64,000 nt of DNA, taken from contig NC_053046.1 in NCBI RefSeq assembly GCF_003473485.1, positions 15,138,001 through 15,202,000 of the forward strand, given 5' to 3'. Numbering within the stretch: position 1 is the first letter of the stretch; each line of letters starts with the position of its first letter. A program made the translations under genes and the position numbers. Shown here piece by piece: positions 1-64,000 of the stretch. The DNA comes from Medicago truncatula (taxonomy: Eukaryota > Streptophyta > Magnoliopsida > Fabales > Fabaceae). The notes beneath the pieces are model-generated. The model was not told where the DNA came from. It searched no databases and saw only the letters and a program-made list of their open reading frames with translations.

Positions 1-2024
1 GAGCAAATGTGATATGTAGCACCACTTTAATATCAAAGTATTTATTTTACTACGTTTAACTAAGGAGAATAGGCTATTAATTAGGTCAAGGAATGGCTCC
101 ATGAATTAAAATGAGATCACCATCGGGTAATCATTATTCTTAAACCTGTAAAGAAGTGAAGCATATACTCTTCTTCATGTAATATTATGATGAGAATTGC
201 GCATAGCTTCAAAAGCACTGGGAACATGATATGTACAATTTGGAATTGACCTATGCATTTCTAATTCTTCCCAAATTGTGCTGATATTAGTGAAACAATC
301 ACTAACACAACTTATCAACAATTCGGATTGAAGATCAGAGACACTTGCACGTTTGGCAAGAGAGAAACTTTCCTTTAAGGTGTTACAAGCATTTGAAGTT
401 ATATAAATGTGCAAAATAGTTTGGGCAATCAAAGGCGTAACCGAATTCAGGATTGCTGGTGAGAGGATCAAAAGTTGATAGAAAACAAGAGAAAAGAGGA
501 GAAAATGCAAGAAAGTAGTAGAAGTTGAATCATATTTTTTCGGATTGATTATGCTATAAGTTGTTTACAGGTATATACAACATTTACAATGAGTGATTAT
601 GATAAGCTACTGTGTAGTTTTTCTCACTGTATCATAACTAACTTTTCTAGTAACTAGGGAGGCAGTTACAACTTACAACTGTTTTGCTAACTAAAAACTG
701 GCTTAAGCTGTGATTTCTTGTGTTACAAGTAACAAGTCAGCTTCCAATGTGTTTGTGTTATGCTTCAATAACTGCAACATTCCTTACCCTCATTGGTAGG
801 GTTTAAGCTATCACAAGAGCTTCCATCATGAAAGTGAAAATTGTGCTTCATGATAACAACATATGCTTCATCGATCATGACTAAGCGATATAGTTTGTTC
901 CATTGACCGGTGATTTACGAAGATATTTGTTGGCTTTTCCCTGGTGTGTGAATGTTAAAGGGATTATGTGAATGATCAACTGGAGCAGTGATTATAGGAA
1001 TATCGTGATTAAGTGACGAAGCATACCAAAATGAAAATCCCTTGAGGATCAAAGAACAACAAGGGGAAAAGATTCCATCAAGATTCAAACACAAGATCGC
1101 AACCAGAGTGAATGATACCATGTCGAAATTGTACATGAGGAAGAAATAAAAAGGGGATTCTAAGAGACTTTGAGGGAAACTTGGAGAATAAGTTTGTTCA
1201 ATTCAACTCAATAAGTGATCACAAGTACAATGTAGCTTTTATACAAATAATGGGTCAGTTGGCATTCTAACAAAATTTGCCTAGTCAACAATAACTTGCT
1301 AACAAACTCAAGTAATCACTAACAAACTAAAACTAACAATGGTTAACCCTTCAACGCGAGATTTTAACAAATCAGACTGGAGATCTATTTGGCTAGACCT
1401 TTGGATCATGGTTCAATCGTGGTTGAACCAAATGATAAATAAATAATAAAAAAGTAACAAAATTAATAAACAAAAATCGATTCAACCAGACTATAATGTA
1501 ACCGAAATCAAACCAACCAATGAACTAGTCAATTTAAAAGCCTTATTTTGATCCATTTCAATACATACAATATGCATGGGTGACACTCTTGAGTTCTGAC
1601 AAATAGTAATTGTTTAACTAACAACATAATGCAGCTTCTATGCAGACTCATTAAATTTTGATTCAGTGTCCAATTCAATGATTCTTTAAAGATTTCACTG
1701 TGTGCATTGCTGCAGAGTCATTAAATTTTGATACAGTGTAGGGATCCAAATCAGATTTTGATAGATACCAGTGTCTAAACTCTAAAGCAATGTTTTGCAA
1801 TGCAAGAAGATGAAATGATGATCACATAATACTTCCATTCTCATTAAATTTAGATCAATAACAATGAAAGAGGACATAGTACAATAATATTAAGCCAACA
1901 ATAACAAAGGACAAGCTCATTACTAAATAGATCACATTAAATAGGAAACGGTTCCATTATTCAACCACATTATGTAACAATACATTTATTAAAATACTAG
2001 CTTGTCATTCAACTCATTAAACTT
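1..2024. other. Gene-poor left edge, no supported gene
   Basis: I see no recognisable gene here. A minus-strand open frame at 175-510 has a hydrophobic, signal-like beginning and several cysteines, but its frame has no ATG and I cannot match it to a family. A second minus-strand frame at 915-1136 starts with a hydrophobic stretch and is likewise unassigned. Either could be part of a small secreted-protein gene or its relic; sequence alone does not decide. The remainder is AT-rich non-coding DNA. Confidence 0.5.
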
Positions 2025-3568
2025 CTATGCAGCAAGTGATTGAACATACTCATCCACCTCAATGAAGTTCTTGACTGCAAAATTTTTGACAATACTTGGA
2101 TCAGGAATATCATTACTAACTTTAACATACTCAGCACACCATTTCATCTCACATCCTTCTCCAACTGGTATTAAAGCTAGGTGTCCCTTGAATGATTTGT
2201 AGTACTGGAGAAGATCCCCTTCAATTATACAATAGGTTGCTGTCCTCTTTTCATCATCAGCAGCATCAATCTTCTCCGTCGACGACTTTGCAAGTTGTGA
2301 TCCTACAACATATGCCACCAAATTAGATAAGTAGATATCAAAATGTACAAAGATTTTCAATTGGTCACGATAAACTAGATCGATGCACGAATCTCTTGTC
2401 GAATTAGCGCAGTGGCGACTGTCTAGCTTTGTATGTAACCTAATGAGATGGACTTTGAATTTAACTGTTAATGTATGACCTAGTGTCTCTACCTCTCCCT
2501 AAATAAATATATAATGTTGCTCCTTCCCTTAAGTCAACATAGGAGGTTATAGCATTGTTCAAAATTTTAGGCATAGATCAAAGAAAATTGGACTAAACTA
2601 GCTAAACATAATTATAATAACACTAAATGCAGTTATCACTTGTAGAGAATATTTAATTTGATATTGGAACTTGGATCTTCAGTCGTGCACCACTACAGTC
2701 GTTGGATCTAGATCCAATGACATTGTGCAACTGATGTAGAAGATCCAAAATCCCAATTTTTATGTTTTTAAAATGTAGCCACATGATTAGAAACACATTT
2801 TTTTTCTTCTATTTTGAATTCTCAAATTAAATATAATTCAAAATTTTCTAATAGTTTATTATAACTAGGCCATAAAAAAAGAAAAGAAAAGAATAGTATC
2901 CCAATTTACAAGTAGTTCCTCTCTCCCATAATAATTGTTACATTTGCAAAAAAAAATGTTTCTCCTCAAATAATTGCCACTTTTGGTCTCCAATTTAACT
3001 TTAATTACTTACAATTTTATCATCTAATTAATATAATTTACATCACTCACAAGTCATTATTCTCTACTTTACGTTTAATGCAATGAGAACACGCCAATAA
3101 GTATAATAAGGATAAATTAATAAAATCATATTCTCTTTCTTTCATTTATCATCTGTTTTTTTAATTTGTATGAAATCGTCAAATGCAACAAATATTATAG
3201 TACAAAGGGAGCATGATGTATAGCTGCTTTCAATATAAGGGTAAAAAACAAAGAAGAAAATAAATGAAAGTTTCATTTATACCCAAAATGCCCTTCATTC
3301 TACCAAAAAAGAATTTTTTATTTATTTTTTGTCTAATAGCCTAGTGGCTGAAACTCACTAAAGAAGAAATTTTACCTTCAGCATAAGTGAAGTGGCGGAT
3401 AGAGCCAGGAGCTTTACCATCACCTTCAATGATCTCAATGCTTTTGTAGTCATGTGGAAAGGCCTTAGGGAAAATAGTTGTAGAATCCCTAATGGTTTGC
3501 CAATACTTGTCTACATTAGACTTGAGTTCAATGTCTACCTCTAGCTTTCCACGAAGAGCTACAGCCAT
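2025..3568 (-). CDS. MLP423-like protein (Bet v 1 / major latex protein family)
   Basis: A two-exon gene. Exon 1 (3568-3376) runs from ATG to a GT donor after 64 codons plus one base. Exon 2 (2302-2025) follows a GTAG acceptor and ends in TAG, giving 156 residues, normal for this family (about 150-155). The phase-1 intron of about 1.07 kb sits in the usual place for Bet v 1 genes. Visible motifs are FPKAFPHDYKSI, the glycine-rich loop EGDGKAPGS (residues 48-56) and a C-terminal helix with VKNFIEVDEYVQS. These resemble Arabidopsis MLP423 more than pathogenesis-related PR-10 proteins. Members form a cytosolic hydrophobic-ligand pocket; the ligand of this one is unknown. The conserved neighbours downstream (PBL28-like kinase, GNAT) support the MLP423 assignment. 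Confidence 0.9.
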
Positions 3569-6500
3569 GATTCAACAAGCTACAAAGAAATTAAAACTTT
3601 AAAGTAGCTAGATTGATATGCTTTGAGAATAATGAGACAATGATCACATGCATTATGCATATTATATAGAAACAAAACTTGTGATGTAGGATAAAGGCCA
3701 TAATAAATTCAGTAGTTGCTAGTTCAGCTACCACTTTTACTAGCCACATCTAACTTTTCAGGTGAAGTTATGAATCAGTGCTCATAAATTCTACGATCAA
3801 AGAAAATTGATCATTAGACCTTGTGTATATTATATGGCCCTTGGTTAATATTTAATTTGAGATTTGAGTGTAAATTAGTCCACCTAGATTGACATTGAGG
3901 TTAATCGAATATGAGATATTGAAAAAGAGTACACTCTAAGGTCTCAAACCAAACCTAAGTGGGCTAAAAATCAAAATATGTTATGTTTAACTAGGTATTC
4001 ATCCAAATCCTACATCGATAAGAGAAAAACAAAAGGAGGTAGAGAGTTATTATATATATATTATAAATATGGAGAGTTAGTTTGAGTTTTTTTCACCACA
4101 ACATCTCAAGTCTCTTAGGAATATTGGGGGTTTGGGTAGTTTTGTCTCATGAGAGGGATTATAATTTTTCCTTGCAAAAATTGTAATCGAAAGGTTTACA
4201 ATTTTTTGCTTTTAAAAATTGCAATTGTGTAAGAGTTGAGAGGGTTTACAATTTTGTCTGCGCAAAAACTTGCAGGATGGGGTTTACAAGTTTTTCCTTG
4301 TAAAAATTGTAGGTTGACTAATAAATATTTATTGAGATTGTGGATATAGGTATGAAGTGTCAAATCATTGTGAGTGATGTTTTTTTTTTTGCTTCTATAT
4401 TGATTGTGCTTCCACTCTGTAGAGGTTTTCTTTAGTTGATTTTGCAACAACCGGCATCAAAACAAATGTTTCAATCATGGAAGGAAGAGAGCATAATTTT
4501 TTTTGCCGCACCCTACATTAATTTGTACATATTTAAATGTATTATGATAAATTAGAAATGAAATATATATTCTTTAAAATGTAATGTTAAATATCAAAAC
4601 GGAGTTTAATCTCATTGAAAGAGTTGAGAGGGTTTACAATTTTGTCATGAAAGGGTTTACAATTTTGTCCCCAACAAAAATTGCAATTGTGTGAGAGTTG
4701 AGAGGGTTTGCCTATTTCCTTTTGTAAAAATTGTCGGTTGAATGATATTTTTTGGCGAAATTACTTTTAGAGTTCTTTATCTTATTTATTTATAAAGTTT
4801 GAGTCATTTATCTTTTTATTTTTCCCATTTGTTCTGTATCTTTTAAAATTGCACAAATAAATCATTTTTTTTTATTTTTATTCAAAAAAACGTTGGGTTC
4901 TCACACCACATATGATAATACTGTTTTTTTATTACAAAAAATAAAACCCAGAAAGTTGATGAACATTTTCATCATCAACTCATGTTTCTTGAACAACAAA
5001 AAACCATGAGAAGCAACCGTATATTTTTCCTTCTTCTTCACATGTTTATCGTCTTTAACCCCAATCCCATTATTAAAATCTTAAATCTACATATTGCGTT
5101 GTTAAAGATCAAAACCCATAAAACATGATGCCTTTTGGAGATTGGTGTTGTATGAGTTTCTATTTGTAGCCAATGCAATTTAGAGTTTTAGGATTTTGAT
5201 AATGAGGTTTTTGTCGTTTTTTTTTTTATATAGACAAAGACGAGAATTTGTTAACTCTAAAATGGTGGTGATAGAAAGAAAAAAATAATAATAAAAAAGT
5301 AAAAAATAATATGTTTTTGTCGGTTTGAAGATGATGATGAAGAAGACAATAAAAGGTTTTTTTTTTTTTTTTTCTGGTTTTGATTTTTAGGTTGTAGAAA
5401 GACATGATAAAGATGCTCATCAATTTTTTGGGTTTTAATTTTTGTAATTAAAAAAAAAAAATTGAATTATGATAAGAAGTGTGACAACTCAAAAAAATTA
5501 ATGAAAGAAAAGGATTTATGTGTGCATGCTCTAAAAGATAAAGGACTTGAATGAAAAAATAAAAAGTTGGTCCCATAATTAAAATTACAAAGAAAGTAGA
5601 TAAAAGTTGATCCCACCATCTTAAATTCATGTGATTCTTACTCTTTTCAAAAAAATTATTTATACTAGCAGAAAGAGGGCACTCACGTGCCCTTCTTTCC
5701 ACTCTTTTTTATTGCGCCAACGTTTGAAAATTATGAACGGATTTTTATGAAATTTTAATTTTGATTAAAAGTAAAAATATAAATGTTATTTGCATTGAAA
5801 TTATAACGAATCAAACTAATCATGATTATCTATTTCAATGAAACCAACAATATAACAAAAACAATTATAATCTAAATTCTTATTTTTTTAATAACACTAA
5901 CAACAATTTTTATTATAGAAAAAGTTGTTGTTTAAGTGTATAATGGGGATGATGAAAAAGTAAGTATAGATACACTTATCTGCTTTGTTACACTTTTTTA
6001 ATGATAAAGGAAAAACTAGATATTTGTGTTTGTTACATTTTTATTTTAATATTTAACATTATTCTTATCTACTTGTTACATGTGTTATTTATATTGAAAA
6101 TTAAGAGCATTTTTTAAAAAAGAAAAAGCCAACTCAAAAAAGCTGAAAGAGTTTTTTTTTTTGTCAAATAATCTAGTGGATAAAATTCACGTTTTTTAAG
6201 GTGAATAATTGAGGTGTCGTTCGAGCCCGACCCTTGCATAAAACAATGCATGTCCCTAACAACTGAGTTTTACTCGACAAAAAGTTATTTTTTTTATATA
6301 TATATATATCCTATAGATTTTAAATATACATATTAATGAATCTATCGAAAAACTCTTTTAGTTTGCTATCATTATAAATGCTCTAAGTATTTCAAAATTA
6401 TTCACTTACCAATCCTCACACCAACAGAAATTAAACTCACACCTTTATAAATTTATAACTTTCATATTTTTACTAAAATAATTGTCTAAAGAAAATGTTT

Positions 6501-7420
6501 ACTAAAAATATACTGTTGTACAGTACTCCACTAAAAAAATACAAAATAAAAACTGTATACTGTATTTTGAATGATACTTATGATAGAACTGACATGAATC
6601 ATAATCAGCTTTGTCGGTGTCGATAAATCATAATCAGATTATTGCGAACGTGATAATAATTGAGAAGGTGCAATAAAGAAATAAATGAGTACAGCACCGC
6701 AACTGCGCAACACACACAAAACACGAGAGTAAATTTTTGCTTTTGAGAAATCAAAACACGAGAGTAAATTGTTATTTGATTTTGAATTAAATATATTTTT
6801 AATTTCTAAAAGAACTCGTTTTTTTTAACGATAAATGTCAATAATTAATTTTAAATTAATTTTTTTTCTTGTTAGTTTGACTTTACTCAAGACTTTCCTT
6901 ATTTTTTAGTTCAAATTAATTGAACCTCCCACGATCTTTTCAAGTCTAGGTTTTATTAGACTTTAATGATAATTTTAGTTCTCTGAAATATTGTAAAAAT
7001 AGTTATTTTTTAATAACTTTTCATAATAAAATAAATGGGACTACAAATGAATACTTTTTTAGGGATTAAATTTAAAAGTATATGATTTTGTAGAAACTAA
7101 AGACATACATAAACCTTGATTCATTGAAATCATAATGGTTGGTCAATTTAATCTATATTTATTTGTTAACTTAAAGAACATCAATCAATTTAATTCATTG
7201 ATCAAAATATTATTCATAACATATTGTAGCTCATAGCAATGTAAAATGGTGTCACTTAAGAGATTAATACAAGGATTTCTGAACATCTAATTATGATATT
7301 CATAACATTTTTAAAGTTAAAAAATTCGTTTACACGTCCCTCATAGGAATGGATTTTGACAAACATATTGTAGCTCGTTTGTTACCCTATGATATTTATC
7401 CCAGACACTAAAAGCATAAG
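3569..7420. other. Intergenic region between MLP gene and Mutator-like element
   Basis: No gene is supported. A direct repeat is visible: a segment of roughly 90-130 bases rich in the phrase GAGAGGGTTTACAATTTT occurs around 4190-4310 and again around 4617-4745. Poly-T/A runs produce small spurious frames at 5226-5423 and 5448-5702. A SINE copy lies at about 6152-6280 and is listed separately. Confidence 0.5.
6152..6280 (-). mobile_element. SINE copy, tRNA-derived, diverged
   Basis: Read on the minus strand this has a pol III A-box-like stretch (ACTCAGTTGTTAGGGA), a B-box-like stretch (GGGCTCGAACGAC), a segment ending in CCACTAGATTATTTGAC, and a terminal poly(A). It is the same layout as the better-preserved copy at 15065-15203. 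It is more diverged and I could not define a clean target duplication. Confidence 0.6.
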
Positions 7421-7835
7421 GAAAAATGCTCTTCTCCCATTACATTTTGCTCACTCCCAACTACACTTCCGAAAATGCTCACAGCGTGAGTTAAGTCACG
7501 TATGTGTTATACACTTGCGTAACTTAACTCACGCATGGATTAACACCTGCGTGAGTTATGTCACGATGTGTCTGTGTCAACTACGAGAACAACATAAACT
7601 CAATTTTCCCTAATTTTCTTCATTCCTTCATCATTCATACATTGATTCTATCATTTTCATCATTCATTCAATCATTCACAATAGATAACATACACATAAT
7701 AAAATAAAAAATTACGCAAAATTAAAAACCGATAAACTAATAAAAATGTCAAAAAAAATGTGCAAAGGCGCGAGTATAAATATATTACATCAAAAATCCC
7801 CCGAAAATGTCACAAAAGCATAAAAAAAAAAAAAA

Positions 7836-8485
7836 AAGAAGATGCAAATGTCATTCGAATCCGTGAGAATATTCCTAGGAACTGCCAAACTATTTGTTAT
7901 GTCGATAACTCTTTTCTTCTCCTCCTCTTTTAGTTTACCCGCAAGAAGGTGGCCGGCTAACTTTGGTGCCAACTCATGGTTGTGAATTCCACAAAGCATT
8001 GCAATCCACCAATCTTTTGTATCCTTTTGAAAGAAACCATGCAACATAAACGGACATTCACATTTCCTTGAGCCCATGCATTCAAGGTTTGGTTTCTTCC
8101 TCGTCTTAGGTCGTTTGTATTCACCACTCCTTTCACATTGCATCATCAAGAATGGCCTTTTTAACCTAGATTTATCATCAGATATAGTAAATCCAACCCT
8201 CGCCGCTAGTCGACGAACTCAACCAAGTAAATCATCTCGCTCTCGCCATCTTTCATTTGTTATAAAAAATGAGCCAGCGTCTACTTCAATACTGCGAACC
8301 TTGCCAACACCGGTAGGTACCGGTTTAGGTTTTTCTTCAATGTGAGCTTGAAAGGGAATTTTGACTTTCAACTTCACATTTACTATTGGTTTGACATCGT
8401 CGGAAGCTTCAATTATGGCCAGTTTCGGGTCAACGCCATCATCCGCCACATTTTCAACCATATCACTATGTCTATTGAATAACAA
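7836..8485 (-). pseudogene. MULE transposase N-terminal remnant
   Basis: Two minus-strand frames (8485-8219 and 8149 leftward) encode successive parts of a plant MULE transposase N-terminus. Recognisable pieces are FFITNERWRERDDLLG, then RRLAARVGFTI, then a zinc-finger-like block with KCECPFMLHG and GIHNHELAP, and finally the helix EEEKKRVIDITNSLAVPRNIL. In the family the two halves are continuous, with a Trp codon where this copy has TGA at the end of the first piece. The reading stops soon after NILTD, so the MULE catalytic domain is missing. This is a relic and cannot mobilise itself. Confidence 0.8.
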
Positions 8486-9034
8486 AATAACAAGGAAAAA
8501 ATAAAAAACTTATGCAACAAGCTAACAAAGAAAAAAGGTGGTGCAAAATTTCAAAAACATAGCATTACACCTGTGTGACTTAAGCCACGCTGAGAATTAC
8601 TTCTGCGTGCCTTAAGCCACACTGACTTAACACCTGCGTGAGTTAATTCACGTTCAACCTTCTTCCCAAAACTGACGAACCAAGCCCAAAAACCAGTAAA
8701 ATCAAATGAGTTTAGATGATACATTACTTGATATTTGATGCTTGATGAGTGTATGAACTTGCTTTCTGACGATTTGCAATGATTTGGAATGAAGATTTTG
8801 ACCCAAAAAAATTGCACTTTTTGGGTTTTTGGAGGTCGAGAGGGAAATAAAATGGTGCTTGGAGTATGGACTGATTGGTTTTGTACAAAAACAATATACT
8901 TGTAACGCCCTCTCTAATTATTTGATTATTTTAAATGAGTTTAGAATATACTTATATGATTTGTGTGATTTATATGATTTATTTTGATGAGTGATATTTT
9001 GTTATGATATATGTTATATATTTATTAATATAAT

Positions 9035-9320
9035 ATATATGTTATTTGATTTAGAAATATAATATATGTTATTTGGTTCAGAAATATATATGATTCGTTA
9101 TAGAAATATATACATGATTTGTTATAGAAATAAATGTTATTTATCATAGAAATAAGTATGATTTGTTGTAGAAATATATATAATCTGTTATAGAAATATG
9201 TATGATTTGTTGTAGAAATATATGTCATTTGCTATGGAAATATGAATGATTTGTTATGGAAATATATATATGTTATAGAGATATATTTGTTATTTATTAT
9301 TGTTATAGAAATATTTTATA
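9035..9320. repeat. AT-rich minisatellite inside the solo LTR
   Basis: A run of about a dozen degenerate copies of an approximately 20-base unit close to ATGATTTGTTATAGAAATAT. Because it is inside the LTR it presumably moved with it. Confidence 0.75.
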
Positions 9321-10535
9321 TATATGTATATATTAGAATAGAATATTAATATTTGGATTTAAGAGAAAAATAAGTAGGTTAAAGATTTATATAAATAGGA
9401 GAGACCTAGTTTAGAAAAACATAACGTACGTACGACTGCTTTTGGAGAAAAGGGAGAAAAAGTCAAGAGAAGAGGGAGAGACCTAGAGGGGCTGCGATTT
9501 CTGCAAATTAAGGTAAGGGTGAGACTAACTTTGCAATTCTATTAAGTATGTGAATCAATGGTTAGGTTTAACATGATGTAGGATGAGTTTTTGAGGAATT
9601 GAAAAGTAGGTTAAAATTGTAGAATTAATGAATAAACGGTGGAAACTTGTTAAAAAGATGTAGAAACTGTCCTTAGACCTTAGATAATGATTAAGATGAA
9701 TTAAGGAATCGAAATTAGGCTTAAAACCTTGAGGAAGGATTGAATTGGAGAAAACGAAAACTAGGTCAAAACCTTAGAATTGATGATCAAACGGTGAGAA
9801 TTGGTTTAATTGATGTAGAAAGTGTTCCTAGACCTTAGATAATGTTTAGGACGAACTTTGGAATCAAGAACAAGCTTAGAACCATGTGAATCGTCGAGTT
9901 TTTGTGAAAATAGGAAACCTGGCCGTAGCGACATTCATCTCTCGCCACGGCGAGCTATGAACCTCGCCTCGCGAGTGATGATCTTCATCGCTCGCCACGC
10001 GAGCCCCTTCCCTTCGCCTCGCGAGTTGTTTGGTGCAACTCGCCATGGCGAGTAACCTTTCCTCGCCTCGCGAGCTCAGGCAGAGAGCATGTCATATTTT
10101 GTGTTTCGACCTTTTTAGTTGGACCTTGGATGCCTTAGAGTGCCTGAACATACCTAGTATTGATTAGGATTGAATGTAGGATCAGATTGAACCCAGAACA
10201 ACACTAGTTTGGAAGATGAGTGGTACTCGCCATGGCGAGTAAGAACTCTCGCCTCGCGAGCACATCCAGAATTGAGTGCTTTTGAGGAATTTGAGACCTG
10301 AGTCGTTTGATTGGATTAGGAATGGAACCTTTGGTACTAATGAGACCTATCTAAGATGTTAACTGTTATTTGTGAAGCTATATTGAAATGCTAAGTGTTT
10401 ATAATGTGATTTATTAATTGATTGCATTACTTGAATTATTCTTGAATGATTAGGAAGTTGTTGAAAATGAATTGATATTAAGCTGTTGATATGATCTGAT
10501 TATGCTGTTATTGTTATTTAACTAAGTTGCATGAG

Positions 10536-10650
10536 TTGTTGTTGATTATCATTTGATATTGTTATATCCTGAGATGTTTATGTGTCGCCTATGTTGTTGA
10601 TTATCATTTGATATTGTTATATCCTGAGATGTTTATGTGTCGCCTATGTT
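10536..10650. repeat. 57-bp direct duplication inside the solo LTR
   Basis: A stretch starting GTTGTTGATTATCATTTG and ending TGTGTCGCCTATG occurs twice back to back, starting at about 10536 and about 10593, nearly identical. Confidence 0.85.
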
Positions 10651-11409
10651 GTTGTTGTTGGTTATGTGAAATATTTATATGCCTTATGTGGAAGATGTTT
10701 GATGTTTAAGTTGTTGATGCTTCACATTAATATTGTTATGTTGTGAATTGCAATTGATATATTGATATCTCTCTATTGTTGTGTGATTTGACTGTGCTAC
10801 TGCTGTTATTTAACTAAGTGCATGATGTCTATATATATATTATGAAATGATGACGTTTAGCTCCAAATTATTGGATGCATGATGATATGTTGATTACGAT
10901 GATTACGGTGTTTTGTTGTTAAGAGTCCATGCATAGCATTTCATTGAGCTTTGTCCTCACCACGATTAGGAGCTTTGTCCTCCGCACGTTTTAGGAGCTT
11001 TGTCCTCCGCACGATAAAAGTATATTAATACTTATGATGACGATTGGTACCACATGCATATAAGTGTCTAAGTTGCATTGTCGCATTTGTCGAGTCAAGG
11101 TCGTTGTGATGAATTATCATCCATGAGTTGTTAAGTTGTCGATGAATTATCATCTATGAGTCGTCGAGTTGTCTTCTACCTATGTGTTGTTAAAGAAGTA
11201 CCTACGAAGATTATACGATGTTTATGATGTGAATTATATGATATTGATTATGATATTGTTATGTTGTTTAACATATTGGTTATGATATTGTTACGTTGCT
11301 ATGTTGTTTAAAATATTGAGTATGATATTGTTATGTTGTTTAACATGTTGATTATGATATTGTTACGTTGCTATGTTGTTTAAGATATTGATTATGATAT
11401 TGTTACGTT

Positions 11410-11636
11410 GCTATGAATATGTTGTTGTTATGTTTTCATAAGATGATGAATACGTTGTTACTTAATTATTATAAAGTGATGAACATGTTGTTCCATATAT
11501 GATTAATTATTATTAAGTGAATGCTATGAATATGTTGTCGTTATGTTTTCATAAGATGATGAATACGTTGTTACTTAATTATTATAAAGTGATGAACATG
11601 TTGTTACATATATGATTAATTATTATTAAGTGAATA
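11410..11636. repeat. 113-bp direct duplication inside the solo LTR
   Basis: A unit that begins GCTATGAATATGTTGT and contains TTTTCATAAGATGATGAATA starts at 11410 and again at 11523, with only a few differences. It is part of a longer stretch (about 11210-11960) of GATATTGTTATGTTG-like repeats. Confidence 0.8.
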
Positions 11637-14188
11637 TTATGTTATGTTGTTGTATTATTATTATGAAATGATGACTATGTTGTTATTGTTATATTATTAT
11701 AAGAAGATGTTTATGTTATGATGTATATAATTATTATTACTATTAAGTGATGATTATATTGTGTAGTTTAAGTTATTAGTGATGATGATTACATGATGTT
11801 ATCTATGAGTTGTTAAATGTACTTGATGATGTTTATGTTAAGTTGATAAGTTGTCTTTTATTCATGAAATGATAATGAGATGTTTGATGAATAATTATTA
11901 TTATGAATTAATGATGTTGTTATGTTGTATATGAATTAATTAAGATGCTGTTATGTTATATATGAACTATGAGTATGATGTGATGATCTATGTTGTTATG
12001 ATTTGGTTAATACGTGTTATATGATTATGTTATAATGTGGTGAATATGAAGTAAATGATAATTAGAAGTTGGTTGGATTATTAAAGAAGTATTATTACTA
12101 ATAGATGAAGTTACTTGTGTTGTTAAATATAATTATTGAATTATATGCTTGATATTATTGTTTTGTGAAATCTCACCCCTTCTGCTTGAAAATGTTGCTC
12201 TTCGTATGAGTAACTTGCAGGTATTACTGATTAGTAGGAGTGGTGGCTCAAGTGTCTTAGGTGCTCTGATATGTAATGGGAATTTTATTGTTGTCTTTCT
12301 ATTCCTTACGTATTGTTTTAAGAAGAATTATGACTTTGGTTTTAGATTGGATTATATGAGAAATTTATGAAGAGGCCTTCGTGCCAAAGACTGTTTTGAT
12401 TATTGAATAATTTCCGCTGCGAAGTATTAAAGACTTTTTAGTTATTGAATTTTAAAGGATAAATAGTTATTTACCCAGTTTATGATTTTAAGAAAAGAAT
12501 GTGACATTCCGTTTAGGTGAATTACTCTGATTAAATAAATGAAATTTTCACGTTGGGAAAACGGGGTGTTACAATACTCATCGTGAGTTAACTCACGCAG
12601 GAAATACCTAACGTGACTTAAGTCACGCGGGAGTACTTTCGTCAATTCAGTTGGGAGTGAGCGTTTTTTGTTGGGAGAAGAGCAATTTTCATGCATGAGC
12701 CTATCATGGGATGCAGATCTTGTAGCTGCTTTGCCAACTTAACTTTCAGTAAGTTTATAGTAATCTTTTAAAGTATAGAAAATGTTAATTAAAAGACTCA
12801 AACATTATCCATAAATTACCAAAAATGCTACGGCGTACGCCATGATCAAGATTGAATCTCGGCTCCCCTGTTTATGTTTGTGAGTTTTTCATTGATCATT
12901 ATCATTTCACTTATCTACCAAAAAAAATAAAAAGACTCACACGTATGAAAACCAAGTACTATTAAACATTTTTGCGTCCTTAGTGTATAGTGTTTGTATG
13001 AAAAGTGAGAACCAAGTACTATTAAATAGTGTATTAGAAATAGGAAAATTGTTTTATTAATTTACTAAAAAGAGTTTCGTTTTATTTTATAAAATATCCT
13101 AAAATAAATGTAATATTAAAAAAATTGTAACAATACAGTTCTCAAGATAAAAGGTAGAAGTAATCCAAAATTCGATCAATAGATAATTATAATATGGTCA
13201 ATAATTGTTCAATCCAAATTTCAAAATCAAGTTCTCTGAACAATTCACCCAATTCTATAACTTTCATAAGGATATATCAACATAGTTTAGACTCCAAAAC
13301 CGTGAAAAGTACAATGCACCACAAATGTTTGATAATCTGCAACGTTCTTTCCATGCACTTGACGTGCAAATTGGTTTTTGGACATGATGGAGCACACATC
13401 TTGCAACTCGTTTTGCAATCATTTATAAGTGCAGGTTTTCTCACTTGTAAAAGAAATGTTTGCCCATTTTGAGACCTAGGTACTTGAAGGATGGCATAGG
13501 TGTGAGAGTTTTTCACTATGATGCTTGAGAAAACCTTCTTAAATTCTGTATTGTACAACCCGGTTCCTTTGGAACAATTACAATCTGTATTCTCTAAGCC
13601 TCAGCAAGCTCACAAATTATTTTGCAAAGTCACACAAGACTTTACAGCTTTCTACTCAACTTACACTTTAATACCCTTAAAGCTAGATTAAATTTTCTCT
13701 TTACAATTGATTTGAAAGTTTGAATGAATTTGGACAACGAGAAGAAGAGGAAAATATTATTTTTATAAAGATAAGAAAATAGTGATTCACACTCTTTAAG
13801 ATTTTAGAAATCTTGAGAGTTGATTTGTGATATCAAATTTGCTATGAAGCTTTAAATACTTTTAATAAGTTGTTTAAGTATGCTTGTAAGATGTGTGCTT
13901 CAATGCAATGTATTCCTCTCCTTTATAGAGTTTATTGACCTCTTGTAGTTGTTAGGACGTGTTCAATGGCCTTGTGCCACATGTCTTGGGACTTAGCAAT
14001 TTTTACTTAAAGTTTTGAATAACATTCTGAACTTCAAAATGTTTCTGTGTTCGTCAGAATACTTCAGAATGTTGTTGTGTTCATATGGATGAATGTCAAA
14101 TGAGCTTATGGGTTCATCCTATGAATTTCAGATGAATTTATGGGTTTGTCCATGAATATTGTTCATCGTACATACTTCAGAATGTTTC

Positions 14189-14466
14189 TGGGCAAAAGTC
14201 TTTGCAGATTTGTTCGAAGTCCATTAATCCTTTAACTATCATGGTTTATCATCTTTAAAATTAATTAGGGATTTTGCCTCAACAAGAGTTTCACCCTCTC
14301 CATCCCCAATAAAGCTCCAAGGAGTAGTGGGCAAAAGCCTTTGCAGATTTGTTCGAAGTCCATTGATCCTTTAACTATCATGGTTTATTATCTTTAAAAT
14401 TAATTTGGGATTTTGCCTCAACAAGAATTCCACCCCCTCCATCCCCAATGAAGCTCCAAGGAGTAG
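14189..14466. repeat. 139-bp tandem duplication
   Basis: A unit that begins TGGGCAAAAG and ends GCTCCAAGGAGTAG starts at 14189 and again at 14328 with only a handful of mismatches, indicating a recent simple duplication of non-coding sequence. Confidence 0.9.
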
Positions 14467-14760
14467 GAACAATAATTAAAGATTCAATGACTTCATCCAT
14501 CCTATTTTTTTCTAACCCTTTCCCATATCTCATGCGCTTGATGTGTGAATTGATCGGTGCTCTATTTTCTCTCTAATAATACCTCCTAATATTGATGAGC
14601 CATGTAGAAAGAAAAAAAAAGTTTTTCTATCATGTGCAAATTTGTACATGTTAAAAAGTTCAAAATATTAAATTTGTATTGAAATTTGTGCATGTTATAT
14701 TAAATATATAATTTTTTAATAAATAATTGTTGTTTTTCAATGAAATGATACTATTTTTAG

Positions 14761-14895
14761 TTTTTTTTTGTCTAGTAGCTTAGTGGTTAGAGCTCACACA
14801 TTTTAATGTGGAGAAGTGAGTTTTTGGGGTTCGAACTCCAGCCCATGCATATAATATGTATTATTCCTACTAAGTGAGCTTCTCACGAGAATTAC
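14761..14895 (-). mobile_element. SINE copy, tRNA-derived
   Basis: On the minus strand it carries a B box (GAGTTCGAACCCC), a 3' part ending CCACTAAGCTACTAGAC and a terminal A run, matching the layout of the plus-strand copy at 15065-15203. Flanking TTTTTAG (14754-14760 and 14896-14902) may be its target duplication, though it is low in complexity. Confidence 0.75.
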
Positions 14896-15064
14896 TTTTT
14901 AGTTTCTTTAACATGTGCAATATTGCATATGTTAGACAAACCCAAGAAAAAATAACCATCACACAAGATACTAAAGTTGAAGGAAAAAGTTATAGATTTT
15001 TTATTGAATGGAATTTTATTATCTTTTTGTTGATGAGTTTTTAGCATAATAAAGCTTAAAACCA

Positions 15065-15203
15065 TCCCCGTGAGCTTAGCTCAGTTGATAGGAATATTGC
15101 ATATTATATGCAGGGGTCGGGGTTCGAACCTCGGACACCCCACTTCTCCACAATTAAATTGTGTGAGCTCTAGCCACTAGACTACTTGACAAAAAAAAAA
15201 AAA
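15065..15203 (+). mobile_element. SINE, tRNA-derived, with 10-bp target duplication
   Basis: A 139-bp element with A box (TTAGCTCAGTTGATAGG), B box (GGGGTTCGAACCTC), a 3' segment ending CCACTAGACTACTTGAC and a poly(A) tail. It is bracketed by a perfect 10-bp direct repeat, CTTAAAACCA (15055-15064 and 15204-15213). It is the best-preserved member of a family with further copies at 6152, 14761 and 27793. Confidence 0.9.
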
Positions 15204-16314
15204 CTTAAAACCAATTAGTGTATTCAATTTGCAAGAAGTTGCAATAGAAAACCAAATTTAAATTTTGTATGAAGAAAACAAGTACTCAAGTAATAATGTT
15301 AAAAAAAAATAAAAAATTAACTAAATTTACAAAAGAATTATTGAGGAATTAAAATAACACATCGACTGTATTAGATAAACTCTAAGTGCAATCAAACCTT
15401 CATTTTTTTTTTTAACAGAATAACCTTAATATTTTTCTTCCCTACATATGTACCGAATCCGACTCCTCTAAAATGAACAACTAATTTGAAAACTAAACCA
15501 TTAACAAACAAACCAATAATTAAGATTATTCACTTTAATTATCTCATTTTACTAATTAATCACTTTAGAGGAGCCAAATCAATATTTATAGGTGACCTTA
15601 ACTGATTAGAATACATGTCTAATCGACTCCTTGTATTAAGGTCCAATTAACTGATGGCCAAGGGCCATTATGAGTTCTAAAGAAAATATTCCTCAAAAGT
15701 TGATGAAGAGAGACTTTAATATTAACAATGATGGTTGCACCATACAAGAGAAAGATTTACAAATAAGGTAACACAACAAATTTATAATGCAAAGAACAAA
15801 TGAAAATGCCATCCTAACCACCATCCATTTTCATTCTGTAAACGGTAAAACGTATGTATGATGATTAATATGGAGAATGAGGCAGCAGTTCCCATTTCAT
15901 TGTCAAACTATATACACCCCCCCAACTACTTATCAACCATAGGAAAATAAGAAATACCTACTTTTCTAAGCTTTCTCTTAAGCTTAAAGTACATATCTAT
16001 GTCTCTCTCCATGTGTTGTTGGAAGATGTTTTGTTAAGTATTCTTCTAATCTAACTTCACTTGCTCCATACGTATTCCATATAGAGGATTCCCAATGCTA
16101 TCAAAATTACTTTTATATGGAATAAAAACTCTATCAAGGACATGCAAATTATTCTAAAGTTATTTACTTCACACCCATAGTACAAAAATAAAAAGTGTTT
16201 TCTTGGAAGTTTTATAGGCAACATCTCCTAGGGCTGTAACTGAGTGTGTAATGGAATTAACCATCTAACATTTCAATAGATAAACCGAGAACACGTTAGA
16301 TAGAGCAACCGATC

Positions 16315-18679
16315 ATGCCATTCGGGTTGGTCTCGGCATGGAACAAGCGCCGAAGAAGCAAGTCTCAAGATCATACAGATCCATGTATTTTTTCTTCTTC
16401 TTCTTTTCTTCTTGTGTTTTAACTTCTAAGCATGTTTTTAGTGCTATTTCATTGCACAACCAATTTGTTACATTTCCAAACTTTCCAGGGATTTACAAAC
16501 CTGCACAACTTTGGCAACTTGATGATAAAACGCCACGTCCTACAAAGAAGTTGCATGGATCATCTGTTTACACACTGAGGGAAATGGAAGAGGCAACATG
16601 TTCATTCAGTGAGGAAAATCTGCTTGGAAAAGGAGGATTTGGCAAAGTCTACCGAGGCACTTTGCGATCAGGAGAGGTAATGTGCTCTTGACGTAAGTCT
16701 ATATAGCCCACAAGAGTTCGTCTTGATTTTCAAGATTTACAAAATGGTTCAAATTTTTTGATCTTGATGAAAATAAATAGATACTGATACAATATGTCTC
16801 CCTCTGAAGGTTGTCGCGATCAAGAAAATGGAGCTTCCAGCAATAAAAGAAGCAGAAGGGGAACGTGAATTTCGAGTCGAAGTTGACATTTTGAGCAGAC
16901 TAAGCCACCCAAATCTTGTTTCTTTGATAGGATACTGTGCTGATGGAAAGCATAGATTCTTAGTATATGAATATATGGTTAATGGGAACCTGCAAGATCA
17001 TTTGAATGGTTTGTTACTATCATTTAATAAAAAAAATCCACACCACTATCAAAATTTCTTACAATAAGCATCTATTAATCTAAAACTAATTTTAGGAATT
17101 GGAGAAAGAAACATGGATTGGCCTCGAAGACTACAGGTGGCACTGGGAGCTGCAAAAGGACTTGCTTATCTCCATTCAAGTTCTGATGTTGGAATTCCTA
17201 TTGTTCATAGAGATTTCAAATCGACCAACATTCTCATAGATGCCAACTTTGAAGCAAAGGTATAAATACGGTCCTAGTAACGACTTACTGTAATATTTCC
17301 TTCTAATAATAATATATAAGAACTATAATTAAGTCTTCTTGTAGATATCTGATTTCGGGCTTGCCAAGTTAATGCCAGAAGGACAGGAGACACACGTGAC
17401 TGCCAGAGTCCTCGGCACATTTGGTTACTTTGATCCCGAGTATACATCGGTATGCATCTATGATATATGTCTACACCCTCCCTCCTCCAACATAAAAAAA
17501 CGTCACTTGTGTCAACTTCCAAGTTTCGATGATTCAGATAAAGTTTCTTCTACATTTTTCATGTTATTCAGTCATATGGCAGCTTCATATTTTGAAACAT
17601 TACAGGCACAATATACCTAACTTATATTTTCATGTCATGCATACTGAATTTAGTGAGATAAATCATTTTTTTGAACAAAAGCAATGCAACACCAACTAGT
17701 ACCTATTGTGATTTGGCTAGGCCACCATAAAATAAATTATGAGTAAAATAAGCTAGTAAATCCAACATAAACTCATCCAGTAAAAGTAGGCTTAACTAAT
17801 TTGAAAATGTGGTCTGCATTAAAAACCTGAAGCTGAAATTTTAACCAATTCTAAGTACAGTCTTTAACCTCAATCAAAATCAATGGTTTATAACTCAAAG
17901 TTCTATACTGCAAATTTTAATCTCCTATCTTCTTATTTCTAGTATTGTTGATTTCTACATGAGTATTTTCACACTAATTTATTTCATTTGACAACAGACA
18001 GGGAAACTCACTCTCCAAAGTGATGTTTATGCTTTTGGTGTAGTTCTTCTGGAGCTTTTGACCGGACGTCGAGCTGTAGATCTCAACCAGGGTCCTAATG
18101 ATCAGAACCTTGTACTACAGGTAGGAAATACTCAGACGCACAAATTTACACAAGACATCCACATGGATTTCAAAGAAAAAAAATAGTCTATATGACCATG
18201 AAATTGGCAATTATGATTTTTTTTCATTTCGTTGAAAAATAATTGAACATTACTAGTAATTGGTAATTTTCTGGTGTATCATTCGTAGTCAATTCGTGTT
18301 TATGAGGATAGTCACACAAACAAGTATATCAAGTAAAAAAGGGTATATGTAAGGGAGAGAAGAACAAATCCTAAACTAACAAGTTCAGAACTTTTGGACA
18401 TAAATAGAAGCAAGACTTTAATATGTTTTGCATTATATGCAGGTGAGGCACATACTTAATGACCGCAAGAAGCTTTGTAAGGTGATTGATCCAGAGATGG
18501 CTCGAAGTTCTTACACCATTCAGTCTATAGTCATGTTTGCTAATCTGGCATCAAGATGCGTACGAACTGAAAGTAACGAGCGGCCTTCAATGGCAGATTG
18601 TGTAAAAGAGATCCAAATGATTATCTATACAAATTCAAAAGGCTTGGGAATGGTTATGCATAGCTTGAGACTGATCTAG
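16315..18679 (+). CDS. Receptor-like cytoplasmic kinase, PBL28-like
   Basis: Seven exons with canonical splice sites: 16315-16384, 16489-16676, 16810-17008, 17096-17259, 17345-17449, 17998-18120 and 18443-18679. They give 361 residues. The start was chosen because [18 protein letters not shown] matches the N-terminus I recall for Arabidopsis PBL28 and joins exon 2 in phase 1. A longer frame starting at 16338 is out of register. Kinase landmarks are the P-loop GKGGFGKVY (70-78), VAIK lysine 91, HRD 190-192 (an RD kinase), DFG 210-212 and the DPEY segment 237-240. There is no signal peptide or transmembrane helix, so it should be a cytoplasmic Ser/Thr kinase of RLCK subfamily VII acting below membrane receptors. 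Its receptor is unknown. The gene runs tail-to-tail with the GNAT locus, and a second copy of its last exon lies at 22935. Confidence 0.95.
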
Positions 18680-19540
18680 TGAAATCGCAAGTTTTGACAC
18701 CAGAATTATGGTGATTTCTTGTTGAAAATAAAAAGAGTGAACTCTCTTCAAACGTTTTCCATATATATATACACCAGACAAATGAACATGAGCAAAAGTA
18801 TTTTGCACGATTGTATACAAAACATAACTAATTTGATGATCTTACAAGATGAGGAACTGAGTCCGTTGTGGACAAATCTAAAAGAGTGTTTCCTTTTCTA
18901 TTTTTCAACCTTATCATCACGCTTGGTCTACGTCTAGCCACTCCTCCAGCTACATGAAAGGCGTACCTAAGAGAAAGAGACCGTGACAACTGACAAAAAT
19001 GTGTCATAACCTCCTAAGCATTTTTATTTTCTTTCAACCATGACTGGTACGGTTCAAAAGATCCAATGTGCCATGTTCAAATTTAAAGATTGATATATAA
19101 ACCCTTGATGTATATAAAAATCATTGTTTTGTTTGAATTGAAGAAATCCAGAGCAAATTTTATGTGCATTCATCTTTATATTCATAGGTACTACGAGAAA
19201 GAACGATGTACATAACCTGGTAACTTATGACGAAGTACCAGCTTTACAATCTTTTCATCATTTAGCTATCAACCATACAGTAAATAAAGAATTTAAAAAT
19301 CATTCTTTTGTAATTTACCTGTAACACAAAAAGTCTCTTCCCTACAGATAAAAGAAATATATAAGAATGCCTGAAACCAATCTCCATTCTCCAGTTATCA
19401 AACCCGCCTTGATCATATTTGTTACCATTGCTGAAACAAAACAAAAAACCACAAATGAGTGTAAGATCAAAAAATAACAGATAATGGAAAAATTAATTCA
19501 TCAAAATATTAGGCAACTTTGAACGCATACATGTTGTCTA
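18680..19540. other. Intergenic 3' region shared by the kinase and the oleosin-GNAT locus
   Basis: It holds the 3' regions of two convergent genes. Much of it recurs at about 23179-24087 (for example GAGGAACTGAGTCCGTTGTG here against GAGGAACTAAGTCCATTGTG there), showing that it belongs to the duplicated kinase-GNAT junction. No other gene is supported. Confidence 0.65.
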
Positions 19541-22296
19541 CTACTCATAGTCATCAGAAGAGGGAACATCTGTTTTTGAAGGCATAGTTATGAGAGGAAG
19601 TTTCTTGCACATCAAGTGTTTTCGTCTCTGCAACATCAGCAGGGCTAAAATACTATCTGTTGTAACAATTTTGTAATCAGCTTTTGTATACATGTTAAGT
19701 GGAGCTTCATCAATCATTCTGCAATGCAAGTAAACTTCTCTTGATGAACTCATCCGAGAAATCAGTTCCTCACTTGCCTTTAGAAGATGCCGTCCAATGC
19801 CCCTCCTGAAGGGAATTAAATATCAGAAACACATTTTTAGAAATTTAAAACAGACACTCGTTTTTTTTTTCTTCTTCTTTTGCTTAATGAGAAATTGAGA
19901 AGACATACCATTTGTTTGAAAATGTGAGTTATGGGAATTTCGGGACGAGAATATATTTTCGCTTACTTAAATCTTTAACTTGGATGCTTACAGTTACTAT
20001 TATAGGCCTTTCCATAGCATGCATTGACTCATGGAAATTAGACCATAAGAAAAGGTAAACAAGAGCACAACATTATGTAAATTTAAATCATATTCAAAAC
20101 AATGTTGCAATCGTTATCGCAAGGATCGTAGCAATCTCAATGAGTAGAAATATTTAGTTATATATTACACTATTATTACAATTGGGAAACCATTGATTAT
20201 GAAGAATGTAGCTTAATTATATAAATTGAAGTTTTTCCCAACTCAAATTGCTACTGATGAAAATATTTATCTTGCTGTAAGATCAGGCAAGTTCAAGTTC
20301 CAAAAAGTTAATAATACTGACAAGACTGTCTCCAAAATTCACCCAAGAAATATCCTACTTTATCTAGCTGAAGAGCTGAACTAGTTTCTGAATGTCCAGT
20401 TCACCCGCATCTCCCTGTTTCTATAAACAGCTTATAGCACAAGCTCTTATAAACTGTTTCTATAGCCAAAGATAAAATTAATTTAAACTATTTTCGTATA
20501 AGCTATGAGCTGTTTTCATAAGCTATCTTAGAGAAATGATAAAAATAAGTTGCAAAAAACTTATGAATGATGTCATAAGTTGCTTTCATAAGTTCTCCCA
20601 AACATTCTAATAAAACTTATGTCAGTAGATAAGCTCAAATAAACAAATCCAAACAGGCCTAGTAGTTCTAGCTTTCACCTCTACATGCACTCGGGGTATG
20701 TTTGTGTAAACAACTTAATTTGGCACCTGTGTATAAGCTACTTATAATAGCAATGAGAAAATGTGGTTAAGCTGTTTTCATATAATTTGCAACTTGTGTT
20801 CAAAAACTATCCATGGGAGTTTGTTGAAATCAGCTTACAGACATGTCATAAACTCTCAAAAACACACTAGAAAAAGTTTCAGTTTGTAGGTAAGCTTAAA
20901 TAAGTTATTAATAAACCAATAGAAATGCAGCCTTAATCTTGAATAATGGAGATTAAAAATTCAGCCCCTGGATATGCACATAACCAATGAAATTAGATCC
21001 AGAATATGTATCCCTTGGTCAAATTAGTTCTTATGGTTCTTGACACTTGAGCTAGAACTACTAGGCATTCTGTTTGTCATCATCTCTTCAAAACCCAAAT
21101 ATGCATTCTGTGTGTAAAAAATAACTCTTTCATCATTAAAAAAAAGAAAAAGAACAAAATAATGTACGAAATACAAATTGACCCTGGAGTGTGTGTAATC
21201 ATATGTAGCAACGACACTTTCGATCGTGTGTAAGATGTCCAACACATGTGGTCATATTCAATTTTTTTCATTTTCTTAAATTTACCATATGCGTATAAGT
21301 GTCGTCGTGTATGTGTGGATGCTTGATATTAATAGGACAGTAATAAATAATGTTTACCTTCTAAGAGATTTATCCACGGCCAAGCTATAAATGTAAGGCG
21401 AATCCTTTGGAGGAGTGGGCGAAGCACGAGAAGAATTAACACCATTTTTTATCAAAACAAATCTCAACAGTGCCAGCCAACTGCATTTCTTCACCATCAA
21501 TAATTCCTCTATAAAACCCAATCAGTGTCGCCACATGCGGCATCAACGTCCTTCGTTTAATCAAATATTGTTTCATAAGGAATCTCACAACGTTGATATA
21601 ACATTTCGGGAACAACATCAATTCAGCGAAAGCATCTGCGAGTAAACAGACAATTGGGTCAACTTCGTTGTCTCTCATTACTCGAACTAAAATTGAACCA
21701 GATTTGGTGTTTTGGGAGTAGAGGAAGGATTCGAGGTGTTGCAGGTTGGTGAGTTCGGAGTTTGTGAGGAATCGACGAGTGGTTTTGGTGATGTTGAAGC
21801 AATGATTTTGAGGGACTAAGGAGGAGAGTGAAAGAATTGCTGCCATGGTAATAGAACTGAAGAAAACTTCCATGTTACACCACTCCAACCACCACTCCAC
21901 CATACGCTGTTTTTCCAACTCGAGATGCTCCTGTAGAGTCCCTTGAGCATGGCGTATGTAATTCATGACCCATGAGAACAAGGATAGTGCCGTCAGCCCG
22001 AAAATTGCCGACGTAAAAAAGCTGACGACAGTCAAGCCAGTGACAATGGTAGCCGGAATAAGAACAGGGCTGAAGAGGACGAAAAGTGGGGTTGTTACCA
22101 CCACTCCGGTGAGTGTTCCAAGAAGGTAGAGTCCAGCAAGTGCAAGCAGTATGATGCCTACATGAAGGCCAGTAATTATGGCAAGCACTTGAGAGGTTGA
22201 TGGACTTCTTTTCTCTGAGTCATGAGTAGTAACTCCACCACCCTCATAACGCTGTTGAGAGGTAACACTTGTTGATGACATGCTCAAATTTTTCAT
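19541..22296 (-). CDS. Chimeric oleosin-GNAT gene (possibly truncated)
   Basis: Exon 1 (22296-21358) opens with an oleosin. A Ser/Thr-rich N-terminus is followed by a hydrophobic hairpin of about 70 residues with the exact proline knot PLFVLFSPVLIP (PX5SPX3P), then SWVMNYIR and an amphipathic helix ending ELEKQRMV. The frame then runs into a copy of the neighbouring GNAT first exon from about MEVFFSSITMAAILSLSS, with about 40 residues of its transit region missing. The GNAT part continues through VRVMRDNEVDPIVCLL, VKQYLI-like KQYLIKRR and MQLAGTVEI. One extra base in an A-run, compared with the intact paralogue, ends the frame at 21436 after 286 residues. The exon donor (AGAAG|GTAAAC at 21358) and the last exon (19805-19541) are intact. 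A frame-keeping product would place an acetyltransferase domain on a lipid-droplet anchor. As written, it lacks the acetyl-CoA loop. Confidence 0.8.
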
Positions 22297-22426
22297 TTTT
22301 AAGATTGAATTAAATGTTGAGAAGAGAAGTAGAAGACTTGTGAATTGAAATATGAGAAAGTAGTGAAAAATTGAATGAGTACTGTGTCTGTGTGTGATGA
22401 TGATGAGGTGGGTTGATGGCGTTTTT

Positions 22427-22514
22427 GTTTTTATAGAAGAAAGAAATAAAGTGATGTTATGTTATAACACGTACATATGACATGGTGAGTACGTAGGTTT
22501 GCATGAGGAACGTG
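22427..22514 (-). promoter_or_regulatory. Seed-type promoter motifs upstream of the oleosin-GNAT gene
   Basis: On the minus strand a TATA box (TATAAAAAC, 22435-22427) lies about 130 bases before the start codon. Further upstream are two ACGTG cores (22472-22468 and 22514-22510), resembling ABREs, and an RY element CATGCA (22505-22500) between them. RY plus ABRE combinations are typical of oleosin and other seed-maturation promoters, so the chimera probably inherited an oleosin promoter. Function is inferred from motifs only. Confidence 0.6.
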
Positions 22515-22544
22515 TATCAACTACTTCAAGTAATTACTTGTCTT

Positions 22545-22809
22545 TTACTCATAGTCATCAGAACATGACAAATCTGTTTCTGAAGGCATAGTTGTGAGAG
22601 GAAGTTTCTTGCACATCAAGTGCTTGCGTCTCTGCAACATCAGCAGGACTAAAATACTATTTGTTGTTACAATTTTGTAATCAGCTTTTGTATACATGTT
22701 AAATAGAGCTTCATCAATCATTCTGCAATGCAAGTAAACTTCTCCTGATGAACTCATCCGAGAAATCAGTTCTTCACTCGCCTTTAGAAGATGCCATCCA
22801 ATGCCCCTC
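22545..22809 (-). pseudogene. Orphan third copy of the GNAT last exon
   Basis: A 265-bp segment preceded by the same TTCCCTTCAG acceptor as the other two copies. It has an open frame from the RGIGWHLLKASEELI motif to an identical SDDYE-type end and stop. No first exon lies upstream on this strand; the next sequence on that side is the duplicated kinase exon. It sits just upstream of the oleosin-GNAT promoter. Its frame is intact despite apparent lack of use, which points to recent duplication, or to use as an alternative terminal exon for the GNAT gene starting at 27696. Confidence 0.85.
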
Positions 22810-22934
22810 CTGAAGGGAAACACACTCTTAGAAAATTAGAATCAAACTATATTCAGGTGTGAAACAGACACTCAACATTTAGACATATATGGCACACAGC
22901 AGCAAGAGTTCAATATGTTTCACATTTATAAGCA

Positions 22935-23178
22935 GGTGAGGCACATACTGAATAACCACAGGAAGCTTCGTGAGGTGATAGATCTAGAGATGACTCGAAA
23001 TTCTTACTCCATTCAATCTATATTCATTTTTGCCAATCTGGCATCGAGATGTGTACGAACTGAACGTAATGAGTGGCATTCAATGGTGGATTGTGTAAAA
23101 GACATTCAAATGACTATCTACGCAAGTTCAAAAGGGGGCTTGGGAATGGCTATGAATTGCTTGAGACTGATCAAGTGA
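22935..23178 (+). pseudogene. Duplicated last exon of the PBL28-like kinase
   Basis: This matches kinase exon 7 from the acceptor onward (GCAG|GTGAGGCACATACT). The frame is open to the stop with clear similarity: VRHILNNHRKLREVIDLEMT against [20 protein letters not shown]. The conserved ERPS of kinase subdomain XI has become EWHS, losing its arginine. None of the six upstream kinase exons is present, so it cannot encode a kinase. It marks the left boundary of the duplicated kinase-GNAT unit. Confidence 0.9.
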
Positions 23179-24087
23179 AATCAAAAGTTTACACATTAGA
23201 ATTATGGACAAATCTATTCGGAAGTTTTCCATCGGTCAATGATGCTCTTGTACAATATGTTTCAACATCTCATTGAAAATAAAATAAAAAAGAGCGAACT
23301 CTATTTGGAAGTTTTCCATATATATACACCAAACCAATTAACATGAGCACAAGTATTTTGCACAATTGTATACAAAACACAAGTAATTTGATGATCTTAC
23401 AAGATGAGGAACTAAGTCCATTGTGGACAAATCTAAAAGAGCGTTTCTTTTTCTATTCTTCAACCTTATCATCACCCTTGGTCTACTTCTACCACACCTT
23501 CAAACCCTAGCATTATTATTTTCTTTCAGCCAGGATTGGTACAGTTCAATAGATCCAATGTGCCTGCCACTTTCAAATTTAAAGATTGAAATATAAATAC
23601 TTGATGCACATACAGAAATTATTGTTTTGATTGAATTGAAGAAATCCAGAGCAAATTTTATGTGTATTTTCCATGCATCTTTAATATTCGCAGGTTCTTT
23701 AAGAAAGAATGATGTCATAACCTGGTAATTTATGATGAAGTACAATCTTTACAATCTTTTCATCATTTAGCTATCAGGAATGAAGTAAACAAAGAAATTG
23801 GAAATCATTCTTTAGTCATTTACCTGTAACATAACAGGTCTCTTTCCTACAGATAAGAGAAATATATAAGAATTCCTGAAACCAATCTCCATTCTCCGGT
23901 AAACTTAAAACGACCTTGATCATATTTGCTACCATTGCTGAAACAAAACATAAAACCACAGAAACATTTTGCGTATAAGATCGTGTGGAAGCTAGGCATA
24001 AATTTGAGCTTTTATCAACAATAAGAGATAATGGAGAAATTACATTATCAAAATATTAAGCAACCTTGAACACATACATGTTGTCTT

Positions 24088-27000
24088 TTATTCATAGTCA
24101 TTAGAAAATGGCACATCTGTTTCTGAAGGCATATTTATGAGAGGAAGTTTCTTGCACATCAAGTGTTTGCGTCTCTGCAACAACAGCAGGACTAAAATAC
24201 TATCTGTCGTTACAATTTTGTAATCAGCTTTTGTATACATGTTAAATGGAGCTTCATCAATCATTCTGCAATGCAAGTACACTTCTCCTGATGAACTCAT
24301 CCGAGAAATTAGTTCCTCGCTTGCCTTTAGAAGATGCCATCCAATGCCCCTCCTGAAGGGAAACACACTCTTAGAATGTTAGAATCCAATTACATTCAGG
24401 TGTAAAACAGACGCACAGTATTTTACTCGTTTGCTTAATCAAAAGACGTAACAAGCATTTGAAAATGCAAGCCATTAGAATTTCAGGAGGAGAATATATT
24501 TTTGATTACCTTAATCTTTATCTTGGATGCTATAAGTTACTATTATAGGCTTTTCCATAGCATGCATTGACTCAAAGAAAGTAGACCATGGGAAAATGTT
24601 AAAAAAAAAATAAAAAAAAAAAAAAGGAGCATAACAATATTTAAATTTAGAATCATACTCAAAACAATGTTACAATAGTTATAACAAGGATTATGTCATT
24701 CTCTCATTGAGTTGACATATTAATTTAGTTAAATAGTACTCCCTCCATCCCAAATTATAAGTCGCTTTGAGAAAACAAATTGACCCAAATTATACTCCCT
24801 CCGACCCAAATTATAAGTCATTTTGACCATTTTACACAGATCAAGAAATGTAATCAATTATGTATTGGAAAGAGAAATTATTAATAACTTTACAATATTA
24901 TCCTTCGTTAATGGTATTGAAAAGATAAATTAAAGAATTGAAAGAAAAGAGAGTAATAAATAGTTATGGTATAAAAGGAAAAATAACATCAATGTTTCAT
25001 TGGTATTGTAAAGCAACTTATAATTTGGGACAAATCTTTTTCCCGAAGTGACTTATAATTTGGGACGGAGGGAGTAAGTCGTTTTACAATACCAATGAAA
25101 CATTAATGTTACTTTTCCTACTATACCATAAACTGTTTATTACTCTCTCTTCTTTCAATTCTTTATTTATCTTTCTCATACCGTTAATGAAGGATAATTT
25201 TGTAAAATAGCATAATTTCTCTTTCCTATACAAAATTAATTACATTTCATAATGTGCGCGAAATGACCAAAATGAATAATTTGGGACGGAGGGAGTACAT
25301 TATTACAATTTGAAATTCATTGATGGTGACTAATGTAGCTTAACTATTTATATTGCAAGTTTCACTACTCATTTTTCTTTTGATGCAATGTTCATCTTTT
25401 TGTAAGATTGCAGCAAGTCAAATTTATTTCCCTACTCTGTCTGTGCTAAAAGTTCAAGTTCAAGCAAGGTAAAATTGCAGAAAGTATTTAACACTGACAA
25501 GAGTGTCTTTATAATTCACCCAAAAAATATCCTACTTAACCTAGCAGAAGAGTAAACAATTTATATCAAACAAGTTTCTAAATGCTCTTTTCACCCACTT
25601 CTAGCAGTTCTAGCTTTCACATCTATATACGCTCCGGGAGTGTTTGAATGAACAACTTAATTTAGCACTTATTGAATACATGTTTATGTATAAGCTATAT
25701 TTAATATCAAAGAGGAAACGTGGTTAATTTTTTTTCATATAAGTCATAAGCTGTTTATATAAAACCATCCTTAAGAGCTTAAAACAAGTTGAAATTGGCC
25801 TATAGACATGCCATAATCTATTTTCATAAGCTCTCAACACACTCACAAGTGGTTATTCTTATTCCAATAGATAAGCTCAAGTATCTTATTCACAAAGCAA
25901 TTAATGTGCAGGCGCAACCTTAATCTTTGAATAATGGAACACATTTAGCCCCTGAATATGCATTTAGCAACACAAATTAGTCCCAGAATATTGTATTATA
26001 TTGGTCAAATTTGTCCTCATGGTTCTTGACACTTGAGCTAAATTTACCAGAGAAATAAGTTCAGGGAACTCTGACACATTTCAATTATTTTTATCATTCA
26101 CATGTTTCATCATTCAAACTAGAGTGAAGAGGGAAATTGATCATCGAAATTGTGAGCATCAGTCAAAATAGTCCAAATATTTTGCAAATTTGATAAATAC
26201 ATCGCTGAAATCGTAACGAGTTAGTCAAAATGGTCCCTCTAATAACTTCTACGGTTAGATTGTCAATGACATAGTAAATGAATATGTGGTCTTCCACGTA
26301 AATCCTACACCATGGGGATTAAATTGAACATGAAATATATAAGTTAAAAATTAGTTAATGTGTTTGGATCCTGAAGTGATAACCCTAATGTTAACACGAA
26401 ATGCATAAATTTCACAATGGCAATCAAGCCTTATCCCACTAAGTGGGGTCGGCTACATGAATTAAACTACATCATAATGTTCTATCATAAACCCTATTTC
26501 GATCCAACTCGTTAATCTATATTTCTCATTAGTTTCTTTTATAGTTCTTCGAAGTCTTCCTCTAGCTATCCTCTATTTGATTTACTTTCCTTACCACAGA
26601 ATTTACACGTCTTCACTCTACATGTATTTAAATGACACCAAATGCAAGAATTTAACGTGCCACGTAAATTTCTAGTAATGTGGAGTTCACATGGAAGATC
26701 ACATGTTCATCTAACATGCAATGTCATAGGCTCTAATAGTAGAAGTTAACGAATAAACTATTTTGACTAACACGCTACAATGCTACAATTTTAACGATGT
26801 AATTGTAAATTCGTAAAATTCAGAGACTATATTAATCAATCCACCCAATATCAACCACTAATTTCCCTATTCACTCTTCAAATCAACTATACATTCTATC
26901 GGTAACCAAACTAATCCAACAAATGCAAATCAAGCCTTAAAGCATGTGTAATGTTTTTATACCTTCTAAGAGATTTATCCACAGCCATATTACAAATATA

Positions 27001-27696
27001 AGGCTTATCTTTCGGCGGATCAGGCGACGGAAGAGTAGAATTAGCACCATAAACATTAAAAGAAATCTCAACAGTCCCAGCCAATTGCATTTCCTCTTCT
27101 TCACCATCACCATTAACACCACTTCCTTTATAAAACGCAATCAACGTCGCCATATGCGGCATCAAACTCCTCCTTTCAATCAAATACTGTTTCACAAGAA
27201 ATCTCAACACATTAATATACCCTTTCGGAAACATCATCGATTCAGCGAAAGAATTCGCCAGCAAGCAAACAATAGCGTCAACTTCGCTGTCACGCATTAC
27301 TCGAACCCAAACCGTGCCGGATTTGAGGGTGTGAGTGTAAAGGTAAGTGGAGAGGTGGTGGAGGGTGGTGAGTTCGGTGTTTGTGAGGAATTTACCTGGT
27401 TTGAGGAAGGAATCGGTTAGGGTTTGGGATTGGGAGGAAGATGAAGTGGAGAAGAGTTTGAAGTGGGGGGGTTTGTTATGGGGAAGTGGGGGTGTGAAAG
27501 AGAAATTTCGGCGAGTGGTTTTGGCTGTGATGATGTTGAAACGGTTATGATTGTGTGGGTCCAAAGAGGAGAAAGAGAGTGAAAGAGTTGCGGCCATTGT
27601 GGGATTGAAGAGAATAGTTTCTGCGTTAATTGGGGGGCGGTGGTGGTTTGGATAATGAGAAGAAGAGGAGTAACATGGCATCATGTTCATCACCAA
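24088..27696 (-). CDS. GNAT-family N-acetyltransferase, probably plastid-targeted
   Basis: Exon 1 (27696-26963) and exon 2 (24352-24088) are joined across a 2.6-kb intron with proper GT/AG borders, giving 332 residues. The first ~115 residues are rich in Ser, Thr, Asn and basic residues and have few acidic ones, as in chloroplast transit peptides. The GNAT core follows: VRVMRDSEVDAIVCLLA, MQLAGTVEISF, and the acetyl-CoA loop formed exactly at the exon junction, SLRR|RGIGW (R-x-x-G-x-G). The substrate could be a protein N-terminus, a lysine or a small amine; sequence does not say. Arabidopsis At1g24040 is the probable counterpart by position and type. The intron is loaded with MITEs. This is the complete copy of the locus; the copy at 19541-22296 is chimeric. 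Confidence 0.9.
24739..25295. mobile_element. Stowaway-type MITE interrupted by another MITE
   Basis: The ends are CTCCCTCCATCCCAAATTAT and the inverse ATTTGGGACGGAGGGAG, flanked by TA on both sides (24737-24738 and 25296-25297), as for Tc1/mariner-derived Stowaway MITEs. Excluding the inner element it is about 275 bp. It lies in the GNAT intron. Confidence 0.88.
24795..25074. mobile_element. Inner Stowaway-type MITE nested in a relative
   Basis: A 280-bp element with ends CTCCCTCCGACCCAAATTAT and the inverse ATTTGGGACGGAGGGAG, flanked by TA (24793-24794 and 25075-25076). It lies inside the MITE at 24739-25295 and belongs to the same family, so it is the younger insertion. A very similar 280-bp copy is at 41943-42222. 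Confidence 0.9.
26120..26880. mobile_element. MITE-like foldback with long inverted ends in the GNAT intron
   Basis: The left part (AGTCAAAATAGTCCAAAT, CGAGTTAGTCAAAATGG-like, then a segment about a gene-silent ATGACAT) reappears inverted on the right around 26700-26850 (GACTAACACGCTACAATG and similar). The arms are diverged and borders are approximate. A LINE fragment sits between the arms. Confidence 0.5.
26416..26625. mobile_element. RTE-like LINE 3' fragment
   Basis: It contains GCCTTATCCCACTAAGTGGG followed by GTCGGCTACATGAATTAAAC, a phrase I know from the 3' ends of plant RTE-type LINEs. No coding part is present. Family assignment is from memory of that phrase. Confidence 0.5.
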
Positions 27697-27792
27697 TTGG
27701 ATTTTACTTACTGAATTAATAAAATAAAATAAAATAAAATACTAGTTTATAAAATACAAAAACAAAATAATAATGCTAAGATGATGATATTT

Positions 27793-27927
27793 ATTTTTTT
27801 TTAAAGTAGTCTAGTGGCTTGAGAAATTTACCTTAAAAAATGAATAAGTGGGATGTTCGGGATTCGAATCTAACCCCTACATATATTGTGCATTATCTCT
27901 TAACAAATGAGCTAAGCTCATGGAGAC
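27793..27927 (-). mobile_element. SINE copy, tRNA-derived, diverged
   Basis: On the minus strand: A-box-like GAGCTTAGCTCATTTGTTAA, B-box-like GATTCGAATCCCG, a 3' part with CCACTAGACTACTTT and a terminal A run. It has the same organisation as 15065-15203. Confidence 0.7.
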
Positions 27928-28330
27928 ATATTAAATATTGCTCTCTCTAATTCAAAATGAGTGATCATTTGCAAAAAAAGTAAATATTGTCTCAAAATAA
28001 ATTGCACTTTCAAATAAATAATAACTAATTTATCATGAGTGTCGGGGAAATAAAATTTAATTTTATAAATTTTAATTTCTCATTTGCTCAAAAAAAAAAT
28101 TATTTTTTATAAAAGAGAATATTGATTATCTTTTACGATAAAATATAAAAAATTTAATATAATTCATATAAACAATGAAACGATATTTCTTTAATGGAAT
28201 GATATTTCCAAAATATAAACGTTGACAAATAAAAGTATCTGTACAATTCAATTTACAAATTGACGGTAGAAGTTTCTTAAAAAAAGGCTTGTTTATTAAA
28301 AGTACCATCCACTTTCATGTAATTATAATA

Positions 28331-28616
28331 CTCTCTCCGTCCTAGAATAATGTAGCCTTTTGTAAAAAAATATTGTCGTAGAATAACTCATTTCATTTTT
28401 CAATACGATATTAACTACTTTTTATTTTTTTAATTATAACTCTAATTAATATTACTTTCATCACTTTCAATTCAATATATTCTAATTTGCATTAATGATA
28501 GCGGAGAATGCACTAATACATAACAAAAACACTTAAAATCATTTTTCTTTTTCCTCCATTTATACATTTTTCTTAATACGTGTGAAAGGAGCTTAGTTAA
28601 TCCGGGACGGATAGAT
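28331..28616. mobile_element. Stowaway-like MITE
   Basis: The left end CTCTCTCCGTCC pairs with the inverse of the right end GGACGGATAGAT, with TA on each flank. The interior shows a weak foldback. It is 286 bp. Confidence 0.65.
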
Positions 28617-30305
28617 TATATATTTTCTAACGATGTATGGATGAACAAATGAATCATTCAACGTGGAAGCCGTGGGTGAAGTACATTTTAAACACTTGTT
28701 CAAACATGAAATGCTGATGTATTTTGCATTATTGGTACCTTATCACGTTTCCAACGAGAAATCGACATTAACATTGTTAAACTTCAACGAACACAAGCCA
28801 CATACACATAACACGTTTATGTTAAATGTACCAAACACGTACATGTACCCATTTGGCTTTTTGAATTGCAGTTGAATGAATAAATTCGTAGGAACACATC
28901 ACAACAAGATTTCTACTCCACAATATATATGTACATGAATCCTTAAATTTTACTACCTGATTAGCGGAAATAGAATCAATAATTTTTTTGGCAAAATTAA
29001 CATAAGCATGACTTTCTATAAATTAAATGTGATTACACTTATTAAAATTAGTCACTTTGACTTACCTTTTTTTACGTATAAAGACTATATTAATCGTATT
29101 CTTTAGGTTATCAAAATTAAATGTGGTTGGGTGAAAACTGAAAACGATCTACGATCTGCATTTGGACGACAAGAAATAAATAAGACAACCACTATCTTAA
29201 AAACAAAACCTCACAAGCCATAAATTAAGGGCAGAAGTAGTGGTATTCATGCCAACTCAAAATCAGATAAATTATTAGGTTGCTACTAACCAGCTGACAC
29301 ATAAATTAAGAAATTGAATCCAACCTGCCCTAAAATATGTCACTAGGGATGTCAATTAGAAGAACAAAATATTAATGATTTATTGATATCGTAAAACAAG
29401 GTATAAAATGAGATGATTTCCTCGACTAAAATGACATACTGTGAGACGGAGGGAATTGTACCTAATAATCTTGCATTCCACCATTGAAGTTGAATAAGTG
29501 TAGAATCTAGAGTTTAAACTCCGATCCTTGTATATAGCAGTACATTATACCTACCAATTGAACCATGCTTACGAAAACGTGGACAAAGCTCATTTTATTA
29601 GTTGGTTTTGTAGATTTTGTCATAGCTGCCTCAAATTCTAAAAAATTATTAGAACATTTTTTAATGGTATCAAGCTGCTACCTTAAGGTTTTTGATTTGA
29701 TCAATTCAACACGGTTAAACAGCTACTAGCTGAACACTATCTTAAGAGGTTAAGAAAAATAACATAATGGGATTATGGGCTGCATGACACAAGTTCTTTT
29801 TTACTCAGAATGCATACAAGATTTTAGTTAAAAAAAAAAAAAAAAAAATTGAAACAAGATAAGTTTACAATTGAAATAAATACATAAAATTAATGGCTAC
29901 TAATTTTAGTAAGACAGAAAATACCAGCTGCATTAATTGTGTCATGATTCCATGAAATTGTTCACAAGTTTACCACTAAACCGTTTTGTACATTTCTAAA
30001 TGGTTAGTTTTCACACATTCCATAAACATCATTGTCTATAATTTGTACCCAACATTTCTCACTCTCCATTTTTCATCACCAATATAAAATATCTTTAATA
30101 AATAATTAAGTCCTTACTCCTTTTCTATTATAGAACAAGAAAGTAGTGAATAAACAATAACTAATCCTTCCTCAATTGAAATTGCTTCTGTTCTCTATCA
30201 AAAACAAAATTTAACCTATTTCAATGCAATATCCATAATATGAAGAAGGTATAACAAATAAAAAATTAACAAACAAGATATAGTAAATACTAAATACCTA
30301 ACTCT

Positions 30306-31771
30306 TCACTCTTGAGTTCTTGGATTGTCCTCCCATTTCTTCATAATCTCCAGAAAAATCTCATTCCATGTGTCTATAGGTCCAGGCAAACACCAATGAA
30401 CACAATCATTCTGCACACGTTCTGGAACACCATTGGCAAATGGAAAAGGGTACATATAAGGACCTGGATGACCATCTGGTCTCAACAATGCCAATTTAGT
30501 TACATCAAGTGCCTCAAACCTAACCCCTCCAAATTCACTACCTTTCACCTTAGCATCTTCAACTTCTTCAACCTCAATTTTCCTCATCTCACTATCCATT
30601 CCTTCAAGTTCCTTCTCCCTACTTCTATAAGGCTTAGTCTTTGGACAAGCACCAGCTTTATCCCATTCACCTTCAAAATGAGCTGGTGAAAATGTTGTAA
30701 CTAGTACATCAATTTTACTACCTTTATTTCCTCTCCTATCAATTATACTATTAAGAGTAGTTCTTAAAGCCTTTCTCAATACATCATAAAACCCAATTTC
30801 AGTATGATTAAGACCAACACAATAATGACAACCTAAAACTGAATCACCCTCGTAGTAAACTGCGGGATGCAAAAACCAATGACCAATTGAAAGCACAATA
30901 AAATCCATTTTTTCCATATCCTTTGCCCATTTTTCATCAACAAGATCCAAATACAACTTATTATGATTTGGCCCGTCATTTGATTTCTCAACACCTTGAA
31001 CAAGAAAAGGGGACCAATACACCGACACACTTGCATTGTGAGAAACAAAATGCCACTTTCTAAATTTATTATCTTCACCGCTTGTGTAAACAAGATCAGG
31101 TGTTGAAACACTAGATAACAAACAAAGAAGTGACTCTAACTGGTTCCTAGCCATAGAATCACCAACAAAAGCCATGTGTTTGTTTTCAATGAATTGAAGA
31201 AAAGTGTTAGGCTCAAACCTTGGAAGCTTACATTCACTTGGTTTCCATCTCCAGTATAGATAACCAGAATCTGGTCTTCCATGTTTGATACAATTCTGTC
31301 CTTCTTTGATTGTTCCACATGTTGTTCCATTGTATAAAGGTCCTCTTCTATCACGGATCCATTTTCCATTGAAGTAGTCACATGTAGGGGTGTCAAAAGT
31401 ATTTTCCTTTTCTGCAATAAAGAACATTTTAAGTATTAAAGAACCAACAAATCTTAAATCTGAAGTTGCTAATCAAGATTTAAGACAAAACCCATTTGTA
31501 AAAACATGATTTTTAACTAGATAAGAGTATGAATAAACGTACCTAAAGGAGGAGGTGTAGAAGTAAAAGAAGGAGGTGAAGAGTGGGAAATGATGGTGGT
31601 AGTAGAATGAGGAAGTTCAGATTCAGTAGATGGAAGAAAGGGAAGAGGGTAGAGATATAAACTAAGAAGAGCAATGGGAAGTAGAGCATAGAGAGTCCAA
31701 GGAAAAAGTTTTTTGGTGAGGGAGTGGAGTTGATCTTTGAATGGGTTTGAAATACCCATTTTCATAACCAT
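30306..31771 (-). CDS. TBL gene 1: TRICHOME BIREFRINGENCE-LIKE wall polysaccharide O-acetyltransferase
   Basis: Exon 1 (31771-31543) encodes a short cytosolic tail and one hydrophobic anchor (LYALLPIALLSLYLYPLPFL), then a Pro/Ser/Thr-rich stem. Exon 2 (31411-30306) encodes the PMR5N domain (from CDYFNGKWIRDRRGPLYNGT) and the PC-esterase domain. The total is 444 residues. The catalytic signatures are GDS (in FVGDSMARNQLESL) and DxxH (DCVHWCLPG). Family members are Golgi type II membrane proteins that transfer acetyl groups to xyloglucan, mannan or xylan. The short stem and this sequence type point to the TBL19-26 group, but the polymer cannot be told from sequence. In its middle part (HYCVGLNHTEIGFYDVLRKA, IDRRGNKG) it pairs with TBL gene 3. 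It opens the five-gene array and diverges from TBL gene 2. Confidence 0.92.
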
Positions 31772-34697
31772 TTTGGTTGCTTTTGCTTACTTTGTGGCTT
31801 GTAATTGTGTTTTCAGATGAGAAGTGTGAAGAACCAATTAAGAAAGTGGACATAAAGTATGGTTTTTGCAGTAATTGTCAAAGGGAAAGTTGTGACTTGG
31901 TTGGGAAATAGACTAAGAAGCATGTTACTTGACTTACTCAATTCCATTGTTAATTGTTAAAAAAACGGTTTGGAATTATCTCCCTCGTTTTCTTGGTAAA
32001 GTCTCTCTAAATCAGCTCTTTTTTATCTTAATTTTTTTCATTATTTTCATGAAAAGTATTTTCTCATACTACACTTATGCCTAGATAATTGAGTTAACAT
32101 GACTCTCGAAATTAGGAGCATTAAAAAAAATAGTAACTCCCGTAAAAAAAGTTACAAAATTGATTTTTGAAAAATAGTAAATACATATCCAAAATTATGA
32201 TGTGTTAAAGTCAAAATAATCTCTCTTATAATTTCTAAGGTTGTGGGAAGATACCTTAATACGTTATGTGGTCATTCACGTAGACTCTACATCAATAATT
32301 ATCAAAAAAAATTAAGAAAAAAATGTTCGAATGTTAAGACTTGCAGGAACATTTGATATATTGGAGTGCATATTTAAATCTACATTTTTCACTCCGAGTG
32401 AACGAGTGCTTTTTACCTCTAGGTTCTCAAGAAGAAAAAAAAAAAGACATGCAGAGATTTAAAGAAAGTGGAAAACTTAAAAAGGGTTCAATGTGTTTTA
32501 GTCTCTATAAAATCATAAACTTTCAAGTTTAATCCCCATTAAGTTTCAGTGTAAAATTTAGCCCTTTAAAATATTACAATTTGTAAGAATAATCCATATT
32601 TTGAAGGAAAAAAAACTACAAAAGTCTATGAGGAAGAAAAAACAGTTACATCAATAGTCTTGGTAACATAGAGCAAAAAAAAGGCAAAATACAAGATCGC
32701 TAAATAGTAACTCTCAAACACAATAGAGGGTTAAGCCACCACATATGATAGTTGAAAGCAAAATTAATATGATTTGCTTTCAACCATCACAAAGATTGAA
32801 GCTTAATTTTCTCAAGAAGATGTTGAATAGAATCCCCCTTTTGTTGAAAACTCGTGCATTTTGTTCACACCAAAGGATCCAATGATCTGAACTGAAGTAA
32901 GTGGTATGTAACATGAGTCGGATGAAACTATTGTAAAACCTAACCAGTTATATATCAATAAAAAAAAAAAAAAAAACAAAGTTGTCGTCAAATAGTTGTT
33001 CAACACTCTTATTATTAATCAATCATATTGGATCTAATTGCGTGACAAACTAGACCTTTTTTTTTCACATTATGGTAACCAAACTGTGAATGCTAGTTGA
33101 GAAAAAACACCGACATTCAATATTTGACACACTACAAATATCAGTTATCTCTATATAAGGGAACTATTAATATATATTTTTTTAGAAAGGGAACTATTAA
33201 TAATATTTTAACTATAGAAAACAAAAAAAGAATATTTATTATTATTATTATTAATATTTTCATTAAAATGATGATTTAGCAAGTAATTGACAAATTATTA
33301 AAGGCAAAGTTGTTCCTTCCTAGAAAAAAAAAAAAAGACAAAATTGTTTTCATCGTACTTTAACTAAATTTCTTATATCAATTTCGCCCTTAATCTTTTT
33401 TTATGTCATTTTCATCATTTTGAACAATTTGCATATGAATTTTTAAGATTTAAATCTATGAATTTATTTAAATATGAGTTTTTAGGGTTTAAATCTATAG
33501 TATTTCACTTATGTTTACATATGAATTTAAAATTTAAAGTTTAAAAATTCATATGCAAACGACCAAAATGAAAAATTGATATGAAATTAAGTTAAGAAAC
33601 AACGAAAGTAATGTTGTCAATTATTCAATCAAAATATGTTCAAGTATACTCAAATTAAATCAAACAAAACAGCGTTTGAGCAAGTATTGGAAAATAAGCG
33701 TTTTAGTAGATTGTTTAATTTAACAATGAAGAAAGTGTTTACCGTTAAGGATACTATATGTGTTGAGAGAGATGGTTGGAGTTTGGAGAATGAGAGGTTG
33801 ATTTGGTGGAGGAGTGTAAGGTTAACCTTAACAAGAATGTGCAATATACTTGGATTTAGGATCTTAATTTCGATGATAGATATTCAGTTAAAGAAGTTAT
33901 GAGTTGATATATAACTTTGAAGATAAAGCATATTCCCCTTTATTTTAAGGTCATTTGAAACAGTTTAGTTTCTTTGAAGATTTTATTGTTTTTTTTTTTT
34001 TTTTGAGAGAATTTCATTGTTTTGTTGTAAATTATTATTTCAACTTACTAATGACCCTACACCATTATTGATTTTTTTTTCTTTCTTTTCTATATAGTTC
34101 ATACGTGTATCCTTCATTACCTCACATATATGCTTTGACTCCATCTCTTGTATCCTTAATTCATGGATTTCTCTTATGATCCCAAACCCTTAGGATCATG
34201 AACATCTTCCAAAACTCCTTTTCTCCAAAATCATCAAGAAATTTGTGAAATAATAATACCTGAATCCTCCCTCCTCAACACACCAAGATCATCTTGATTT
34301 ACCAGTGAATTTCCTCAATTAAATCATAAATTAGAGTATAACCCAAGAAACCTAGGTCCTTGTGTCACACTTTCTTCAATCTCACTTCACCATGATATGA
34401 AAATTTATATTTGGCTTCACCTCTAGTTTAAATTTTATTTCACTTCTATATTTATTACTATCAACCATATATTGTACTTTAATATGTCAACATCTAATAT
34501 AGATAAGTGTGCATAGTTTTCAACTTACATGAGTGTGTGTATTAATTGAAAATCGTACTAAGTTAGAAACATTTGAACTACGTTTACTTCACGCCAATAT
34601 TTTGGAAAGAAAATCTATTCTATTTTAGAACATCACAAAAGAGAGACTATGAGCAGAAAACAAAGTAGGAAAGGAAGCACAAAAAAATGCTTTCAAA
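31772..34697. other. Divergent intergenic region between TBL genes 1 and 2
   Basis: It holds the promoters of two divergent TBL genes, AT-rich filler and a LINE relic (33640-33915). A partial MITE-like stretch near 32195-32290 resembles the arm of the foldback at 26120-26880. No other gene is seen. Confidence 0.5.
33640..33915 (+). mobile_element. Degenerate LINE-type coding relic
   Basis: The frame 33636-33902 contains RFSRLFNLTMKKVFTVKD followed by WSLENERLIWWRS. In spacing and composition it resembles the segment of plant LINE ORF2 proteins before the zinc-binding C-terminus (RL..LA.NK..SV..M....W...WRRRLF). Shortly after, another frame reads YSVKEVMS, also LINE-like. It is short and weak. 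Confidence 0.4.
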
Positions 34698-36795
34698 ATG
34701 AAAAGTACAATGAAAGATGATTCAATTTCACTCTCTAAGACCCTTCTTCCATATACACTTCATCTTCTACTTCTCATAGCTCTCTTACCCATTGTTCTTC
34801 TTTATTTATACTTTTACCCTTTGTCTCTTACAAAATCTCAAACTCAGCTTCACCATGCCACTAGTTCTTCTCCAACACATTATACAGGTATGTTAATGCA
34901 TAACTTTGTCTTCTTTAAACTAATCATGTGTCTCATATTATGTCTTTTTTTTAAAAGTAATTCACACTTGAAAATGATTAGGTGTTTTTTTTAGAGGAAA
35001 AATGATTAGGTGTTGAATTGAACACTAAAATGGTGTGTATAGTCTTAAAAAATCCATGTTAGTTAGAGTAGTTGAAAGTAGTGGTTGAATAGTTAAGTGT
35101 ACTATATTCAATTAAATGAGGTAATCATTGGAAACAAATTAGTAAATATTTTTTTGGTATTTTAAAATGACAAATAATTTTAAGATGAGAATTAAACAAA
35201 CACTTACAGTGAGAAAGGTAATATTTTTTAACAAATCACCACAATTAAGGCCTTTGGTCTCATACCACCTCATGATATCCGGTATAAGGTAGTTGCTCTT
35301 TAAGCCCTCCGTCTTGCTATGAAGCCCTCCAGATTTATCGAAAGATATATGTTTCGATGGTGTACTTTTTAACTCCTTTTATCTATTGGAATGTATGTTT
35401 CGATGGTGTATTTTTCTTGTTTTAAGCAACACATGGAACCTAAAGAGCAACCATTTACAAAATTGTCACGGTTTTGATGTTTTGGGCCGGTTAATGGGCC
35501 TCGGCCCTCGGCTCTTCACACTTTTAATGAGTGCGTCTTATAAGGACTGTACCTTTAAAACCTCTGATATACAATCATGGGTGTATTGTAAACTAAGCCC
35601 CTTGATTAGATTTATTTAAACTATTTTGAATATTAGAATTTAGATTTATACATGTAATTAACACATTGTTATTCTATTGACAGTAAATGACAAACACAAA
35701 ATTGATGAGCATCCATGTGACTACTTCAATGGAAAATGGATTCATGACAAAAAAGGTCCTTTATACAATGGAACAACATGTGGAACAATCAAACAAGGAC
35801 AAAATTGTATCACCAATGGAAGACCTGACTCAAACTACCTTTACTATAGATGGAAACCAAATGAGTGCAAACTTCCAAGGTTTGAACCAAACACTTTTCT
35901 CCAACTAAGCAAAAACAGACACATATCTTTTGTTGGAGATTCTTTAGCTAGAAACCAATTTGAGTCTCTTCTTTGCATGTTATCAACTGTTTCAAAACCT
36001 AAACCTGTCCACCATAAAGGTTCACATTGGTGGCATTTTCCTTCTCACAATGCAACATTATCTGTGTATTGGTCGCCATTTCTTGTGCAAGGTGATGAAA
36101 GATCAAAATCCGGGCCAAATTTTAATACAATACATCTGGATCGTGTTAACGAAAAATTGGCGAAGGATATGGATGGAATCGACTTGATTGTGTTATCATT
36201 TGGAAATTGGTTTATTAATGTTCCTTCAGTTTATTATGAGAATGGTTTGGTTTTAGGATGCTTAAATTGTTCCGGTTTCGGTCTTAATTACACTGATATC
36301 GGTTTTTACGTTCCATTAAGAAAGGCTTTAAGGACTTGTCTTAATGGCATAATTGAGAGGAAAGTTGCTAAAAGGAATGGAATTGGAGTAATTGTGAAAA
36401 CTTTTTCACCTTCTCATTTTGATGGTGATTGGGATAAGGCTGGAACATGTTCAAAGATTGAACCTTATGTAAAGGGTGAGAAGAAAATTGGAAAAATGGA
36501 AAGTGAGATTAGAAGGATTGAGATTGAAGAAGTGGAAAATGCTAAGAAAAAATCAAATGCATTTGGAGGGATTAGATTTGAGGTATTGGATGTAACTGAA
36601 TTGGCATTGTTGAGACCAGATGGTCATCCAGGTGCTTACATGAATCCTTTTCCGTTCGCGAACGGTGTTCCAAAGTATGTGCAAAATGATTGTGTTCATT
36701 GGTGTTTGCCTGGACCTATAGATACTTGGAATGAGATTTTTCTAGAGATGATGAAGAAGTGGGATTGGAAGGGACAACCAAGGAGTGAAGAGTGA
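34698..36795 (+). CDS. TBL gene 2
   Basis: Exon 1 (34698-34887) gives the anchor LHLLLLIALLPIVLLYLYFY. Exon 2 (35684-36795) gives the PMR5N and PC-esterase domains, 433 residues in all. GDS lies at 148-150, and DxxH (DCVHW) starts near 399. The first ATG in the leader, at 34687, is followed almost at once by a stop, so 34698 is the start. The intron (34888-35683, about 0.8 kb) is the longest intact one in the array and carries an unexplained GC-richer stretch near 35230-35600. It is of the same subtype as TBL gene 4: both have SKPKPVHH, and IERK in place of IDRRGNKG. Replacement of the usual LRTTLNS by LRTCLNG is peculiar to this copy. It converges on TBL gene 3. Confidence 0.92.
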
Positions 36796-37711
36796 GACAT
36801 TCATTCCTCTTAGCTTGTTAATTTATTAATCTAATCTTTCCATAGAAAGATTATGTTTATTATGTTCATTCTCTGATCTTCTTCCATAATGGCACATATG
36901 TTGGTGGGAGACTTTTGTTTTTAGTTTCTAGACAAGGAAGATGTTTTAGTGTTTGAAAGCAACTTGGAACAATATGTAGATATTAAACTTTGATGTACAT
37001 TCATTATTCTGCTAAGTTACAATTGCTATCCATAAAAATTAAAAATTGATTTTCATTTTAGATTAGAGGAATTTATGGAGTAAAACAATGACTCCAATAA
37101 TATATTAAAGTAGTACCAAATATATGAAGTGTTTGATTAATTAATGACCACTAGTTAGGCATAATAGTTTCAGACATACTTTGCAGTTCACTACTTTTTT
37201 TCTCACCAACTTGGTTTTTTTCTTTGCTCAAGTACTCCTTGGACACATCTATAAGAGTTAAATATGTGTTGAAGCAATGTTGGGATTAAAGACAAAAATT
37301 TGATTTTAACATTTTCGATAGTAGACAAAGATATAAAGGCCAAATACTATTGTATCTTGTTTTCAAAAAGAAATCAAATGAAATGATTTGTTAATTTAGA
37401 TGCACAAACACACAAGGTACACACATGTGCACAAACACATTAGCAGTGTTGATGTGTTCGTGTCTATATTATGTCAGGTATCCGTACTTTATAGTCAACA
37501 GTTTCATTCACAATTGAAGAAGTAAATTAAACATTTTGAAGTTGCAATCTTTTTTTTTTTTTTGGAAGAACTCATTAAGATTGTAATTATTATCAATTAA
37601 AGTGACGATAATGACTATTTTACACTCTTTTAAAAGTATTTTGTTTTAAGCAGTGTCCTTTAAAATGAATGATTATTGAGTTTATAAATTTGATTTTAAT
37701 GAAGCGAAAAC

Positions 37712-38119
37712 TGGCAATTTCTACGGTGCATTCAATAAATTGAGTGTACCGGTACACCTATATATTAAATTAATAGTTTAATGTGTTATTTTTTTTTTAA
37801 AAAAAATATTTTCTATCGGTTACAATTATAATAATTATATTTTATTTCTCAAAAGTGTCCGCAAATCAAAATTCAATTTTTCTAAATTTTTATTACTCAT
37901 AATATAGTGAATACTTATTATTTTTTCGATAAAATTTTAATAAATTTGTATGATTCTTATAAAGAATGAAATGATGTTTTTTTCTTATGAAATAATATTT
38001 TCTAAAATATAAAAGTCAACAAGTATCCTTTTATTACATAAAAATAATCATTAACTTATTGATTTATGAAATAGGTGTACCGATACATCTTAATTTAAGG
38101 GTGTACCGTAGAAACTCCC
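37712..38119. mobile_element. MITE with long inverted ends
   Basis: The left arm has AATTTCTACGGTGC and GTGTACCGGTACACC. The right arm is its inverse, with GGTGTACCGATACATC and GTACCGTAGAAACTCCC. About 50 bases pair with some mismatches. Superfamily not determined. Confidence 0.75.
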
Positions 38120-38228
38120 TTATAATTATTCAAAAATGTTTTATAAACACTCAATTTTTCTTAATATGTGAAATCTAGTTAACCACGTGTAAATTGTGGT
38201 TAATTCAATTGAGCATATGATTAAGGGA

Positions 38229-38397
38229 AATATTAACTTGTGTCTTTGAGGCACAAATTTAGAAACTAAACATAGAAATATTTTTTTCGAAATTTTGCAT
38301 TCAATGTATTAAAATTTTAAAATCTTTTCTTTTTAAATACTCCTTTTTTAGCTTCTTAACATGTGCTCTTAGGACACAAGTTAGCATGATCCTTGTT
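38229..38397. mobile_element. Short MITE with TAACTTGTGTC ends
   Basis: The left end TTAACTTGTGTCTTTGAGGC and right end GCTCTTAGGACACAAGTTAG are inverse to each other over about 35 bases. Relatives of these ends frame the element at 44029-44694. Confidence 0.7.
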
Positions 38398-38839
38398 TAA
38401 AACATGACAAACTTAATTTTGATGATTAATATTTCAATTAAAGAAAATGTTTCGTGCTAGCAAAAATTTACAACCTAAAATTTCTAATTTATAATAAAAA
38501 AGTTTCTCTCAAAGTTTACTTTAATCTTGAGAATCTAGATTGATCGAGCTTAAGCAACTTTCACTTAATAAAGATGAAAACCTCAAAAAACCGGTTCAAA
38601 TATTTATGAAGTCGCATACATCATAACATTGAGAAGTAAGAGAAAAGAGTCAATAGCATTGGAGACTAGTCTCGTAGCTAACTTAAAGAGCCAAAGTTAG
38701 AAATCAATGCAAATATTTCCTTTTGATGTCTAATCTGAATCTTGAATTCTTTGTTCCAAGGTAATATAAGTCACATGTCATGTAAAAAAAAATGTATAAA
38801 TTAACAACATATGAGAAACACTTCATTCTTAATTCACTC

Positions 38840-40437
38840 CTAGCTAGGTTGTTCCTCCCATTTCTTTATAATTTCTAAAAATATCTCATTCCATGTATCA
38901 ATTGGTCCAGGCAAACACCAATGAACACAATCATTTTGCACATGTTCTTGAACCCCATTAAAGAATGGAAAAGGATTCATATAAGGACCTGGATGACCAT
39001 CTGGTCTTAACAAAGCCAATTTTGTTACATCCAATACTTCAAATCTTAACCTTCCAAATTCATTGCCTTTGGCTTTAGCAGCCACCACTTCTTCTATCTC
39101 AATCTTTCTCATCTCACCATCCATTCCTTCAACTTTCTTCTCTCCATTTCTATAAGGCTTAGTTTTTGGACAAGCACCAGCCTTATCCCAAGCACCTTCA
39201 AAATGATGTGGCGTAAATGTTGTAACAATTACATTAATTTCATTACCTTTATTTCCTCTTCTATCAATTATGCTATTAAGGGTAGTCCTTAAAGCCTTTC
39301 TTAATACATCATAAAACCCTATTTCAGTGTAATTAAGACCACAATAATGACACCCTAAAATTGTACCACCTTCATGGTAAATTGCAGGAAGCAAAAACCA
39401 ATGTCCAATTGATAGTACAATCATGTCCATTTGGTTCATATCCTTTGCCCATTTCTCATCAACATGATTCAAATATAGCTCATTATTTGGACTTGTGTTT
39501 GATTTTTCTATACCTTGTACTAAAAATGGAGACCAATACAAGGAAATGGTTGAATTGTATGAAGAAAAGTACCACCTAGAAAATTGATTGTCCTTGCCAT
39601 TTTGGTACACAAGTTTAGGAATTGAAGTAGTTGCTAACATACAAAGAAGAGACTCTAATTGGTTCCTAGCTAAAGAATCACCAACAAAAGCAATGTGTTT
39701 GTTCTTACTAAGTTGGAGAAAAGTGTTAGGTTCAAACCTTGGAAGTTTGCATTCATTTGGTTTCCATCTCCAATAAAGATAATCAGAATCAGGTCTCCCA
39801 TGTGTCATGCAATTTCTTCCTTCTTTCATCATGCCACATGTTGTATCATTGTACAAAGGGCCTCTAGTGTCTTTGACCCAATCACCCTTGGAATAATCAC
39901 ATTGGTTTTGGTGACCTTTTTTCTTTTCTGAAATAAAATAGTAAAGTTTTGTAAAACAACGGAACAATCCTATGAGTAAACAATCATTTTGGTCCATAAA
40001 ACATTGTCACTATTGTAGCCGAATATGACTAAATTACAAAAGCAACAAAATATATTTTTTGTTAAGTAATTTTATCGATTAAGATGATTCATGCACATTC
40101 GAACATCGAACTAATTAAAAAAATATATCAAAATCGATGATTAAACTATCTAAAAAAATATATATAAATTCAGTTTCGTTATACCTGAATAAGAAGATGA
40201 AGGAGGAGAAGCAGAATGAGAAGTGATGTTGATGATGGGTTTGGAATTAGTAATCTCAATTTTTGGAGCTTGAGAGAAAGGTAGATGGTAGAAGTATAGA
40301 AGAAGCATAGTTATGGGAAGCAAAGAACAAATAGTCAACGGTATAAGTCTCTTGGTGAATAAATTTGATTTATCTTTCAAAAAAATTGAAGTTCCCATTT
40401 TCATAGCTTTTTTTTGTGCTTTCTTTCCACTTCTCAT
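38840..40437 (-). CDS. TBL gene 3
   Basis: Exon 1 (40437-40185) and exon 2 (39927-38840) join in phase 1 to give 446 residues. The first ATG adds a lysine-rich tail, RSGKKAQKKAMK. An internal ATG at 40404 or 40398 would give an N-terminus like those of TBL genes 1 and 5 (MKMG/MG), so the start is uncertain. The anchor is ICSLLPITMLLLYFYHLPF. PMR5N starts at CDYSKGDWVKDTRGPLYNDT. GDS lies in FVGDSLARNQLESL and DxxH in DCVHWCLPG. A middle block (HYCGLNYTEIGFYDVLRKA, IDRRGNKGNEI) makes it the closest sister of TBL gene 1. Confidence 0.9.
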
Positions 40438-40911
40438 GTGTTTTTAGTTTTGATCAATGATTAAGGACACTTTCTATGGTGTTTTGTTGGGTTTTTTGCA
40501 TTAGGTGAAGTGAAAGTCAAAAGAGAAAAGCACGTTTTATTGCGTAATTGATTCTGTTATATGAATCAATAATTCACTTAACTTACTCATGTTTTGAAAT
40601 TATGGTTTGAATATTTATTGCCTTATAAAACTAATATCCCAATTTAAATTTTGTCCTGATTTTTTTGTTAGTTTGTGCTTTGAAAATATATGTAAAGTAG
40701 CTTCATAGACCTTGTAATGAAGCCTGATACGTACCAAAAGCAAATCACTCTGTTCCAGAAAAAAATAAAGATTTTCATATAGATTAAAATAGATGATAAA
40801 TGAAAGAAAGAAATATAATGCTGATTTTATTTATCTTAAGTGTACTCTGAAACATAATAATAATTTCAGCGTTATGCACATAATATCACTTAGAAGTTAT
40901 AATTGAACTTA

Positions 40912-41296
40912 GGTTAAATTGCATTTTTGGTCCCTTAACTATTAGGTAGTATCGTTTTGGTCCTTTAATTAAAATTTGATTTATTTTGGCCCCTTAACTT
41001 CTCTCAATTACACATTTTGCTCATTTCTATTAGTTTTAATTCAAATGTTAGATTTTCTTCATCATTTTCTCATCTTTTTCATCTTCATATCATCTCTATC
41101 AACCTTCAACAATAAGAATCCCAAAAAAATTCCAGAAGAAAATGAAAAAAAACCTAACGTTTTTGAATTAAAACTAACATAAAGGACCAAAATGTGTAAC
41201 GGAGAGAAGTTAAAGGACCAAAATAAATCGAATTTTAGTTAAGGGACCAAAGCGATACTACCTAAATAGTTAAAGGATCAAAAATGCAATTTCGCC
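40912..41296. mobile_element. Foldback MITE, Mutator-type ends
   Basis: It starts GGTTAAATTGCATTTTTGG and ends with the inverse CAAAAATGCAATTTCGCC. About 110 bases on each side (including GGTAGTATCGTTTTGGTCC) pair almost perfectly. Long inverted ends suggest a Mutator derivative, but I found no clear 9-bp target duplication. Confidence 0.75.
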
Positions 41297-41942
41297 AAAA
41301 AAATATTATTTCAACAATCATTTTCTGAGACAATTTATAAGACAATAAAGTATAGAGTGAAATATATGTATCGTAACAAATATCAAAACAATAGAAAGAA
41401 AAAAAAGTAAATATACATACTCCATATCGCATCATAATGAACACATATGAAAAGAGAAATGATATTTTAACATCCATTTAGTGACAACTTTTGCAACAAC
41501 TTTCTCTCTCATATTCATATTATTTTTTACTTTATCTCTCTATTGTTATGGTTTTCGTGTCAATATCACTTTTTTCTTTGTAAAGTATGGTTATCAAATA
41601 AATTATCATCAAATTGGTTGTTCAAATAATGGTATGAAAAATATGATTTTTTTAGATAGAAAACATGAAACTTGAAAGCAGCTGTTACCCACTTCACATA
41701 GATCTTGTTTCGTGGCAATGTTTGTTTCGTTTTCACAAAAGTCGCTTGTCCTATTGGTTTGACTTATTAGAATAATAATTACTCCCTTCGTCTCATATTA
41801 GATGATTTAGTTGACTCCGACACACGTATTAATGCATATGTTTTATTTTTAATATCTTCAATTCTCTATTAAAAATAAATTATGAAAATTTAATATTTTG
41901 AAATTTTTCATCGAGACGAATCCAACAACATCTTACATTATA

Positions 41943-42222
41943 CTCCCTCTGTCCCAAATTGTATGACGTTTTGGACATTTGACACGTATTAAGAAATGTA
42001 ATTAATTTTGTATGGGAAAAAGATATTATGAGTTGTTTTACAAAATTATCCTTAATAAATGGTATGGAAAAAATAAATTAAAGAATTGAAAGAAGAGAGA
42101 GTAATAAATAATTAAGGATATAATAGAAAAAACAACATTAATGTTTCATTGGTATTGTAAAGCGACATATAATTTGGGATAAATTTTTTTCCAAAACGAC
42201 ATACAATTTGGGATCGAGGGAG
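41943..42222. mobile_element. Stowaway-type MITE, 280 bp
   Basis: The ends are CTCCCTCTGTCCCAAATTG and the inverse CAATTTGGGATCGAGGGAG, with TA on both flanks. It has the same length and similar interior (GTTTCATTGGTATTGTAAAGC) as the nested MITE at 24795-25074. Confidence 0.9.
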
Positions 42223-42929
42223 TATTATTTATCTATGTGAATAAGTAGAAAAATATGGTCAAAGTATGTTAAAAGTATGTTAAGTGAATATTGTTTTTTG
42301 TCAAAAAGATCATCTATTTAGAAATAGATAGAGTATGTTGTTAACCTACTTTCATGACTTTCTAAGTCCAACGTAAATCCCCTTAGCCCCCACCAACTGT
42401 ATCACATAAAATTAGAGTCTCTTCTCCATCTCAACCTCTCCAACACACTAAAAATTGAAAAATGATTGCTGAAAAAGAATAGTGGCCAAAACTGAGTTTG
42501 CTTATACCACGAGTTTCAAATTGTATCATCTTCAGGGATGCCACCCCGCATCCCTGAGCATTGAGCATTAGCAGAGGCATCAAAATTATTATTTTGACGG
42601 AACATTAATTACCATGTTCTTGGAAAAAAAATTGTTTATCTCTTCTATTAACCATTCTATTTATTTTTTGTAAAATGTTTTTGCTCTCCCCTCTATTTAT
42701 TTTTTGCCAAAATGATTCAAACTTAGTTTTCTAAAATCTTTAAAGTTTTTCAACGAGATAATGCCATGAAATATATTGTATATCTAAACTCTTGTCTTTT
42801 CTTGGTGAGCAGAGTACCTTGTCTGATTATTTTGTCCATATACATTTCAACAAAATGGTTGCGCTGAGAGAAAGCATCGTCACGTTCTTGACTTAGTTTG
42901 TGTCATGCTTATCTCAGCTCTTGTCCCAA

Positions 42930-43420
42930 ACATGTGACCTTGTTGATCCTCCTTCTGATAAAAGCTCTTGTAGGATGAAAGTCACTGTATATAATAAAGA
43001 CTTTTTATGATGAATCTATCGAGGGATACAAAGCTCGTCTTGTTGCAAAAGAATTCACCAAGAAAATGGTATTAAGTATGAAAAAAGATTTTCCACTGTT
43101 GCACGCATTATCTATGTTTGAACACTTGGCATTGCAACCACTTTCAAATGGAGACTCACTCATATGAATATGAATGTTAAAAATGTATTTCTCAATGGCA
43201 AGTTAGTAAAGAAAAAGAAAGTTTTACACGCATCTTCCTCTAGGATATACATGTTAGGAAAACAAAGTGTATTGCCTTCGTCAAGTTCTATATGGTCTCA
43301 AACAAACACCTAAAGTTTGGTTTGTTAAATTTCACAAGACTATCAAAAAGTTAAATTTCTCTTCTAGTGCTCATGACTCGGCTATTTTTACCAGAAGTGT
43401 GGTTATGTTTTCCAGATCGT
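42930..43420 (+). mobile_element. Ty1/copia retrotransposon fossil (reverse-transcriptase region)
   Basis: Scattered peptide phrases typical of plant copia reverse transcriptase occur in order on the plus strand, for example YKARLVAKEF and LYGLKQTPKVWF. No LTRs, integrase or gag were recognised around it. The copy is clearly broken, with several breaks and strong divergence, and is probably old. Borders are approximate. Confidence 0.75.
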
Positions 43421-44028
43421 TTGACCTCTTTGTTTTCCAATATTTTCGTGCTTACTTTATCAAAACCAGGTGGAAATTTGGGTGTTCTATCAAAGTTGTT
43501 ACACCCTTCTTGATGACATTCATGACTGCTATTTCCCATTTTGGATTCGTTGGTTAGGCAGCAGCTTTTAGAATCTGTATCAATCACAAAGCAACTAGAA
43601 GGCATTTTTAGTTATGCAAGTAGCGACTTTTTAGGAATCTTTCGATCATAAAAATTTAATGAAACTTCTTAAAAATAATAAAAAAAAATTATTAAACTTA
43701 CGAACTCTCTTAAAGGAAAATAACGACTAATTCTAAGGTGAAACCTAAGAGTCTAAATGAACTAAAACTAAAATAATGTATGTATTCTAAGCAAAGGGAA
43801 AATAAAGCTATTCTAACAAAATTACAAAAGTAAAACTACCCTATTCTAAGAAAAAAATTAAACTATCTAGAAGTACTAATCCTAATCCTAAAGATTCAAG
43901 CTAACTCTAATACTAGAGAATAGAGATTATTCCTCTTAAAAAAAAAAGAGAATAGAGATTATTCCTAAAAGATAACAACTAACCTAGACATAAAAATATG
44001 TTAATCATAATAATAAATAAAAGGGTAA

Positions 44029-44694
44029 TGTTAACTTGTGTCCTTAGGGCATATGTTAAGAGATCCAAAAAAAGAATTATTCCCTTAGAATGTGTTTGAA
44101 TGAGGTAATTGGAAAATTTTAAAGAATTTAGAATTCTAGGTAATTGAAATGATTCAATTAAAATGCTTTCATTTCTCAATATTTTTGTTTGGATAGAGTA
44201 ATAAAAGATTTCATTGTCATCATTTTGGGAAACTTTTGTAAATTTTAATTTTTTTAGGCCAAATTTAAAAATTGAAATTAGGGGTCAGTTTGTAAATTTC
44301 AAAAAATTTGAGGGGTCAATTTGCAATTTTTATAATTTTATTGGGTCGAATTGAAAATTTGAGGACCAAAATGCAAAATTTGAAAATTTATAACTTTGAA
44401 GAGTTTTGAAATTCTTAACTTTTAGGTGTCATTTGAAATTCTCTAAATTTAACTTGAATAAAATACTTCATAAATTTCCATCATTTTGAATATTCTACAA
44501 ATTATTATTCAAACAATGGAATTCACCTCAAAGTATTTGAATTCCCTCAAAACATTCCTCCATCCAAACACACTCTTAAACTTTGTAAATTCAATTCATT
44601 AAAACATTAAAAATTAAATTTAATGCACGCATTCTAATACATTATTTCTACATTTGCCTTCTAAACTTGTGTCTTAGGGCAAAAGTTAACATTT
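44029..44694. mobile_element. MITE with GTTAACTTGTGTC ends, interrupted by a Tourist-like MITE
   Basis: The left end GTTAACTTGTGTCCTTAGGG and the inverse of the right end (GTTAACTTTTGCCCTAAGAC) match with gaps. These resemble the ends at 38229-38397. The interior is almost wholly occupied by the second element. Confidence 0.6.
44088..44575. mobile_element. Tourist-like MITE (PIF/Harbinger type)
   Basis: The ends are GAATGTGTTTGAATGAGG and the inverse GAGTGTGTTTGGATGGAGG, flanked on both sides by TTA (44085-44087 and 44576-44578), the usual 3-bp duplication of Harbinger-derived MITEs. It is 488 bp with no coding capacity. Confidence 0.8.
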
Positions 44695-45475
44695 CTGTAA
44701 ATAAAAATTAAAAATTAAAAAGAAAGAAATTTATCCTATTAATTAGCAACGACTTAGAAAATAAAAACTAAATAACAAAATTAATAAGCTTAGAAAATAA
44801 AAACTAAATAACAAAATTAATAAGTAAAGTGAATTACCTCGATGAAAATCAACAATCCCCGTCAACAACGTAAAAAATTTGATGACTAAATTTTGACAAG
44901 TGCACCTGTTTCAAGTAATAAAGTGATAAGTAAAATCGTCTCCACATGAATTTTCATTTAACTAGAAAACTAGCTAAAGTTATTAAAAATAGTAAAAAAA
45001 AAAAAAAAAAAACTAGCTAAAGTTATTAAAAATAGTAAAAAAATAATAATTAAACGGAGGGAGTTAGCAAATTTGATTTGATTGTGCATAACAATAATTT
45101 AATTGCAGAAAAGTAAATAGTTTTGATTGCAAAATGTAGCGACAGTTATAAACAAAAGGGTTTCTGATAGATTAAAGTCAAATCAAAATCAAACAATTAT
45201 CCGTTATAAAAAAAGAGTTTTATTTGAGTGATGAGTTCATGAAATTTTTATGTCTCCCCAGTTGCCAAGTTATTACAAGTCCCCCCACCTCTCTAAATTT
45301 AGTTAATTTGTTGGAATAGACTCAAAACATCATATATTCCTGTTAAAATAAGAGTGATATGTTTAAGCCAATACCAAAAGGGATTATACTAATTACCATC
45401 TTAAATTTTAAAAATACTAGTGATTATCTTTAAGATGCTGAATAAATCTTACAAAAATGATGCTAAAAAAGAAAG

Positions 45476-46522
45476 AGTTTTTCTATTCACACCCTATATA
45501 TTTCTGGTTCACAGCCTATATATTTTTGGTTACACCCAGTTTTTTTAAAAAGTTTTTGATAATACCAAAATTGTCCTTTTATATAAAATTTTTTAAAATC
45601 TTGATTTCATTCATTGTCACTCTAAAATTCCACTCTCTTTCACCCACCAACGATCAAACAATCCTGATGTTCAATTAATCTCTATGGAAGATTAAAGAGT
45701 GAATCAAAACATTTTTCATTCATACTCGATTGCATATAAATAAGTGAATTTTTTCTTCTTTTTCAATAATGCTGGTTTCAATTTTCTTCTTCTTGTTCAA
45801 CTGCACTGTACGACAGTTTCAGTTTTACATTGTTGAGGTTAACTTAAATTCAGTTCAAGTAGGTTCATGTAAACTTAGTTTACATAATCTACATAAACTT
45901 AGTTTACATAACCTACTTAAACTGAGTTCAAGTATGTACACTTAAACTCGGTTTACATGACATACTTAAACTAAGTTTACATGTACATACTTAAACTGAT
46001 ATTACGTATAATCATTGAACAAGATTGAACTTTTAAATGTACACTTAAACTCAGTTTACATGACCGACTTAAACTGAGTTTACATGACCTACTTAAACTG
46101 AGTTTAAGTATGTATACTTAAACTCAGTTTACATGAGCTACTTAATCTAAGTTTACATGATCTACTTAAAGTGAGTTTAAGTATGTACACTTAAACTTAA
46201 TTTACATGACCTACTTAAAATAAGTTTACATGTACATACTTAAACTGAGATTACGTAGAATCATTGAACAAGGTTGAACTTTTAAATGTAGACTTAAACT
46301 CGTTTACATGACTTACTTAAACTGAATTTAAGTATGTACACTTAAACTCAGTTTACCTGATCTACTGAAACTAAGTTTACACGACCTACTTAAACTGAAG
46401 AGGGATTTTAGGGTGTAACCAAGAAAAAAGAAAGATGCTTTTTGAAAATTAAATTTTATGGAAGGATAATTTTGACATTTTGAAGTGCAACCAGGATTAA
46501 ACAGGGTGTAATTAGAAAAACT
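45476..46522. mobile_element. Terminal-inverted-repeat element carrying a palindromic minisatellite
   Basis: The left end AGTTTTTCTATTCACACCC pairs with the inverse of the right end, AGTTTTTCTAATTACACCC. A second arm motif (GGTTACACCC) also recurs inverted at 46410-46422. The flanks read like a continuous sequence once the element is removed, as judged from a related stretch at 46895-46990 that lacks it. The interior from 45838 is a minisatellite. No coding sequence is present; superfamily unknown. Confidence 0.65.
45838..46395. repeat. Minisatellite of palindromic ACTTAAACTGAGTTTA-type units
   Basis: About 550 bases made of alternating ACTTAAACTGAGTTTACATG, ACCTACTTAAACT and AAGTATGTACACTTAAACTC phrases. 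Each core, such as TTAAACTGAGTTTAA, is itself nearly self-complementary. A higher-order unit of roughly 240 bases also repeats: AATCATTGAACAAG.TTGAACTTTTAAATGTA occurs at about 46010 and 46259. Confidence 0.85.
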
Positions 46523-46559
46523 AAAAAAATACTTCATTTTCTTTATCCAATACGTCATA

Positions 46560-47170
46560 GTTCTTAAAAAGTGTTTCCTATTAAAAAACCATAATCTATG
46601 ACTCGCGTTTTATAAATTGTTCGATAATTTAAAAGCATTAGTCATTTTAAAAAAAATATCAAAACATAACTTATGGCTCACGTTTTTATTATAATTTTTC
46701 TAGAGATACAATAAGATCCAACAATCATGGAAGATAGAGATAGAAAAATAAAGTTTTGATCAAACAGACCCTTCTTGGACATTTCTTGGACCTTCCACTA
46801 AAGGGGTCTATTGCTTAGAAAACAATCGTGTTTCTAATATTATATTTCAAATAAATTAGTTGACCGTAAAAGTGTCTTTTATTTTATGTAGTAATGATCG
46901 ATTATCTTTAAGATGTTGAACAAGTCTTATAAAATTAATGCTCAATAAGAAATACTTCACTTTTTTAACCAATACTTCATAATTCTTAAAAGCATAGCTC
47001 ACGTTTTTATGAATTGTTGATAATTTAAAAGCATTAGTCATAGTCAAAAAAATACCAAAATATAATTTATGTACATATGAATCACGATTTATTAGAAAAT
47101 TTTCTGGATATACTACAAGATCCAACAATCATGGAAGAAAGAGATAGAAGAATAAAGTTGAAAGAGTTTA
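46560..47170 (+). repeat. Tandem copies of a TBL upstream block before TBL gene 4
   Basis: Two successive copies (about 46560-46765 and 46865-47165) share TACTTCATAATTCTTAAAA-like, GCTCACGTTTTTAT and, at the end nearest the gene, GATCCAACAATCATGGAAGA followed by a GAGATAGA..AATAAAGTT stretch. The same block lies inverted before TBL gene 5 (about 62620-62900). It could be promoter sequence, but only its conservation and position suggest that. Confidence 0.75.
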
Positions 47171-49257
47171 ATTTAATTCATCAGGAGTAAGTTGAATTCA
47201 ATTCAGTTTCATAGAACAAAGCCAAAAGGGACAATAGGAAAACACTTTGAAAGAAGATGGTAACAATTACAAACACATTCAAAGAAAAACTCACCAAAAT
47301 ATTTGTTCCCTCAATTTTCTATTCGCTGTTACTTGTAGCTCTATTTTGCCTATACTTTTACTTCCACTCATTTGCTCCATTTTTCACTCCCATCATCCCT
47401 CACCAATCTTCACTTTCTTCTTCCCCTCCTTTGAGAAAAGGTGAACTCACTAGCACTGTACCTTTGCTAGTGTCCATTGAATTCCATCTTTGAAATTATA
47501 GAGAATTATAAAAATTATTAGTGTTAGAATTTGATCGATATTTTTGAGGGGACAAATATATAATATGAACTAATCTTCTATGTATTCAAAGTTCTTTATT
47601 GTGTGTGTCGTCACCTTATAGATATTTTAGAAGAAATTTTTTGGAGTGTCTTACCTAGAAGAGATCTTCTCCTATAAAAGTTTTCTCCCGTGTAATGTTA
47701 ACTATTGTCTTTTTTTACTACATACAGTTTCAATAATTAAAACGCAATTGAATGGTGGAGATGGGCCTCAGATCTCCTCAGATCTCCCGTGTAATATTAA
47801 CTATTGTCTTTATTTTCTTATCAAATTAATTTTAGTCCCACTATAGTAACCCATATTTCAAAAACTTTGATGTCATGTCAACAAGTAAACCTTGATGATG
47901 CATCAAATTGCAGCACCGATTTTTTTTAAATCTTGTTTTTATTCATCAATTCACTATGCATATTTTTTGTAATCTTTGGCAGAAAGGGAAAAACCTCATG
48001 AGAAACCATGTGACTATTTCAATGGCAATTGGATTAATGACAAGAGAGGCCCTTTGTATAATGGAACAACATGTAGTGAGATCAAGAAAAGTCGAAATTG
48101 CATCGTCAATGGAAGACCTGACTCAAACTACCTATATTGGAGATGGAAACCAAAGGAGTGTGATCTTCCAATTTTTGAACCAAACACTTTTCTTACACTC
48201 ATCAACAACATGAACATAGCTTTTGTTGGAGACTCTTTAGCTAGGAACCAAATAGAGTCCCTTGTTTGCTTATTATCTTCTCACTACAAGAAACTTGACC
48301 TCTAGTGACGGGCAAAAACCGTCACTAAAGGCTATTTTCCGTAGGTATATGTGGCCAAAACTTTCACCCACGGCCATATTGGCCGTGCACTATACTTAGC
48401 AAGTTGCAACGGATTTTTGTCTGTAAGTGCATGTTTTACCTACGGACAGTACCTTTACCTACGGACGGGTTGTGTGTCTCTACAAGATTTTTCTACAGAC
48501 TAGTACTTTTACCTACAGCGTCTCTGGCCGTGGGTAAAAATCAATCCCACAATTTTTTTTTTTATAAAATGTCCCCCTTTTTTTTTAAAAACGTGAAACC
48601 CCCAAATATTTTTTGAGATATTATTTATTGTTGTTGCACTGTATTATATTTTTCTCCATCATACAAACTGGTTAATAACTATAAAAACAGTTATATTTCA
48701 TAAAAAAAATTGGTGGATTAATATTCTCAAGGTATTATTCACCAATCATCATATAAACTAAAAACAACACCAGAATATATTCTCAAGGTATTATTCACCA
48801 ATGTGGACAAATCATATAACTAAAGACAACACCAAATTACACAAAATGAGTTTTACTACTTATAAGATGCAGAAACTGACAGACACAGTTTTTATATGGT
48901 TCTACCCTATCAAGAACAATCATATACTTTTCTTCACATCATGTTCCGCCAAAACCAGATCATCTTCCTCTTCTCCATCAATGCACCTTAAAATAAGACC
49001 AAAAACAATTAACAGTTAGAGAGATGGATACGTTGTCATGCAATAAGTTGCCAAATTCAACATGCACGTTACGTCCGTGCATGTGCGCATGTGCAAACAC
49101 ACAAAGTCATCTGCCAAGTGATAAACTTATCTTGCACAGACATCTTTACCAAACTCGCAGTCACGTAAGTTTTAATTCATGACAAAGAAGAAGGAAAAAA
49201 GTTGCAGCTAGCATATAATTAGTGAACGCACATTTGCCCTCATTGAAAGATAATACC

Positions 49258-51032
49258 TTAAAAGTGCAGTGAACCAGTGCCACTTGTAGTTTGTTGATTA
49301 TTACCAATAGAACCATTTGGAGCACTTGCAACATCAGGTACCTAAGTGAAAAAAAGTGTATTTTATTTTCTTGAAAAACATTCTTGAAGTTGAAAAATAA
49401 GATTTATTACCTCTTGAGCTACAGCCTGTAAGACAGCATTAATTTGTGGATCATCAGAAAATCGCATTTGAAGCACAGCAACAAGATTTCCAAGTACACT
49501 TTCTACTTTTTGAAGTCTATCTTCTGAATTAGTGCGTTGAGATGAAATATTTGAACTAGCATGTCGTGGAAGTTTGCCAAGACAACGCACACGTCCTCTT
49601 CTTTCAGGCCCTTTCACTTTTGAGTATGTATCATTCATCCAATTTGTAGAATCTTCAGTGACTTGAAAATTTTCTGAATTTTCTACCTCTGCCATATGCT
49701 TCTTTAACTCCTCCTACATGAAGAACGTTACAGTGAATTTTCTTCTTGTAATCCAAGTAAGGTTCAAGTTATTAGTTACAAGGAAACTAAACTTAAGCAA
49801 GTTACTAGACAGTACACCTTTCATGAAATTTTACACAGTTCCTTACTCTAAATAAATATATCTTACAATTGTTGAAGCTGCCTTTTCAGTCACAATGCTC
49901 CCGTCTTTTCGAGTTCGGGTTTCAATATAAATTTCAGCTCGAGAAGGTTGCACTCCTATAGCCTTCGTTGTCTAAAATTTTGAATAAGAACAGTAAGCAT
50001 TCTATTTGCAAAACAACCTAGTTGAAAATACTAATAAAAGTCATACAAAGAAACATACCATCTCATGAATTAGCCTCGGAAGATTCTTGGTTCCCATGCA
50101 ATGTAAATCCTCATATTTTGAGCGATTCCTTTTGTTGATTTGACTTATTTTCTATAAACAATAAAATACGAAGCATTAAAACACAGTTCAAATAAATCAT
50201 TGTTGTTATTGTTGTAGTAGCTCTTGTTGCAGTAGCTGACTAGTCTAATTACCAACACAATTACAGAGTAAAATAGTGGGATGTAAATAAAAAGACGTGA
50301 CAGAAGCAATATTCTTAGATAAATTCAGCATTGAAAATAGGCAGTGCATTGAAAACAAACATATACCTTCCCTTCCTTGGAACACCAATGGTGCACTAAA
50401 GCACGATATTGGGACGGATCAACTCTTGTGTCAGGGATGATAGAAGCCATTTCCTCTTCAGTTTTGCTTTCATCATACCCTTTTGATTTCAAATCATGCT
50501 TAAATTGTCTCCACTTACTGCTCATGTTATCCTTTAGTATTTGTGTTGTTTGCTCGGTCAATTCAGGAACAAATCGGAACTTACTCTATTTATTAAAAAG
50601 CCAAATTGTTAGACATTTTGTAAAGTAATAAAATATCACAATAAATAAATGGAAATAAAACTTCAAAAATTCTACAAAGACCTTAATTAAATCAAACATG
50701 TTGGTAATATCAGTCTCAAGCATGTCTTTCCAAGAAATATGGTTGATAGGAGCACATTGGTGTCTCCTTACCAAGCTCCCTATTGCATTCAGTAGAGTCT
50801 TCCCTTCCCAACCCATGGGATTACCCAAACTATCCACTTCAATAAGTATAAATTCTCCATCAGGCATGTCCCATACATCTAACATATGTGTATAACCTCT
50901 AGTCTTCTTTTCACAATGGGTCTCACTATGACTTCCCTCTTTGTTGACTTCATTAGAACTATCAACTGATTGCTCTTTTTCTAGTGATGGGCCATCAGTT
51001 TGAACAACCTTCAACTTTCTCCGTCTGCCCAT
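49258..51032 (-). CDS. Second CACTA-encoded protein (Ptta/En/Spm, Transposase_24-type)
   Basis: Starting at MGRRRKLKVVQ, exons 51032-50682, 50585-50367, 50151-50059, 49971-49867, 49713-49411 and a last one from about 49341 all join in phase 0 with GT/AG borders, for about 385 residues. The exact end near 49258 is uncertain, and a further short exon is possible. Typical family features are a basic N-terminus, the central KWRQFKHDLKSKGYDE segment, the KRNRSKYEDLHCMGTKNLPR motif seen in TnpA-like proteins, and a C-terminal helical region (RTNSEDRLQKVESVLGNLVA) that may dimerise. Such proteins bind the subterminal repeats and assist the main transposase. Confidence 0.75.
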
Positions 51033-51184
51033 GGTACTTGCTTTAACTAAAAGATCAAACAATCAGTTTAGTTGCTGAGAATGTAAAATAAGAATTAGTT
51101 GCTGAAAATTCAAAATAAGAGTATGTAAAACAATAATTACCTCTTCAATTGAAATACAATGATCTAAAACTAGCAATACACACC

Positions 51185-54100
51185 TTAAACAAAATCAGTA
51201 AAACCATCATTAATAACAGGAAAACAAACATAGTCTTCCTCACTATCATCCCCTGTATCACAATCCTCATCATTTTGGGGGATGTCACTTCGGGGAATGT
51301 CCTCCATATTAATTTGAACTTCAATGATATCATCACTATCATCAGCTTCTGGTCTAATCAAGTCATTATCATTTATTTCTTCCAAGACTTGTTCATTTCC
51401 ATTATCTATAGCATTGGATTGAAGATCACCCAAATCATATACATCTCTAACCTTAGCGTGCACAACGACAAACCAATCCTTTTGTCTCTTATTCTCCACA
51501 TAGAATACTTTTTTGGCTTGAGAAGCAAAAATAAATGGGTCATCACATATATCATTGCCTGTATGTTGCAAATAATTAAAATTTACTAATGGCAAGCCCA
51601 AATTATCAATGCTGCAACCCCTATTTATGTCAACCCAATCACACTTGAAAAGTACAACTTTATATTTCCCTGCATAATCCAACTGAACTATATCTGTCAA
51701 TGCACCATAGTAGTTTATTTCTCCTTCTTTAGGGTGTTTGTCTCTTGAACTAGCATAACTTCTTGTCTTAACAGTAACACAAATCCCACTGTTTTGAGTC
51801 TTTAAGCACCTTTCACGCTTCTTTGTATGGAATCTAACCCCATTAACAATATAACCACTATAGTTTCTCACTATTTCTAGTGGACCACGTGCTAACCATT
51901 TGATTTCATCTGTGACAATAACACTTCCTTGCTCTTCCAATCGTGCGACCTAACACAATTTTATTTAAAATGATTATGAAATGAAACACAATATTGATAA
52001 TGGAAAAGCTTTGTAAAACTTACTCGTTCACGAAACCAATCAGAAAATGTTTGACAATGAATTCTGTCGAGTTCATATGGTGAGAGCCGACGATTTCGAT
52101 TTTGTCTCTTGATAAGATCAATGTGTTCTCTTTGAAAGGGGTCCACATTATTGTTGTTGAAAAGCACATATCTATGTGCTTGTATCAATGTTTTTTTATC
52201 AAGAGAAACTCGAGAAACTCTTCTTCTTTTCTTTACTTTGAACCCAATGTGGCTTTTTCTCCCCAATGGTCTACCTCTAGGATTAAAAAGACTTGAGTTT
52301 TCGACAAAAAAGGAATCATCATTTCGACTAGGTCGATTAAAACGAGTTTCCACTCCAGGGAGATACCGTGAACAAAATATCAAGCCTTCATAAGCTATAT
52401 AACTCTCTGCAATAGACCCTTCAGGATGTGCTCGATTACGTACAAATGACTTTAGAGTAAAAAGGAACCTACAAAAAGATTTTATATTAAAATAAGATAA
52501 TATCATTTTCTTTTATAAATTAGAATACTGTTAAATAAATAAACAAATTTCATACCTTTCAACGGGATACATCCATCGGTAATGAACTGGACCAGCAACT
52601 TTTGCCTCATATGCCAAATGGATTACCAAATGCACCATTACAGTGAAAAAAGATGGAGGGAAAATCTTTTCTAATTGGCACAACGTTTTAGCTACTCGAT
52701 GCTCCAAGTCCTCCAAATTATGCTCATTAAGCACCTTGCCACATAGCTCTTTGAAGAAATTACAAAGCTCACTTATAACTTTAGTCACTTTGTCGGGCAA
52801 ACAACCTTTCATAGCTATTGGAAGAAACTCTTGCATTAGAAGGTGATTGTCATAGCTTTTGAGGCCAGATATTTTGCGTTGCTTCACTTGCACACATCTT
52901 GGAATACTAGACAAATATTCATCTGGAGCTTTCAAATTCTTCAGCACTTCCAAGAATGATTCTTTCTCCTTTGATGTCATCTGATAACAAGCTCTAGGCA
53001 AATACTTTTTACCATTACATTGATGTATCCTTGGGTGTAGCTGACTTCTTATGTTCATGTCTATAAGGTCATAACGTGCCTTATCGTTATCCTTTGACTT
53101 TCGTTCTAAATGCAGCAAGGTTCCAATGATGTTATCACATACATTTTTTTCAATATGCATCACATCAAGATTATGACGAAGAACATTATATTCCCAATAA
53201 GGCAATGTGAACAAAATACATTTCTTTTTCCATGGTGACGGTGTCCCAATTCCATGTTCTTCCATTTGTTTCAAAGCAATAGTTCCATTGGGTAGCTCAG
53301 GTGGAGCTCGAAACTCTTGGTTTCCATCAAAATGTCCTTTATTGTATCTCCATTTATGGCCAGGCTCTAACCAACGCCGATTACACATATAACAAAACTT
53401 TCTACTATAACGCAACCACTTAGAGGTTGTGTCAAAACCACAACATGGACAAGCATATCGACCTTTCGTACTCCAACCTGACAAATTTGCATAGGCTGGG
53501 AAATCATTTATAGTCCACATGATCGCAGCACGCATTTGAAATGACTCCCTTTTACATGCATCAAAGGTTCTGACTCCAATTTCCCATAATTCCTTTAATT
53601 CTTCGATAAGAGGCTGCATATATACATCAATATTATTACCTGGACCTTTTGGACCAGGAATAAGCAACGAGAGTATGAAGTTTGGTTGCTTCATACACAT
53701 CCACGGTGGAAGATTATATGGAATCAAGACAACAGGCCAAGTGCTGTGAGAAATTGTCATGGTTTTGAAAGGATTAAAGCCATCAGAAGCTAAACCTAGT
53801 CGAACGTTACGAGCATCACGAGAGAAATCCGAATATCGACGATCAAAATCCTTCCAAGCAAAAGAATCAGCTGGATGTCTCATGAGTCCATCTTTAGATC
53901 GATTATCTTTATGCCATGTCATAAAAGAAGCTGTTTTCGATGACATAAAAAGTCTTTGTAATCTAGCCTTAAGAGGAAACCAACGAAGAACCTTTAAAGG
54001 TATCTTTTTTCTACCTTCCACATCATCTGAGTTAACTTTCCATCTTGAGAGACCACATTTAGGACAAACATTAAGATGAGCCAAATCCCTCCAATACAAT

Positions 54101-54798
54101 ATACACTCGTTTGGACAAACATGAATTTTTTCATATGATAAACCCAACCCCGAAATAATCTTCTTTGTCTCATAAAATGACTTAGGCAAAGTATTTTCCT
54201 CAGGAAATGCATCACTTAACAGTTCTAGCAACATTGAGAAGCTTTTGTCAGTCCATCCATTCATACACTTTAAGTGGTACAAGTGTACGATGAAGGATAG
54301 TTTTGAGAACTTACAACCGGGATAAAGATTTTGCTCTGCCTCCTTCAATAACTTAAAGAACTTTTTTGAATTATCATCCTCTTCAGATTGTTGAGCATTA
54401 TGGTTGTTTGTGAATGCTTCAGAACCCCTGTCCTCTATATTTGTATATGCATCATCATCATTATCGCTATTCGTATGCATTGGAAATGCATCATGAATTA
54501 ATGCATCCATGTCATGATCAAATTCGTGTTCTACTTCAGATGCACATAGAGGGTTAGAAGGGTTTTCTTTCTCACCATGAAAGATCCAATGAATATAACC
54601 TTTTAGAAATCCATGATTGATTACATGTTCATAGACATCCATCCGAGTACGCTTGTAGCAATTGACACATTTTTTGCAGGGACAAAAAATTTTCCCATTT
54701 TCAGATGAGTTAGCAAAAGCAAAATCCATAAAACTTAAAACCCCTCTAATGTACTCCTCCTTAGTTATAGATTTATTTGATATCCAACTCTTATCCAT
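51185..54798 (-). CDS. CACTA transposase (TNP2 / TnpD-type)
   Basis: Three exons (54798-52556, 52468-52024 and 51949-51185) with proper junctions give about 1150 residues. The start is MDKSWISN, usual for this family; an ATG 13 codons upstream is less likely. In order: an N-terminal transposase-associated zinc-binding domain (CPCKKCVNC), the TNP2 core (LGLASDGFNPF, WPVVLIPYNLPPWMCMK, CPCCGFDT, NLDVMHIEKNVCDNIIG), the DUF4218-type region (GCLPDKVTKVISELCNFFKELC, HYRWMYPVER) and a C-terminal DUF4216-type segment (FKCDWVDINRGC). The conserved DG...F and DVMHIEKN motifs are intact. It would cut at the 12-bp termini. No internal stop or frame break was seen, which is unusual for this large gene in plants. 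Confidence 0.9.
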
Positions 54799-54837
54799 TG
54801 TATAAAACAGGAGAGAGTCGAGCCGTGAGCTCTGCAC

Positions 54838-56490
54838 CTTATTTATGAGCCAATAAGGCTTATAAAACCCAAAAATCTCTCGAGGTTTCGTAGCTAGCTA
54901 GTAATAAATTCAACAGTAATACTTCATGCAAAATCAGTTGCACTACATAATCATACCTAGGATTTTAATCTATTTATCCAAAAGAGTCATAGTCCACTTA
55001 CGGTTGAGTGCTAAATCTAACAAAGCTGGTTTGCCGTGATCCTCGTAGACTATGACAGACACAGAACAACAACCAGAGCTGTTCCAAAAAATCTTTCGAA
55101 GACTTGACTTCTATACAAATCTTCTTAGCAACCTGCAATAGAAATAAACTCTGGAATCAATTTGATTGATGCTGATAGAAAAATCCTCATTTTCACATAT
55201 GTAACAGGCTACTAATGATTGATGAATATAGTTTTGAACTCCAATTCTAGCTCTTAACTTTGATTTACACACTCATATCATATGTTTTCCCTATCCAAAT
55301 TTTTATCATTATAGTGAATTCAAGTGCATAAACTAGAGAAATGTCATATTCAAATTTGCTTGTAGAGTGATTCCTTTTATAGACTCATTCATGTTTTTTG
55401 GTGCATAAACAACCCTTCAAAAGTTTTAAATAAAAGATGAAATATATCATGAATGTTATGTGAGAATTGATTCATATATTTATGAAGGAAATATTCATTG
55501 CAATCTAGCACCATATAACTTCTTTTTAACTATTATATACAAGTAGCTGTAGATGGCATATATGCCGTACATGCATACAACACTGTTGTTTTAGAATACA
55601 AACCCTTTTTCTTTTTCTTTTTTTTTACAAAAGAAGAGCTGCAACATATCATTAATGATTGGAACAGTAATACAAGTACTAAAATCATCATAATTGTGAA
55701 GGGTAACAAAATATAGAACACCCCCCTACCCCCACTAAGGTATGACAAATTACAAGAGTTTCTTTTAATTGCGAGACGCTTTTGTTGATAATCGTCTCCC
55801 GGATCTCGTATTGGTGTATTATCAAGTCATTCGTTTTAGTAGTTACTTTAGTCTTCCACACCAACTGCATTGAATTAGTGTGTGAACACTCACGTCGTAG
55901 ACTAGACCTCTTCCGTTCTACACGTTCAAATGCTGCTGCTATTGCTCCTCTGCCTCCAAATTTGGAACCACAGCCAGCAGCTCAGGTCTAAATATTCATG
56001 TGGCTTGCAAGGGGGTACTTGATCCACTAAAAGGTATTAAATCTAGGAGAGGGTTCGGAAAACACTCATAATACAAACAAACAAGCTCGTACAACTGCTG
56101 GATTCTGTTTTGAATTCTGTTTTGTATATAGGTACAAACAAGTTCATCCAAATCGAGCGAGCTCTAGGAGAGAAAAAAAGTATATAGGACCTAAAAGTTT
56201 ATTGAATTCTGTTTTGTTTTCCTTATTAATTGAGCAGAATAATGTATATGTTTCAATAGTTAGTTTATATGTGGAAAATCAATGTAAAAGTGTTGAGCAT
56301 AGGGCTGTGACAAATTCAAGCCATGCTCGTACAACTGCTGCATTTTTTGTAGCTCATTCGGATGATTGTAACGTCGAGCCAGCACAAGCTATCACTGATG
56401 AACATAATCCACCAATTTTCAAGTCCTTCAAATACAAGGATTTCAACTCTCACTACTTTAACAAATATGCTGACACAGACGTGGTGCTGA
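54838..56490. other. CACTA non-coding right-hand region
   Basis: Upstream of the minus-strand transposase gene. It probably contains the 5' untranslated sequence and introns of the element's transcripts. The plus-strand frame at 56202-56522 and other small frames have no family match. Nothing else is recognised. Confidence 0.45.
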
Positions 56491-56494
56491 AATC

Positions 56495-56745
56495 AGTTCA
56501 AAAACACATACACATAAACTGATTTCAAAATTCTACCAAAATCAAGTTCAAAAACACATACAAATAATCTGATTTCAAAATTTTTCCCAAAATTCAGTTA
56601 AAAACACACGCACATAAACTGATTCCAAAATTCTACCAAAATCCAATTCAAAAACACATACACATGAACTGATTTCAAAATTTTCCCAAAATCTAGTTCA
56701 AAAACACATCTACGTATACTAATTTCAAGAATAACAACACTATAC
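56495..56745. repeat. 48-bp tandem repeat near the CACTA right end
   Basis: Five degenerate copies of a unit like AGTTCAAAAACACATACACA followed by TAAACTGATTTCAAAATTCT, starting at about 56496, 56541, 56591, 56638 and 56688. Confidence 0.88.
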
Positions 56746-59568
56746 CTAATTACCACATTCATATCAAAAATTAAAACAAAGAGAACGAAAATTACTCACA
56801 GCGATTGAAAATGATCCAGAGCGAGTTCGAAGATCGGCGGTCCGACGGTCGATGAAGGCGACGATTGAGATTGATACAGTTTGAACAAAATCGATACAGA
56901 TTGATGTTGTGTTTGTTTTGACGGCAGAATGCACGCGCGTTTCAGCTTAAGCTTGAATATATAGCTTTTCAATATCACGTCCAAATTGCACGCAGAATCG
57001 ATTGTGAGCTTGAGAACGATTAAGAGCAAAATCGATTTGAAGATCCCTAAATCAATTTGAACAAAATACGAACAACAAAATCGATTTGAAAATCGATACA
57101 GTAGGGAATCGATTCAGAGCTTGATGAGGTTTGTGAGGTGAGATTGATCAATGGAGTTTCTAGGTTTGTGAGGGAATCGATATAGCTTAAGTTTGTGAGG
57201 TTTGAGATCAATGGAGTTTGTGAGATTTTAGATTGATGAAGAAAAAGCCATTTTGAGATTGATGAGCGTGTGAGTGTGAATGGTACGGTACGTGTTTGTG
57301 AAAAAAAAATCTCACTCTATTTGTAAAAAATATAACAATAATAATTATATAATAATATAATAGAAATAATAAAATAAATAAAATGGTTTTAGTGACAGTT
57401 TTTCATATGTCCGTTGGTAAAAACTACCCGCTTTAAAAAATGGCTGTAGGGACAGGGTACTTTTCTTGTAGTGTCTGCTTCAAAACCTAAACCTGTCCAC
57501 CATTTAGGCTCTGATGCAAAGTGGTATTTTCCTTCTCACAATGCAAACTTGACATTCTATTGGTCACCATTTCTTGTGAAGGGTGATCAAAGAAAAAATG
57601 ATGGGCCACAATATAATACAATATATTTGGATCATGTAAATGAAATGTGGGCAAGGGATATGGATAAAATGGACTTGATTGTTTTGTCATTTGGTCATTG
57701 GTTTTTGGACATTCCTTCAATTTACTATGAAGGTGATTCAGTTATAGGTTGTTTTAGATGTCAAGAATTTAAATTTAATTATAGTGATATTGGATTTTAT
57801 ATTCCAATGAGAAAGGCTTTAAGGACTACCCTTAATAGCATAATTGAGAGGAAAATGGTTAAAGGGAATAAAATTGATGTGATTGTGAGAACATACTCAC
57901 CTACTCATTTTGAAGGTGGTTGGGATAAGGGTGGTACTTGTTCAAAGAGAGAGCCATATGGAAATGAGGAGAAGAAACTTGAAGGAATGGATGCTAAGAT
58001 AAGAAGTGTTGAGATAGAGGAAGTGGAAAATGCTAGGGCAAAAGCTAAACAATTTGGATTAAATTTAGAGGTGCTTGATATAACAAAATTGGCATTGTTG
58101 AGACCAGATGGTCATGCTGGTGCTTATATGAATCCTTTTCCATTTGCAAATGGAGTTCCAAAATATGTACAAAATGATTGTGTTCATTGGTGCTTGCCAG
58201 GACCTATAGATACTTGGAATGAGATTTTGTTGGAGATGATGAAGAAGAAATCTGGATCATCGAGGAGATGATCCGGATACGTAAAGAAGGGGGAAAACGA
58301 TTAGAATATCTTATGTGTTAATGTGTATACTTGTGAATGATTAGTCGATGATTGTATACGATAAAAGTACATTATTGACTGTGTCTTTCATTCATTTCAT
58401 CAATGATTTATGTATACACAAAATAATCTTCAATTTGATTCTCATGATAATGCATTTATCTCATATAAAATTATAAAAAATATAAACAATCTTAATAGAA
58501 ATTGAAATACTACTACTTCCTTAAAATCAAAATCCCCATTGAATGATGCTTCACGATGAAAAATTAGTATGATGATGAAATTAAGAATATTCTTGTTTCT
58601 GTGAGAGAACTTCCATTATTATTGTGCAGAACACATGTGTATTTTTTATTCCTAACTTTATTCTTATCAAAAAGTCTAAAATATTGTATTTTAAAAAGTT
58701 AGTTAAACTCTTCTTTTTCTTTGATTATTTTGACTTGAACAACACTTTTTATTTTTTTTTACAAAACATGGATCACATGATACCATGCAGTTGCTTTTAT
58801 TTATTTATTACTGATTTTTTTTTAAGGAATCTATTATTGATTACTATTGTGTGCGGATTGTAAAGATAAGAAAACATATATTTTTTTTATTCTAAAAGAG
58901 TGGGCTATTTCATGAGTTTGGGTCCCCTCTTTCATTCAAATTGAATGGTTCAACGAACATTAGTTTCAAAAAAATTCTTAAATATGTAATTCATAAAGAG
59001 TAGTGATACATAGACCACCTTAGATGGCATGTACCACTTATACACTCATACACAATTGTGACATGTGTCCATGTGGTCCCCACATACACAAGAAACTCAC
59101 ATTCACACACTCTCACATGGGAGTGGTACATAGTGTGTATGCAGAAAAGGGTGTTCATGAAACATTATCCTTTATAAACATGGCAACACATTGATGTATC
59201 GATGTAGCACCCTCATCAATGTCCTCACAAAAGCTTCAAATTGCGACATTACTAAAGGGTTGCAATGGTAAAAAATAGGTCAACAATCATAATCTGAGGT
59301 TAAATCAAATCTCATCTCATAAGTATAGAACTCTTAAAGCATTTTCATCATATTCCCTACACCGAGCACAACTATGGGATAAAATACTTTTTTTGTTATA
59401 AGCTTTGTTCTAGTTGGTAAGCAGTCTCTTAGCATGCACCATATAAAATTCTTCACAATAAGGTGGCTTCCACATTCCAAACTATGGACCAATCACTATA
59501 TAAGGCAGAATTATTCATCAAATTATTTAAACTTGAACGAATTTATCTAAAATAAAATTATGAAAATT

Positions 59569-59572
<4 letters not shown>

Positions 59573-59624
<52 letters not shown>
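59573..59624. repeat. (TA)n microsatellite
   Basis: About 25 uninterrupted TA dinucleotides. Confidence 0.97.
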
Positions 59625-59626
<2 letters not shown>

Positions 59627-60511
59627 TAATATAATATTGTAAATAGGTCAATATTGCAAAATATGACTTAATTACAAAGGAAAAATTATACCAAGCTACC
59701 ATAATAAACGTTATGCTCAACTTAGCATCAAAATACAAAAATTAAGGCACAAAATCTTAAGTTTCTTAATTCTCTAAGCCATCCAAAAAAGAAAGTTTCT
59801 AAAGTTGTTAATAAAACTATCCAAAAAATAAACAAGTTAATTTCTTCAAAAGTTCAATCCTTCGAAAGAATAAAGTAAAGGAAGAATAAAGCATGAACTC
59901 TATGTTGTAAGTTACTAAGTACGGTACCTTTTGAAGCTCTATTGTTTTGCTGAAATTTGAAAAGATGTCTTCCACCATCACTGAACACAAACACCACCAC
60001 CGCAATCCTAATCGGCGTCACTATCTCTGTATGTTTTTTAGAAGAAGAAAAGAAGCGTTGCACGCTCATAACACTTTGATATTGGGTTGGGCTTTAAAAA
60101 TGAATTGGATTTTAATTGAAAATCGGACAAAAAAAAAACTGTTTTTTTTAAGATAAACTCGCAAACTTAGACGAATTTACCCGATTTTACTGATTTAAAG
60201 CTGTGTTAACTCAGTCAAACTCGGTCAACTTTCCGATTTTACCAAAAAAAAAGAGTTTATCTCCGAGTTTACACGATTTTGACACCTAAAAACGTAAACT
60301 CTTTTAACACTCCATTTGCAAAACCTTGGTCACAATTGATCAGATACGTGAGTGGTAATGAAAGAGACTCATTCGGCTTACAAGACCATATACGGACCCA
60401 CACATTTATAATACTAGTAAAGGCTAGTGCAAGATTGCACGGATGCATGATAAATGATAAATTTGTGAAATTCTATAACATATTATTTTCAGAAAGTTTT
60501 CAGTAAAATAC

Positions 60512-60835
60512 TATTGGGAAAAATCCAAGTCTCACATCGGATAGATAAGACTCTTGAGAAGAGTATATTTAAGAGGATGCAATCCTCACTTTACAAGCTG
60601 GTTTTGTAAGGATGAATTAGACCCCAAATTTCAATATGGTATCAGAGCTTGTCGAGTTCAAGCTAAACATATTCACGCACCAAGCCCAAAGAGTGCTTGG
60701 CGTGAGGGGTGTATTGGGAAAAACCCAAGTCCTATATCGGATAGATAAGACTCTTGAGAAGGGTATATTAAGAGGAGGCAATCCTCACCTTACAAGCCGG
60801 TTTTGTAATGATGAGTTAGACCCAAAATTTCAACA
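60512..60835. mobile_element. TRIM (terminal-repeat retrotransposon in miniature)
   Basis: A 324-bp element with two direct terminal repeats of about 124 bp (60512-60636 and 60712-60835), each starting TATTGGGAAAAA. A primer-binding site TGGTATCAGAGC (60637-60648), matching initiator Met tRNA as usual in plants, follows the left repeat. A purine-rich GTGAGGGGTG tract precedes the right one. It is flanked by the 5-bp duplication AATAC (60507-60511 and 60836-60840). It has no coding region, as normal for TRIMs. The two repeats differ at roughly a tenth of their positions, so the insertion is old, though structurally whole. Confidence 0.92.
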
Positions 60836-60994
60836 AATACACACCTGTCATTCTTCCATTGAAATCTCCAAATTAAAAAATATTCTCTTTTATTTATAAT
60901 GCAATATACATCACATGAATGAGTGCAATATTTAAATAAAAGAAAGTTATAATAAGTATAAATGACAAATGCATCACCCTTCTCTATGTGGATG

Positions 60995-62439
60995 TTACTC
61001 CCACCTCTTCATCATCTCTACAAAAATCTCATTCCAAGTATCTATAGGTCCTGGCAAGCACCAATGAACACAATCATTTTGTACATATTTTGGAACTCCA
61101 TTTGCAAATGGAAAAGGATTCATGTAAGGACCTGGATGACCATCTGGTCTCAATAATGCCAATTTAGTTACATCCAACACCTCAATTCTAATACCTTCAA
61201 ATTTATTAGCTTTTGTCTTGGCACTTTCCACTTCTTCTATCTCAATCCTTCTAATCTCACCATCCATTCCTCCAACTATCTTCTCCTCTTTTCTATAAGG
61301 CTTAGTCTTTGAACAAGTACCAGCCTTATCCCAATCACCTTCAAAATGAGCAGGTGAAAATGTTTTAACAATCACATCTATTCTATTTCCTTTAGCAACT
61401 TTCCTCTCAATTATACTATTAAGGGTAGTCCTCAAAGCCTTTCTTAATGGAACATAAAAATCAATTTGAGTATGATTAAACTCAGGACAATTCAAGCTAC
61501 CAAGAACTAAATCACTCTCATAGTAAATTGAAGGAAGCAAAAACCAATGGCCAGTTGATACAACAATCATGTCCATTTGATCAATATCCTTTGCCCACCT
61601 CTCATTGACAAGATCCAAAAACATTGTATTATAATAATTCCCTTCATTTGATCTTTCAACACCATGCACTAGAAATGGGGACCAATACAAAGAAAAGGTA
61701 GCATTATGAGAAGGAAAGTGCCACTTACGAAATTTATTGGACTTGCCATCTTGGTAAACAAGGTTAGGTGTTGAAGTAGTCGATAACATGCAAAGAAGTG
61801 ACTCTAATTGGTTCCTAGCCAAAGAATCTCCAACAAAAGCTATATGTTTGTTCTTAATGAGATTGAGGAAAGTGTTTGGTTCAAACCTTGGTAGATTACA
61901 CTCACTTGGCTTCCATCTCCAATAAAGATAACCTAAATCAGGTCTACCATTTGTGATGCATCTCTCACTTTCTTTGATTGTACCACATGTGGTGACATTG
62001 TATAAAGGGCCTCTCATGTCACTAACCCAATCTCCATTTGAATAGTCACATGATTTCTCATGATCATAAACCTTGTTCTTCCCTACAAAAAATATATTAC
62101 ATAAAAATTAGTAAACTAAGAAGTCCTTAATTAGTATAACAAATTGCTAGTTAGAGTTCATGACAATCTCAACTAGCATGATATTTAAAAGAACTAATTA
62201 ATTATGCATGCATATTTACCTACAAAAGAAGTTGAAGGAGGAGAAGAGTAAGTAGATGAATAGTGGTAGGTGGAAATGGTGGTAGAATGAAGAAGCTTAG
62301 TTGGTGCAAAAGGAGTAAGGGACAAAAGGATCAAGTATATACAAAGAAGGGATATGGGAAGCAATGAATAAAGAGTTAAATGAAAAAATTTCTTATTGAA
62401 GGAGGAAAGATTATCATTGAAGGGGTTTGTGCTTCCCAT
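60995..62439 (-). CDS. TBL gene 5
   Basis: Exon 1 (62439-62220; start MGSTNPFNDN) carries the anchor LTLYSLLPISLLCIYLILLS. Exon 2 (62082-60995) continues in phase 1 with GKNKVYDHEKSCDYSNGDW, giving 435 residues. The codon at 62445 is TTG, not ATG, so 62439 is the start. PMR5N, GDS (FVGDSLARNQLESL) and DxxH (DCVHWCLPG) are all present. The front half of exon 2 resembles TBL genes 1 and 3 (LVYQDGK, KFRKWHF, GHWFLLPSIYY). The back half resembles genes 2 and 4 (FYVPLRKALRT, IERKVAKGN, IVKTFSP, GTCSK). It is therefore a mosaic, probably by gene conversion within the array. Confidence 0.92.
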
Positions 62440-62619
62440 TTTCAAACCCTTTCTAAGCTTTCTTTCATGCCTCTAATCACTGTTTTATGGTGTTGTCGGC
62501 AAGAAAAACTGAGTCTTTATGAGAGAGCCATGTTAGGAAGAGAAAGGACACCTATTGATTTTTTGTCTCGACACTTTTTTTTATGTCTCTCATTTTCTTT
62601 CAACTTTATTTTACTATCT

Positions 62620-63025
62620 CTTTCTTCCATGATTGTTGGATCTTGTTGTATCTCTTAAAATTTTATAATAAAAACGTGAGCCATAAATTATGTTTTGGTA
62701 TTTTTTATTTTTTTTTACCATGAGTAATGCTTTTGGATTATCTACAATTTATAAAATCGTGAGTCATAGATTATGCTTTTTTATAGGAAACTTTTTAAGA
62801 ACTATGAAGTATTGGTTAAAAAAATGAAGTATTCTTTATTTAGCATCATTGTTATAAGATTATTCGGCATCGTAAAGATAATGATTAGTATATTTGATAA
62901 TTTAAGCTAATGATTAGTATAATCTCTTTTTGGTATTGGCTTAAACATAAGAGACTAAAATCACTTGCATATGATGTTTTGAATCTCTTCTAATTTAACT
63001 AAAGATTTAAATTTCAATTCAGTTT
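62620..63025 (-). repeat. TBL upstream block before TBL gene 5, inverted copy
   Basis: Read on the minus strand it contains the same ordered phrases as the region before TBL gene 4: ACATCATATGCAAG and GTTTAAGCCAATACCAAAA, then ATCTTTACGATG, AATACTTCATTTTTTTAACC, and finally GATCCAACAATCATGGAAGA. It matches 45290-45470 plus 46530-46760 once the element at 45476 is removed, and also 46865-47165. It therefore includes at least 400 bp of shared 5' flank. Confidence 0.75.
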
Positions 63026-64000
63026 TAATTTAAATTTACAACATCGTTAAAACTTTTGAAGAAAAAAAATTGTATTGTCTACTATTTTTTGTTTCAATAA
63101 TATTGTCTATTATGATTAAACGTGACATTAAAAAATAGTCTATATAATTACACGTAAAGAACATATATGTTAAAAATAATCGAAAACTACTATTCAATTA
63201 TTGTCCTCTCTCATGATTTAATGCATTAATGACACGATGACAAGATCTGCAAGTTCAAAAAGAAAAGGAAGACAATGTCTTTATATATATATATATGAAA
63301 CGTGGATTAATTATGAGAAAATATGATTCATTTTTTCTATTCATTTTCTATGATTGGGTTGGCCTTGCCCCTATGCTGTCTTTTTCCTTTTCACTTTAGA
63401 AAAAGAGATTTGCTGTTGTTTTTTTTTTTTACAAAAAATAACTATGTAAAATATAGGATTCTCCTATCCTAAAAACACGTATTAAAGAATTTAAAAATAA
63501 AAATTTTATATTACAAAAAGTAATTTATATTTTAAAAATACGAAATTACAATATATTGTTTATTAGCTTGTGTCCTCAGAACACATTAGCATTCTTCTAC
63601 AATAAAATTTGAACACATGATCTTAATATGAAATTATATAAATGGTTTATTCATAAAGAAGTCTAAAAATACAGCTAGTTAATTGTTTAGCTGAATTTAC
63701 GAGAGATCTGTACAGTAAGTTTTATATTTTAAAGGTTTCTAAAGTTATCATAAAAACATATATTATAGTATGGTCATAAGATCAAATAAATAGTTTTTAA
63801 ACACATATAAAAAATATTATTTTTAAAATATTTAATCATTTTTTTATCAATTTTCTTTTATATTATTAAAAAAATAATTATTTATGTGTATGTACAAACA
63901 CTATTTATTTGATCTTATGACCATCCTAAAATTCCTTCATAAAACCATTGTTTGAGATATAAACTTTTATTACACGGTTCTTAAAAATAAAAAAATAAAA
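63026..64000. other. AT-rich right edge, no gene
   Basis: No coding region is supported. Apart from the MITE at 63765-63929 I see only AT-rich sequence with poly-A/T runs. Confidence 0.5.
63765..63929. mobile_element. Short MITE with 24-bp perfect inverted ends
   Basis: ATGGTCATAAGATCAAATAA followed by ATAG near the left end reappears exactly inverted at 63901-63924, with the pairing continuing imperfectly outward. About 165 bp. Confidence 0.8.

Follow-up and report, generated by a model that had tools for sequence, protein, structure and literature searches.

A structurally complete CACTA (En/Spm-type) element in exon 2 of a Medicago truncatula TBL gene, with evidence for recent movement of its family

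A structurally autonomous CACTA element has very probably been inserted recently into exon 2 of a Medicago truncatula TBL gene that was intact until then, and the insertion would have disabled that gene. The window, by which we mean the whole stretch of 64,000 nucleotides that was analysed, is C5:15138001-15202000 of a 430 Mb genome assembled in 42 contigs, 8 of which are of 43 to 65 Mb. The element and the interrupted gene are made up of the following features, the 5' end of the element being placed at 57473 because its transposase genes are on the minus strand.

48282..57473, minus strand: CACTA (En/Spm) element of 9,192 bp, 5' end at 57473
48279..48281, no strand: left copy of the target duplication (TSD), TCT, one Ser codon of the TBL gene
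57474..57476, no strand: right TSD copy, TCT, matching the left copy
48282..48293, plus strand: left 12-bp TIR, CACTACAAGAAA, found by comparison of the ends
57462..57473, minus strand: right 12-bp TIR, which reads TTTCTTGTAGTG on the plus strand
47257..47440, plus strand: TBL exon 1, open, with its ATG at 47257 and an N-terminal membrane-anchor-like part
47983..48281, plus strand: left half of TBL exon 2, with PMR5N, the GDS motif and the start of PC-Esterase
57477..58271, plus strand: right half of TBL exon 2, with the remainder of PC-Esterase to the stop and the DxxH motif

The proposed course of events is as follows. The element would have entered exon 2 by the cut-and-paste integration usual for its family, with a 3-bp duplication, and the target, a TBL gene (polysaccharide O-acetyltransferase-like), would have been intact until that moment. 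Translation would now meet an in-frame TAG inside the element, by which the gene would be disabled. With two nearly identical full-length copies and one internally deleted copy, the family would have the anatomy usual for two-component systems, TNP2 doing the cutting and a TNPA-like protein binding to the subterminal repeats. The function of these proteins, the continued mobility of the element and the prior expression of the TBL gene are what we infer.

The original prediction had described a CACTA insertion in a TBL exon at 48279-57476. The insertion is real: the 12-bp TIRs are perfect, exon 2 is interrupted, and the interval given is the element (48282-57473) plus both TSD copies. The two TIRs match at 12 of 12 bases, with the first mismatch at position 13, and the 3-bp TSD (TCT/TCT in the window) falls exactly on one Ser codon, as had also been claimed; this agreement between TSD and codon phase would arise by chance one time in three and is no evidence by itself. 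The 12-mer of the TIR was counted 915 times genome-wide versus 114 times for a reversed control, and therefore the TIR alone is not family-specific. A chance pair of TIRs is excluded by a near-identical full-length sister element at another place. When 18 other places (20 regions) were fetched and the 8 without a recovered end were left out, matching 3-bp TSDs were found in 10 of the 11 copies with both ends recovered, the window copy included.

The coding sequence on both sides of the element can be read as one gene. If the two halves are joined at the empty site, exon 2 has 363 codons without an internal stop, and the insertion lies between codons 99 and 100. The joined exon aligns without a gap over 361 aa with a paralogue at C8:48.38 Mb (L022) at 82.8% identity, and six further close paralogues (L023-L028) likewise span the insertion site, so that the two half-exons are undamaged and in the same frame, as had been proposed. 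Within this single reading frame both PMR5N and PC-Esterase are found, together with GDS and DxxH, which we take to be motifs of the TBL family. The window gene shares all four with TBL genes and differs from them by the interruption in exon 2. In the Pfam profile of PC-Esterase, the first 39 positions are matched to the left of the insertion and position 56 to the end on the right; that the missing positions represent a deletion is ruled out by the gap-free alignment with L022 across the site. The 3' end of exon 1 was set at a GT donor that preserves the frame into exon 2, and over 60 aa, with a single gap, exon 1 shares 75% identity with its counterpart in L022. The interrupted frame stops at a TAG at 48303-48305, which is 7 codons into the element and precedes most of the PC-Esterase domain. 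The allele is thus most likely null for acetyltransferase function, as predicted from its reading frame.

Some function could have been kept, as in suppressible alleles, if splicing treated the element as an intron of the TBL gene, through the acceptor TTTTCTTGTAG at its right end. That end does resemble a splice acceptor, and there is a precedent in soybean, where a CACTA element within an intron was correctly removed by splicing in a plant line in which its methylation is higher (PMC4219821). However, only one of the 13 GT sites in 48150-48419 keeps the frame (48160), at a cost of about 40 codons that include the GDS motif, while the other 12 lead to a stop. On these donor frames, with one acceptor tried, intron-like removal was rejected, and we regard it as very improbable.

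The gene might also have been dispensable or non-functional before the element arrived, in which case the insertion would be without consequence. Redundancy is plausible here. The window has four related TBL genes whose frames are open, at 30327-31094 (-), 35992-36762 (+), 38861-39622 (-) and 61004-61729 (-), and others are found elsewhere in the genome. The local TBL cluster surrounds the broken gene, yet three closer relatives are on C8, C3 and C7. TBL redundancy is likely, since there are four related genes in the window and three closer ones elsewhere. An intact second copy of this same gene was not found in the genome with 47000-48281 as the query, the longest other match being 76% identical (C8), and the best other protein match to the gene is 83%. 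Against prior dispensability, neither half of the gene has a stop or a frameshift, and there is no clear excess of amino-acid changes. With L023 as the outgroup, the private nonsynonymous:synonymous changes are 24:13 in the window gene versus 23:12 in L022; with L024 as the outgroup they are 25:10 versus 21:14, which, with so few changes, would tilt only slightly towards relaxed constraint. A comparison of the window gene with L023, again with L024 as the outgroup, gave 23:11 versus 35:23. In pairwise comparisons the window gene has dN/dS values of 0.34-0.52, with the exception of 1.13 with L024, and the odd branch behind this value is L024's own. On these counts the split gene gives no clear sign of prolonged drift, which would lend independent but weak support to a recent event. 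We therefore consider dispensability or loss of function before the insertion rather unlikely and keep to a gene intact until its interruption.

The paralogue L024 (C7:12080668-12081438) has 49:7 nonsynonymous:synonymous private changes, or 37:8 when other references are used, in contrast to its relatives (24:13 and 23:12). The pattern suggests relaxed or positive selection on this paralogue, or gene conversion.

Inside the element, the following features were annotated.

51185..54798, minus strand: TNP2 transposase gene model of 1,150 aa, exons 54798-52556, 52468-52024 and 51949-51185
49258..51032, minus strand: TNPA-like gene model of 384 aa with PF03004 (Transposase_24), in 6 exons, 51032-50682, 50585-50367, 50151-50059, 49971-49867, 49713-49411 and 49341-49258
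48337..48536, no strand: left subterminal region, in which the motifs ACCTACGG/CTACGGAC are repeated in both orientations, candidate TNPA-binding repeats
55770..56287, plus strand: probable fragment of a captured host gene, with blocks of 76-84% identity to a gene cluster at C3:27.87-27.96 Mb

The element had been said to contain two open transposase genes, and in the predicted models this is upheld: both the TNP2 and the TNPA-like model are open throughout, and every modelled intron is GT-AG. In Pfam searches the TNP2 model contains PF13963 (Transpos_assoc), PF02992 (Transposase_21, E = 1.1e-96), PF13960 and PF13952, with DUF4218 and DUF4216 among these domains, and the spliced TNPA-like model reaches PF03004 at E 6.7e-28. 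Conserved acidic columns were defined from 11 other TNP2 sequences fetched from the genome, all 11 of which were used, with the window sequence outside the definition. The window protein keeps all 13 columns that are unanimous among the 11 others, and 15 of the 16 in which at least 10 of the 11 others agree on an acidic residue; the lone change is D to T near residue 719. No solved structure resembling the TNP2 exon-1 protein by sequence was matched (phmmer, threshold 0.01).

Allowing at most one mismatch, CTACGGAC occurs 4 times in the left 300 bp versus a mean of 0.14 in shuffled sequences, though the motif was chosen after inspection. None of the 2,000 mononucleotide shuffles reached 4 matches, a control that flatters the enrichment because the motif is post hoc, and the right 400 bp has a single 1-mismatch match to this motif picked after inspection. 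The segment similar to the C3 cluster is probably a host gene fragment captured into the element, a direction of transfer that we infer; in the cluster from which it probably came (the L038-L041 region), two open frames have no Pfam match. At window position 49049-49057 (768-776 of the element), the window copy and two of its relatives (L001 and L002) are without about 316 bp of sequence, delimited by a direct repeat of 9 bp, which is present in L003, L005, L008, L009 and L011 and is represented by about 216 bp in L007. This difference is an insertion or loss within the element family.

CACTA TIRs, a 3-bp TSD, TNP2 and a TNPA-like protein, four of the defining features of the En/Spm type, are all present; for a fifth, subterminal repeats at both ends, the left end has candidate repeats and the right end a single 1-mismatch match. 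The original assignment to the En/Spm type agrees with this, and a structurally complete element is supported by the TIRs, the TSD and the predicted TNP2 and TNPA-like genes.

Genome searches with 619 bp from the left end and 974 bp from the right end of the element gave at least 40 and at least 41 matches, respectively. Among the matches listed, a full-length right-end match of at least 97% was found at three places: in the window, on C3 and on C2. The C3 place, L001 (C3:22412728-22421944), is a full-length sister copy which has its own TSD, AAA, and flanks that differ from those of the window. It was found by the search for near-identical copies elsewhere that had been proposed for this element, and it differs from the window copy by a 25-bp indel and, in 9,192 aligned bases, by 3 substitutions. 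At least two near-identical full-length copies are thus present in the 430 Mb, the window copy and L001. The extra 25-bp stretch of L001 is absent from both the window copy and L002. Two of the three substitutions are coding differences, and both are missense changes in TNP2, the first exon of which is open in both full-length copies. P246S is derived in L001, and G92E is derived in the window copy and private to it among the copies compared; G92E was polarised by L001, L004 and L011, and the P246S/G92E call rests on two outgroup copies. The third difference, at 57183, arose in the window copy as judged by L001 and L002 only.

Near-identical repeats of 9.2 kb are hard to assemble, and one element could have been placed twice, or the insertion could be chimeric. 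However, the flanks differ, the TSDs differ (TCT and AAA), and there are private substitutions on both sides besides the 25-bp difference. Duplication in the assembly was rejected on these four grounds, and an assembly error of either kind is extremely improbable. Different flanks and an own TSD also argue against an origin of the C3 copy by segmental duplication.

The C2 place, L002 (C2:30267180-30270713), is an internally deleted copy of 3,534 bp which differs from the window copy at 4 of 3,534 bases. Its deletion of 5,658 bp covers the whole TNPA-like gene and TNP2 except about the first 37 coding bases. Its 12-bp ends are intact, and it has no target duplication (CCA/AAG); because the TSD is missing, L002 may have been rearranged after insertion, or may be a recombination product between copies, rather than the result of a simple fresh insertion. 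On C6 there is an older copy (L003/L004), with about 14 kb of other sequence between its two parts; it is 99.1-99.8% identical in long blocks up to element position 6864, and 86% identical at the right end.

From these copies the age of the movement can be evaluated. Three substitutions correspond to a separation of the window copy and L001 of about 11,000-23,000 years at assumed mutation rates between 7e-9 and 1.5e-8 per site and year. The Poisson limits are about 2,200 and 68,000 years, a wide interval because there are three substitutions only. The divergence of copies dates transposition within the family, and the TBL insertion itself could be older, should the window copy have been the donor. 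From the intactness of the 1,089 bp of TBL coding sequence, no tighter limit than about 2.5 million years (95%) can be set to its age, under an assumed substitution rate and an indel rate assumed to be one tenth of it. Recent mobility of the element family, as judged from the copies, is well supported. The phrase "very recently active" of the original prediction therefore stands at the level of the family, which appears to have moved recently, L001 being on another chromosome with its own TSD and 3 differences in 9,192 bases.

Whether movement continues is another matter. A family that was mobile recently and is now silenced, with the insertion as a stable null allele that is perhaps fixed, is a reading to which we incline somewhat, and it disputes present activity only. 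Only two near-identical full-length copies were found among the matches listed; with 3 differences in 9,192 bases, the last event may lie thousands to tens of thousands of years back, and the insertion may be older still should the window copy have been the donor, its bound being only the 2.5 million years above. Nothing contradicts this reading, although TNP2 exon 1 is open in both copies and the window models are open throughout. A still-active two-component CACTA system, represented by two full-length copies and one deletion derivative, together with an unstable, polymorphic and revertible TBL allele, seems doubtful to us.

In maize En/Spm, both proteins are produced from one alternatively spliced transcript. 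By comparison, the two proteins of the window element are modelled as separate adjacent genes, its subterminal motif is ACCTACGG-like, and it is known from sequence alone. On the other hand, as far as partial sources describe En/Spm, the two share the CACTA TIR, the 3-bp TSD, a TNP2-type transposase, the Ptta/En/Spm domain (PF03004) and internally deleted derivatives. En/Spm transposition requires both TNPD and TNPA, according to the available part of PMC2613891. The same part describes soybean Tgmt*, a legume CACTA element of 20.5 kb which is likewise within a gene, has a 3-bp TSD and could encode both functions. It differs in its imperfect 13-bp TIRs, its larger size and its location in an intron, whereas the window element is in an exon and is so far a sequence record; and the Tgmt* transposase is placed there nearer to transposases that go with TNP1 (PF03017) than to the ones that go with PF03004. 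Soybean Tgm9, in what was available of PMC5552171, is also a legume CACTA element inside a gene. Tgm-Express of soybean resembles the window element as a CACTA element carrying host gene fragments, going by the accessible portion of PMC1947982; unlike it, the window element has one short probable fragment in a non-coding part and has kept its transposase genes. No title on a CACTA element of Medicago was found among the papers listed in literature searches outside subscription journals, and the word Medicago is absent from the main text of PMC4158355. The mechanism itself is textbook, and the element adds another case to the known En/Spm type.

Elsewhere in the window, a 341-aa open frame at 21436-22461 (-) contains an almost complete oleosin domain (PF01277, E 1.8e-28, with positions 1-100 of the 113 in the profile matched). 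It continues in frame into a piece which, over 191 aligned positions, has 51% identity (E 1e-52) with the adjacent open frame at 26911-27741 (-). This oleosin-containing frame is possibly a chimeric gene.

The search for an endogenous active transposon in Medicago truncatula could start from full-length CACTA copies that are structurally complete and nearly identical, and the value of an active element for making knockouts is illustrated by Tgm9 of soybean in the available part of PMC5552171. If the system were in fact still active, genes could be tagged with a DNA transposon native to the genome, and no transformation would be needed. Should the TBL insertion be polymorphic, accessions that carry it and accessions that lack it would amount to a naturally occurring knockout of a gene of the cell-wall acetylation type.
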